Assembly (NCBI GenBank): GCA_963971425.1 | Contig: OZ020515.1 | Span: 9,378,291-9,442,290 of the forward strand | Source of the DNA: Bryoerythrophyllum caledonicum | Taxonomy: Eukaryota > Streptophyta > Bryopsida > Pottiales > Pottiaceae | DNA: 64,000 nt | Direction: 5' to 3' | Shown: positions 1-64,000 of the stretch, in pieces | Position numbering within the stretch: the stretch's first letter is position 1 | Layout of the letters: the number at the start of each line of letters is the position of its first letter | The notes under the pieces: generated by a model | Told to the model about the DNA's origin: nothing | Database searches by the model: none | The model's input: only the letters and a program-made list of their open reading frames with translations | Program-made: the position numbers and the translations under genes

Positions 1-892
1 GTGTGTGAGTTGTGGGTTTATTTATTTTTATAGTAGGTGTAGTTGTTTTTGTCTTTAGTTTATTTTTTGTCCATGTGTTTTTTGTGGTTGTTTTTGTTTT
101 AGTAGTATATGGATGTATGTATGATTGGTTGTATTTTATCTTGGTTGTTTTTGTCCGTGTGCATATGTAACTATTAAGTTTAAGACTATTTGTATGTGGG
201 TTTATGTTGGTTTTTAAAGTGGCTTTTAAGTCCTTTTTTTCATATGCGGTGTTATTATATACTTTGTGGTTTGTACAATTGTTTGTTTTGGTGTTTGTAT
301 TAGTATTTGGTATGAAATATGTTTTGGCATTCTTTTTGTGCAAAGCGGGGTGTCTTTTTAATATGTTCGGCATGGGTCTTGGGTTAGTCTCCATGTCTCC
401 TCCAATTAATATTAGTAGTTTATAGTAGATGGGTTTTTTGTTTTGTTTTAGAATTTTTTGTTTTTGAATGTGGCTTTGGTATTTGTGTTTTTTTGATTGT
501 ATGTGTTTGTCTTTGTATGTGTGTATGTATATGTATGTGTTGCGTTGATGGTGTGTGGTTGTCTTTGTGTGTGTGTATGTATTTTTATGTGGTATTGTAT
601 TAGTATTCTTTTGTATGTTTGTATTAGTGTATGTCACGGTTTTTGTCTTGGTATTTATATCAGTATCTTTGTTAGTATTTGTGTTAGTATTCGTATGAGT
701 ACACGTACCACTATTTGTATTGGTATTTGCATTTGTATAAGTATAAGTATAAGTATTTATACTCATACCCGTATGTGTATCAGTATACGTATCAGTATTT
801 GTATTAGTATATTTATGAGTATACTCATCGGTGTATGTATCAGTATAAGTATCAGTATACGTATCAGTATATGTACCCGCATATTGAAATAA
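1..892. repeat. T/G-rich low-complexity block
   Basis: Strongly strand-biased T/G-rich DNA ending in degenerate GTATNN hexanucleotide runs (about 600-885). It matches the order of motifs at 2600-3480: a TAGTAG-GGTTTT stretch, then TTTAGAATTTT, then GTATGTATT-GTCTTTGTGTG, then the GTATNN array. I read it as a diverged second copy of that block. Short open frames here are by-products of the biased composition; no gene is supported. Confidence 0.6.
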
Positions 893-1262
893 TGAGTTTT
901 CTAAAAGATTTCTTTCTAAACATATTTTGTCTAAAACTATGATTTCTAAAAACAGATTGATATTTATTTCAATCAGATTCGTAGATATTCTTACTTTTAT
1001 TAGACTTTCTATTTTTTAGTAAGTCTATTTTTGGCACCTCCGGCGCCCAGCCGGCCGGCAATACAAGAATCCCACCACCTATTTTTATATTTCTACATAC
1101 TCTCAACAAATTTCTACTATTTAATCGCAAACTCTCCTCATCTATATATAAAACAATTTTAATATTACTATTAACTTTCCATTTATCCCTGTACTTTATA
1201 TTCCAATTTCTATTTTTAGTCTGTACTCTTTCATTATTACTATCTTCTCTATTGATTTTTAC
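893..1262. other. AT-rich spacer with a GC islet
   Basis: Mostly A/T-rich sequence without a supported gene. It contains one abrupt GC-rich islet (about 1033-1060, motif CCGGCGCCCAGCCGGCCGG) that is unlike anything around it. No tRNA or other RNA structure could be assigned. Confidence 0.4.
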
Positions 1263-3677
1263 TCAAAAATTTTTGCTTCTCATCACAAGTTTGGTTAAAT
1301 TTCCATCCGTTATTTTTGGATTTCTTAGGAAGCATAATCTATTTTTAGAACTATTGTTTATAGCTGTAGTCTTCCTATTTGTATTCTTATTATATTTGAT
1401 TCGCATTACTGTTTTGGTGCATTTTTCATCCGTTATTTTTGAATTTCTTAGGAAGCATAATCCATTTTTAGAACTATTGTTTATAGCTATAGTCTTCCTA
1501 TTTGTATTCTTATTATATTTGATTCCCATTACTAATTTGGTGCATTTTCCACCCCATATTTTTGAATTTCTTGGGAAGCATTTTCTATTTTTAGTACTGT
1601 TGTTTGTAGCTATGTTCTTCATGTTTGTATTCTTATTATAATGAATTCCCATTACTAATTTGGTGCATTTTCCACCCCTCATTTTTGAATTTCTTGGGAA
1701 GCATAATCTATTTTTATAATTGTTGTTTATAGCTATGGTCTTCATATTTGTATTCTTATTATAATTAATTCCCATTAATAATTTGGTGAGTTTTCCATCC
1801 CTTACTTTTGAATTTCTTAGGAAGCATATTCTATTTTTAGTATTGTTGTCTGTAGCTATGTTCTTCATGTTTGTATTCTTATTATAATTAATTCCCTTTA
1901 CTAATTTGGTGCATTTTCCATCCCTTGTTTTTGAATTTTTTATGAAGCATAATCTATTTTTAGAACTGTTATTTATAGTTATAGTCTTCATATTTGTATT
2001 CTTCTTATATTTGATTCCCATTACTAATTTGGTTAATTTACCATCCCTTATTTTTGGATTCCTTATGAAGTATATACTATTTTTAGTACTGATGTTTATA
2101 TCTATGTTCCTGATATTTGTATTCTTATGATAATTAATTCTCATTACTAATTTTGATAATTTTCCATCCCTTATTTTTGATTTCCTTAGGAAGTCTGTTC
2201 TATTTTTAGTTCTGTTGTTTGTTGCTATGTTCTTATTATTTGAATTCTTATGATAAATATTTCTCTTTACTATTTTGGTTAATTTTCCATCCCTTATTTC
2301 TAAATTTCTTAGGAAGCATATTATATTTTTATTACTACTGTTTATTGATATGTTCTTATTATTTCTTTTCTTCTGATAATGGTTTTCTACTTTACCCCTT
2401 ATTTTCTTCTTACATATCCTCTCCATTTTTGTTATTTTATCTTTAATATTACTTGCTCTAATTAAAACCTTTGATATTTTAAAAATATCTATCTTCTTCC
2501 TATTTAATATATTATATCTCTTTTTACTCTCCTTGATGTCACCACTTAATAATAAGAGGGACGTTTCATTAATATTTATTACTGGTGATTTTTTAATTTT
2601 TAATTTTTGAAATGAAAGTGGTTTTGTGTTTATAGTTTTAAGTATAAAATGTTTATGTAATTGTATAATAATATTGTTTAGTAGGTTTACATTGTGGGTT
2701 GAAATATTGTATGTGATTTTGATGATGTTTGTGGTTTTTATTTTATCTACTGTGTGGGAAGGGTTATATTCTTTGTTTTGTTTTTTGCCTTTGTGTGTAT
2801 GTGTATTGATTGTAGTGTTTGAGCTAATATTTATAATGGTGTGTGTGAGAGTGTTTATTGTGAGTACTTTGTAGTAGGAGGGTTTTCTTTTGTTATGTTT
2901 TAGAATTTTATGTTTTCGTGTGTGGTTTCGGGATTTTATTTTGTATGTTTTTGGTTGTATGTATTCGTCTTTGTGTGAGTGTGTGTATGTGTTTATTTGA
3001 TGGTATGGAGTTGTCTTTGTATATGTGTGTGTATTTGTATTTATGTTCGGTTTTGTATTAGTTTTCATGCGTGTGTACATATTAGTGTACTTCTCGATTT
3101 TAGAATTCATACTAGTATTAGGATTGATATTTGTATTCTTTTTGGTATTAGTATTAGTATTAGTATCCGTACCAGTATTAGTATATGTATCAGTATTTGT
3201 ATCAGTATCAGTATCCGTATCAGCATTCCTACATGTATCAATATTCGTATTCGTATCAGTATTTACATCCGTATCAGTATTCGTATCCATACCAGTATTC
3301 GTATCCGAATCAGTATTCATATCCGTACCAATATCCATATCCGTACCAGTATCCGTATCCGGATCAGTATTCGTATCCAGATCAGTATTCGTATCCGGAT
3401 CAGTATCCGTATCCGGATCAGTAGTCGTATCTGTATACCTATATGTACCAGTACTTGTACCATGTGTATTTGTATAAAATAGTGTGTATTTGATATACTT
3501 TATGTATTTATTTTTTGTTTTAATACAAGATGGAGATACATTATATGTATTGAGGTATGTATAGCCTAGGGGGTAGATGGCTATGTCTACATTCCTATGT
3601 ATTCTATTGTAGGTCTTGCACACAATAAGGTATGGTATATGTATAATACCTTTGGCCTTGCGGTCTTTAGTCTTCAC
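1263..3677 (-). CDS. Long repeat-based open frame, 804 codons, function unknown
   Basis: An uninterrupted minus-strand frame with three parts: an N-terminal Lys/Tyr-rich segment, a Thr/Asp-rich middle (TDTDPDTNTD-like, from the hexanucleotide array at 3120-3460), and a C-terminal run of nine 41-residue Lys/Asn-rich repeats. The frame begins at a GTG overlapping the stop of the upstream frame (ATGTGA at about 3672-3677), so no normal eukaryotic start is evident. If translated it would need re-initiation or a frameshift. I recognise no domain. The low-complexity composition argues against a conventional protein, while the length of the open frame and the indel-free repeats argue for some constraint. 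It could equally be a chance product of periodic DNA. Confidence 0.25.
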   Translation of the reverse strand: MKTKDRKAKGIIHIPYLIVCKTYNRIHRNVDIAIYPLGYTYLNTYNVSPSCIKTKNKYIKYIKYTLFYTNTHGTSTGTYRYTDTTTDPDTDTDPDTNTDLDTNTDPDTDTGTDMDIGTDMNTDSDTNTGMDTNTDTDVNTDTNTNIDTCRNADTDTDTDTNTDTYTNTGTDTNTNTNTKKNTNINPNTSMNSKIEKYTNMYTRMKTNTKPNINTNTHTYTKTTPYHQINTYTHSHKDEYIQPKTYKIKSRNHTRKHKILKHNKRKPSYYKVLTINTLTHTIINISSNTTINTHTHKGKKQNKEYNPSHTVDKIKTTNIIKITYNISTHNVNLLNNIIIQLHKHFILKTINTKPLSFQKLKIKKSPVININETSLLLLSGDIKESKKRYNILNRKKIDIFKISKVLIRASNIKDKITKMERICKKKIRGKVENHYQKKRNNKNISINSSNKNIICFLRNLEIRDGKLTKIVKRNIYHKNSNNKNIATNNRTKNRTDFLRKSKIRDGKLSKLVMRINYHKNTNIRNIDINISTKNSIYFIRNPKIRDGKLTKLVMGIKYKKNTNMKTITINNSSKNRLCFIKNSKTRDGKCTKLVKGINYNKNTNMKNIATDNNTKNRICFLRNSKVRDGKLTKLLMGINYNKNTNMKTIAINNNYKNRLCFPRNSKMRGGKCTKLVMGIHYNKNTNMKNIATNNSTKNRKCFPRNSKIWGGKCTKLVMGIKYNKNTNRKTIAINNSSKNGLCFLRNSKITDEKCTKTVMRIKYNKNTNRKTTAINNSSKNRLCFLRNPKITDGNLTKLVMRSKNF
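1300..2406 (-). repeat. 123-bp tandem repeat, nine units
   Basis: Units begin near 1300, 1423, 1546, 1669, 1792, 1915, 2038, 2161 and 2284. The spacings I checked are exactly 123 bp. Each unit contains the landmarks TTTCCATCC, TTAGGAAGCATA and TTTGTATTCTTATTAT. Units differ by substitutions and not by length. Since 123 is a multiple of three, the minus strand reads as 41-residue repeats (landmarks KNRLCF, RDGK, TKLVMG) with no stop. Confidence 0.85.
3120..3460. repeat. Degenerate GTATCC/GTATCA/GTATTA hexanucleotide array
   Basis: About 55 consecutive six-base units of the form GTATNN, with local higher-order units such as TCCGGATCAGTATCC. On the minus strand this reads Thr-Asp repeats. A weaker array of the same kind lies at 600-885. 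Confidence 0.8.
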
Positions 3678-5632
3678 ATGTTTGACTTACCGTCTTCAAT
3701 TCTTGGCGTGGTCATAACCTTGGTGATGGCTTGCAAGGATACAAGGGCCGTGCTCATAGACTCTTGTATAGTGATCATTTGGGCTTTCAACTCCTCGTGT
3801 TTCTTGTCCGCATACTCTTGTGTCTCTAGTCTTAGTTTCTTGTTGTTTTCTTCCATCTTGGACTCCACAATGGCAATGATGTCATTCTTCGTGAGGGAGT
3901 TTGTTGGCTCCTCCATCTTGAATGCTTCCACGGTGTTAACAATGGCTTTGTTAACATCAAGGAATCCAAACTCCGCAATTTGTTCCTTCGTGGGTGGCTC
4001 AACTCCGTCAAGGCTCCTTCGGTGCGGTGCGAAATCCACATAGTGCCCTTCCATCTTGATAACTTTGCCTACAAACTTTCTATAGATTATAGGGTTGATG
4101 CAATGAACATTAGCACTACCATTGTGCCTAACCCCATCATCTCGATGAAACCAAATGTGGGTGGCATTGCCATCTCCCATGACTTTGTGGATTGCTTCAC
4201 TAGTGTCCAACATGTTCAAATAAATAGGTAGCGGTGATAGGATTAGGGTAATGGCATCTTTCTTTGCCTTACTCTCACGGTTGATGCCATTTGATGAAGT
4301 TCCACCATTGTTCGTTGGTTGCAAAAGTTCGTGATTGGTTGCCACTTTGTGAAGCTTGATTTTTGCCGCTTGTTGTGGGGTTGGTGCAATAATAAAGGCA
4401 TGCGAATCTTCCTTGAGTTTCTGCACACTTGTTACTTCAAACTCAAGCCCACGGTTAAAGCTATTGTGAAGGATCTCCACATAAAGGTCATTTGCGGTCA
4501 TGCCTTTAAGAGATTCACTTTTGATCTTGATAGAAAGGTTAGAGTTTTTTGAAATATCATGGTATGCTTTACAAACTTTGCCAAGAGCATATTGTTTGCC
4601 TAGTTTTAGGATAAAAGGTCTAAGACCTTTGAGAAGTCCAATGCCATCTATCTCGGGCTTATGCAAGTGCAATTTAATTACCCCCGCCCATACTCCCTTT
4701 TTCCCCGCATTTTTTAAGCTCATACAAAGGATGGAGATAGGGTCAATTACCTTTTTGCCGACTTCAATCTCCATGAATTTTAACCTATCAACCACCAAAG
4801 CTTTCACCTCATTGTGCATAAGTACAAGGTTAGCTAACTCAAAATGTATTGAAACATGGAAGTCAAGGGCAAGGCCAGTAGCATCATTAACCGGGATGTC
4901 GAACGGAATTTGTGTTACATTAAGGTGTTGGCCCACCACTCCTTCTCTTGCGCAAGGGTATAAGGTTTGAGGAATTCTTGGGAATGCCGGCGTTGCTAGG
5001 GTGATTTCTTTTGCCTCCATTTCTTTAATTCCTCTAGTGATCATGTCGGGTATGGACTCATCATAGGTTAGTGGCTCTAGTCCCCTCTCCTTGGCCATAT
5101 CTTCCATCACTTGAAATCCTAACCAAAATTTGAAGGAGGAGATCTCGGGGTCAAGAGTGTGCACCATACCTTCATTATTGGAGCTCTTCTTTTTCTTGTT
5201 GGAAGGGGATGCTTCATCTTGGCTGGTTGTGGAGGCAATGCTCGGGGATCTTTTAAGTGTCTCACCGGTTGCTTCCACCTCCATGGCATCTCCGTACATG
5301 AGAGTGCGTCTACTGCACCACTGGTCCATATATGTGCTGGTCTGTGAGGATGGGTCGCTGGTGTGATGGAGAGGGTATTTTTTGGCGTTGGGGGGGTTGC
5401 TGGTTGGTTTTAAGGGATTACTACAAGGTGTTGGGAGGGCGCTGCCCAGCTCTGCCCGGTCGCTAAGAGATACTGTGGGGCTGAGAAGGTCGTTACAGTG
5501 TGTTACAGGGTCGTTACGAGGCTTTTCGTGGACGCTACAGGGTGTCACAGTGTCTCTATTGGTTTTAACAAGGTCGCAGGGGGAGTTCCAGGGGTCGGTT
5601 CTGGAAAGAACATGGTCGCTACTCCAGTTCAC
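3674..5632 (-). CDS. Unrecognised protein, possible retroelement ORF1/gag-like
   Basis: A continuous minus-strand frame of 652 codons. The first ~110 residues come from the degenerate GGTCGC minisatellite and are unlikely to be protein; a better start is the Met at about residue 116 (MEVEATGETL). From there the sequence looks like real protein: a Ser-rich stretch with a basic KKKK cluster, a long mixed region (WLGFQVMEDMAKERG, ALDFHVSIHFELANLVLMHN), a segment around LYVEILHNSFNRGLEFEV that could form an RNA-binding-like fold, and a charged C-terminal helix (IVESKMEENNKKLRLETQEY) typical of a coiled coil. Its stop overlaps the next frame. I do not recognise the family. The layout (nucleic-acid-binding-like middle, coiled coil, overlapping second frame) suggests a retroelement ORF1, but no reverse transcriptase follows. 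Ordinary codon use and the absence of stops suggest recent function. Confidence 0.45.
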   Translation of the reverse strand: MNWSSDHVLSRTDPWNSPCDLVKTNRDTVTPCSVHEKPRNDPVTHCNDLLSPTVSLSDRAELGSALPTPCSNPLKPTSNPPNAKKYPLHHTSDPSSQTSTYMDQWCSRRTLMYGDAMEVEATGETLKRSPSIASTTSQDEASPSNKKKKSSNNEGMVHTLDPEISSFKFWLGFQVMEDMAKERGLEPLTYDESIPDMITRGIKEMEAKEITLATPAFPRIPQTLYPCAREGVVGQHLNVTQIPFDIPVNDATGLALDFHVSIHFELANLVLMHNEVKALVVDRLKFMEIEVGKKVIDPISILCMSLKNAGKKGVWAGVIKLHLHKPEIDGIGLLKGLRPFILKLGKQYALGKVCKAYHDISKNSNLSIKIKSESLKGMTANDLYVEILHNSFNRGLEFEVTSVQKLKEDSHAFIIAPTPQQAAKIKLHKVATNHELLQPTNNGGTSSNGINRESKAKKDAITLILSPLPIYLNMLDTSEAIHKVMGDGNATHIWFHRDDGVRHNGSANVHCINPIIYRKFVGKVIKMEGHYVDFAPHRRSLDGVEPPTKEQIAEFGFLDVNKAIVNTVEAFKMEEPTNSLTKNDIIAIVESKMEENNKKLRLETQEYADKKHEELKAQMITIQESMSTALVSLQAITKVMTTPRIEDGKSNM

Positions 5633-5725
5633 TAGGTCGCAGGGGGGTTTCTGGGGTCGATTCTGGAATTAACAAGGTCGCTACTAGGGTTCACTAGGTC
5701 GCTGGCAAGGTTTACAGGGTCGCTA
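5380..5725. repeat. Degenerate GGTCGCTAC-type minisatellite
   Basis: Irregular tandem repetition of GGTCGCTAC / AGGGTCGTTAC / CACTAGGTCGC units with CAGGG and TTCTGGA linkers. Open frames across it (reading DLVN- or SDLVN-type repeats on the minus strand) are by-products of the repetition. Confidence 0.6.
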
Positions 5726-7889
5726 ACTCGCGTTTTAGGTGTCGCAAGGGTTTTGGGGAGGGCGGGTTCTGGACTTCTATGGGAGGGAGTTGTTCGGGTA
5801 GCGGCTGTAGGTGTTGGCAGTTTCTCGAGGTAGTGAGGAGGTGGGGGGTACAGCGTTGGAACAAAGAGATCACGCTTGGGGTTAGAGGAGGGTGCGTAGC
5901 AGGTGAAAGGCGGATGGAGGGAGGGGGTTAGAGAGGGGAGGGGAGGGTCGGACAGTGAGTGAGAGGCAAGGGATCTGATACTACTTGAATGTCTGTCTAT
6001 ATCACTGCGCCGGGGGCTCGGGGAAGGGAACTTGGGGTCTGTGTGTGTTGCTAGTGTGTGGGGAGGGGGGAAGTTAGAGTTTACTATAATCTTTGTGCGT
6101 CGTGGGGAGGAATTGGGTTGTGTTGTGGGGATCTTGTTGTGCTGAATTTTTTTTGGTTTTTCTATTGTGCTTCTACAGGGAAATAGGCAGCGCTTCCGCG
6201 TGGGGTGTGAAGATCTGATTCTTGAGTTGCTGGAGGGGATGTGCAAGGACGAGGTAGATCTATGTCTTGTGGAATTGTGTCTACTTAGTAGTGTATGTGA
6301 GAGAGGGAGAGTGTGTTCTGTGATTTGTCTAAGTATTGTGTCATGTCTATGTGTTGTGATACTTGTGATGTGTCTGGATGTACGAATCGTGATTCTAAGT
6401 GGGAGTGAGGTAGGGATTTGTGGAATGGGAATAGCTTTGTGAGTGCAACAAGTAAAGGAATGTAGCTGTAAGTGGGTAAGAGACGTACCTGGATTCGGTA
6501 GGGCTGATCTTCTTGTCTGCTTGTGCAGATCTAGCGACTTTCGTAATTTGCTTCGCGACGTTGTGGGTGCGGCTGCTGCTCCTCTTCCTTTAGTGGCATC
6601 TCTGCAGCGTCGTGTTCTCAACTTCGTCTGAGTGGAGGTTGCTCCTGTGTCACATCTTTTCGGGGTCGTGCTGCTTGTACACTTGATCACTGTAGGGGCT
6701 GCTGCTCTACTCCGGCCGAGAGTAGATCTGCTGCTGCTGCATCTGTATCTCTCAATAAAACATATTAATGCATGTTCACAACTACATATTATGTAAATGA
6801 AATCTAATTCTAAAAGCACCAACTTGTAAGAGAAGGGGGGGTAAGGTGTGGCCTGTGATGACGGATTGGAGCTGCGTTGCAGCAGTTCTGGATGGTGTCT
6901 TCGCTCTATCTTGGTACTCAAGTTCCTGGATTGGGGAAGTGGGTGCTTGATGGGTGGGTTTCAGATCTATTCCCGGTGCTCCAGATCTGGGAAGGATCGC
7001 TCTCTGTGAACTAAGTGATTGCAGATCTGGCCCCAACACTAAGTTCCCCGCTTCAGAGCATACTTTGCACAGATCTACTCACACTTAGGACCTTTCCGAT
7101 TCATCTCCTCAGATCTGGTGTTGAGCCCTCCAACACGTCTACTTTGCGTCTCAAAACCTCACCAAACACCATGGATCCACACACTACGAGGGCTCTCAAT
7201 AGGGCCAACCAACTCCTATTGCTCGTGGCTTGTGGCTCACAGGCTAAGTCCCCACCTCCCCTCACCAGGAAATACGGAGCTCACGCACTAGTCATCCCGC
7301 TCTCTCTTTCCTATTAATTCGACTTCACCCATGACTTATTTACAGAATTTTATGTAACAGAGAGGATTGCCATTCCTCGACTTTTTGAACAACTATAATT
7401 CGATAGTTCAAAAATTATCGTATCACCTACCATCTCCATTATTTTGGTGACCTTTAGTCATTACTTAATTACATGCATTGTCATGACACTATTTGCTTGT
7501 CTGGTTCTTTCTAATTATTTTGGATCGTATAGTTGTGATTCTAGTCTATTAAATGCTTGAGCCAGTGATTCATGTATATTTCAAAAACTACTTCGCCGAG
7601 CATTGTCCGAGTATTACAATGTAATGCGTCATCGGCTGCCCAATAGGGGCAATGTTTATCCTATGCTAAAGATCTCTTTATTCTTTTGATATAAAAATCA
7701 ACAACATTTTACTTATCTTGGCATTCTGTTGTCTCATTCAATAATATACAATTTATTTTGTTATTCTTGAATTCCGCCGTCTTCCATATGCTATATATAT
7801 TTATTTGCACGGCTGTTTGCTTTTGTTAAATGCATTTTTATTACAATGAATAATTATGTTCAATTTACTCCACCTTTTACAGCGTTGAC
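5726..7889. other. No supported gene; G-rich then AT-rich region
   Basis: 5726-6770 is G-rich on the plus strand. A 429-codon minus-strand frame (5632-6921) crosses it, rich in Arg, Ser, Pro and Thr, with no recognisable domain; I treat it as compositional. AGATCTG occurs repeatedly between 6200 and 7110. From 7320 to 7889 the sequence is AT-rich upstream DNA of the next element. No terminal repeats or target duplications were found here. Confidence 0.4.
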
Positions 7890-10800
7890 TTGAATTTACC
7901 CTGTTTGGCATTCATAGCGTTTATAATGACTCCAACTGGTTTCAAGCACCATAATTTGCCTCTCCTTTGTCAAGTACTAGATTGCACAATTTTCCTTTTG
8001 ATGATGGCCTTCATTCATGCGAATGGGCACGGAATCCCTGTCTCATTTCCTATTGGCGATGAAGGGTTTTGTATTGTTACAACTTCTCGATTGAGTCTTA
8101 GGTTTCAGTTCCAGGAGGAGACCATTCACATCGATCAAGAGATTTTTGACAATGCCTCCGGTGAGCTCACACATACTATCGGTCAACTCTCCTATATGAA
8201 TGATGGTGTAAAGTTCTGGCGCCTTACGCCAGGGAGGTTTAGACTGTATGGTCTCTCTGACTCTCTCCTTAATGGGTCTACTGAATTTCTCACGCCTAGG
8301 CAGTCATCTACTTCCACGCACAACACACCTCCTGTCCGGTCAGTAAAGATAGAGCCTGGGCTTGAACCTATCCATCTTCTTAGTGATGACTCCGATGATG
8401 ACTCTCCAGCTCCCGTACCTCCTCATCCTCATCCTGTTGACCAACCTGTCTCTTCTCCACTCTCTCAACCCTCTCAATCATTTCGGGGTTCTATTGGCAA
8501 ACCGCCACTTCCTCAACGCGCCTCAAATTCGTTGAGTGTCGTTGATTGTCTTAAAACGTTATCAGCTAGGAAAGTGTCGAAGTCTGTAGTTACCAAGATT
8601 GATTACAACCGTATCAGAGTAGAGAAGGTCGAATTCCTGCCACCCACTTTTGATGGAGACGTTGTGTTTGAACTTCCGCCTATTGGCGCCTCAACAACGC
8701 ACTCTCAAGCTCGACTCCTCCGTGGGATGGACAAACGACACGACGGACATGCGTGGACACGAACCATCACATCCAATATTAAGAACGACATGGGGCTGAC
8801 ATTCAAATCATCATCCTGTTTGGGGCATCTCAAATGTTTAAATGTCAACTGTGATTATGTGACACGAGTTCACCGAACCTGAGAGGCAAATGAAGTTGAA
8901 TGGGATGGGTTCAGCTCTATCACCTTTGACGTAGGATCTGAGCATCCCAAATGTTTGTCTGTCGTTTGTAAGGTGTGTAAAGTTCCTCCCTCTTGCTTAG
9001 CCATCTGTCCTGCAAAAATCTATTATGTTCTTACTAAAGATCATATGACTCGTGCTTGTATCCACCTTGGTTCACATGCACATCGTGTGAAGATTGGAGT
9101 TGATAGGGAATTTGCAGATAGGGCAGACAGTATTCTAGGAGAGCAAGTAGAGAGGACACCTTCAGCCACCAATTCTGCCATTATAATGGAGGCAAGCAAG
9201 GATTTAGTCAGAGAGTTATTGCTTCACTCTGACGATGCACCTCAAACTACTCTCACATTCAAGGAACTTATACCAGTGCTTAATACTTGCAAGCACATGA
9301 CTTCGCCAAGCATTCGCAACAAGGTCACCACCTTTCGGTACTTGCGTCGATTTGAAGTTATGGATAGTATTACTAAGCTTTGCGGATCTAGCAAGTGGGC
9401 GTTTGTTCAAGAAACAAGTTTCTTGACCAAGGATCGGACTCCGATAAAGTCTTCGTTTTCAAAATGTCTGAAGTTGGCCCCGGGAGTGGAGTAGATCTTG
9501 TAAAGCGGATGCAGTCTGAAGGGGACTTGGAGAACGCATGGAACATGTATGACCACGTCAAGCGTGTCTAAGAATGGACTACCATGGCTTGCCATGTTTA
9601 TGACGCTCAATACTGTCGAGTCATGACTATTGCCGTCTATAATATGCAGTCAGAAGATGCTACTGCCCAAATACTATTTTGGAAGAATCTCAACATCATC
9701 ATGGCTAGGCATGGCATTTCAAACCCGAAATTTAAAGGCTTTATGGCGGATAGTGCACAAGCAAATTGGAATGCTATTCGCATCATCTACCGTACTGGAG
9801 ATGCATCGGTGCCTATGGAGAATCAAGAGAGGACATGTCTCTTCTATTGGACCCAATCTTTGGAGAAACACACAAAAGCAAGTATTCGGCCGGATCTCCA
9901 AGCACAACATCGCCAGATGTGCAAGCAATACAAGGATGCAAAAACCATTGACGAGGCGGAGGCTAGATACCATGCCATCCGATCTTGGTGGTTGTCTTCT
10001 GGAGCAACAACAAATGAGGAGATCGTCCATCTAGATCTTTGGTTAGCCTTTTGGCATTTTCGCTACCGCCAATGGGGCGGGTTTATGCAATTGGTATATT
10101 TTGACCCATCCTCTTTATGATATCCACGTCAATGTTGTATTTGTCAAATTATAATCGATGGTTCTAAATCCATTCTTTTGTTTTACTCTAATATTTTGTA
10201 TGATGCTTGATTTTTGACAGCCTCTCTCCGAACCTGAGTTGGCTGAATTGCCTTCTTGCAATCTTGCGGAGACCGTACATAACAAGCGGTTACAACAGTC
10301 TGGGAATCATGGCAATGATCTGTATGTTGCAACTGTGGATGATTATGTTCGAGCCTTCATGCAAGTGGTTGCCTACTTCCAATATTTGAATGGTGATCGA
10401 TCAGGCACCGGTCCTAACAAGGAGGAACTCCTTTTACGAGTGGCTCAGCGTACAACTCAACAATCAGGTAATCCTAATTTAGCTCTCCATGCTGCAATGG
10501 CCAAACTACCCAGAGCTTCCTATATTTGTACTCGGGAACCACATCTTGAAGGTGAGGAGGTATTTGGTTCTTTGAAACGGAAGTTAGATCTTCCTCCCGG
10601 TTGCGACAGCGACTCCCACAGACCCGACAAGGTCAACTTCTCTCGGCCTCGTGTTCAAACTAGGCACGGATCATCAACTTCCGGAGAGGATGCATCACCA
10701 AGAGCTAGAGTTCAAGAAGAGACAGATGAAGATCAACAAAATGCACGTGAAGATGTGGAGACAACTATTGTTGCACCTTCAAAAGTGCATGTGACTTCTG

Positions 10801-11676
10801 TCCAAGAAACTGCATGCGATGTGACTGAGTGGCACATTGCAAGATTACCTAAGACCTCAGCAAAAGCATGTTTTGCCCAACAGGCAATTACGAAGAAAAA
10901 GTGTGTTGCGAAGATTGTCCAAGATGGTAAGAACACGGCGGCTCCAACATACACTGGAATGATGGACAATTACCAGAGGAACCGGATGGAGCATATGCAG
11001 TTCTTCTTCTGCAACGATGATATTGAAATATGCGTGAAGGGTACAAAGCGCAAGTGGGTGGTGTCAAGATCAGCTGTGCCACAGACTTGGCCAGTGAAGA
11101 TGGGCACTAATCTAACCATCTCTAAGATTCTTGCTTTGGAGAATGCACGATTTCATCTTCAGCCTCGTGCTGCAATATCGCCACGGAGATTATTCGAAGG
11201 TCAGCAAATTCCAGTCGATTTTTCCGGATATACTTCTCCGGAATTTCCTGATGATCATCCCAAGCGGAGATTTGGAATTGTTTTTTGTAGGAATGCAAAA
11301 GCACCATCATCGAAACAAGCCAATGCTTGTGCATCAGCCCTGTTGGTCACAGGCCGTCTTCGCCGGTTGACCATGATACCTATTCCAGCTCTTGGCTGCG
11401 TTGTTACGTTTGATTCCGGAACCCCTCCAAAAATTGAACAGTACTCTATCACTGTTGGACAGTTTCCCACTTGTTCATGTCCATTTTTTCAAGAGATGAT
11501 GAGGAAATCTCTAGGTAAGCGAGGTCAGTGGACAAATTGTAAGCACTTGTATTATATTTTTATTGTGATATGTGGATTAGACTCCGAAACTAATGTGTTT
11601 ATACAGCTCCAAGTCTCAGCTTTAACGAGATCAAGCATATTCTTGAGAGTGGTCTACTTAGGCATCTTATTCTTTA
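7890..11676 (+). pseudogene. Transposase-like gene with SWIM zinc finger, broken
   Basis: Coding-like plus-strand sequence runs across several frames. The first part (from 7890) has an acidic Ser/Asp linker (LLSDDSDDDS) and reads through an in-frame TGA at 8880-8882 to 9494. A frameshift near 9480 and a TAA at 9569-9571 precede the core (HVYDAQYCRVMTIAVYNMQ, then GFMADSAQANWNAI, then WLAFWHFRYRQWGGFMQL), which resembles an RNase H-fold MULE-type transposase. A clean GT-AG intron (10094-10220) joins FMQL to PLSEPELAEL in phase. The C-terminus has a SWIM-type zinc finger (PTCSCPFFQE... NCKHLYYIF, about 11460-11560). A one-base frameshift near 11607 then restores a plausible end (SLSFNEIKHILESGLL), stopping near 11676. 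Two stops and two frameshifts make it non-functional. The MULE assignment is by resemblance of motif layout and I am only moderately sure of it. Confidence 0.6.
10094..10220 (+). other. Intron of the SWIM transposase-like gene
   Basis: Donor GTATAT follows a TTG codon and the acceptor TTTTTGACAG precedes CCTCTCTCC. Removing 127 bases joins two phase-0 exons of the same protein, which supports a spliced ancestral gene. Confidence 0.65.
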
Positions 11677-12065
11677 AGGTTTCTTATGCCATTCGGCATC
11701 CTTGTACTGCAATCAATATTCAACGTGCAGTAAAAATGTAGTGAGACTAAAAGGGCCACTACAAAGTTTTATCTCTTCAGGGGTATAATATCTTGATTGT
11801 ACAAATTCCTATTTTGTTTTCTGGCAATTATGTTCATCTATTACTGATTATGTATAATGATTCATGTAGTTCAAGTTTTTTGACCCTAAACCTATTTTAA
11901 TGGGCGTATATTATTTTTTATTATGTAAAATTTACACGGTAATAGGGCTATTTATTTACTAAATATAAATAGAAATGGAAATTTTATAATAAAACTATAA
12001 TAAAATAATCATTTTTCCGAAAATGAGTACATTTTTTCTGCTCTCTGCTCACCGCTCACTGCTCT
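11677..12065. other. AT-rich spacer
   Basis: No gene seen. Holds the 3' flank of the SWIM gene and the presumed junction with the minus-strand LINE 3' end (near 12000-12066). No convincing poly(T) tract or target duplication could be fixed for the LINE here. Confidence 0.4.
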
Positions 12066-15000
12066 AGGCTTACAAAATAGCGTCGCTCAGTAAACTGGTC
12101 TTCCCGTAGAAGAGAATGACACCTTGTGTGCGTTCCCTTTTAAGAATGATAACCGGCATTCTCTCCAGCTCCCCGTGAATGGTGATGGTGTTAGGATTTC
12201 CAGTAATCGGTCTTCTGAGGAGGATCCGTGCTTGGGCGACGACTGTGAAAAGCCCTCCATGTTCTCTAAGAGACCAAGTCCCTTGTTTACCAATATCCCT
12301 TCTCCCATTAAAGGCATCTCTAGTGAACACACAAGTAGGCGTGTGGTCATTGCAAGTATCAAAATACCAAGCCACTCACTACTCTTTGCCGGCTGACTTC
12401 TAACCGTGACCCAATAGTTTTGGATGGGCCTGAGTCTGTCTTCAAGTCTCCTCCATCGTTCAAATTCCTCATCTTTTAAACCACACTGAGATGCTGCCTC
12501 CTCGAACTTGAGAATCCTATTCTCCTCCGAAGACCAAAGGTCCCTAGTGAACTCCAGTCTCTGCCGTACAAGTTGAGCAGCACGTTTTTTGGGGAACTCA
12601 AAACCCATCCTTAGCGCACCAGATTCAATCCTGAGCAGTGTACTCAACCATTCCTCTTTAGTTTTTGCAAGGGTGATGGTGACCTCACTCACCAGAGCTC
12701 TCCATGCCAGCTTAGTCTTGTTCCAGAGGCGAGATCCGTTGGGGCCTTGAAAGCCTCTTTTAAAACCCCACCACATACTCGGTGGCCATTTCGGGCCTCG
12801 TTCGGGTTGGCAATGTGATAAACGGAATCGAAGTAATGAATTGAAGTTTGAGTTGCTTGGCATGCAAGCAGCTATAATCCATTTGCACATAAGTGCAGTC
12901 ATAGCATCCTTAGGGTCCACCACGATAAGCCCGCCTTCCTCTCTCTTTTGGCAGATGACGTTCCATGCAACTCTAACTGTGGTGGAGTTGAGAGATTCTG
13001 CCCACATATAGTTCCCGATTTTTCTAGTGACTCATTAATTCCCGTAGAACTTCCTCCCCACAATGCCAGGTAGAACAAAGTTGTCGACACAAGAACGCTA
13101 TTGCCAATATTAATTCTAGCATTACTATTTGTTTTCACTGTTGACCAATACTCTAGTTTCCTGTTGATTTTGCCTTCAAGAAAACTATCATTATCCTCAC
13201 TGTTTAAATCAAGATAATGATAGTTTAAACCTGATGCAGTATGCATCACTGAAAGTCCCAAGAGTCTCCAGTGTACTCAGTATTATCTGTTCCTCTGCCG
13301 CTAGTGTTAAGGATGTGTCATTAGCATATTGAGTTAACACTTGAGTGTTTTCTGTTCCTGGGATGCTTATCCCTTTTATCCTTCCTCTCCCAACTTCCTT
13401 ATGTATGGAAGAGTTCAGGATTTCTCCTATTATCAGGAAGAGGTAGGGGGCGAGTGGGCATCCTTGCTTGACTCCTTGTTCGATGTTAAAAGCCTCCATT
13501 GTGCGTCCATTTACACTGACTCGGGCTTTGGCTCCTTCAAACAATAGAGAGATCATGTTTAGGAATTTTTTTGGAAATTCCATCCTAGTCAAGGCTTTAA
13601 AAAAGAAGTTAATGTCTACTTGGTCATAGGCTTTGGAGAAATCCAATTTCAGGAATATAAGGGATTGATTAGACACCTTGGCGTGGTGAATGGTTTCTTG
13701 TGTTAGGAAAATATTGTCTAGGATAAACCTCATAGGTAGGAAGGCTAATTGGTCTGGGCTAATTAGATCCATTAGTATGGGTTGGAGTCGTATCTAGAGG
13801 GCTTTGGCAAAAATCCTGTAGGAGACGTTCAAGAGAGTGATAGGGCGCTAGTTGTTTAAAGTGTCTCTCTCTCCTCCTTTATGAATTAAGGCTATAAGTC
13901 CTTTGACTACACCCCCTTGAAAGCTTCCTCTTGCTAGTGCTTCTTTCAGCATCTCATGGTACTCTTTCCCTATGTTAGGTCACATAAGTTTGTAGAATTC
14001 TGTGATAATTCCATCTGGTCCTGGAGACTTTCATTAGCAAGCTGTTCTATCGCATGGGTTAGTTCCGCAAGGGTGATATCCCCCTTTAGCATCTCTTTCA
14101 TGGTTGGAGAGAGTTTAGAGTTTGGTCCCCCAAGAGAGACTTCATGGGCCTCCAAGATCTCCACAAATTGTAACCTTCTAGAGTATAATTTTGAGTAGAA
14201 GTTAAAACACTCACTTTCTATATCTGCCTGCTCTGTATGGCGGACTCCATCCTCATTTACTAGTTCTATTATGCTCAAGTGTGCGGGTCTTTGCCTGTAC
14301 GTGCTGAAAAATTCCTTCGTAGGTTTGTCTCCCACCCTTTTCCACTTTGTCCTTCCTCGAATTTGTTGTCCTCCTAGTTTCCAATCCTCATACTAGTTGA
14401 CGGCTTCCCTAGCTTGTTTCTCTACTTCCTGGAAGCCTTGGTCATTTGGACTCTGGTGAAGGTTGTTTCTGGCTTTCTCTAGGTTCCCCCTTGCCTCCTC
14501 TTCATTTTCCCTCCGTGCTTTTGTTTTTTCTATGTAGAAAGATTTGTACCACTTGAGTACCTTTCTAATTTTGCCAAAGAATTTGAGCTGAGGAAGGCAA
14601 GCTTGCCATCTCTCCTTCAATTCTTCCTCAACTTCTTCATCCTTGAGGTAGAAGGCATTCACCTTATACTTGGATCCTCCGGGGGGCAAGTAGTCTAGTT
14701 CTACATGGAGGATAACTCGGAGGTGGTCAGAGTATCCACTATTCCCTAAAATTTCTTATCTCTTAATGTGGTCCTCTTTGTTACTGCATGGGACTAAAAA
14801 GGTGTAGAACCTATCCAATCTTTCAAGAACTCTTTTTTTTCCATTGCGTTGGTTGTCCCACGTGAATGTTACTAATTGGTTATGGTTAAAATAATCCTGA
14901 ACCCCAAAGAATGCTTTGAATAAATGGAAGCCATGTAATTCCCCTCCTGAAATTTGCCTCCCTAAGGCCGATGATTTGTCCCTTGGATTTTCTACAAAAT

Positions 15001-15882
15001 TCCAGTCTCCCCCTATGATCCACTTAAGGTTGGGGTTTAGAGTCGGGTTAAATTCTACTACGCCCTATACACTTGGCAAAAACGGAGAATTTGATCAAAA
15101 TTTGAAAAAAACATTTTTACATTTTGGTTGATTGGTGGTAGAAGTCAACTTGATTCTACATGTAGACCTAATTTTTTTGTTGTTTGATCCCTTGTACAAG
15201 GAATTTTTTAGAAATGCTGAATTTGAAAGGAAGGACATTGTGACACTAAAAGAACCTAATTTTGAGTTTACAGTTAATTCAACAACGAACTAATCAAACA
15301 AAAATTAGACCAACATGTAAAATCTTGTTGATTTAATCTTCCAATCACCAAAAGTGCAAAGAAAATTATTTTTTATTTTTAAAAGAACTCTTTGTTTTTA
15401 AGTGATTTTAGTGAATAAAACCAAGTATTGATTACAAATGGCAAATTGCCCTTGGACCCGAGGATCCATTAGTAATGTCAATCATTCCTCCATATTCAAT
15501 AATGTAATTTTCTACATTTATGTACCCTTAAAATAAATAAGTAGTATTTTTTTCCGATTTTTTGACACTGTGACACCAAAAATGGGGTAGCCTAGTAGAT
15601 TTGTACCCAGTCCTCATCACCTCTTGCCATAGCATTGACCTCTGTGGGGGGGGAGTGTGGTGCATACACATTAAGGATACCAAGGTCACCTCTAGAGGCT
15701 CCTCTCAAGACCACCCATTGAGCCATTTTGCCAATAGATGAGCCTACATCCACTACTAGGTGTTTGATTTTAGAGGAGACCATAATGCTTAGTCCCCCAC
15801 ATCCTGCTAATGCTTGGTTAGCTTCCACAGCCTCACAATTGAACGCCTTTGACTGCCTCCATACTCTAGAAGCTAGAGTGTC
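12066..15882 (-). pseudogene. LINE ORF2, 3' part (endonuclease remainder, RT, C-terminal domain)
   Basis: Read on the minus strand from 15882 downward: the middle of the APE endonuclease (CGGLSIMVSSKIKHLVVDVG, LGILNVYAPHSPPTEVN), an unrelated insertion (15063-15590), the endonuclease end (KWIIGGDWNFVENP, VTFTWDNQRNGKKRVLERLD, GYSDHLRV), a charged linker (14393-14689), the RT start (13970-14335), the RT core (13209-13772: LIFLKLDFSKAYDQVDINFF, QGVKQGCPLAPYLFLIIGEI, QYANDTSL) and a C-terminal domain (to about 12070: FTRDAFNGRRDIGKQGTW). The catalytic YADD box reads YAND (AAT at 13320-13322). At least four frameshifts or stops are present. APE plus RT without a visible RNase H domain fits a plant L1-like LINE. 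The upstream part of the same element lies at 56473-57868. Confidence 0.85.
15063..15590. mobile_element. ~0.5-kb AT-rich insertion inside the LINE endonuclease
   Basis: LINE coding sequence stops at about 15590 (VQIY, minus strand) and resumes at about 15062 (NPNLKWIIGGDW). The intervening DNA is AT-rich and non-coding. Its ends are loosely inverted (CTACGCCCTATACAC on the left; CTACCCCATTTTTGGTG read inward from the right), and a short TAG/CTA is shared by both flanks. This looks like a small non-autonomous DNA transposon, but the exact ends and target duplication are uncertain. Confidence 0.5.
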
Positions 15883-15912
15883 CACTATAAGAAACCCGTG
15901 TTTTTTGTGACA
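15880..15912 (+). repeat. Outer CACTA left terminal inverted repeat with target copy GTC
   Basis: GTC at 15880-15882 is followed by CACTATAAGAAACCCGTG and a T-rich GTGAC segment. It is the inverse of the right end at 56440-56472. Confidence 0.92.
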
Positions 15913-16163
15913 GGGCAACTAACGTGCAATTATGTTTTGTGCAGCATCCAGCACGTCAACGTTGACGTCCAAAAAAATCCGTTATAATTGACATGCGAAA
16001 AACATGCCAAAATCTCAAAAAACAGGCCCACGTTTTTGAAAAACGTCACAAAAACTTGGGGTTTGAAGGTGTTAAAAATCTGCCATGTCGCTGCCACGCC
16101 GCGTCCATGTCATTGCCACGAGGGCGGGCAGTGCTACGTGTGAAATTTTTCCCCCGACCCCTT

Positions 16164-16262
16164 GCTGACGTGTCCTATGACGTGGTCCCGCCAAATTTCT
16201 GACGTGGCGATGACGTGGCGGCGCCAAAATCCGACGTGGCCCTACGAATTGCTGACGTGGCA
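16164..16262. repeat. Subterminal TGACGTGG cluster
   Basis: Six copies of (C/A)TGACGTG(G/T) or CGACGTGG in about 100 bp near the left end of the outer CACTA. Subterminal repeats of this kind are the usual binding sites of TnpA-type proteins in En/Spm elements. Weaker GACGTGG/GACGTC motifs recur near the other three CACTA ends in the window. Confidence 0.6.
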
Positions 16263-17523
16263 TGTCCAGTCAACATAATTTCACCACACTTACCACTCAC
16301 GCTTATGTTTATCTTGACATCACATTTGACGTCCTTGTGTCTCACATAACACTTGCTACAACGCTACAGTGTTTTTTGCGACGTCCATGCGAACAATGTT
16401 GTTTTTCTGCTCACTTTTTTTATGGCCACTGTCGCCATGGTTTTGGACATCTTCCAAAACATTGCAACGTCTGATCAGCCGTTACTCATGCCTATCTCCA
16501 TGTTTATTTTGACATCAAATTTGACACCAGTGTCTTTTTCCATGTCCATGCTTGCATCTAGTATAACTGGGGTGACTTGATGGTGTGTTATACAGAGACG
16601 TCGCCATGATACTTTGGACGTGGACAAAAACGCTTATTGCCCAAAGAGATGTTATCTAAAACATTTGATTGAGTGTGCGATATGTCAATGAAGACGTTGT
16701 GGACGACATCGTCTTAGACAAACACTTGGATCAACAAACATGGTAGCCAACATATGCGGATGTTATCTCCAATGTTTTTAGTTTCACCACATCGAACTAG
16801 CTATGTTTACGCAGACATCTTGCACAACAGCGGCTATGATTATTATGTCTTGGTTGGTGATTAGCTGGATGTCATTTCTGTTTTAGAGGGCATCATACAC
16901 TGACAATCCCTTGTTTCACTGATCATGTCTATCCTATTGTGCAAACAACCATCTCAATGCCTTGGTGAATATCATAACGCTTCATGCATTCATAAAATGA
17001 TATACTGTCAACCTCAGTCATATATGCATTGTTTGTACGGTCTACAATGCTGCAAGAAATGCAAGAAGTCTATGCTAATGTCTATGGCAAATACGTACGT
17101 GCTCCTTTGAGTCCGTCAAATCCATCGGGTACATCGGGATTCTGCACATGGGTAATACCCCAAAGATGTAGATTAATAATCAAGCTGAAACACGTTACTC
17201 CCAATTAGCCTAATAACATATCAGATGTTACAATCAAGGAGCCTGCCAATTCACTTGACCATCCTTTTCTCACTATACTTCACTAATTCCCATTGGATAT
17301 GTTCATGATCAACATTTTCATGTCATCTCAGACGTTGCTAACAACACGTTCTCGTCACTGCAAACTTTAGGCACAACGCCATTCACAACAGCAATGAAAG
17401 ACAATGTGTACCTATATGCAGCCTAGTGTGGTCGACTCGATTCGAAATTTGACAGGACATTGAGAGAGGTCGAGCCAAGTAACAGGTTGATGAACTCACC
17501 AAATCGAGTCGAGAAATTGGACT
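16263..17523. other. Outer CACTA left subterminal region, non-coding
   Basis: ACGTC/GACGT-containing sequence between the terminal repeats and the end of the TnpA-type gene. No gene is supported. Scattered GACGT(C/T) motifs continue as in the subterminal cluster. Confidence 0.5.
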
Positions 17524-20500
17524 TCATTTCCTCCTTCCCGTGTCCGCCCTTACTGGTGTTGCTACCTGCAATAGTGCAATCTTCATGTTATGATGTGTTG
17601 AATGTTGCCGGACCGTGAATATGGCTTGGTTGCTCATCCCCACTATGATACCCAAACATGGGCCTTGCTCCACTATTCACATGTATGGGGTTTAGAAGAA
17701 GAAGCTAGTCACTTAGCATTCACCTATTCACTTAGCATTTACATAAAACTTGCATTATGTTGTGCAAAATTCTAACCTTTCCGGTGGCCTTCGCAGGTTT
17801 GGATAGACCTGCCACTTTTGTTGGCTTGGGTGTTTGCACGGGCTTCGAAACGCGCCTAGCCCGTACCATTGATGCGCCCTGTGTTTCTTCCCCCTGCGCA
17901 CCGTTTTCAGCACTAGCAATGCAACTTGCAAACACATTCACTTATAGACAATGCGATTCACCATGCATGCAGTACATGAACCACTCTCTTCAAATGCCAC
18001 TATGCAATCTTCATGTGTAACGACTAGGAGAGGGTTGTGACTGTCAGCGGCAATGTCCAAAAAAATGACAACATGTTTAATGTGATGTCCTATTCAGCGT
18101 TTGTAACAACATTCACATTTATAAACAACGTCATTGCAAGCGTTACATATAACAACGCTACAAGTAGTTGTCTCCCATATCACTGTGTTCACGCATTTGC
18201 ACAGTTTACCTGCTCGGGCTTCTCGGGGTCAACGACCTTGGGCGTTTCCTTGGTCACGTTGGTGGCTGTTGCACGCACCTTTTGAACTGCCACCTTTGTG
18301 CCCTTCTCAAGAGCCGGAGTTTCACCTGCGCCAGGTCGGGTTGCTGGAGATTCTGGCCCCTTCTCCTCGCCTGCTCCTCCAAGCACGTCCTCTGAGACAC
18401 CTCCCTCAAGCACCTCCTCCAAGCCACCTCCCTGAAGCACCTCCTCCGAGCCACCTCCCTCAAGCACCTCCTCCGAGCCACCTCCCTGAAGCACCTCCTC
18501 CTCGCGGACCTGCTCTGAGTCTTCTTCATTGTTGGAGTCCACCGCATCACCCTCCTCTACCACTTCGGTTGTGCCACGGATGGGTGATGGCATCGTCTGT
18601 GGAGTTGTGGTGAGGGCCATGTCCTCATGCGGAGCATGCACATCGTTGTTGTCCTCCTTTGCGGCCACCGCAGGTGCCTCATCCTCAAGTGGTATCGGTC
18701 CTCCTTTAGCAAGGAGCAACTTCAGCATGGACTCGAGCCGGCGATGCGATTCATCCATCTTCTTGTCCAAGCTTGCAACGCTCCGCTCCATGTCGTCCAT
18801 CCTCGAGCCCAATTCTTCGACCTCTTTGGCACGATCTGCCGGGCTGCGTTGTTTCTCCTCTTGCTGCCGCATATACTCTCGTGCAACTTCCTCACTAAGC
18901 TCCGATTCGTATGCTTCACGTTTGAGCTGGAGCGTCTGTCACAGGCACGTGTGTTAAGAATAACATCAAACTTGACATCCTGACGTTATGTTTGACGTCA
19001 TTTTAACATGTATGTCACCTAAAAGTACTAGTGTAGTGTATGACGTTCTTTTTAACATGTATGTCAATCTCAGTGTCAACTGTGATGCCAGAAAGAAATC
19101 ATAAAACATACAATGACAATATGCGTGGAAAACAGTAGATGGATCTCACCAACTTGATGAGTGCCGCCTTCTCAATTGCCTTCATTTGGGCTGCCTTAGA
19201 CCCCTTGCCCTTGGAAATTGCTCTCATGTGCTCAGACTTCTTCTTTGATTCCTCTGTTTTGCGTAGAGTCACGAGGTGGTTCCATTGGGCATCCTTGACT
19301 TCAGCAGGTTTGGGGGCCCCCGCATCGATCAGGTTGTTCAATCTCCAACGCGCCGTGATCAATACCTTGGTGATAATGGGGCCAAACCATTTTTCATTGA
19401 TCTTCTTCTTACTACCCCGGCACTCCCAATCTGCAAGCATTGATGCAACACTATTAGAAACATTGCTTCATTACAACAATGGCCTTAACTCTTGAAATGC
19501 ACATCAGTAAGAAGGGCCACCTTGGGAGACATTCAAGAACTTCTGCATAAACTTAACTTTTGAAATAAAAAATGACACTTAAATTTTAATTTGTGAAGGC
19601 AAAGCAAATCAGGTAATCACTTCTTATCCATGCTCAGTTTCATTCAAAAAGTAGGACGTTGATTATTGGATTTGTTTCATTTGCAACTCTGTTTTCTTAA
19701 ACGTCAGTGAGTATGTTCAGGCAAGCACACCTTGCTTTCTTTCGACCATACCTGCTGTTTTCGTGGACGTTCTGAAAAATGTGTCCATGTCACGAATGAC
19801 GTTCTACAAAACGTGTCTATGATGGGGATGACGTTTCTAAAAAACGTGTCTAGACAAAAAATTGAAGGTGAGAAAAAAAAAAGCCATACCTGCATAGAGA
19901 CGCTTGAAAAATCGTGCCTTGTCGTTCGGCGGCTGCGCTTCCCAGCTGGCGGTCACTTCCAAGTCCTTTGCAAACAACTTCACGTCATCTTCCAAACAAT
20001 TCTTCATTCTCCCGTATGGAAAGCCATGCGCATCCACGGACACTGGTTTCTTCATTGCATCGTCCCCCACTTGCTGAAACCTGTTTGCACCCTCTTCTTC
20101 TTCGGAGCTATCATCATCTGACAGCGTTTCATATCCACCACGGCTGTACTCATACCACAAAATCAAACAATGAAAATCATACCACCAAATCAATACAAAC
20201 AATGCAAACCAAGGAGGACAATTCAAACAATGCAAAATGAGCTATCAATTGACATTAAGATGGTTTGCACATCTGAATGAAATAATATTCATAAGAAGAA
20301 GCAGATGTAAAATTCAGTGTGGAGTTTTTGACTCAATACACCTATTAACTTGAAAGTTCTTAAATATTCCTTGAGAGAATGTCTAATCTCGATACAACAG
20401 TGGCCTTAACTCTTGAAATGCACATCAGTAATAAGGGCCACCTTGGGAGACATTCAAGAACTTCTACATAAACTTAACTTTTGAAATCAGAAATGACACT

Positions 20501-22632
20501 TAAATTTTTATTTGTGAAGACAAAGAAAATCACGTAATCACTTCTTATCCATGCTCAGTTTCATTCAAAAAGTAGGACGTGAATTATTGGATTTGTTTCA
20601 TTTGCAACTCTGTTTTCTTAAATGTCAGTGAGTATGTTCCTATATAGTACACCTTGCTTTCTTTCGACCATACCTGCTGTTGTCGTGGACGTTCAAAACA
20701 ACGTGTCCATGTCGCAAATGAAGTTCTAAAGAACGTGAGATATGACAAGACCAGAAAGAAAAAAACACTTCTCATGATTTATGAAACTTACTTTCCTGTG
20801 AACTGTACCGGGCAAGGGCATGGGACAACAGCATGGCTCCTTGGTAGCAACTACATCGGTCTGCATAACAAAATCCTGCCGAAGTTTTTCGCATGTATTG
20901 AGCATACCGGGTGTTTCTAGAACAAACTTTCGACCATACCTGCTGTTTTCGTGGACGTTCTGAAAAATGTTGTGACTAGAAAGAGAGCTGGATCTCGAAA
21001 GCGCCCTCTAGGTCATCACTTATCCCCTTCAATGCATATTTTTCAGTGTAAACGCATGACTTAAATTAGTGTAATTTGATAACCTTGTGCATTTACGACC
21101 AGTACATTGGCTGTTTCTGGAACGAACTTTCGACCATGCCTGCTGTTTTCGTGGACGTTCTGAAAAATGTGTCCATGTCGCGAATGACGTCCTACAAAAC
21201 GTGTCTATGACGGAGCTGACGTTCTAAAAACGTGTCTAGACAAAAAAATTGAAAAGCATGGGTTCATTGAAGAAGATACAAACGTACCGGACTGCCTCCT
21301 TCTTCCACTTCAGTGGCCGCTGAGAAGGCAACCCCTTGTGCTTCTTCTGTGGCGGTGCTTTGGCTTTCGAGGTGCTGCCCCCCCGCGGATCTTCGCTATT
21401 CTTGCAACGTCGCTCCTGGAGCACCTCGACCTCCTCCTCCGCGCTGGCTTCTTCTTGGTCATCGCTGCTCACATGCTCCCACTCTGCAAGCAATAGTGGC
21501 GACGGTTGTCGCTTCTTGTTGCTGGTGTTCTTCTTGTTGCTGGTGTTCCTCGTCATCCTCGCGCGTACAGGAGGCCAGCTCGCAAATTCTTCACCTCTCT
21601 CCTGCACCGATCACCCACAACAAACACAAACTGATCAGAGGTTTGATCCGGGCCCGACTACACACCCTCCTTTAAGCAGCATCACACAAGTAGAACCCTG
21701 ATCACGAGCCAAAGGTTAGAAGCGACATCACGAGCCGAAAGTCACAAGCGACATCACGAGACGAACCACCGATCATAGAACTGCCGCACTCTCGAAACCC
21801 TGCAACACAAGCAACCACGATACACAAGCAGCCAAGCAGCAGAAACAAGCATCTAATACTTGTCGCATACAGGCCAGGGTCGCATGCAATCTCGTGACAG
21901 TCATGCGCCGCCAAAAAAAGGGACCCTGTTTCGACAAACATCAAGCATCTCCGGAAGCATGAGCACCGGGTTCAAAAGCTAAGAAACCACCGCACTACGG
22001 ATGAGGTTTGGAAGGTACGGCACCTTCTGGACGTCGCAAAACACACACAATTCACGAAATTCGCAGCCTGAGAGATGCGCAGCAGAGAGGTGTCACGAAA
22101 AACGAGAAGGCGGCCGAGTGGTGCACGAAGCAATAAAGACAGCGCATCGCGTGGGGTTGCGTGTATCCTATGACTGTGCCGTGACCTATGGCCATGCGAT
22201 GCGAGCCCTAGCGAGCCCTGGCCACCAAATTTCAAGCCTTGCGCAGAGAATTTGCTGCAGCAATCGTGCTCTTGCATGGACTAGAATGGAACAATTCAGA
22301 AACGAAAGAGAGATTAGAGCTCAAAGAGAAGATTAGACCTTCGCGGGAGGTTGGATTTCGGGAGCTGCTACTGCCGCCGCTTCGGGAGGAAGCAAACTTG
22401 CGGCATCTGGTTTCTGAACGCGACTGCTCCGCCGTACCTCCCTTTGCGCCGTGCTCTCCGACGTATGCTTCATCCTTGCCATATGCGCACTGGCAGCCAC
22501 TTGCTTCACAAAATTGTTGAAAATCTTTACTGCTGCGTCTGTGACTCCAAGGTCGCGCGGCTGAGCTTGTGGTACACTCTCACTCACAGCTAAAACCCTA
22601 GCGTGGTTCTCGAATCGTGCATTTACTTCCAT
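17524..22632 (-). CDS. TnpA/Ptta-type CACTA accessory protein, seven exons, intact
   Basis: Seven minus-strand exons join with matching phases: 22632-22339, 21601-21288, 20143-19890, 19430-19150, 18935-18210, 17893-17777, 17565-17524. All introns are GT-AG. The product is 675 residues with no stop or frameshift. Exon 2 carries basic clusters that may act as nuclear localisation signals. Exons 3-4 (about residues 203-381) match the plant Ptta/En/Spm Transposase_24 pattern (FAKDLEV, DWECRGSKKKINEKWFGPII, WNHLVTLRKTEESKKKSEHM, KGKGSKAAQM). Exon 5 opens with a coiled coil (VEELGSRMDDMERSVASLDK) and then a Gly/Glu repeat (SEEVLEGGG). By analogy to En/Spm TnpA it would bind subterminal repeats and help transposition or regulate the promoter. 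The start is the first Met of the long exon 1; the last exon is short (VATPVRADTGRRK) and less certain. It is divergent to TNP2, with 3.2 kb between the two starts. Confidence 0.78.
19478..21250. repeat. Duplicated intron segments in the TnpA-type gene
   Basis: A ~320-bp stretch at 19478-19800 (landmarks CTTAACTCTTGAAATGCAC, AAAGTAGGACGT) recurs at about 20399-20720 in the next intron. A unit starting GACCATACCTGCTG followed by GTGGACGTTCTGAAAA occurs four times (19744, 20666, 20932, 21132; the later copies vary). Copies lie only in the introns between exons 2-3 and 3-4. Confidence 0.75.
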
Positions 22633-23040
22633 TTCCCTCTTTAATGAATCACAGTCACTTAGGGTTTCAGAGAACCACTCTCATAACCTGAGGTGGGGTA
22701 GGCTTCGCAAGTCACTGTATAGCACTTCATGTATCCACCTATGGACTATAGTAGACTCGTGGAATATTCAGACGCACAATTCCATCATGCATGTTGTCCA
22801 GGACGTCATATGGGACATCTGTGGAAACATTATAGCGTTGTGGCTAAGGCATGTATGTTACGGACGATGTAACGTTTGACGTTCGTGACATGCTATTGGG
22901 AACAAATTAGATAACTGTGAGGCTGGTCTAGTGTCGTGGTTTGCAAAAATGTTCTGGCATGTTTTTTTTGTGGTACTAACATAATTATGTTATATACTAA
23001 TGTTCCATTTATATGAATTTGATAATCCATGATTCATGGC

Positions 23041-23140
23041 TGAAAAATGGGACTTCCAAGAACCAAAAATGGGATATAGATCATAGAAAATGAAAAATGG
23101 GACTTCCAAAAACCAAAAATGGGATATAGATCATAGAAAA
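23041..23140 (+). repeat. 50-bp tandem duplication
   Basis: Two near-identical 50-bp units start at 23041 and 23091 (TGAAAAATGGGACTTCCAA), differing at very few positions. Confidence 0.85.
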
Positions 23141-24351
23141 TGGTCCACGACATACCATATCCTGAAAGGGTATACATAATTCCATGTCATGAATTACATG
23201 TGTCCTAAATTGATTGTTGATGCATGTGTTCTTCATTTTGTTTTTCTACTTGTTTTGTGTATGTGAGGAATCCGTAATTCAAATTTATTGTGATGTGCTG
23301 TCATTTATGAGGACAAGGTGCTATGATGTTGTATGACAAAGGTGATGACCATATCCAAGATATGTCACTTCAACATCTGCATTGATTTGTCAAATGAGTG
23401 ATTGTACCCAAAGTTATGATGGATTAACGGATTTCTCACTGTGATATCCATATTTGAATTTAGTCTATAAGAACTTAGTCTATGAGGACTTATGAAACAA
23501 AATTTAGTCTATGTGAAATGCATTTGTTGAACTTAATTAGTCTATGGATGTGAATTAACGTTCAAATGTGCACTGTGAAGTTAGTCTGAACGGAGTGCAT
23601 GTTGTAAATGTAGTTTATGTGAACTGTATATTGTACACTTAGTGTATGTGGACTGAATTTTGTGAACTGAATCTTGTGCGCTCGGACTAAACACATGCAT
23701 CTCATGTATGACCAACAGATGCGACCCCCGTGTTTCAAAAGCGAGAACTCATGTTCTTGCCCATGCAAAGATTGTTGCATTCAGAGGTGGGGTAGCATCA
23801 AACATCCCTGTGTTTGTCTTCTGAAGGTGAAGCGTACTTTAGGATTGGATTTTGCGGTGCGAGCACAACGTTTACGTTGTAAGTGCCGGTGGATGAAATA
23901 TCGAGTCCTTCCAAGCTGGATGTGCAGGTGTCGACGGAAAGACAGGTAATTCTTCGTCGGTTTCTATGCCACGTGGGAGTTATATGCATGCAATGTCACA
24001 TAGAATGTTAGCCTAGATGTCAATGGAGATGGCGCACAGTTTAGAGGGACAATTCAGTGAACATTGTTGCAGACAACTCCACAATCTGCATAACGACGAG
24101 GACTACGTACCCCATGGTGTCTGAGAAACGTGCCACACTTTCAGGCTCGCTTAGGAGTATGGCAGTTTAGCTACTACGTAGATTAAAAGTCGGCATTTTC
24201 AATAAGGAATAGCATGGGCCCAAAATCTCAGAATTGCCGCATCTTGTTTGTATTGCAATGATGAGAGCTAGGATCCTATATATGTGTGGAACTCGTTTAT
24301 ATACAAATGTGTTTGTATTTTTGACCTCGTGTCTCACACCAAAAAAATGTT

Positions 24352-24524
24352 GTTACAAAGAAACCCACATTTTTCATGACGGATTTTTGTGACATTCTGA
24401 TGTTTTTTTGTTAACCACAACATAAAATGTAACATCAAGATGTAACATTTGATGTTATTATAAATATAAAAACATGTGAACGTCACAACAAATCTGACAT
24501 AAAAAACGCAGGTTTCTTCTAGTA
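24352..24524. mobile_element. Hairpin MITE related to CACTA ends
   Basis: About 170 bp with ~50-bp inverted ends. The left end reads TTACAAAGAAACCCACATTT, then a GTGACATTCTGATG segment. The right end read inward is TTCTAGAAGAAACCTGCG, then a GTGACGTTCACATG segment. The AAGAAACC core is the same as in the two large CACTA elements but the outer CACTA bases are changed. The exact ends and target duplication could not be fixed. Confidence 0.6.
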
Positions 24525-25797
24525 TAAATTTTACTGCTACAAAGTAGAAATTTGATTCACATTACTTGTTCACAACAGTGACTTCGCATTCCTATTTTTG
24601 TGCAGGTGACTCTTGTCTAGACGTGGTGCCCGTTGGATGTGAAACTTGAGTCCAATATTGAACGGCTGACGTATTACCTACATCGGAGTCTGAGTGATTG
24701 CCAGGTGCAAGCTCAAACTTTTGGTGCCAAATTTCTTCTGAGCACACTATGACTGCAGATGCCAATAGTACTCCTGAGCTAACGTACTCCTTGTATCGGT
24801 TGCTTGGTGCAAAGATAGTAATAGGGAAGAAATACGGTAGACCGGGTACAAGTTTGGCACAATTTGTAGCACAAAAATATACTTGTTTCCAGTTTTATTT
24901 TATTTTTTTGAAATTGGCTCTATTTTGAGCTTCCCAACCCATTTTTGTTCATAATCTCAGTAGCCCACTTAGATATTGAAGCTATCAATCATATTTTCAA
25001 GTTAAATAAGCCAAAAAAATGATATTTCTGTTTTTATTTGATTGTAAAATGGTTCTAACATTTTGTTTCTTCTCTCAATAGCATTCTTGATTCTATATAC
25101 TTTTACAAAAGAATATTTTTTGGCTATATATGTTCTTTCACGTACGTCATTTTTGAAGAACAATTCAACCTTTTACTTGTAAAACAAAGTTTATATTTGA
25201 AAGTCTTCAACCTGTGACAAGTGTATCAAAGTATATAAAAATACTTTCCATTTTCATTTAAAGTACAATTTATTGTTGAATATTAGACAACATCAAAAAT
25301 GTACATTCCTACCACGATAATTATTATTTCTATGACCCAAATGAACTCAATTCATTTATTTGCATATCATTGAAAACAAAAGTCCACTGAAATTATACAT
25401 TGTGACTACATTTTTGTACTCGTGTAGTGGACTTTGATCCCATAGTACTGAATAGTCATGGGACATAGAAATTGGGGACGTTGTTCCACTTCCACTTTTG
25501 TATGCAATTAAATGACTCAATTTCTGTCAACGATGGATGTATTTGTGGCCATATAAATGTCATTGTGTTAGAGAGAACATCACGCATCATGTATTCCATT
25601 ATGTATAACGTTTGCAACGACGTTATCAAAAACATGGATGAACTATCGTTCAGTACTTATGCGTTCCCACATGCCATCCTAAGTATGACTTTTGTTGTTG
25701 TGTCATGTATTCCAGACATGCAATGCCATACTTACAATTGAGATGTGTTTTTCTGCAATGTAGTTGACAATATTGACCTGGCAACAAACTCGGTGGA

Positions 25798-28700
25798 ATG
25801 AATGAGAATTTGCGTAGTCGTGTTGCGACCATCAGAATCAATAGCGACGGCCGTACATTGCGTCATATCCCACTTGGTGACCTAATCCTACAAACGGAGC
25901 TGCGAGTGGCAACAGAGCAAAATATACTTGCATATCCATGCCCGTGCAAGGACTGTCATGGGGGTCGTCGCAAACGGATACATGTCATCAGAACTCACCA
26001 TATGTCGGTGGGTAGGGACCCCTTTCTGACCAGGTCCATGATTGGTGGCGATCCAATCGACGGATATCCACCCCATGGTGTCTGGGTTGAGGACATTGCA
26101 TTTGACAATGACATCGTTGATGTGGATCCTGTCCTTGTCAATAATGACGTTGTTGGCAATGACATTGTCGTGGATGACGTTGTCGGCAATGTTGTTGATG
26201 ACGCTGATGGCGAAGATGTGGTTGATGGTGTTGGCACCTCACTCGACCAGCATCACGACGTGCAGAGGCAGGTGATGGAGGCCTTTGACCGCGGAGATGC
26301 ATTGCATAGGGCGTCTATTGACGAACCTGATGTACCAGAAAACGAGGACCGCGACAGTGACACAATGGATGGAATGGAAGAGCTGTTTACGCAAGCAACT
26401 ACGCCGTTGTATCCCGGCTCCAAGACAAGTGTTGTCTCTGCAACAATCATCATCATGAATATGTGCGTGGTGTTCCGTGTCAGTAACAAGTTTACAGACG
26501 AATTGTTGCAATTTTTGTCACAGGACTTGCTACCGAAGGGCAATAAGCTGCCAGGTACTCATTATGCAGCCCGCAAGACCATCCGGAAGTTGGGCTTGAA
26601 CTACAACAACATACATGCATGTCCTGATGGATGTGTGCTTTATGAAGATCAACATGCAGAGCTAAATACATGCCCTCATTGTTTCAAGTCACGTTGGATG
26701 GAAGGCAGGAGCAGTATCCCAGCAAAGGTGATTCGACACTTCCCTTTGGTTCCTAGGCTGAAACGGATGTGGCGATCTCAAGAGATTGCTCGCATGTTGA
26801 CGGGTCACACAAAACATGTCAGCGATGACAACATAATGCGATCGGTCGTCGACAGCCCTGCGTGGAAGCACATCGACACAGACGTCGCATTCAACAACTT
26901 TGGCGCGGACATCAGGAACTTAAGGTTGGCTTTGGCATTGAACGGAGTTAACCCTTTCAAGCTCAACAATACAAATTGGTCGACATGGCCTGTCTTGATC
27001 TTAATATACAATTTGGAGCCTTGATTTGTCACAAAGAAGTTTTTCATTTCATTGTGCATCTTGATCTCAGGCAAGCAGTCACCAACAGCCAAAAACATTG
27101 ACGTTTTCCTGCGTCCTTTGTTGAAGGAGCTCCTTGAGTTATGGAGAGGCGTCCCAGCGCTAGACTTCTCCTCTCCAAAAGAGTCTCAACGTTTCAACCT
27201 ACGCGCCTTGTTGATGTGGACAATCTCCGATTTTCCAGCGTATGGCCTCATCTCTGGCTTATGTTGCAAGGGTTACAAAGGCTGTCCTTGTTGTGGCCCT
27301 TTGACGGAGGCAAGGATGGCAAAGATGGGTGAGCTGCTACCAGATCGAACCACGAGAGGTTCAAAGATTGTGTATGGAGGAATCCGCAGGTATCTAGCTC
27401 GTCACCATCCATATCGCAGAAACAAGAGGTTTAATGGCCAGCCTGAGTACCGGGCAAAACCTCCTGTAGTATCTGGGGTAGACGTGATCAAGTATGCTGC
27501 GTGGCGGCAATCATACCTGGATTTGGATGGCAAAGAAGATGGGAAACACGATCCAGTGCATACAACAGGCGTGAAAAGACTGAGCGCTCTCTTCGAACTT
27601 CCATACTGGCAGGTAACTTGACTAACATTTCATCTGTTGTTCTTCTCGACGTCGGCACATCTCTTCAGACACTGAAATGAACATTGTTATTGACACGTGC
27701 CGTGTCATAGTGGACATTTCCGCAGACGTCAGTGAAACTAACAGATCGTATAGCTGTATTTCGTCAAGCCTTGGAACCGCCGGTCAACGTCAAAGTATGT
27801 GGACAATTCAATTTCACTTCTAATCAAGATCCATTGTTTTTCTTGCAGCATTTGAAGGTCCGACATGTCCTAGATGTCATGCACTGTGAGAAGAATTTGT
27901 GCGAGAATATATTGAAGACGCTGTTTGGTATGAACGACAGTCCGGGAAGCCGTCAAGATATGGAGGACTTGAGAATGCGGCAAGAGGTTTGGTTGCAGCC
28001 TCCATGACGCCGGACCGATGAGTACTATATGCCACATGCACCGTACATATTGAAGCCTGACGAGCGGAAGGAGTTTGTGCACATAGTGTCAAATATCCGC
28101 ACTCCTACAAATTACGTTGGGTCAATTCACAAGCGACTGAAGGACGGGAAACTGCAGTACATGAAGACCCACGACTATCATGTCCTCATGCAGCAGGTAT
28201 TGACATAAACCTCAAAAAAGCAATATCAAAATTGGCTCCCAGCACTCCCTGAATAATATGATTCTCATAACTTTGTGTCCATGTCTACCACCACAGTATG
28301 GTGTGATGGTGGATGTCATAGAAAACACCTTTCATTATGTCTAGACGTTTCAATAGATGCTCAACATCACATCTCATAAGAGACATATCATTTTGAACAT
28401 GTTATTGCAAACAGTGATGCTTTGAATAGGGATAACCTACGTTGTCACAAGCATGTTTCAGAGCGCCTCAAAAGTGTAACCCGTGACTGTGCTTTGGATT
28501 TTCCCGATTTGTAGATACTCCCGGTGGCTGTTCGGAATCTGTTGGACGAGGATGTACGCATGGCAATCCTAAAAATTAGTAGAGTCTTCCAGAAAATTTG
28601 TCAGAAAGAAATTCGAGAAGACGACAAGGACAGTATGATGCAAAACGTGATTATGGCAACATGCGTGTTGGAGAAGGAGTTTCCGCCAACATATCTGAAC

Positions 28701-30221
28701 GTCATGATGCATCTCCCTATACACCTTGTTGAGCAACTTTTCATATGTGGGCCTGTCCACTGCAGGTGGATGTATCCAATTGAGAGGTACATGAAGACCT
28801 TGAAAGATTATGTCAGGACCTTAGCGCATCCAGAAGGGAGCATAGCTGAAGGGTATCGTATGGAGGACACGCTTGGGTTTTGTACGGAGTATATGAAACA
28901 ATACAAAGCAACAACGCACCGTGTATGGGACCCCACGGAAGAGCCAGCCATGAATGACGAAATCTTGACCGGAAACGAGCACACGAAGCGCAAGATGTCT
29001 GATGAGATGCGCATTCACGCACATGCATTCGTCATCGACAACGCGCCGTGCGTAGAACCTTGGCGAGAGTGAGTCCCTATACCTTCCATACAGAACGTGA
29101 GGGTTGCCCTGCTTATGTAGCCTACCATGTTCATTTGAGTCATGCTGTGATACCCATTCGACAGCTAGAAATCAACGCCGATGTTTCGACGGACATCTCA
29201 CAGAACAGCTATATTTTTTATCCATAACTAAACCCATGTCCGACGTGACATCGACACAAACATACCTTGCTGAATCTAACGCTCGATTATACGTCTTTAA
29301 TAACATGATGTGTACTTCCTCTACTGTAATAAATCGCACAACTTGTCTAACAACGGAAGTTCTGCATTATCAAACAGGGCATACATTGTTGCCAAAGGAC
29401 GCAATTGGCAAGATCGAGAGGCATACCGAGTACAAGCACGTCGTCGTAACCCTTCCGCACCATGTCGGTATCCCCCTGAACTGAGCGAGTTGCCCCCTTT
29501 TGCAGATTGGTTGAGGGCACGGGTGAGAGATGCGCAGTGTGCTGGCCAAGATATTGACGATGACATCATACACTACTCCCAACCACCGGAGCGGTACGCT
29601 ACCACACACCGGCTCATGCACGCATTTGGGATGCATTTGCGTGTTCGGAGCTCCGAAGATGGGCTCGTCACTCGCGACTCGTGTGTGGTAGCCACTTTCA
29701 CAGAACAGCTTCGTTGGGGGATTTGCAATGGTAGGCCAATAGAAAGAACCGAAGAGTATGTGGGCTACATAGAAGAAATATTGGAGCTGGATTACCGAAA
29801 TCACTGCACCACAGTACTTGTGTGCGATTGGATCAAGGCATCACGGGATCCTCGACACCCAAACATTGAGCGGGATAAATATGGATTCACCGTGGCAAAC
29901 TTCAACCATATGGACAGGAGGGTGCATGCCAATTCATTTGCATTTCCATTGCATTGCCAACAGGTATTCTTCTCTGATGATCCGAGGAGACGGGGATGGA
30001 AGATAGTGTGCCGAACAGATGTCAGGGGTCGGCGTCGGCCATTGCAACTTTCACAGCCCGCCCCCACCATGGTTGACGTCGGCAATGATGAGGACTTTGG
30101 TGGCCTACATCCTGTCATGTTGGAAACTGAGCCCGAAAGAAGGCCAGCTACTGAGGGCGGCAGCTACGTGACAGCAGCAACCGACACTGCACAACAACAA
30201 GCTACTCAACAGGAAGAATGA
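25798..30221 (+). pseudogene. TNP2-type CACTA transposase, four exons, two nonsense codons
   Basis: Exons 25798-27612, 27849-28196, 28515-29068 and 29378-30221 join in phase to 1186 codons. The N-terminus has a cysteine motif (CPCKDC, residues 48-53; transposase-associated domain). The TNP2/Transposase_21 core includes TWPVLILIYNLEP, NIDVFLRPLLKELLELW, LLMWTISDFPAYG and HVLDVMHCEKNLCENIL. Exon 3 is DUF4218 (HLPIHLVEQLFICGPVHCRW). Exon 4 contains DUF4216 (YVGYIEEILELDY, CDWIKASRD, YGFTVANFN). Two in-frame stops, TGA at 27022-27024 (normally Trp) and TGA at 28005-28007, are the only obvious lesions, so inactivation looks recent. The enzyme would cut and join CACTA ends. Both stops could arise by single C-to-T or G-to-A changes. 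Confidence 0.88.
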
Positions 30222-30580
30222 CGAATGGATCTCAGTTTTTTCCCCAGTTTGCAAATCCTTGTCAGCATTATAGATTGTATTACAAAAAATTCAATGAACG
30301 GACATCATGTTCATTTGTAAATACTAAGTATAACATGCTCCGGCAAGTAACAACACTGCACGAAGTAGTTGGATAACTTTGTGCACTGAACCAAACTTTG
30401 GATCGAAATGGACTGTCTCCATGTTGAGGTTGATGTCGAATTGTCCATCAGCCGCAATGATTTGGTGACGGTGAGTATGTTGAAGTCGATGTTGTCTAGT
30501 ACCATTGACGCTTATCTTTGGATGTCTGGTGGGATGGTCACTTCCACGTATGAGTATTTGATGCATATGCTCCGTGGATT
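30222..30580. other. 3' flank of TNP2
   Basis: Short non-coding stretch between the TNP2 stop and the nested element. It ends in ATT (30578-30580), the left target copy of the inner CACTA. Outer-element sequence continues at 53144. Confidence 0.6.
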
Positions 30581-30610
30581 CACTATAAGAAAACCACATT
30601 TTAGGTGGCG

Positions 30611-32039
30611 TCAATGCTGCAACGTGCCGTGTTTTCTGAGACTTCTGACGTTTGTCAGAAACCGGCCGCCATACCTAAAATTTTTTTGACGTTGCATGAA
30701 ACGTGTCCCTCTTAAAGACGAAATGCGCAGATGTCACCGTGGATAGACACGTTTTGGAGGACGTCAGCAACAACGTGGTCACAAATAAGTGCAACGTCAT
30801 AGAAAATGCGGGAGGCCCACATCAGCCACTGCATTCATTTTCACTCTGGGATGACTGCAGTCCGCTGCCTGGAAGCAAAAAAAATTGAGCAAAATGGGAG
30901 CTCCTCTACATAGATAGGCAATACTTGTTTGTATGAAAACATCGCCTTTGCTTACATGGGATAAATTATTCTAATGGACTTACAAAAACACATAAAACTA
31001 AAAATTTATTAGTGGCTCAACTTAAATGCACATGTTACATATATTTTGTATGCATAATATTTTTAAGTTGATTAAATATGGGATTTTTTGCTCATTAATT
31101 TAAATTGGATCACAGACATGCTTGATAATATAGGAATTCTAGTATTCATTCTTTAAATTCATTTTTTTAGAAGAATGAGTTCCAAAAAATGGCTAATGTT
31201 TGAGTGGTCTTGGGTTGTTAAATAATTATGAAAGTGGAAAAAAAATGGGGAAGGTGTGAGTGGTTTTGGGGTGTTTCAAACTCTAAGAGTGAATAACAAA
31301 AATGGGGATTATTTGCTCATTAATTTAAATAATGTTACAGAGCATGCTTGTTAGTATTAGAGCTCCAGGAATTCATTCTTTAAATTCATGAACTTAGTGG
31401 CAAATGTTTGAGTGGTTGTTAAAAAATTGCAAAATTGGAGAAAAAATGATAAAGATGAATGTGGTCTTTAAGTTTAGGAAAACTAGAAAGATTCTTTTTA
31501 AAAAAATGTAAAATTGTCGTGGATTGATTCGTCCTGGGCTTCTATGAAAATTGCAAGAGTGACTGAAATGAAAATGGATAATGAATAAGTGATCTTTGGT
31601 AAAGGAAAAACTTAAAAGACTCAATAAGAAACATAAGAAATGCTTGAATTGGTATTCAAGTGTTTCTTACATCTTAAGATGGTAAAATCAATTAAAATGT
31701 GTGTGCTTATTGGATGTTAATTAAATTGAAACCCATTGAAGAAATAATTGGGAAACATTGAAGTTCTTTTCATATGTTTGGAAACTTAAAAGGTTATCAA
31801 AAGTAAAATGGGAATGCATGAGTGCTCTCGGGCCGTTAGAGAAATTGTAAGAGTGATTAGAAACAAATTGGAAAATTAAACAGTGGTCTTCCGTTTAGTC
31901 AATAGTAAAAATAGTGAATATTTCAACATTTTTGGGTCTTTTAAAATTGCCCCAGGTCTTAAGAAAAAAAATGTAAAAGCTTGAAGTTGTCTTTGGGGGT
32001 TTTAGGACTGAACTTTGTGCGAAAAAAGATGGTAAAGAA
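30611..32039. other. Inner CACTA left arm, no gene
   Basis: 30611-30890 is subterminal sequence with GACGTC/ACGTC motifs. 30900-32039 is AT-rich DNA with imperfect internal repetition: an AATTCATTCTTTAAATTCAT segment occurs near 31135 and again near 31369. No gene seen. Confidence 0.5.
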
Positions 32040-35000
32040 TCTAGACCTTGTGTAGTGAAAATTTTCAAACCAAGTGAAGTCAAAGTTTGTTGATCCACTC
32101 AACGCAGGGAAGAAAATGAACTATTTTTCCACTTTACACACTTTAATATTTCAATCTATGCGGTCAAAGTTTATGAAATTTTGAGAGACCCTTACTTAGT
32201 AAGCTTTAATTTAGATCCTACGGTCAGATGTAGAAATAAAAGTCTTTATTTCCCTCTTTACTCATTGAACTTGAATGAGCAATTTTGAAGTGTTTTTGGT
32301 GTCAAAATGCCTTGGGCCTTTATGGGTTAATACCATGATCAACATGATGATATAAATTTTAGACCTTGTATAGTGCAAAAAATTTACACCAAGTGAAGTC
32401 AAAGTCTGCTGATCCACTCAGAACAGGGATGAATATAAACCATTTCTTCTACTTCAACCACTATAATCTTAAAATCCATGCGATCAAAGTTTATGAAATT
32501 TTTGTTTGTAAGTTATTTAATCCCTAAATTACCAAGAGTCCCCTTGGGGGACTCTTTAAGGTTTGGGAAGGTTCCTACTATGTCAATAATAATGTTCTTT
32601 TTTTAAACATCTATCTGTAGATGGACACTACTAAAATCTTTCTACAAATCTAATTTTTTCCTTGATCCAACATTAAATGAAAAAGATCTAGGGTTTTGAA
32701 GTTCAAATGGGGAGAGCAGGCATGTGAGGCAGCCCTAAAAACTTGTGATAGGACACTCTATCAAATGTGAGATTTTAAATACTAGTAAGTAATATTATCA
32801 CCTTTGATGTTTTCAAAGAAAAATACTTGTCTTTAGTGAAATAGCATATTAATCCAAGTCAAACATTTTCATGCTTTATTGCACATTGTCCGGCAAGGTA
32901 CCTTAAATCTTCTTCCTTTCCACATAGAACTTAGAAATCTTCATACTTTCTACTTTTTATTTTCCCCATGGCATTATTTGGTGTAAACCTTCGTATTGGC
33001 CATATGGATTCTCATTCTAAAACATGTTATGTTCACAATAAAATTAAACATGAATTGTCAATTTTTTAACCTCCATTCCTTGCACAATTTTGTTTGAATA
33101 TGCTACACCCAAATTTTTCCTCTAAAAATTGGTGTACAAGGAACTAATATCATGCTTAAGATGATGGTAATGAATTTAGACCTTGTATGGTGCAAACATT
33201 TGACACCAAGTGAAGTCAAAGTCAACCGCTCCACTAAACGCAGGAAGAAAATGAATCTTTTATCTACTTTAAACACTATAATCTTTCAATCCCTGCCGTC
33301 AAAGTTTATGGAATTCTCTTATTGGTCACTTAATAAGTCTTCATTGTTATCCAACGGTTTAAACTAGAAATAGAAGTTCTATTTTTCTTTCATACTCGTT
33401 GCACTAAAAGAAGTAGTTTTGAGGTGTTTTGGGTGTGAAATTGTCATGGTCATCTAGGGGTTAACCCCTAAGGTACCGTGACAATTTCACACCAAAAACA
33501 CTTCAAAATTGTTGGATTCTAGTGCAATGAATAGTAGAAGGAAACAAAAACTTTGATTTCTAGTTTTGACCGTAGGATCTCAAATAAGACTTATTCAGTA
33601 ACATACTCATAGAATTTCATAAACTTTGAACTCACGGATTGAAAGATTATAGTGTTTGAAGTCAAGCAAATGGTTTATTTTCTTCCCTGCGTTTTGTGGA
33701 TTAGACTTTTACTTCACTTGGTGTCAAGTTTTTCCACTACACAAGGTCTAAATCCATTACCATCTTGTTAAGCAACATATTAGTTCCTTATACACTATAT
33801 TTTAGAGGTAGAGGAGGGGTGTAGCCTATTCAAAACAAGTGTGCAAGGAGTGGAGGTTCAAAATTTGCCAAGTCACTCTTTAATTTTTTGTGAACTTAAT
33901 ATGTTTTAGATTGATAATCCGAAAAGTCAATAGAAAGTTTTACACCACAAATAGTTGTGGAAAAAATAAAAAGTAAAAAATATGAAGATATCTAGGTTTT
34001 ATGTGGAAAAGAAGAAGTTTTTTTGGTACCTTGCCCGAGAATGAGTGACAATGTGTGAAAATGTTTGACTTGGGTTAATATGCTATTTTTCACTAAAGAC
34101 AAGAATTTATTTTGACTTTATGAAGAGAAACGATATTACTTGTGACCATAGAAAATCTCACATTCAATAGACTGTCCTATCAAAAGTTTTTGGAGGTGTC
34201 CAAGGTGCCCGCTCTCCCCATTTGAAATTCAAAACCCTATAACTTTTTCTCCAAATGTCTGATTTAGGAAAAAAAAAATCTCCCATTAAGGTCTTAGTAA
34301 TGCCCTTTTACAATAAAAATTTCAAAGAGGAATGTTGGAAATTGACACCGTAGGAACTTGACCAAACTTTCAAAGAGCCCATTTTTGAGACTTGGTCCTT
34401 TAAGGGTTATTAAGTCTTGATTGATATTCTACGGTTAAATGTAGAAATAGAACCTTTTTTTTCCATTCTTACTCATTGCACTAGAACAAGCAATCTTGAA
34501 GTGTTTTTGGTGCAATAATGCCTTAGGACTTTTGAGATTGACTAGATTTTTTGGTGAACTGCACCTTGACAAAGCTTTCCTCGCAACTTTAGGTCCTTAG
34601 GGGTCAATTTTAGAATACTCTACCATCTTTTTTTTTTTAAAAAGAAATTATTCTAGAAATGTAAATCTAAGATTAGGAATTAAGTAAATGATGTTTCCTA
34701 TAGACATCGAAAAGGATCCACCATCAAGACTGGAGATACAAGGTCTCCTTCTATGAACAATGGTCTCTGCTAGAACACAGTAGAAGACAAAAATCAAGGT
34801 TTCAAGTTGGTTTGCAAAGTGAATCCGTAGATCACCCAATGAATGATTGCATCTGCAAATGCTTGTTGCTAGAACTTCTGCTAATGAATAACACGTAATA
34901 CATCGTCAACTGCATTATCTACTTAGTGCTAAATCATGCTATGTTTCCTCATGTTTGAGGTGGTGCAACCTGCAATAGTGTATCCATTCACGACCTAATT

Positions 35001-36130
35001 TTCTTTGCATGAAATGTTTGGAGGTCGCGATATCCCGTCGTACGTGGCAACGGGTGCCACCATCGCCCATGAGATCGCCCATGAGCTCGCCCATGAACTT
35101 ATATAATCATACTTAACATGATGGTAATGAATTTAGACCTTGTATTGTGCAAAATTGGACACCAAGTGAAGTCAAAGTATGCTAATCTTGTAATGGCATG
35201 GAAGAAGATGAGCCCTTTTCTCTACTTCAAACCCAAAATGAAAAACATCCTCTACGGTTAAATGGGCCTGTAGGGGTTAACCCTTAACCCCTAAAGGACT
35301 GTGACAATTTCACACCAAAAACACTTCAAATTAGTTGGCTCTAGTACAATGAGTAAGGAAGGAAACAAAACCTTACATTTATAGGTTTGACCATAGGATC
35401 TCAATTAGGACTTACTAAGTAACATACTCACAAAATTTCAAAAACTTTGACTCCATGGATTGAAAGATTATAGTGTTTTGAAGTCAAGCAAATGGTTTAT
35501 TTTCTTCCCAACCTTCATTGGATCAACAGACTTTGACTTCACTTGGTATCAATTTTTTGCACTACACAAGGTCTAAATCCATTACCATTGAATTAAACAT
35601 GATATTAGTTTCGTATGCACCAATTTTAGAGGTAAAGGAGTGTAGCATATCAAAACATGTGTCCAAGGAGTGGAGGTTCAAAAATTGTCAATTCACGTTT
35701 TATTTTATTGTGAACTTAATATGTCATAAATTGATAATCCAAGTAGTCAATAAGAAGGCTCTCATCACATATTTATGTTGAAAAAATAAAAAGTGAAAAC
35801 TATGAAGATCTCTAGGTTTAGTAGAAAAGATGAAGGTTTTTGCCGCTCGCCCGAAACATGTAAAAATGTTTGACTTGAGTTAAAATGTTTTTTTACACTA
35901 AATATAGTAAATCTTTTTGACATCTTCAAAGAAGGTAATATCCTCTACATTTATGAAAAATCTTAATGTCAATAGAAACTTCTAGCAAAATTTAGGAGTT
36001 GCTTAGAGTCCCCATTTCTAACTTTTAGTGGTACTAACTTTCAAACCAAAAAAAATAACAAAAATACCTCCACAAAGCTCTTATCAGGGACAATCTAGTA
36101 TAAAAATTTCAAAAGAAAGAGATATTTTTT
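32040..36130. repeat. Left block of an unnamed ~0.95-kb repeat family
   Basis: Copies and partial copies lie at about 32040-32330, 32340-33465, 33463-34440 (inverted), 35100-35270 and 35281-36130. Landmarks in order: CCCCTAAA, GTGACAATTTCACACC, AAAAACACTTCAAA, GACTTCACTTGGTATCAA, GCACTACACAAGGTCTAAAT, AAGGAGTGGAGGTTCAAA. The same family recurs at 43.9-49.0 kb. Open frames across it are short and not conserved, so it appears non-coding. Confidence 0.75.
32490..34440. repeat. ~1.95-kb fold-back (inverted repeat)
   Basis: Two arms of about 970 bp are reverse complements of each other. They are centred on the perfect palindrome TAGGGGTTAACCCCTA around 33462. Arm landmarks, such as GGTCTAAAT with AAGGTC-type complements and AAGGTACC near the far ends, pair at equal distances from the centre. 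The arms have diverged by substitutions and small indels. A second, truncated version of the same centre lies at 35271-35295. Confidence 0.75.
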
Positions 36131-36618
36131 CCCGAATTTTAGGAACCTGCCCAAAATCAAAATCGTCCACCCCTATGTGAAATGGTCCTCTAGGGATGAA
36201 ACGTCAATCACGAACGGTATACAAAGGACCATACTTTACTCTATAGAATACAAAAAAATGTATTAAAGTTTTGCAAAGACTAACACCTTTGGATTGAAGA
36301 ATCTTCAACTAACATCTTTCATTCTGAAGTCATTTCAATCAATCTGAACCTTATCATGTTCAAATATGACACCGTACATGTAGAATACAGTGGGCACCAG
36401 CAGCACCTTCTGATGTCTAAGGGTTAACCTGTTTAAATTGGACAACCGCAATCGTGATGTGATGCAAAGCCTTCTATTGTGAATGCTCGCATAGAATTTT
36501 CTTGAGAAACCACATCATTCAATAAAGTTTTTCTTCTCAAAACCACCTCATTCATATTCTTATTCCCATCCTACCAAGCGTTCTAAAGAGCTAATTCCAT
36601 GGCAATTGATGTGGTTGG

Positions 36619-36689
36619 AAGGGTAGTATTCCATCTGCAGTAAAGGTTCCCTTTGCTTGTGTCAAAAAAAAAAAAAAAAAAAGGGTAGT
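36619..36689 (+). mobile_element. Tiny truncated retroposon with poly(A)
   Basis: About 35 bp of unique sequence followed by a run of about 20 A is flanked by AAGGGTAGT (36619-36627 and 36681-36689). The layout fits a strongly 5'-truncated LINE or SINE copy with a 9-bp target duplication. The source family is not identifiable. Confidence 0.5.
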
Positions 36690-36939
36690 CATAGAAAGCA
36701 ACACCCTTCAAGGTACCTACAGGTGATGCATCTACAGCTGGCATTCAAGGGGGGGACGACATTAGAGCTATGATAAGGTTGTTGACTAACATTTCGGGTT
36801 AGGGATGACTGGCTTGGTCGACAAGGTTGAGTGTGATGCCAGCTTCCAGTGGCAGCTTCTTGAGCACGATCCTTGACAGTTTGCAAGTCCAAGGGGTCGG
36901 AATCAAGCAATGAAATATGAGTTCTAACAAGGACGAATG

Positions 36940-37400
36940 GATGACCACCACCACGCAGACCACCATGTCCACCTAAACCCACAAATTCATAAACCCATAA
37001 TTCCACAAATTCATAAACCCATAAAACCTACAAACCCACAAACCCACAAACCTCTAAACCCTAAAACCCACAAATTTACAAATCCACCAATTCTTAAACC
37101 CACAAAATCCACAAACCAACAAAATTACAAGCCTACAAAATCCACAAACCAACAAACTTAGAAATTCACAAACCCACAAACTTATAAATCCACAAACTCA
37201 CAAACTATTAAACCTACAAAATCCACAAAGTCATAAACCTACAAATTCATAAACCTATAAACCCTAAAACCCAAAATTCATAAACCCTAGAACCTACAAA
37301 ACCTACAACTTCACAAACCCTCAAACCCATAAGTTCTAAAATCTATAAATTCACAAATCTACAGTTTTCAAACCCACAAACCCATGAATTTACAAATCAC
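36940..37400 (+). repeat. AAACCCACAAA-type minisatellite
   Basis: Degenerate 10-11-bp units (AAACCCACAAA, AAACCTACAAA, CATAAACCCTA). They resemble the plant telomere unit AAACCCT, but the unit is longer and irregular, so this is not an interstitial telomere array. It sits just downstream of the dioxygenase gene's 3' end (that gene is on the minus strand). Confidence 0.7.
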
Positions 37401-37513
37401 AAAAATAAAATAATGTTATAAAAATATGAATCAAAAACTTTATTTCCTGTAGTAATCGGATACCATTCTACTCACTCCTCGAACTAAATTCCTAGTATCT
37501 ACCATACTAGATT

Positions 37514-38683
37514 TTAATTCTTAATCTGATTGACCAATCTATCACTAATTTGAATTGAACTTCCAATACGAGTAAAACTAGGACTTGTAGTAGAACTAAA
37601 AGTTTTATGTTCATCTTTATTAGCCCTCCATATGATTTCTGTAGCTCCATCACAAAACTTAATACATAGTTTGTATGGTGCTATAAAAAAATCTCCACCT
37701 TCACAGTGAAATCCTATATCTAATGGTGCTAATATCCCAGAATCTCTAATTGTGGGTAACCACATTCCAAAACTATATGAACCATGATCTCTATCTTTGT
37801 GCAATTTGTTATCGAAATCATCAAAGGTAAATATTAAATTACTGGCAAATGCACCTCCCATAGTGTCATCATATTCAAAATCCCCAAAATTAGGAATTTG
37901 TACCTCCAATGCTTCTTTTGTAGTCTTCTGAAATAGTCTAGGTGACAACTTTTGAAATTGGTTTTGATAAAAACCAGCAATCCAACTAATTTCCGCTTGA
38001 TCACGGACCCACTCAGAAATTCCATCCTCTTGCCGTTGTAATAAAGTACTTGGAACATACTTTCCAAATAATAAAGATTTCCCAGCTAATCCCTGTTCTA
38101 AACGCCATCCTACTGCAAACATCTTACCATTTCCCTCTTTGTGGGCCCCATTACATTTTATTTCCCTAACATTTCTATGAATTTTAGAGAAATTTGTAGT
38201 TAGTCTCTGAAAATTCTCTAACTCAGTACTGCTCATTGTGTGGAATGGTGTGAATTTTACAATAAGAACTACTTCCTTCGATTCCTTATCAACAACAATT
38301 ACCGTACCATGATCTAAAGTCAACACTCCATCCATTAAATCTAAAATGTCCCATTTTTCCACCCCTTTCCGAAATTCAACTCTAGGCCTTCCTTCAGCAA
38401 ATAATCGTGCATCATTCAATGCCTTCCATTTGATTAACTTGAATTTCTCATTTCCTTTCTTCTTCTTCTTTATACTACAAAGAAGAAAACAAACCATTAA
38501 AATAATGTATGCATATATACATTAATATTAATACATGGCTTTAATCTATAAAGGCCTAAGGCATTTTCACATGAATTAAAAATAAATGAATAAATGAAAA
38601 TACCTCCGATTGACGTTGTTGTTCTTCTTTCCCATAATAAAAAATATAGCTGAAAGCATAATGACTCCAATGATGAACCCCAT
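37514..38683 (-). CDS. TET/JBP-like 2-oxoglutarate/Fe(II) dioxygenase, two exons
   Basis: Exon 1 (38683-38604) and exon 2 (38474-37514) join across a GT-AG intron into an uninterrupted 346-residue protein. The C-terminal half has the arrangement of the Tet-like oxygenase family expanded in basidiomycete fungi: FASNLIFTFDDFDNKLHKDR, YSFGMWLPT, a Gly-rich GFHCEGGDF segment, EIIWRANKDEHKTF and SFTRIGSSIQISDRLV. Predicted Fe(II) ligands are H252, D254 and H316; R329 would bind 2-oxoglutarate. All are present, so it may be active. The family's known activity is oxidation of 5-methylpyrimidines in DNA. Oddly, exon 1 encodes a hydrophobic segment (GFIIGVIMLSAIFFIMG) followed by Lys residues, like a membrane anchor, which does not suit a nuclear enzyme; an in-frame TGA lies just upstream and a possible acceptor suggests a 5'-UTR intron. 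The family call rests on motif order only. Confidence 0.68.
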
Positions 38684-39651
38684 GATTTGTAAAATAGAAT
38701 ATCAAATATTGATAATAGAACCACCTGTAATACAAAATACAATTACAATAAGTTATATTAAATTATATGGCAATGATATTATATTTAATTCAATATAAAA
38801 GTACAATTTTTAAAAGAACTACATATTGAGAACTACTATTTTTAATGGAACTAAACTTTGAATATATCACTAATTAAATTCCAATATAAAATCAATATTT
38901 TTAGTTTAACTAATTCAAGTGTGGGGATTAATTATTTATTAAATATTGGTATATACCTTATAAAATTTTAATATATATTTTAATATTTGCTACTTTTACA
39001 ATTAAATTCTAATATATACAATCCATTGATATGCATATATTGAAGTTCATACAAATGAAATGGTAACTAGAATAGTATGCAAATCCCCTCTCCCTGTACA
39101 CCATTCCAATTTCATATGAACATCAATATATACTCCTCTTCAATTTTAAATCATAAGTATATTCACAAGTATTAATTGAATTTAATACCAAACCATAGTG
39201 TCATGAATTATTTGTTACATCTTCATAATTACATGATGAACCAAATTAGATATTAAAAATAAATTCTAAAACCCTTAATGAAATTCCAAGCTCCAAACTG
39301 TACTGATATTATTGTAGACCATGGTGAGCAATTTCCCCAAATCATACACTTTGAAATCAGAAGAAAAATAAAATCACAAGATACTTATTGAGACTGGGTA
39401 AGAACTTACAAAAGTAATACAATTATTTAGATTGAATAAACAAAACTACAAGAATCTTAACAATCTAGAATTCAATAAGTAGCACCTCATGTTGATCGAG
39501 TTTCCTCACTGTAGAGGTCGAGATAATGCAGTGTCCACCTCGGGTAAAGTTACAATATGTCACACCTAGTCACTTAATATATGATAAGATGGACTCACTT
39601 CTTCTGTCGTATGTTGGTATTCCCACTCACACTCTTGGCATACCTTGCAAA
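38684..39651. other. AT-rich spacer between cargo genes
   Basis: No gene seen. A possible splice acceptor (TTGTATTACAG on the minus strand, about 38725) precedes the dioxygenase start and hints at an untranslated first exon further up. The rest is AT-rich. Confidence 0.4.
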
Positions 39652-41876
39652 TCACTCTAAATCACTCTTCAGAATGCTTTCCACCAGTGGCTTCACGCCC
39701 TGTAAGACATTACCGACAAAAATGAGGTTGAAAGATGAACAGATGGAGGGCAACAGTGAGTAAGTGCAGGTAGAAGTAATCATACCGAGGCGAAGGGTGC
39801 CAGAACATTTGGAACCTCATAAGAGAGTCAGCTGCACAGAAGAAATCAACAAGTCCCAATAATCAATAAACTGGATGTAGAGAGTCTTGCTGATGCTATC
39901 ACCAGTCTCATGTAGAAGAACGTTGTTGGTGGAACAATGCATGTTCTAAAACTACGGTAGTTACTTGTCAAGCTCTGGAAGGTGCAAATATACAAAAAGT
40001 TTGTACCTGAAAGAACACAACAGCTACTGCTACATTTGAGCATGAAGGTGAGCTTACTTCAACGCCGCATATGTGTGATATCTTCAAATAGCTCGACCTG
40101 AATTGGATGGGAAGTTTGCCTTTCCTGCTAGAAAAGTCACCTCATAGGAATTCCGCTGGCACACTTGCTGAGCCTGCTGCTACCTGAGAAATGCATCACG
40201 ACTTTTGAGAAAAAAATGTTCTATAACCACACACACAAAGACGATGGGCATCTTTCAAAGAGGACTTCCTCATCCAAACACTTTGTAGTGAAAGGAAGGC
40301 ATTCGATAGCATCAATCTCTTGCTACCCTTCACGTCTCAAGCAAACAATGGAGCAACTTACAGCTTTACAGTCGCTAGAGAGCTTCAAAGTCTTAGAGTA
40401 GTGGATATCCAGACCATTCTTCACAGGCTCCACCACCAGCTTCGTCTGTGCAGAAATGCGAACATAAGCAACCAACACATCTGGAGACTCTCGTGTTCAA
40501 TTCACACGAATGCAAGGCCTTACCGCATCGTTAAGCCAATTAAATTCCAAACTCCAGCAAGGCGCCTTCTTCAACGACAACTCCACATTCGCACGTAATG
40601 TGAGAGTTGCGGCACTGAGAGAAAGTTGGCGCTTCACGGTTAAGTGGGTCCCCTTGGATAGAATCGTACTGCACCCCTGTGGTTTATGAATTACCAAGAC
40701 TAAAATATTGGCAAAAACAACAATAGAAGTCACAACCAGCTTATTCAGAAAAAGTGACAAAGTACCGTACCGAAGCTCTCTATCAATGATTGAGCCAGTA
40801 TCGTCAGAACGATCCGAGATTCTTCTAGTTCTGCCTCCCAGCACAAGTGTGCACTACTTTTTTCCCAAGGTGGCTGAGTCCAGTGACTCTAATCGGAAAA
40901 ACCAAGTCCTATTGCAATCCCACTCAAAAGAACAAACAACAGAAAATGACGGCTACAAACCAGTTATAGGCTCCTGTGTAACTAGAAGTGAAGATTCTAC
41001 TATGCTAAGAGATATCAGGCATGGATTTTCCAACAGTACGCGGAATGAATATTCCAATGAAAGTTGAAACCCACGTTCAGAACTCACCGAATGTTCGACT
41101 GCAGAGCTTGCACTTAAAGTTTGTGAAAACCTTGACTTGGAATTAACAGAGTGAACTGCAAAACCGGAGTATTTGTCAATGCCCAGGCAATTAAAGATCA
41201 AACAATGAGGATGTAGAAACTCATGAGAATGTCAAGTGATGCTTACGGCTCACGCTGCACTGTTTGGAGAAGATGTCTATTCGGAATGCCCGCTACCATC
41301 GCCCCAGCGCCATTGCTTGCACATTCAGTATGATAGATACATTCATGCCTAACTTAAAATACCAATTGATCTAAAAGTTCACAAGAAAAAACTAACAAAC
41401 TATCACTCTCTCAAAAGAAAAAAAAGGATCAAACCCTATTCAACACCTCTAAAAAGAGTCATCAACTGATAAACACTCGCAACCAATGCCGGATCGCGAG
41501 AACCGCCACATCTCCTCATCACAACACGCTAGTCACACCATACACTACCAACATCAAACTCCAACAACTTCCAAAAATTTCATGACGTGACAGCAATTTC
41601 TACGGATCAAAAAAACTTCCTCAATCACGTATCCCTCGCTCCTTGAACGAACAAAGATTAACAAAAACATCTTCGACATGTGGCTTATACATGCCCTTGC
41701 TAAAACAAAACAACACATTGCCTAGAGAGACCCAGTACCAAAAACTGAGCTTTCAACCAGTGACCCACCCACAAACACAGTGAAATGAAAATGTCTTGCT
41801 CACCAGCAGCGGAGACGACGCACGACAGAAACGCAACCACGACGAGGACTCCGAGCTGCGCGGACCTAGCAGCCAT
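39652..41876 (-). CDS. Multi-exon gene with signal peptide, cargo of inner CACTA
   Basis: Exon 1 (41876-41804) encodes a typical signal peptide (MAARSAQLGVLVVVAFLSCV, then VSAA) ending at a GTGAGC donor. Further exons with phase-matched GT-AG borders: 41155-41088 (HSVNSKSRFSQTLSASSAVE), 40853-40771 (TLVLGGRTRRISDRSDD), 40668-40524 (RQLSLSAATLTLRANVELSL, EFNWLNDA), 40445-40362 (TKLVVEPVKNGLDIHYSKTL), 39815-39786 (VPNVLAPFAS) and 39699-39652 (GVKPLVESILKSDLE, stop). An exon between exon 1 and 41155, and one or two between 40362 and 39815, could not be settled; one candidate reads KGKLPIQFRSSYLKISHIC. I do not recognise the family. The product looks secreted or lumenal. Its coherent intron-exon structure and higher GC than the surroundings suggest a host gene captured by the transposon. 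It may be incomplete. Confidence 0.5.
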
Positions 41877-43850
41877 GGCGACGATCGAAGAATGGATTGC
41901 GAACCGAGGGCGGTCGTCACGCTCCCACCTCACCTGGAGTGCCGCGGGAGGGGCAGCGGCAACCCAACGGAGCTATGACGAGAACAACCCACTCCGCCTG
42001 CAGCGCCACTGCAAATCCGGCGCGCTTTCACCCTCGCCAACTCCACCCAGTTCGCACACCGCCTCGCCCAGCACGCCGTCCCCCGCTCACACCTCCACTC
42101 TCGTGGTGACTCTCACACGACTACAACCTAACTCACCAGAACCATCACCCACAGATTTCGGCCACCCAAGTTGCAATTTCTCCACCAACTCTATCCAGTA
42201 ACTCTCTTTCTCGATGCACGCAGAAGCATTCACACAAACACCCTGAGAGGTAACATCTTACGATCGCATCTACACACGAGCACCCGGTCGCACCACCGCG
42301 CTCTCTTCCCTCCAGAACTTGCTTCCAGATTGCTTCCAGATTCCCTTCAGAACTTGTCAAAGATTGCGCCTTAAAACTGAACCTCAGAAGAACCTCAAAT
42401 TAACGTCTGCTTGTGAAAGGATTCTGGAAATTCCACCCTTCCAAGAGTTCATTTGGATCTTAACTTAAAATTGAATAAGCATAAATCTCAGATGATTAGA
42501 TGGAAACTAATACCTCGGACTCACAGACGTCAACTCATAAGCAAAACGAACTAACCTTGGTACTTAGACAAGAACTTAGATCCGTTGGCTCCTCTTAGAA
42601 GAATGCAAACGCACCGTCCAGGTTTCACCGAGCGATTCTGCGTCTCCTCAAGCTCATTGATACACAAGTAATGCAGCCTGAGCTTCTGTCTCAGAAACTA
42701 TAGGGCGATGCTACAAACTTCAAATACCCACGTTCGGACCCTACGCAAACTCCACTCCTCATCCGAAATGGCAAATCTCAAACATGAGAAAGTCAAGATT
42801 GGGTTACGCCATCTCCTCCTTTCCTACTCTCCAATCCTCCACAACACAAACACCTCCCCACCTTCAATCCTCACAAGATTGGCCTTAAAACAGCACCGCA
42901 AAACCGCTTTGACAGTTCATTTCCAGCTTCCAACACTAGCAGAACTCAAACTTCTGGAGTGACCCACTGAAACCGATCCTCGGAAACTCGCTCCTTCAAA
43001 TCACAAATTGATTGCGCTTCATCCATCAAATCCATCAGCCTACCCCAGCAATGCCGCATGTGCTAGAAAACTAGCAACCTTAATGAAAGCTGTGGGGAAT
43101 CAGTGCTGCTCTGGCACAAAATGCAGCAAAACAGAAGACACGTCTGGCAACGCGCCCTAGAATCTGATGATCGCTGACTCTGAAATGTCAGCGCTCTGTC
43201 TGTCTGCTTCATTCCGTCTTCGTCCGTCTGTTCAACTCCGTCCAGTTTTCGTCCCGTTCACCGCGCTCTCAACAACTCGCAGAGAAAAGAACCCCACCCC
43301 CCGCACCTCCACCGCGCTCCACTCCCACGCGCTCCCGAAAAATTCTCGCCTGATGCGTGCGATGCCTGCGCGCTGTTGAGGGCCACCTTGATCTCTCCCG
43401 CTTCCACCATTGGGGAATTATAAATTCCAGAAGGTACAGTACATAATCTTTGAGATTTGTGGAATGGGTTTCACAAATTTTAGACACACTCCCAAATGTG
43501 CTTTACCCTAAAACGCCGGAGCCTCTGACTGTGGCATAATTCTAAATTTTCAATCTACTGTATACTCTATTTTCTCATCAATTATAAATGGAATTTTTTT
43601 GTTTTATTTTTCAGAGATGAGATCACATGTCTCAATTATGTTACAAAAATCACAGATTTTTTTCTGAATATTTGAAATTATTGTGATTTTCTGAAGAAAG
43701 AGTGAAGTAAATTCATATTAAATACAAATTATGTTTAAAAAATCTGAAAATTTCACCTAAGGTAGACATTAAATTTTTTTCTATGCAAAGCTAATAAAAA
43801 GTTGCCCATTCAATAGAAAATTTCAGAGAATATTGCCTAGAATTGAGAAT
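41877..43850. other. Upstream region of the captured gene, no supported gene
   Basis: Moderately GC-rich from 41880 to 43400, unlike the AT-rich repeats on either side, so it probably entered with the captured gene as its promoter and 5' flank. Several short plus-strand open frames show no protein-like pattern. AT-rich again after 43500. Confidence 0.4.
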
Positions 43851-43889
43851 GTGGTACCCCACCTAAACTCAAAATGTTCACCAAGGGGT

Positions 43890-44540
43890 CGTTTGGGCAT
43901 TTAGGGGTTAATTGTTTACAAAGCCAGGAGACCAAAAATCTCTGAAAGACTAAGGCATTGCAAAGGAATTCATGAACTTTTTGAGTATGTAACAATAGGA
44001 TCTTCTAAATCTATATAAGATGATGTGGTAATTCTTTGTTGTAAATTTTGACCGTCTGGATTAAAAGATGATTGATTTGTACATAAACTCACCATATTTT
44101 TTCGGTTGCAATCCATCGCCGAGATTGTTAGATTATAGTGTTTGAAGGAAAGAAAAATGTTCTTTTTCTTCCCTACATTGGGTGGATCAACAAAGTTTGA
44201 CTTCACTTTGTATCAAATTTTTGCACTATACGAGGTCTAAATCTTTTACCATTTTCTTAAGCATGATGTTATTTCCCTATTCACCAATTTTTTAGAGGAA
44301 AAAAAAAGGTGTAGCATATTCAAAACAAGTGTGCAAAGAGTGGAGGTTCAGAAATTGCCATTTCACATTTAATTTTTTTGTGAACTTAGTAAGTATTAGA
44401 TTGATAATCCTAAAGGTCAATAAGAAGTTTTTTACCCCGTATTGATGTTGGAAAAATAAAAATTGTAAAAAAAAAAAATCTCTAGGTTTTATGTAGAAAA
44501 GATGAATTTCTTTCTCCCCCGCCTGCCCTAGGATGCCTAT
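43890..44540. repeat. Copy of the ~0.95-kb repeat family (right block, 1)
   Basis: Shares CATTTAGGGGTTAATTG, GTTTGACTTCACTTTGTATC, GCACTATACGAGGTCTAAAT and AGAGTGGAGGTTCAGAAATT with the copies at 32-36 kb. Confidence 0.7.
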
Positions 44541-45707
44541 CCTAAACCGAGGTAGTCTGCGTTTGTTTTTCTTCTTTTCTTTTCTTTTTAAGCACAATCA
44601 AAAGGAAAACTTTACTCACAAAGAAGGAAGAACCAAAACATGGCGCGCCAGGACCAACTACGCAACTGACAACCAAACGACTACCTAGGCTTACCAACCA
44701 AAGTTACCAAATTACTTGGCCTAGTGCAGAAAGCTTGGAACCAACTCCAAAAGTTGTCGAACCGGGGCCTACGCATCCTTTTGACTGACTAGACATGGCC
44801 TTTTAGGTACACCATATAGGTTTATCTCTCACTTCACCCACAAGGCCCAGCTTTGACCTACCAGCTAAAGAGGATGTATTGGCCTCATTAGGCAGACGCA
44901 CAAGGTGCGGATGAGCCTCCGCTTGGGAGCTCCAACAATTGGTGGTGGGTCCCACAAAACAAAAGGTAAATTTGGATATGTAAATATGTAAATTGGTTCC
45001 AAGTGTAAACGCATTGGAAACTCTTTAGGAACATGGAAAATGCGTTGGGAACTCTGGGAACTCATTGAGGAACACGGTGGGAACTTTGTAGAACAACATG
45101 GAAACTCGTTGGGAACGCATTGGGAACATTGTGGTAATAATTATGTATTTATTTCATTTTTATGTTTATTAGTATCCCAATATCCCTTTCTTCTCTCACT
45201 TTCCTCCTACATCCAAGTTCTTATATTTCCAATCTTGTATTTGCAAATTCAATTTCATGAAAAGCATTGTAGTTCGTTAATGCCTATACTAATAGCACAA
45301 AAAACAACCCTACCAAGGCCGCGTAGGCATTAAGGGATTTATAATACCTCATTTTTTGGATTTTTGACATGTATAAGTATTTGGCTGCTCCCTTGAATCA
45401 AGAGCAAGAAGTAAGTCTTTTTTACAAGTTGCATAATGTCAAGTGAATTCCTAGTTCCGTTATGATCGTTGTCATCCATCCACACCACAACTATGGCAGT
45501 ACTCCCTAAAAAATCTCTAAAATATTTACCATTCCTGGGAGTCACAATCCGCATCAAAAGCCCAATGAGAGGAGACCACATATGCACCATGGCTTTTGAC
45601 TTTTTGGCCAATCTCATCGTCACTTACTATTTTTGAGACCGGAAATATGTTCAATAGCTTTTAGGTTGATACTAAGCCGCATTCTCATAGTACACTTTGG
45701 CCCTTGT
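44541..45707. other. Inner CACTA spacer, no gene
   Basis: Mixed-composition non-coding DNA. It includes a short GGGAACTCATTGG-type minisatellite (45000-45135, annotated separately). No supported gene. Confidence 0.4.
45000..45135 (+). repeat. GGAACNCATTGG minisatellite
   Basis: About ten degenerate 10-14-bp units (GGGAACTC, GGAAACTCGTTG, GGGAACGCATTG, GGAACATTG) in tandem. Confidence 0.65.
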
Positions 45708-45911
45708 GAAATGTGAAGCTCGTTTTTGTACGAGGGTGGGGAGTCGGGTCGTGTGAGTTAGAGAGTTCCACTAGGGTCCCGGTTTTCTCTTTGGTCTTGC
45801 ACTGCCGGCCTTGGCGTGCCTGTGTTTTTGTACTGGTTCCTCGGTTCTTTTTGCAATTCAAATTCGTTTTGTTTTTGTGCCAAAAGAAGAAAAGAAATGT
45901 GAAGCTCGTTT
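45708..45911 (+). mobile_element. SINE-like retroposon with 18-bp target duplication
   Basis: A perfect 18-bp direct repeat, GAAATGTGAAGCTCGTTT, flanks a 168-bp insert (repeat copies 45708-45725 and 45894-45911). The insert is GC-richer than its surroundings and ends in an A-rich tail (CAAAAGAAGAAAA). Long perfect target duplications and an A-rich 3' end are the mark of LINE-driven retroposition. Internal GAGTTAGAGAGTTCCACTAG loosely recalls pol III promoter boxes, but a tRNA origin is not proven; a 5'-truncated LINE is the alternative. Confidence 0.78.
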
Positions 45912-46799
45912 CATGAATTGATTGGAAACAACAACATTAGGGCATACTCCTCATTGCCAGGTTATTTTATTCCCTTTGTTGGCACTCACTGAACAGCATG
46001 GTTGACTCTCATGTGTTTACCGTCGAGTGTTGCAATAGGAAGTATCCTTGAGTTTATCTAGCTTTCTGACATTTCCCCACTGAATTCTTACAGTTAGCTT
46101 GTATTGGTGTATTGGATTTCATGGACAGGGAAAGTGCCGTCCATTGTTGGTGTCAACAGAAGGTACTTACTTTGCATTTTGGATTTATAATTCTAATAGT
46201 AGACCTAAACAATGTATAGGATGATTGGTAGACAAGTCCTTCAGAAACTGGGTACGGTTGTAATACTTGCTCTTCCTTTCTTAGGGACATTGGGGATTTG
46301 GTCCGGGGACAATTTGACGATCCTTTCCGAATATGTCCAATACTACTTCGTTTTTGTTTTCACACAATAGACTGGTGATAAGTAGCTTCACTATGGTCTT
46401 TTTCAAACTGCAAGTTTATGACTTTGCTTAAATATACGCTTTGTCAACATCTATTTTGCTTTCGCTCGTCTTTCAATTATTTGACGTAGTGAGGATGGCA
46501 AAAAAATGGACCTCTTGTACTATTAAAATAGCATCAGAGTGATGTATCTTCAAAGACAAAATAGCCGACTCTTAATGCAATATTACTAGTACTACAACTA
46601 TTACTAGAACTTTAACTAAATAGGTGCAATTGATGGCCACAGTATTCTACATGTATAATGTTGTATTTTAAAATTATAACGTTAAGATATTGAAATGACC
46701 TCCAAATAAAAAATGTTAATTGAGGAATCTTTAATATTGTATTCAAAATCACAAATTTACTAAAGTGTTGTATCTAATGTCTTAGGAGGTCCCCGAGCG
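45912..46799. other. AT-rich spacer, no gene
   Basis: No coding-like frame, repeat or RNA gene could be supported. Confidence 0.4.
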
Positions 46800-47770
46800 G
46801 CACTTGACAGTTTTTTCTTTAATCCCTAAATTTCTATGACAAATTCCCACAAAAAGACATCAAATTTGTTGATTTTGGTGCAATGAGCTAGGAAAGAAAC
46901 AAAAACTTTAATTTTTAGTTTTTACCGTTGGTTCTTAGTTTAGACTTTTTAAGTGACATATTCAGAAATTTCATACACTTTGACCACATGGACTAAAAGA
47001 TTACAGTATTCGAAGTAGAAAAAATGATTCATTTTCTTGCTTCCGTTGAGTGGATCAGCTATCTTTAATTTCACTTTGTATGAAGTTTTTGAACTACACA
47101 TGGTCTAAATTTTCTACCATCATGTTGAGCATGATATTAGTTCCTTGTACACTAATTTTTAGAAGTAGAGAACGAGTGAGGCATATATATTCAAAACAAT
47201 TGTGCAAGGAGTGGAGGCTCAAGAATTGCTAATTCACATTATATTAGTTTGTGAACTTAATATGTTTTGGAATGGGAATCTAAATGGCCAATAAGAAATT
47301 GTACAGTACATAACATCTTACAGTAGAGAAATTTAAATAGTATAAAAATTAAGATCTCTAATTCATATGTAGAAAACAAGAAGTTTTTTGGTACCTTGCC
47401 CAACAATGTCTGATATTATTTGAAATATATTTGACTTGGATTAGCATGTTTTTTTCAACTAAAGACAAGAATTAGTTTTTGAGAATATGGAAGGAAATCA
47501 TATTATTTGCTAGTATTGAAAATCTCACATTAAATAGAGTGTCCTATAATATTTTTTGGGAGATGCCTGTTGAGCCCGAGGTCGCCAAATTTTGCTTAAA
47601 GATGGCATAACTTTTGCATTGAATGTCTGATTTAGAAAAAAATTGTATTCTCAAAAAGCTTTTGATAATGTCCATATATAATAAAAATTTGAAAACATAA
47701 TTTTCTAAATTGACATCGTTGGAACCTGTCCAAACCTTGAAGAGTCCCGCGAGGGAACTTTTGGAAATTT
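46800..47770. repeat. Copy of the ~0.95-kb repeat family (right block, 2)
   Basis: Nearly full length. Runs from the AATCCCTAAATTTC border through CTACACATGGTCTAAATT and GCAAGGAGTGGAGGCTCAAG to the CAAACCTTGAAGAGTCCC end, in the same order as the right arm of the fold-back at 33463-34440. Confidence 0.72.
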
Positions 47771-47967
47771 AGGGGTTTAGATGGCATAATCTTTTTTTTC
47801 CCAAGGTCAAATGAGAAAAAAAAATTATTCCATGTACTTTTTGTGTTCTAAGTTGCATCTCCATACAGAATTGCAAAAATTGCAAATATGAACAACAACC
47901 ATGAAAACGTGGCCAAGATTTGCAAAACCCACATCGGGACTTTTCCATGTAGGGGTTAAATAGATTT

Positions 47968-48033
47968 ACGTTTAGACTATCATGTTTATGCATGAATATT
48001 ACGTTTAGACTATCATGTTTATGCATGAATATT
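47968..48033 (+). repeat. Perfect 33-bp tandem duplication
   Basis: Two identical 33-bp units (47968-48000 and 48001-48033) starting ACGTTTAGACTATCATG. Identity suggests a recent event. Confidence 0.95.
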
Positions 48034-48144
48034 AGAACATGAAAATCATAGTACGTAAGCACGTATATGCATAAACATGATATGTGTTGACATTGTCCAC
48101 ATATTTGTTCTTTTGATAAATTATGTAAACATCTAAACACTGAT

Positions 48145-48965
48145 TAGCCCCTAAAAGCTCATGACAATTTCACACAATTTCACACTTTAAAATAGTTGAT
48201 TCTAGTGCAATGAGTAAGGAAGATAACAAACCTTACATTAATCCTTTTGACCGTAGGATCTCCATAAAGACTTACTAAGTAACATACTCATAAAATTTTA
48301 TACACTTTGATCGCACGGATTGAATGATTATAGTGTTTGAAGTCAAGAAAATGGTTCAGTTTCATCCTTGTGTGAGTATATCAGTAGACTTTGACTTCAC
48401 TTGGTATTGAATTTTTGCTCTACACAAGGTCTAAATCATTTACCATTGTGTTGAGCATGATGTTAGTTTCGTATAAAACAACTTTTAGAGGTAGAGAATG
48501 GGTGTAGCATATTCAAAACAAGTATGCAAGGAGTGGAGGTTCAAAAATTGTTACTTCAGAATTTGTTTTTGAGAATTTAATATGTTTTAGAATGATAGTC
48601 TAAACGGTCAATAAGAAGGTTTACACCACATATCGTTGTAGAAAAAATAAAAAGTGAAAAATATGAAGATCTTTTGATTTTATGGAGAAAAGATGAAGTT
48701 TTTTTCCCTGCTTGCCCAAAATGTGTAAAAATGTTTCTTGAGTTGAAATATTTTTTTGCATCAAAGACAAGAATTTTTTTTTACATCTCCAAAGAAGGTA
48801 ATATTCTTTACATGTATCTCAATGTCAATAGAAACTTATAGCAAAATTTTGGAGCTTCCCGAAGTCCCCATTTTAAACTTTAAGTGGTACTAACTTTCAA
48901 ACGATGAATCCAAAAATAATAATAAAATTATCTCCATAGAGCTCTTATCAAGGAAAATCTAGTAC
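48145..48965. repeat. Copy of the ~0.95-kb repeat family (right block, 3)
   Basis: Most similar to the copy at 35281-36130. Both end with ACTTTCAAAC, then GAGCTCTTATCA, then AAAATCTAGTA/ACAATCTAGTA. Confidence 0.75.
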
Positions 48966-49333
48966 ATGTTGATGGCATCGCATATGCTGCATTGCGGATG
49001 CGCTTACAGGGTATGGGCGGATATCTGAAGGATACAAGCGGATATCCCCAGGGTATGAAGAGGAAATCTCTTATACATAGTGCACGTCTTGAAGGCGCAG
49101 TCCTCCAGTCGCCATTCCTCTGTGTGTTGTCGTGGACACGCTCTCCCTGGCGTTGTCAACATTGCTCCATGAGGTGCAGCAACATGAGTGACATGTGCGC
49201 CTGGATGTAGTAGGATTTCAGCGATTTAGAGTTGATGATTGTAGGAAGCTATTTAGCGTTGTTAGATATTCTTGAAATTGTTAGCATTGTTTAACCTTGG
49301 ATTTGTTTTAATGTTGTTGCGCATGAAATCAAC

Positions 49334-51554
49334 GTGGTTGACTTGTCCTTGCTGTGTGTCATATGTTGCAGAGGGAAAGAGGTTTTGTTTGTAAAGTGGA
49401 GAGACCCAATATCCAACATGCCTCGACCTCAGTCTCACAGCGAGAAGCGGAAAGAAGTGCCGGTGCATGCTCGTAGAAGTCCCAATGAGGAAGACGATGA
49501 TCTGCTCTTGGGAATACACATGCTCGCAGCGGGAGAGCGTAGATCAAAGACTAGGGAGGACCGGAAGCGGTTGTCAAAGGTAAGGCTCCGGCGCATGAAA
49601 AGTCATCTCAGCAAAAGAGGAGAAGGGCAATGGAGCTTGTTTCCGAGGACGAGGACAACGAGATCAATTGCTCTGAGGAAGGCAAATATAGCGGGGACCT
49701 TAGGGAACAATCGTGGAGGTAGGTTTTCAGTGTCCATCTCTATGAATATTGGGTTTGAAAGATACGCATGTTGATCTTGGTTAGTTTAGGACTTGTTGTA
49801 ATTAGCATATGTGCACTATATTTGACGTCAGTTGGGTGTCTAAAGTGACGTCTGTTGTGAGATGTTGTTGTTCACCATGACGGGAAGGGATAGATGACTT
49901 TTTCATTCAAACAGGTCTACGTCACATTAGATGTCAAAGGCGTTTGTATTCTGTTAGGGTTGACGTCTGTTGTAAAAAAGATTGTTTTCCTTGATGTCAA
50001 CAGGTTAATATATTAAAAATAAGTATATGTTTTGCAAGTACTAGGATTTGATGTATAGTGCAGGCCATGAGCAGGTGCAAAACTTCAGCTACTCTCAGTA
50101 CCTCGAATCCTTTGTCCACCTTGCAATAGCCGTGGTCTGACGTTTGTACTGACATTTGCTCTAACGGTTGTACTGACATTGGTTTTGACATTTGGCCTAA
50201 CATCTGTTTGATGTTTATTTCGACATGGTCCATCTGAAGCTGAGGATATCAGACGTTTTCCGGAGGTGAAAGTGAAGACTTTGATGACGACACGGATGGT
50301 GCTATTGAAGCTGTACGTCCCATACATAAAAGAGGTGGTTCAGGTGTTATGAGGAAACCAATTGAAGCGGACGGCGAGGGGCAACCCTTTGGATTGATGA
50401 AGTTGGCCTTTGCCAACGATGTGAAGAAATATGCAAAGGACCTTGACCCTAGGGTTGGCTGGAGAAACAACCAAGGCATTTGAGGAGAAATTTATTTAAA
50501 AGAGTGTACACAGGTATGCAAAAAACTGAGCCCATTGTTTTTTTCAATAGTCCAGTTTGATGATTATTGGCTATGGCAAATGGACTGATAAAAGAGGGCA
50601 TAATGAGATTGTTATGAACCTCATGTATGTGATTTGTTTCAGATTGGGAGGAGTGCGACGATTGTGACAGAGTGACTAAGAAATTTCTAGGCCCAATTAT
50701 AACAGAAGGCCTCATTCCTTTGCGATTTAGGATCAATTAGTTGATTGAATACAACACGTTAATATGTACATAAACTTACAGGTGTTTATTGTTTACTACA
50801 GTAGAAAAGGTTGCACGTAATTAGGTCATTGTCACATGTTTTATTTTATATTAACAAATGAGGTAGTGGCATCCTTCCTTTATGCGAATGTTTGTGCTCT
50901 GTCACGCAGACCATGGTGTTAAGCAGGACACCGTTTGATGCCGAGGTAGATGCGGAAGTGGCAAAAGAATTCCACCGGCAGTAAGAAGAGAAGCGCAAGG
51001 TCTGTCGGGATTACGGAAAAGATGTTGAGGAGGTATGCAGTCGTGTTGCTGAGTTGGAGAGTAGCCTCGCACGTATGGAGGAAAATGTAAATGCGTCCAA
51101 TATACGTATGGAAAATATGATGCGACAAGTTCTTCACAGTCACAGAATGAAGAAAGCGATGGTGTTGGAGAAGATGATTGAGCCGTCATCAGCAACGAAG
51201 GTGGTGGAGACGTCTACGTTGACGTCAACCACGACAGAGGTAGAGGCAACAATATTGGAAATCCTTCTACCGCAGCTGAAGACGGGGGCCTCCCCCGTTG
51301 AAACACAGTCTGGAAGAGCTCTTGTTGCCGTCGTCGTCACTGAGGAGACCACAAAAGACCTATCCACGTCTCATGAGGTTTCACCCGGCAATGACTGCTT
51401 GAAGAGGCAGATGGAATTAGAGGACGTGTACTCCATGGAACTTAAGGATGTATATCGACAAGCTGTGAGTACGGGCAATGAAGTGGTGGTTGAAGAGAAC
51501 ATGAAGGAGCGAGAGGGAATTGAACGACTTTCTAGCAATCAGGTAGACCTCTAG
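49334..51554 (+). pseudogene. TnpA/Ptta-type gene of the inner CACTA, decayed
   Basis: Exon-like pieces follow the same order as the intact gene at 17524-22632. KWRDPISNMPRPQSHSEKRK (from about 49380) corresponds to exon 2. MRKPIEADGEGQPFGLMKLA and VKKYAKDLDPRVGWRNNQ (about 50240-50515) correspond to exon 3. DWEECDDCDRVTKKFLGPII (about 50641) corresponds to exon 4 but stops after FRIN. EVDAEVAKEFHRQ with a coiled coil (VCSRVAELESSLARMEENV, 50911-51554) corresponds to exon 5. In-frame stops after NNQGI, FRIN and FHRQ show it is dead. It is inverted relative to its homologue in the outer element and lies near the right end, as expected for the TnpA side of an oppositely oriented element. Confidence 0.75.
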
Positions 51555-53109
51555 GTACGCACAAAGTCTATGTATCCTTCTTTGGAAATTCCTTGAGTCC
51601 TTTTGCCATTGAAGATGATGTACTTTGCGACGTCAAAACGTTAGACAGGACATCTTCACGTCAGTTGTGACGTCTTGGTTGACATCACAAATAACATAGT
51701 GTTATGTCATTGAAGACAAGGATAGTTCCTTTAATTTACATGGAGCGTTGTAAATGAATTGTAGATTGTCATTTGTAGTATAATATGTCATCCCTATGAC
51801 CTTTTTAAGGAAGCAACTAAAGCACAAGGTGAACCATTAACCCGCCCACGACGTGCTACAAAGACAACAAAACAGAGGGCTTCTACGGGCGGAAGCAATG
51901 GCTCAACACCAAAGCGAGCAAATCTACCGAAGCCTCCACAGGTTTTGTTAAAGCTAACAAGTCTCCTTATTTTTGAAGGGGGGGTTTCTTTTATTTTCAA
52001 TACAAATGGTAGCAAGCTTGTCAATGTCAAATGTGCTAAAGTTTAAACTCACATACACAGTGCTCTTCTGGAATATAATAGCGCATTCTATGAAACTAAC
52101 CCTGTGAGAATGGCTACATAATCGTACAGGCTCCGAGCGGCACAACAACGTAGGCCATTAAAAAGAAGTGATGCGGCGTTGCTTCCATGACTTCATTGAC
52201 GTCACAGCGTACACACAATGTTTTTTGGGATGTTTGAAAAATCGACTACACATTTTCTTTTGCGTTAGATGAGACATGCTTAATATGTCATAGTTGGATT
52301 TAGTAGAATATGAAGATGTATTGCTTCTTGTTGTTATAGACAATAAATACAACAACAGTGTTGCCGGGTTCACCACCGTGCATGTTATTGGAAATGTCAA
52401 AGCCAACAACCGATGTTGATGGCATGTTCATCTTTCACATCCACGCTAACATCCTGCCTTGTCTATACTCATGTTTAGTCCGTGCTAAAGCGGACACCAA
52501 ATATTTAGCCATACTTGTTGTGCATGTTACAGTAAACATTGAAATAAACAAAGAGAATGTGCAAGTGAACATGGACTCCAGCATGGCAAATGTAAATGTG
52601 AACATGTTGCTGGACGGGTTCTTGACGTTCAACAGCAGCTCTTAATGTTCGATGTGGTGTCGTAAGAAACGCGCCATCATTAAGGCAAACATATTCCATA
52701 ACAGAGACATGTTCGACCTAACGTCAATTCTAACAACCCTGGGTGGAGATAAAATGCCCAAAAATTGATGACGTCAGCTGGCGTGGATTGTACACGTCAT
52801 GCCAAGGGGATCCACGTCAAGAAAGTACAAAATCTCACACCATTGCCAGCTCAAATTGATGATGGATGAAAAAAAGTCCCATGTGGGAACATCTAACAAA
52901 ATCATTGCTTATGTGGACTTGTACATCCGTCCACGTGGAGCCTTTCTCAAAGCAATTTAGACCTCGTTCTTTCGGACGTCATGATGTTGACAACCCCAAA
53001 TCACCCCTGTCAAGAAAAATTTGGCATGTTTTTTGCCTGTCTAGGTAGACGGATTTTAGGTGACATCAACGTCAGAGCATGTTTTTTTTGACATTCATAC
53101 ATGTTTGAT
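51555..53109. other. Inner CACTA right subterminal region
   Basis: Non-coding. GACGTC, TGACGTC and GTGACGTC motifs recur (for example 51630-51680, 52750-52830 and 52975-53085), consistent with subterminal binding repeats. No gene supported. Confidence 0.5.
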
Positions 53110-53146
53110 GACGCGTTACATAAAACGCGGGTTTCTTATAGTGATT
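53110..53146 (-). repeat. Inner CACTA right terminal inverted repeat with target copy ATT
   Basis: Ends GGGTTTCTTATAGTG at 53143, followed by ATT (53144-53146), which matches ATT at 30578-30580 before the left end. Confidence 0.88.
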
Positions 53147-56100
53147 GTCAACATAGATGTGGCGTATGTTATAGACGATGTTGTTGTGGAGGTATAAATA
53201 TGGATGTGCGGTCCCAATTCGGATGTCGTTATCAATGTTGTATAAGACTTGGACACTGACGGATTTTTGACTCTTCAACGTAACGACGAATGTCAAAATC
53301 TTCGGCACAACAGACATTAGGATATAATTTTTAACATCTAAGTGGATGTCTAGTGAAACATATAAATCACTTTGAGTTTTTTTTTTTTTTTCAAGTAATG
53401 TTGTCTTTGATGTCATCTCTGACATATCATGACATGTCCGCACGATCGACGTGAAATTCCCCATGCCACGTGGACGAGTCATTATTAATCCCTCCCTACT
53501 GAAAAACCAAGTGTTCTAAGCTCTGAATACAATGACAAAATATTTTATAGTATAAATAAAGCTCAACAACAAAAATCAAAACTAAAATAAAAATTATGTT
53601 TGATCAATAAAAGTGGATAACAAAATTAGAAAGTTCACTATACTAGAAAGTACTAAAAGCACAAAAATAAGATTGCATAATATATCTATGAAATACACAA
53701 TACAAAATATGATATGTAAGTAAAATTAAAAAAGTGAGACCTAAAACATGATTTTTCCAAAATGAGTATAATCAAGTAATGGAAACCGCACCATCTCATA
53801 GAGCATTTTATTCCAATTTCATTACAGTATCTTACATTTTTTTGGTGTTAATGCAGGATTTTTAATCACATTCCAAGGGAAAATTGTGCAAAAATAATGA
53901 CATACTTAATAAAAAAAACAATGATAAATCCAACCAAACAAAGGTGATCTCCACGTTGACAATTACAACTTTTCTTCGTACATGAACTGCATTTTTGGTA
54001 TTCCTCTAACATTTTAATGTAACATTTCTTTGAAAACAATGTTGACTTGGAACCTTAACCCCTAAACGTTGCAGCTTATTTTTAGCCAAAAAACACATTT
54101 TCAAAAAAAGTGTCATAGATGGAAATGAAAATAAGTTATTCAGATCTCAATCGTAAAATGTTGTAGTATACTTATTGTAGGTCATTAATGGGTCAAATTT
54201 TGAGTCATGAGGCCTCATAGATTGCGAGATCATAACGTATTAGTACTCAAAAAAGATCACAAAATTTCATCATTTTTACTTTGAAGTGAAAATGCTACCA
54301 ATAGATTAATTACAAAGAAAAATTCACCAACTAGAAAGTTGTTTACATCCATCTCAATAACACCCTCAAGAAAAAGGAATCCATGAGAAAAACTTCTTTG
54401 CATAAATAATGGCCTTGCAATGGTGAAAACTGCCAAAAAATTTACAAAGGAAAAAGAGTCCAATACTAGACTCCTTGCCCTAAAATGCATGCCATGTCTT
54501 CTTCACATTTTGGATGGATTTAAGGTTTGTTCCACATAAACAAGATCCAAATTGGAATCCAATCCAACAAAAAAAGTTGAAATACAACGGTGGATGAAGG
54601 AGAAACAACTCCTCAAAAATCATGTTTTTTTTTAATAAAAAAATTCAATATAGAAACATCATTGCAAATCCTATACCAAAATTATTCAAATCAAAAATCT
54701 TCCAACTACAAAGTTCTTGGATTTCATCTGAAGATCATGATTATGCAAAAAAAAAAAAAAAAAACTAAAAGCTAAATTGGATTTCACATAATTGGCTAGC
54801 AATGGTAAAGCATGCCCCATGTTTGAAAACCCTAAAACGTTGCATTCACTAAAATGAATGCCATTAATTCATACTTTACTGCATGAGTATGAAATTATTT
54901 TTTACCACACAAACTAGACCTGATTTGGGACCATACCCAAGTAATTTCATCCAAAAGGAACTTTGGATGAAGAAGTTATGGCTCTTCAAAGTTGTTGGTT
55001 GCCATCCATTGTGTTGATTCTCAACACACGGCGCGTTTAAGGGTTAAAGGGTTACATATCATTTATATAAAATAATAATTTCAGACAAAATTATCAAATG
55101 AGGGTTACGAACCGGGATTCCAATATATAAATTGGAACGGTAAGCAACAGAACTTCGACAAGTAGACGCGATTGTGTAAATTTAAAATAATTGCAAAATA
55201 CGTGTTACACTTTGTATTTATGCGTGTTTAAAATTAGCTAAAATAAATAAATGAAACAAATATTTCAATTTGCAACGGTTGACATCCAGTCATTTCTGAC
55301 AACCTAAAAAAACTACGTTGATTTTTGCAAAACTATATTTTCATCCGACGTGGAATTTCCCATGCCATGTAGATGATGCATTATAAATCCACTCACTAAT
55401 AAAACCCTAGGTATTCTAAGTTATGTGGATAGTCGAAAATCATCCTATATTATAAATTAGGGTTGAGACAAAAATTAAACAGAACTTTAAATTAATGTTA
55501 AAATATTAAAATAGTTTTAAAATATTAAAATATGATGCAAGTTAGAGAGATTAGAAAGTACTAAAATTATGAAATAAAATTGCAAGAGAAAGTTATTAAA
55601 TAATATTATAGAATATAATATAAAACTAAAATTATAAAATAATAAGAATCTAAAATAGAATGGACTCTAAAATTATAGAATATGATGTCATATACAAAAT
55701 TAGGAGATTCTAAGAATAATAAATTATTAAGATAAAACGATAATTTTAGATAAGAATATAAAATACGTGCCAAAATAGAGAATGCAATGTATTTGAATCT
55801 ATTAGTAAAACAATTTCTAAGTTTCAAATAATTACAAAATTAGTGTTATGTTCACTTTTTATTTATGTGTGCATTAAAGTAGTTCAAATAAATAAATAAA
55901 ATATTTCCCTTTGCAACAAAGGACAAAGTAATTTTTGGCCACCTAAACAAGCTATGTTGATTTTTGCACGATATGGAAGAATGTAAAGAAATATTTAGAT
56001 TAATCACTTATACAATAATAGATTATAATAATCTTTTATGACACATTGACATATGTGGTATTGTATTGGAACTTAAAAAATAATCCCTTGTGGATTAGTA

Positions 56101-56439
56101 GATCATGATGTATTTATAGTGAACTAAAAAACCCTGCCCGTTTCCCTGTTTTTTTCACACCAGGGCTGCGTTTTACCTAAATCCACAGTAACTTCCACAT
56201 ACTTACCCGCAGTCAAACTGAAAGCACATGCCGACGTGGCACTGTCACCTTTCAGAGGACGTTGTCTAAAACATGACTATGTTCACTAGGACGTCCCGCA
56301 AAACGAATACGTATATGCTAACATCTCTGCGTTTTTCCACCAATTTTTCCATGTTTGGTGCAACATCAACCAAAATCCGAGAGCCTAGGGCTCGGCTCGT
56401 TCGCGAAAACATGTTTTGAAAAACACACTTAATCATAGC
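53147..56439. other. Outer CACTA right arm, AT-rich, no gene
   Basis: Continuation of the outer element after the nested insert. No coding frame is supported. Two related segments, about 53440-53520 and 55340-55440 (shared CCATGCCA.GT, ATTATAAATCC or ATTAATCCC, then AAACC..G.GTTCTAAG), suggest an internal duplication with a 1.9-kb period. A long A run lies near 54745-54763. 53520-56100 is strongly AT-rich. Confidence 0.45.
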
Positions 56440-56475
56440 TAACGTCACAAAAATCATGGGTTTCTTATAGTGGTC
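56440..56475 (-). repeat. Outer CACTA right terminal inverted repeat with target copy GTC
   Basis: Ends GGGTTTCTTATAGTG at 56472. GTC (56473-56475) repeats the target copy at 15880-15882; after it the LINE endonuclease frame continues. Confidence 0.92.
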
Positions 56476-56619
56476 TGAAGTTAGGCCTCTCAATTTGTGA
56501 TCCTGTAGGCATAAGATATCCATACTACCTAGGTAAGGTCTCAGATAGTTCTTTAGTTTGGCCACGTTGTCGGGGTTATTGAGCCCTTGTACATTTTGGG
56601 TTAAGACTTTCACATTCAT
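56476..56619 (-). pseudogene. LINE ORF2, 5' part (start of APE endonuclease)
   Basis: The minus-strand ATG at 56619 begins MNVKVLTQNVQGLNNPDNVA, then MDILCLQDHKLRGLTS, the N-terminal signature of an APE-type LINE endonuclease. The frame runs straight into the CACTA insertion and resumes at 15882. The ATG overlaps the stop of the upstream frame (ATGA, 56619-56616), the arrangement expected if ORF2 is translated by termination and re-initiation. Confidence 0.85.
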
Positions 56620-57868
56620 GGTAGTAAGGGGGGGTATTGTGGCCTATAGAAGGTCGATAGTCCACTCATAATGCCTGCCCATTCTCCTCTTGAGGGAGCT
56701 GGGCTATTCCTACTATCCAATAATCTCCAATTCCTAAGGTTTCCTATTGGATAGGGTTTTTGGGTTGCCTTCCATCTCCTCCTCCCAATAAGTCTATGCC
56801 TCCCTTGCCTCTTTGTTAGACACGTGGATGTAGAAAAAGGTGAGGTAGTGCCGATCTCATATATATTGGCCCAGGTATGATGTGGTCCTATAGGCGTAGA
56901 GAAGTCGATTGCCCGTTCTAACATGTTTGAAACTACCGGAGAAGTAGGATCGGAATTGGAACTTACTCGATCAATAGACGCCGAAAACCCCACGTTTTGG
57001 GGTGCCAGGACTCCTCCCCTAGCTTGAGCTCTGCCACTTCTGCTTTCTTGTTTACCATTGATCCCTTCTAGTGGGATATTCAGGTCCGAGGCTCCTTCTT
57101 GTCCAATGCTGGGATTTTACTCTGAGCACTCTCCTTGCCATACCCTTGCTTGGTTGGAGTTGCCTAACATCATTAGTTCCCAAAATGTTTCCCTTTCTTC
57201 ATTATGAAGTATAACATTGCTCACCTTTGATGTTCATTGTCCGTGCCATTTTCCTGCCTTGGTTGAAAACGGTCTTTACTATGTGCCCTTGGAGTTGGCT
57301 CTGTGAAAAAACCTTGAGGGAGTCCGTGTGAGGTGTGCTGCGCTGCCAACCTTGTTCCCCTTGTCGCCTTCCTTGTTGGTGTTCTCCTTTTGGTCCCCGT
57401 ATTTGTCCTCACGCTTGTCATGGGTCTCCCTGGTTTAGCCGTTCCGCTCGTTTCCGCCGGTGTTGGTTCGTTTTCTGGGGATGTAGCCTCTCTCATGTCT
57501 GGTTCCGGCAAATGTTGGATTACAGCCATTACTTCATCTTCGGCATGTTCGCGGTCTTCTTCTTCGACCTCTAGCCCGCCCGAAACTGTTGCCCTTCTAT
57601 TGTCGTCTCTCGGTTGTCCCCTTTCCCCATGTGCCACATTGCTCGCGTCGTTCTCTTTCTGTGTCTGCCGTGGGTTGGAGTCCATGTCGGTTTCCTCTTT
57701 GTTTATCCTTGTTCGTGAGCGTGCCTCCACTTCGGTCGACCCTGTCTCCTCTCCTCTCGCCGTTGTTTGAGCACGCGCCTCCCTGCCTCTCCCCTCTGTT
57801 TCGGCCCACACCTCCTCTCTACAGGCTGTTGTTTGAGTACTCAACTCTCCTCTCGCTGCTGGTAGCTG
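56616..57868 (-). pseudogene. LINE ORF1-like charged protein, broken
   Basis: Pieces of minus-strand frame (57844-57221 and 56993-56616, with coding-like sequence between) rich in Glu, Thr, Arg and Asp (GRGREARAQTTARGEET, EEEDREHAEDEVMAVIQ). The last piece stops exactly at the ORF2 start. No zinc knuckle or RRM is visible. Position and composition suggest LINE ORF1, but homology cannot be judged by eye. At least one stop and one frame change break it. Confidence 0.5.
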
Positions 57869-58723
57869 TTAACCGGAGATTTAGGCTTATCGTAAGGTCC
57901 CGATAGTAATTTTTTGAAGTTGCTAAAGTAGTTTTGAGTAGAAGTAAGACTATGGATGAATCCGGACAGTGGATGAAACTATCCAGAAATGACAGTGGAT
58001 GAGACTGTCGGGACTTTGGATGAACTGTCCGGACAGGGATGTCATCCATCCGGACATCTTCATCCATTGTGGAGGATTAGGGTTTGGAGCGGGTAGAGAG
58101 TCACCTCCTTGGACCTTGGACGGACTCTTCATTGTGAGAGTTGATCTCTGGAGGTGTTGCAACTAGAGTGTAGGAGGATGCTTAGAGAGCTAGGAAGTAG
58201 AGATACCATGCAAATCTGGAGTTGTTGTGCGTATGAGTGTGGTGTATGGATGTTTTGTGGAAGTTATGCAAGACTTACTACTATCTATTGTGCATTTGTG
58301 TTGTGTTTTGAAGTTGTGAGTAGATGTTGTTGCTAGGGAAGCATTTAGGGAATGAATTGATTATGGGTATAGCAGATTCGGCTTGAATGCACTAGATCTC
58401 ATATAGATCTAGCACGATCTGCAAAACCCTACACATTCTCAGTGGTTGGGAGTTAGAAATAAGTCCGGATGTGTTGTGATTAGGATCTGAATTGCCATAA
58501 TCGAGTGCAGAAGCTTTAGATCTGTGAGTTAAACTTGTGAAAAACCACAGAAACGAAGTCCCAACCAACCCTAAATTCAGATCTAGATTCAAATCTAGGT
58601 CGAATCTGGGGTTTTAGACTCAGTAAAGGTCCTGATCCGGACCTTTGTCTACTGCCTTGAAACAACAGTTTGATAGAGCATAGAGTACATGGTTTTCTAC
58701 TAGATCTTGAGGTGAAATCCCCC
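57869..58723. other. ~0.85-kb segment between two ORF1-like pieces
   Basis: Sequence unlike the charged ORF1 blocks on either side. It contains GGACAGT/TGGATGAA repeats (57950-58060) and AGATCTAG motifs. On the minus strand the borders read TACTGTTAAAGGGGGATTT and AAATCTCCGGTTAAC, so a GTTAA duplication with short GGGGATTT/CGGAGATTT inverted ends is possible. It may be a small transposon or the 5' promoter of a second LINE copy. No gene supported. Confidence 0.35.
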
Positions 58724-59240
58724 TTTAACAGTAGCAGCCGTACCTCTCCCTTCGCCCCTGTTAGAACCTGTGTCTCCTCTCCGCTTACTGCTACTGGAGC
58801 ACGCGCCTCCTCATCGACAGGCCTTGTGTCTTTGTCATTTGTCGCTGTTGGTTCTCGCAGCACCTTACCCGCCAGCCTTGCTTGCTTAGCCACCTCCGGT
58901 TGCACCTCCACTTCGGCCGACCTTGTTTTCTTGGCTGCCGCCTCTGCGTGAGCTTCCGCTTCTGTCCTACTTGCTTGCTTAGGTGCCGCTTCCAAACGCG
59001 TCGGCCTTGCTTGGTATGTTCCCACCTCCGCGGTTGTTGCCGCCTTTCCTTTGCTTGTTTGTACCTCTGCGTCTCTCCCTTGTTTCTCTTTTTCTTCTCT
59101 ACTTGTGCTTCCACCGCTCTTTTCTTCTGTCGCCACCTCGTTCTTTCCTCCCTTCTGTGGTGGTGCCGTTGCAGCCGTCTTTTCCTATTGTTCGTTTCTT
59201 GTTCCTCTCGTCTCCTTCTAGTTGTTAACACCATATTCGT
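58724..59240 (-). pseudogene. Second charged ORF1-like piece
   Basis: Minus-strand frame from an ATG at 59136 (MATEEKSGGSTSREEKEKQG, then TRSAEVEVQPEVAKQARLAG). Its Glu/Ala/Thr/Arg composition and local SAEVEVQPE versus STEVEARSR similarity suggest it shares origin with the LINE ORF1-like piece at 57221-57844. The upstream DNA also shares GTTAAC and GGAGATTTAG with that copy. It may be the 5' end of another LINE or an expanded repeat in one ORF1. Confidence 0.4.
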
Positions 59241-60210
59241 TATATTGGGAGATTTAGTGACTCCCAAATTAACACATGTAGATAATAAGAGCTAAAGTGC
59301 ACATCTAATTTTTACAATATGGAGGGATATGAGTTTCCATTAAATTGGGAGGTAATGTTTTCTACAAAAACCCCGTAGAAAAATAAGTACTACGGATAAC
59401 ATTACATTACAAATCTAACTATAATATTGAAAAGAAGAACACATTAGTTGACACTTCTTTTATACCACATGTGTTCATTGAATATGAATAGCTAAATATT
59501 CACACTCGATCCTACTAACCCGGATTAACACCATGCTCCAATTTAGCTAAAAGTGAACTAAATGACGGACAAATATCCACTTGTAAGAGAATTAGCTAAA
59601 CACATTTTGATGAGCCCTTTTTGATTTAAAAGAATTTCAATTCTCCTTGTGGAATACACATTGGCAAAATATATATATAACGAGTTTCAAATGATGGTGC
59701 TCAGAAGTGGGAAAAAAATTGCACACACTACCTCTTTTCGAACTAAAGTGTCCCCATCACTTAGAGGTGCAATGAACTCAAAAAGAAAATTCCACACTTT
59801 AGCTCCACTTGACCTAAAGTGCGCACCATTACTAAGTACATTGAACTAAATAAGAAGATATGCTCACACTTTAGCTCCACTAGAGCTAAAGTGCGACCCA
59901 ACATTTACTTTCTATCATTCACCATGAAGGCAATTACTGGTATTATTGGTTTCAAGACTAGAAGCAATTTACCACATTGTTATTATAAAAAGAAAATAAA
60001 ACATACTGCAAATTATCACCGATACACAAAAAGAATGGAGAGAATATTTCATAGCAATCATTGGCATCACATATTATAGTCATACAGAGTGTAAATTAAT
60101 GAAATACAAATATCTATAATCTCAGCACCAATGGATCTAACCATACTACATGAAGTATTATGCATCAGAATCTAAAATCTACGAAAAGGAAATCCATTTA
60201 TCTAAGTCTA
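59241..60210. other. 3' flank of the GHTH transposase gene
   Basis: AT-rich with no supported gene. Contains TTGGGAGATTTAGTGACTCC (near 59248), a short self-complementary sequence that might be one end of the element, and a group of TTTAGCTC/CTAAAGTG motifs (59280-59900). Confidence 0.4.
59798..59890. repeat. Two 21-bp palindromes matching the upstream array
   Basis: 59798-59818 and 59870-59890 both start TTTAGCTCCACT and end CTAAA (the second ends GAGCTAAA). They have the same length and outer bases as the eight palindromes at 63154-63501, and are followed by GTGCG as the array is by GTGTCC. They probably serve as matching subterminal sites on the other side of the transposase gene. Confidence 0.65.
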
Positions 60211-63054
60211 TTACGATTCGGACCTAGCAAGTGCTTCCAAGGAGGCCTTGATAATTACTACTTGTCCCTTCGGAATTTTTGTAGTTGAATCTTGCACATG
60301 ACCTCCATCCCTCTTTGAAGACCTAGGTTTCCATGCTGTCAAGATTGAATCAATACTCTCCCACATTATGGCTATCCCCTTTTCAATTGTCCAACGAAGG
60401 TTGCAATCTGTGTCCCAATCTTTATAGAACTTCATAACATCCCGATCGCGCGATATAGGGCTGAAGAATTGGATACGCACGGTGTTTGGCATATCCGGGT
60501 TAGAATTAGGATCTGAAATTGCTTGAGCAATTCAAAATGGGCGCTCGTCCCCATCACAAGGCCGCAATGCAACAAAATATCCAGCAAAAAGATCACGACC
60601 AACTCTAAAAGAAGGAGGTGGACGATCGCGTCTTTGGCCAACGAAATGCTCATCTTCACGGTACTCCTCACGAACCTCACCCTCCGCAGAGAACTCATCT
60701 TCAATGGCATGGGCAATTTGCGTCGTCGGCCAAACGCCGTCTACCAATGATATCGGCGTATCCATTGGAATAATCAGAGCAGCTCTAACATCACGCCAAT
60801 AATTCGAAAAGGGCTCAAAACGCAATCGGGCTTCAACAAACTCCCGAGATGATTGCTCCCAGTGATCGATGAATCCTGAAAGTCCCTTCACCACCTCATG
60901 GAGATGCCGCATCGTAGAAGGCTTCAATGCATCAGGTTCTCCGCGAGGTTATAAAGACCTCCCTTCAGAATCCTCCGTCCACAATTTGATGCCACTACCT
61001 TCTCCTCCCTTAGGAAGCCAATCCTCATCATGGCAAAGGATTTTATACTTCATTACCGGACAACCACTTGAGTCCACATAAAACTTGAACTGATGAGCCT
61101 TTGTATGACCCTCCAAAGCTTCATCACCGTCCGCAATCATACCCCCAATGAACTTCTTAAAGTCAGGAACCTCTTGGATGAGATGCGGGATTGTGGGAAC
61201 ACTCTCATTTTTCATAAACGACCTCATGAGCAAAGGAATAGTTGGAAAACTCTCCTTCCTCAGTGTCATACTCCAACGTCCAAATAATGCATCTATATCA
61301 TCATGTGTATGCCCAACTAGCATAAAATTAACATACACCTTGCGAAAGATGCGTTTTGCAAGAAGGAGAGACCAAAAACAGAAAACAAATCTATTTTTGT
61401 TATCACCAACTGCATTGTCCATTTGAACATTCAGTATTGGTGGCAAAGGCCTCCCTGGAACTAGGATATCTGGAATCGGCCCTAATGGATCCAAACACAT
61501 CTCCGCACCCCGTAATACCGCCGCATATAATGGATGAGAACTAGATTCTGGGAAGAGTTGCCGGGACGATGACTTCGGAGGCGCCTCCAGGTCACGCAAT
61601 AGTTTTGCGAACGACCCGACCGTGTAATTGGCATCATGGGAGTATAAATCAAGGCCGTAATGGGCGTAACGCTGGTCCACATGACCATGGGCAAGCATAC
61701 CTGTGATTGCAAGAGGCAACTTCATAAGCCCATCTAGGTGCTTTGTTTTATGTGAAAAAACCGGGGAGGCGGTCTTTGAGTGATCCATCTTATCATGCAT
61801 GATGGTAAGAACCTCCTAGGGCGACGACTTTGATCGAAATCGGTTCAGGTAGTACAAGTCCCGATGTGAGAAAGCAGAATCAATGTGAACCTGCATCTTC
61901 TTTTGCCATAGCAGTGATGCTTGTGTTCCAGGTTGAGTAAGCTTCTTCTGATCCTGGTATTTGTCACAAGTAGAACAACGGGCAAAGTTGTCTCCACCTT
62001 TCTTGGCATAGTACTCAGGGAAGCTAACACGCCGAATCTTACTCAAGCTTGAGGTTGAGATTGGCGGCAATCCGCAATCAACGAGATGATCATCAAGAAG
62101 CGGTATCTGATCCTTCCACTTAAAACTTGCAGGGAGGACCTTTGCCACAGCCTTCTCGCCAGATGGGAGAACACTAGACTTGTGAGGCATGTGGTCCGCA
62201 TGTCTATCGAGAATGGCTCCAAGAGCGGCAGTAGCCACAACCGTATGACCTCTAGGCTTACGCAAACCGGTATTCCCATGGTATTGAGCCGCATGACCAG
62301 CGGCAGCGTCCTTCGCATTCCGATAGAAAGTACTCGAACTTACACCCATGATTTTCATCCAGGCATGGGCACAAACGTCCACACCCTCTAGGGTCACAAC
62401 CTTCCTACCCGCAGCGTCTCTATAAAACTGTCTGTGAACGTCGAGTTTGATATGATTTCTGAACTGCACGATGGTCTCACTGTACAAGCGCGTCCGAAGG
62501 ACTCTTATTTTATCTCTAGGGTAGTGTTGAACACAGTTTTGACTGCAACAACTATTGCTCGCAACAGCGTTAATGGAAAGAGGGGTCATGAGGAATTCAA
62601 CATTCCTGGACACTGTTGGACGTGTATTCCTTGAGGAATTGTCGTACGAACGGGAGCTCCCACCTAGAGGTCTGTTACGCTCAACCAACAAGACATTGTA
62701 AATGTCCCTAAGGCAATGATGGAAGAGACTCACACCGTTTAAGAAGACTTGTTGAATAGGCCAGGACTTAAACGAGTACCTCCACTCATCAGGAGCTTCG
62801 TCTAAAACAAAAGTACTGGACACCTGTACTACAACATTCGAATCCCTAAGAGGACCAGAGGAACCTAGAAGTGCACTGGACCGGACATTGCGAACCAACC
62901 CCTCCGCAACGCAAACACCCGAACCATTGTGAAGCGAAACAGTCAGCCCGACCCAGAGACGGCAAGGAATAACATCAAACTCATGAAGGTCTGGATTCAC
63001 GGGAGCGTCAACATGAACATCGTCGCCCTCCGAAGACGACATCCTGCATTCCAA
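60211..63054 (-). pseudogene. Transposase-like gene, unfamiliar family (GHTHDDID), three stops
   Basis: One minus-strand frame of 948 codons runs the whole length with no frameshift. It is interrupted by TAG (61816-61818), TAA (60949-60951) and TGA (60532-60534). The order is: an N-terminal region (PCRLWVGLTVSLHNG), a helix-rich part (AHAWMKIMGVSSSTFYRNAK), a CxxC site (CSTCDKYQ), a HDKMDHSKT motif, then a core with NVQMDNAVGDNKNRFVF (Asp at about residue 546) and VNFMLVGHTHDDIDALFGRW (about 577-596). The DN..NKN and GHTH.DID pair resembles the DUF7869-type proteins of many eukaryotes, which look like RNase H-fold transposases or integrases; I am unsure of the exact family. The Met at 63054 or four codons later starts it. 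Palindromic arrays on both sides support a transposon role. Confidence 0.65.
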
Positions 63055-63153
63055 TGAGATACATATTAAATAACCCTAAATTTATGACTATCAGACTCAT
63101 TGTCATTTTAACTCCAATCGAGGTAAACAGAAATAGGACATCAGGTATGTCAA

Positions 63154-63501
63154 TTTAGCTCGAGTCGAGCTAAACTTTCCTTCAAAAGAAGGTAAGACAA
63201 TTTAGCTCGACTCGAGCTAAACTATCGATAATAATATTTATCGACAGTTTAGCTCGAGTCGAGCTAAATTGTCCTAGGAAAGAAGGTAAGACAGTTTAGC
63301 TCGACTCGAGCTAAACTGTAATACAATATTGTAAGACAGTTTAGCTCGAGTCGAGCTAAACTGTCTTACCTTCTTTCCAACGACAGTTTAGCTCGACTCG
63401 AGCTAAACTGCAGATAATAGTATATATCGACAATTTAGCTCGAGTCGAGCTAAACTGTCCTTGGAAAGATGGTAAGACAGTTTAGCTCGACTCGAGCTAA
63501 A
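63154..63501. repeat. Array of eight 21-bp palindromes, 47-bp spacing, alternating orientation
   Basis: Copies start at 63154, 63201, 63248, 63295, 63340, 63387, 63434 and 63481, so intervals are 47, 47, 47, 45, 47, 47 and 47. Each is a 10-bp arm TTTAGCTCGA, one central base, and the reverse complement of the arm. The central base is G, C, G, C, G, C, G, C in turn, so orientation alternates strictly. Spacers also alternate between two types: one with GGAAAGAAGGTAAGACA (sometimes inverted), one AT-rich (ATAATAATATTTATCGACA). The array lies 100-450 bp upstream of the transposase start and may be its promoter/operator or subterminal binding site. Confidence 0.95.
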
Positions 63502-64000
63502 GTGTCCTTCCGTGATTTTCGGCGTCTTTTTAGGGATTCATATGGTAAAACTCTTCAGCATATGAATCTGACTCTCTGTGTACTACAACCCAAATCTTCC
63601 CGTTAGTCGTCACGAAACTCGTAGTGATGCTTCAAAATCACAGTAGCAACTGGAACCACCGCAATAACCCTACACACTGTCACATCCTAATTGCTAGAGA
63701 CTGTGCACGGAGAATGCAAGAAGTATACATTGTGTACCTTATGAAGAAGACAACTGGTGCGTTGTTGCCTCGCGCAAGCGCCCTGCTCAACCGTGCGTAA
63801 CCTGTAGATGTTACCCTCCTCAACCTCCGACAGTTCTTCTACCTCCAAGCCTCTCCACAACAACCTTGCACAGCAACCAAAGTGAGAAGGAAAGAAATGA
63901 AGAAAGTTTTCGAGGATCGGCAAGGTCACTCACGGACACACGACCGTTTCAGAATTGGCGGGAGGAAACTTCAGAATTGGCGGGGGGGCTTTTCCACAGC
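63502..64000. other. Terminal part of the window, no gene assigned
   Basis: Upstream side of the transposase element. The minus-strand frame at 63687-63929 (Cys/Leu-rich) has no recognisable domain. A 22-bp direct repeat (TTCAGAATTGGCGGG at 63949 and 63971) lies at the edge. The element's outer end was not found and probably lies beyond the window. Confidence 0.4.

Follow-up and report, generated by a model that had tools for sequence, protein, structure and literature searches.

TET/JBP enzymes oxidise methylcytosine or thymine, and plants silence transposons by cytosine methylation. In fungi, TET genes have been found inside DNA transposons, EnSpm elements included, in rusts, mushrooms and morels/truffles (Kojima 2025, PMC12730594), in searches that covered fungal genomes (section 2.1 of that paper). 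As described in the parts of the paper drawn on here, the fungal TET-bearing EnSpm elements have 5'-CAC..GTG-3' ends and 3-bp target duplications. For plants, the passages of PMC6917789 and PMC11233409 used here state, respectively, that TET/JBP dioxygenases had not been identified and that plant TET homologues are unidentified, and both treat oxidised methylcytosines in plant DNA as reported and disputed. Among the titles listed from the part of the open-licence PMC literature that was covered, none concerned a plant TET transposon. Enlarged CACTA elements appear in the consulted portion of a giant-transposon review as 16-20 kb elements of a red alga (PMC6431247).

We analysed a window of 64,000 nucleotides from contig C2, which is 40.3 Mb long; the assembly comprises 437 Mb in 894 contigs. 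In this window a TET-like gene lies within two nested CACTA elements (Table 1). Plant Pack-CACTA and other gene-capturing elements likewise hold non-transposase cargo between CACTA ends, whereas the cargo here is a conserved enzyme gene with an uninterrupted frame that recurs beside CACTA transposases at many loci. The locus resembles the fungal TET-bearing EnSpm/CACTA elements, as far as the consulted text of PMC12730594 describes them, in having a TET/JBP-like gene within complete DNA transposon ends, and in the fungi too several kinds of transposon carry such genes in one genome, EnSpm among them. It differs from them in its host, most likely a moss, in its carrier, two nested CACTA elements that together span 40.6 kb, and in a hydrophobic N-terminal exon; its protein has HxD, in contrast to the HxE of the PE type outlined in the same paper. 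The basidiomycete Kyakuja-Dileera-Zisupton (KDZ) transposons, as related in PMC12730594, are similar in that a TET-like gene has multiplied with a transposon family, but the element in the window is bounded by CACTA ends and has tnp2 in place of a KDZ transposase.

Table 1. Features of the locus, in positions of the 64,000-nucleotide window.
Feature	Position	Strand	Basis
Outer CACTA element, complete, 40,590 bp, inverted ends CACTATAAGAAACCC	15883..56472		Copy alignment, inverted ends, right-end search
Outer target-site duplication GTC, left	15880..15882		Copy comparison
Outer target-site duplication GTC, right	56473..56475		Copy comparison
tnp2 transposase (PF02992) of outer element	25777..27618	+	Pfam; two ORFs, E 6.4e-15 and 4.4e-37
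DUF4218 (PF13960), part of transposase gene set	28515..29069	+	Pfam
DUF4216 (PF13952), transposase gene set	29304..30218	+	Pfam, score equal to cut-off
Inner CACTA element, 22,563 bp, nested in outer, holds TET-like gene, inverted CACTATAAGAAA ends	30581..53143		Ends and end searches
Inner target-site duplication ATT, left	30578..30580		End comparison
Inner target-site duplication ATT, right	53144..53146		End comparison
TET-like gene exon 1, with start codon and hydrophobic N-terminal stretch	38604..38683	-	Frame read, copy comparison
TET-like gene intron, GT-AG, 129 bases	38475..38603	-	Donor GT kept in five of five diverged copies read
TET-like gene exon 2, whole PF20515 domain and stop codon	37514..38474	-	Frame, Pfam profile
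H252-x-D254, predicted iron ligands	37793..37801	-	Codons located (H252 37801-37799, D254 37795-37793); role inferred from family
H316, predicted third iron ligand	37607..37609	-	Codon located (37609-37607); role inferred from family
R329, predicted 2-oxoglutarate-binding arginine	37568..37570	-	Codon located (37570-37568); role inferred from family

The gene runs on the minus strand from 38683 to 37514 and its spliced product has 346 amino acids. The initial annotation had described a spliced frame of this length carrying H252-x-D254, H316 and R329, and its exons, GT-AG intron, length and residue positions all proved exact. In a Pfam scan, exon 2 gave a match to PF20515, the Tet-like 2OG-Fe(II) oxygenase superfamily, that spans profile positions 3-211 of 211 and scores 139 bits where the cut-off is 27 (E 2.9e-40), which excludes a chance match for this frame. 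With E values up to 10 admitted, no Pfam family but PF20515 was listed, within the bounds set by the HMMER filters, which discard most weak matches. The assignment to the Tet-like 2OG/Fe(II) oxygenases was therefore upheld, the best match being neither to another 2OG class nor to no family. A second profile family suggested alongside it fared otherwise: at the same E limit the gene had no match to the canonical Tet_JBP (PF12851), and the single match of this profile across the genome, at C1:14279069, scored below the cut-off.

CcTET, NgTet1, TET2 and CMD1 share the residue order HxD...H...R, and the same order is present in the predicted protein. In an alignment of six sequences the columns of H252, H316 and R329 were invariant and D254 was replaced by N in one (L044). 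Neither the single sequence nor the six-sequence profile matched solved structures named TET at E up to 10. Relatives of the protein were not reported in phage records, viral contigs or prokaryote genomes (three of the searches were pattern-based), and PHROGs gave no match.

Upstream extension of exon 1 in its frame is precluded by an in-frame stop seven codons 5' of the start codon. We read exon 1 in five of seven separate exon-1 matches, which share 80-82% DNA identity with the window. All five have an intact donor GT, and one differs in the final base of the exon; this conservation supports the 38604/38474 splice. Exon 1 encodes MGFIIGVIMLSAIFFIMGKK, with a mean hydropathy of 2.64 over the first 17 residues. 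The hydrophobic stretch was kept in four of the five copies (in one of the four with the start codon shifted by one codon), and the fifth had lost the start region; counting the window, five of six exon-1 sequences have it. This conserved stretch looks like a membrane anchor, which would be odd for a nuclear enzyme. Five lysines follow it, so the domain could face the cytosol or the nucleoplasm, and a location at the nuclear envelope is possible.

The ends of the outer element were defined by comparing the window with five other loci and their surroundings. Homology to the window stopped exactly at 56472 in four of these and reached the left end in three (at 15883, or 15882 in one); the fifth locus matched the window only piecemeal. 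Other copies have target duplications of their own, TGA/TGA and GTA/GTA, and AAG/AAA in the C855 copy (two of three bases alike); for the C4 copy a single end was found. With the last 1,000 bases of the element as query, 40 of 330 candidates were scored, and 38 of these first 40 rows ended at query position 998-1000, as expected of a true element end. The outer element thus has CACTA terminal inverted repeats, a 3-bp target duplication and tnp2. The initial annotation had called the TET-like gene CACTA transposon cargo, and the ends and target duplications that it lacked are now located. One in-frame stop breaks tnp2 in the window copy, at a position where each of the four other long copies has a sense codon. 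Because of this stop, the window copy would probably depend on transposase from another copy to move again. Ten further ORFs of the outer element (of 198 of at least 60 amino acids), six of them in the inner element, had no Pfam match over the cut-off.

What had been taken for one CACTA element in plant-like DNA can be stated more sharply: there are two, nested, in what is most likely a moss, and the gene belongs to the inner one. The tnp2 gene lies outside the inner element and the TET-like gene inside it, and no transposase was found among the six other ORFs scanned that fall wholly within the inner element. We searched with a query across the left junction (400 bases of outer flank and 600 of inner element), for which 40 primary matches were scored of 373 candidates. 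Six of the 40 crossed the junction, and the other 34 began at query position 396-491, at most 5 bases from the inner end or inside it. At the right junction, 8 of 40 matches extended into the outer flank and 32 ended at query position 597-610. Matches to the inner ends without the outer flank indicate that the inner element forms a mobile family in its own right, present in high copy number, that at some time inserted into the outer element, and that the composite then spread.

The composite has moved as one unit, as seen in four other long copies read beside the window. Their substitution identities to the window in the outer-left, inner and outer-right parts were 98.07, 98.04 and 98.44 (C1a), 96.16, 94.34 and 96.59 (C1b), 98.31, 98.88 and 98.95 (C4), and 99.74, 97.23 and 99.55 (C855), where the inner figures cover 15.2 to 22.5 kb of the 22.6 kb and are affected by internal repeats. 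A plain alignment of the C855 copy gave 99.6 and 99.7% over two stretches, together 18323 to 56472.

Some other features of the window were recorded. Degenerate GGGTTT-like (telomere-like) repeats with a period of about 8 lie directly downstream of the TET-like gene (36975-37329) and align in other copies. Outside the outer element, ORFs on the minus strand at 60952-63075, one of them DUF7869 (E 4.8e-43), perhaps belong to another mobile element; a stretch 91% identical to this region lies about 13 kb from a TET-like copy at C1:53004681. A tandem array of 8.9 copies of a 123-bp unit occupies 1290-2380. A search of the window with Rfam gave nothing over the gathering score.

Across the genome there were 120 matches to PF20515, and 14 control genomes had none, a weak control in that those named are prokaryotes. 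Matches less than 1.5 kb apart on one strand were merged, giving 103 loci. These lie repeatedly near CACTA transposases: with 150 of 420 tnp2 candidates scored, at least 21 of the 103 loci had tnp2 within 20 kb, compared with a mean of 1.4 (range 0 to 3) in 18 controls in which all loci were moved 100 to 900 kb in either direction. At 10 kb the count was 10 against 0.6 in the controls, and at 30 kb 22 against 1.8. The count of 21 is a minimum, since 270 tnp2 candidates were left unscored. The window composite and its copies account for five of these loci, and the remainder is 16 of 98. Grouped by eye by offset and strand, the 21 loci fall into five layouts, which are not necessarily separate captures and in which loci on small contigs may duplicate chromosome loci: TET and tnp2 10.7-11.0 kb apart on opposite strands (five loci including the window), 6.5 kb on opposite strands (five), 5.4-7.9 kb on the same strand (five), 10.8-11.6 kb on the same strand (three), and 16 kb upstream on the opposite strand (three). 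At C4:3805644-3812773, seven PF20515 matches stand in a row on one strand over about 7 kb, either tandem TET-like genes or remnants.

We also paired left and right ends of inner type on the same contig and strand less than 100 kb apart, which gave 21 elements, and read their TET content from the 120 profile matches and 15 of 44 DNA matches. All ten elements longer than 20 kb contained a TET match, and the 11 below 15 kb all lacked one. The window composite and its copies make up six of the ten, and their lengths count up to 800 bases of outer flank. One paired element of 50.5 kb on C2 holds both TET and tnp2, and three other giants (49.8, 60.0 and 69.8 kb) had no scored tnp2. The inner element at C15:16574435-16605271 has two TET matches on opposite strands, one toward each end, where the window copy has one.

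Several markers bear on the host. Arrays of TTTAGGG were found at four of nine contig ends read (121 to 210 overlapping double units), with C1 and C4 among the contigs that have them, and the RuBisCO large subunit gene (rbcL) on C590, C821 and C894. The rbcL types on C821 and C590 (L018 and L019) differ, perhaps reflecting a plastid copy relocated to another genome or a second plant in the sample. Dynein heavy chain had ten genome matches, and its presence argues for a plant with swimming sperm. Two LEAFY DNA-binding exons matched 4bhk best (238.9 and 130.7 bits), ahead of the runner-up chains (173.6 and 111.7 bits) and of 2vy1 (170.3 and 91.6 bits); we take 4bhk to be the LEAFY protein of the moss Physcomitrium and 2vy1 that of Arabidopsis. 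The host is a plant and, judged by its LEAFY DNA-binding domain, most likely a moss. A rust fungus as host, which the size of the genome and the TET elements known from rusts might suggest, was rejected on the TTTAGGG arrays, rbcL, dynein heavy chain and the closeness of LEAFY to 4bhk.

The predicted protein has been conserved over long divergence. Between the window and the diverged L044 copy (C2:83401-84600), 316 codons without stops gave pN 0.20, pS 0.68 and a dN/dS of about 0.13, a rough value because dS is saturated. The ratio was 0.25 between the window and the C4 copy, and 0.63, on few changes, for the close pair L046 and L047. Four diverged relatives have PF20515 matches over the cut-off, and the intron-containing relatives L045-L047 retain the same domain. 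Among the five long copies of the composite, those of the window, C855 and C4 have an open exon 2, and the two on C1 have it interrupted, by one stop in one and more in the other; exon 2 is also uninterrupted at the C2:83k locus, and stops are present in many copies of the gene in the genome. The uninterrupted L044 has H-R-N in place of H-x-D and is possibly a catalytically changed form, so that an open frame is no guarantee of an active enzyme.

Judged from these features, the gene rather likely encodes a TET-like 2OG/Fe(II) dioxygenase of plant CACTA transposons that acts against silencing of the element. The enzyme would be made when the element is transcribed and would oxidise 5-methylcytosine, or another methylated base, on the DNA of its own or related elements. 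Oxidation would weaken methylation-based silencing and allow the transposase to be expressed or to use the element ends, and movement of the family, non-autonomous members included, would be aided. The numerous short inner elements without TET imply that TET would not be necessary in cis. A cytosine methyltransferase domain (PF00145) is present in the genome, with one nearly full-length match (profile positions 3-322 of 324). Of 1055 PF00145 candidates, 123 were scored, most of which cover only about profile positions 44-157 (for example, C4:18006381-18006725); 17 lie in open frames of 1,332-1,371 amino acids and maybe belong to a high-copy mobile element with a partial domain. Several features count against this reading: the hydrophobic N-terminus, the H-R-N of L044, the stops in many copies, the short inner elements without TET, the missing matches to PF12851 and to solved TET structures, the roughness of the dN/dS value beside the higher ratio of L046 and L047, the share of the composite and its copies among the TET-bearing paired elements, and the 82 loci with no scored tnp2 within 20 kb. 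The same function has been argued for the fungal genes from mostly undisrupted frames, without experimental proof, in section 4.2 of Kojima (PMC12730594).

An unlikely alternative is that the element's oxygenase acts on something else, such as thymine, N6-methyladenine, RNA or a membrane-associated target. The hydrophobic N-terminus, with its recurrence among the exon-1 sequences, speaks for this, as does the range of the TET/JBP relatives, whose reactions according to the consulted text of PMC12730594 include the oxidation of thymine or 6mA and the addition of glyceryl groups. Carriage by a transposon, however, agrees with silencing based on 5-methylcytosine, and the five lysines could put the domain on the cytosolic or nuclear side of a membrane.

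It is also improbable that the gene is a passenger, captured by CACTA elements and without function for them. Plant CACTA elements are known to capture gene pieces. Stops in many copies, the spread of many short inner elements without TET and the loss of the metal-binding aspartate in L044 are what such a passenger might show, but the low dN/dS between diverged copies, the open exon 2 at the window, C855, C4 and C2:83k loci and the five TET-tnp2 layouts speak against it.

We consider it very unlikely that the genes belong to the host, whether native or domesticated, and are found in or beside transposons by chance. The family is large, the seven-match row on C4 would fit such genes, and 82 of the 103 loci had no scored tnp2 within 20 kb (with 150 of 420 tnp2 candidates scored). 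Yet the window gene is enclosed by CACTA ends with target duplications and moves together with these ends, and the association with tnp2 is far above the local background, which largely refutes this explanation for the window copy. Fungal contamination of the assembly, suggested by the fungal nature of the nearest published systems, has a negligible probability, as the gene is on C2 (40 Mb) with near-identical copies on C1 (65 Mb) and C4, both of which have telomere arrays.

The preferred reading, an enzyme directed against silencing of its element, can be taken further in an account that is more speculative and may well be wrong in part or whole. These genes would be the first TET enzymes of land plants and would serve as weapons of CACTA elements in mosses, at about 100 loci and in at least five transposase layouts, maintained by selection for the oxidation of methylcytosine in element DNA. 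Fungal transposons may have been their source, and the hydrophobic N-terminus may tether the enzyme to the nuclear envelope.

Mosses include an established laboratory model. TET-like genes carried by the mobile elements of a plant provide named genes for the question of whether plants have TET enzymes, and the counter-defence proposed for transposons, described until now in fungi, would extend to plants.
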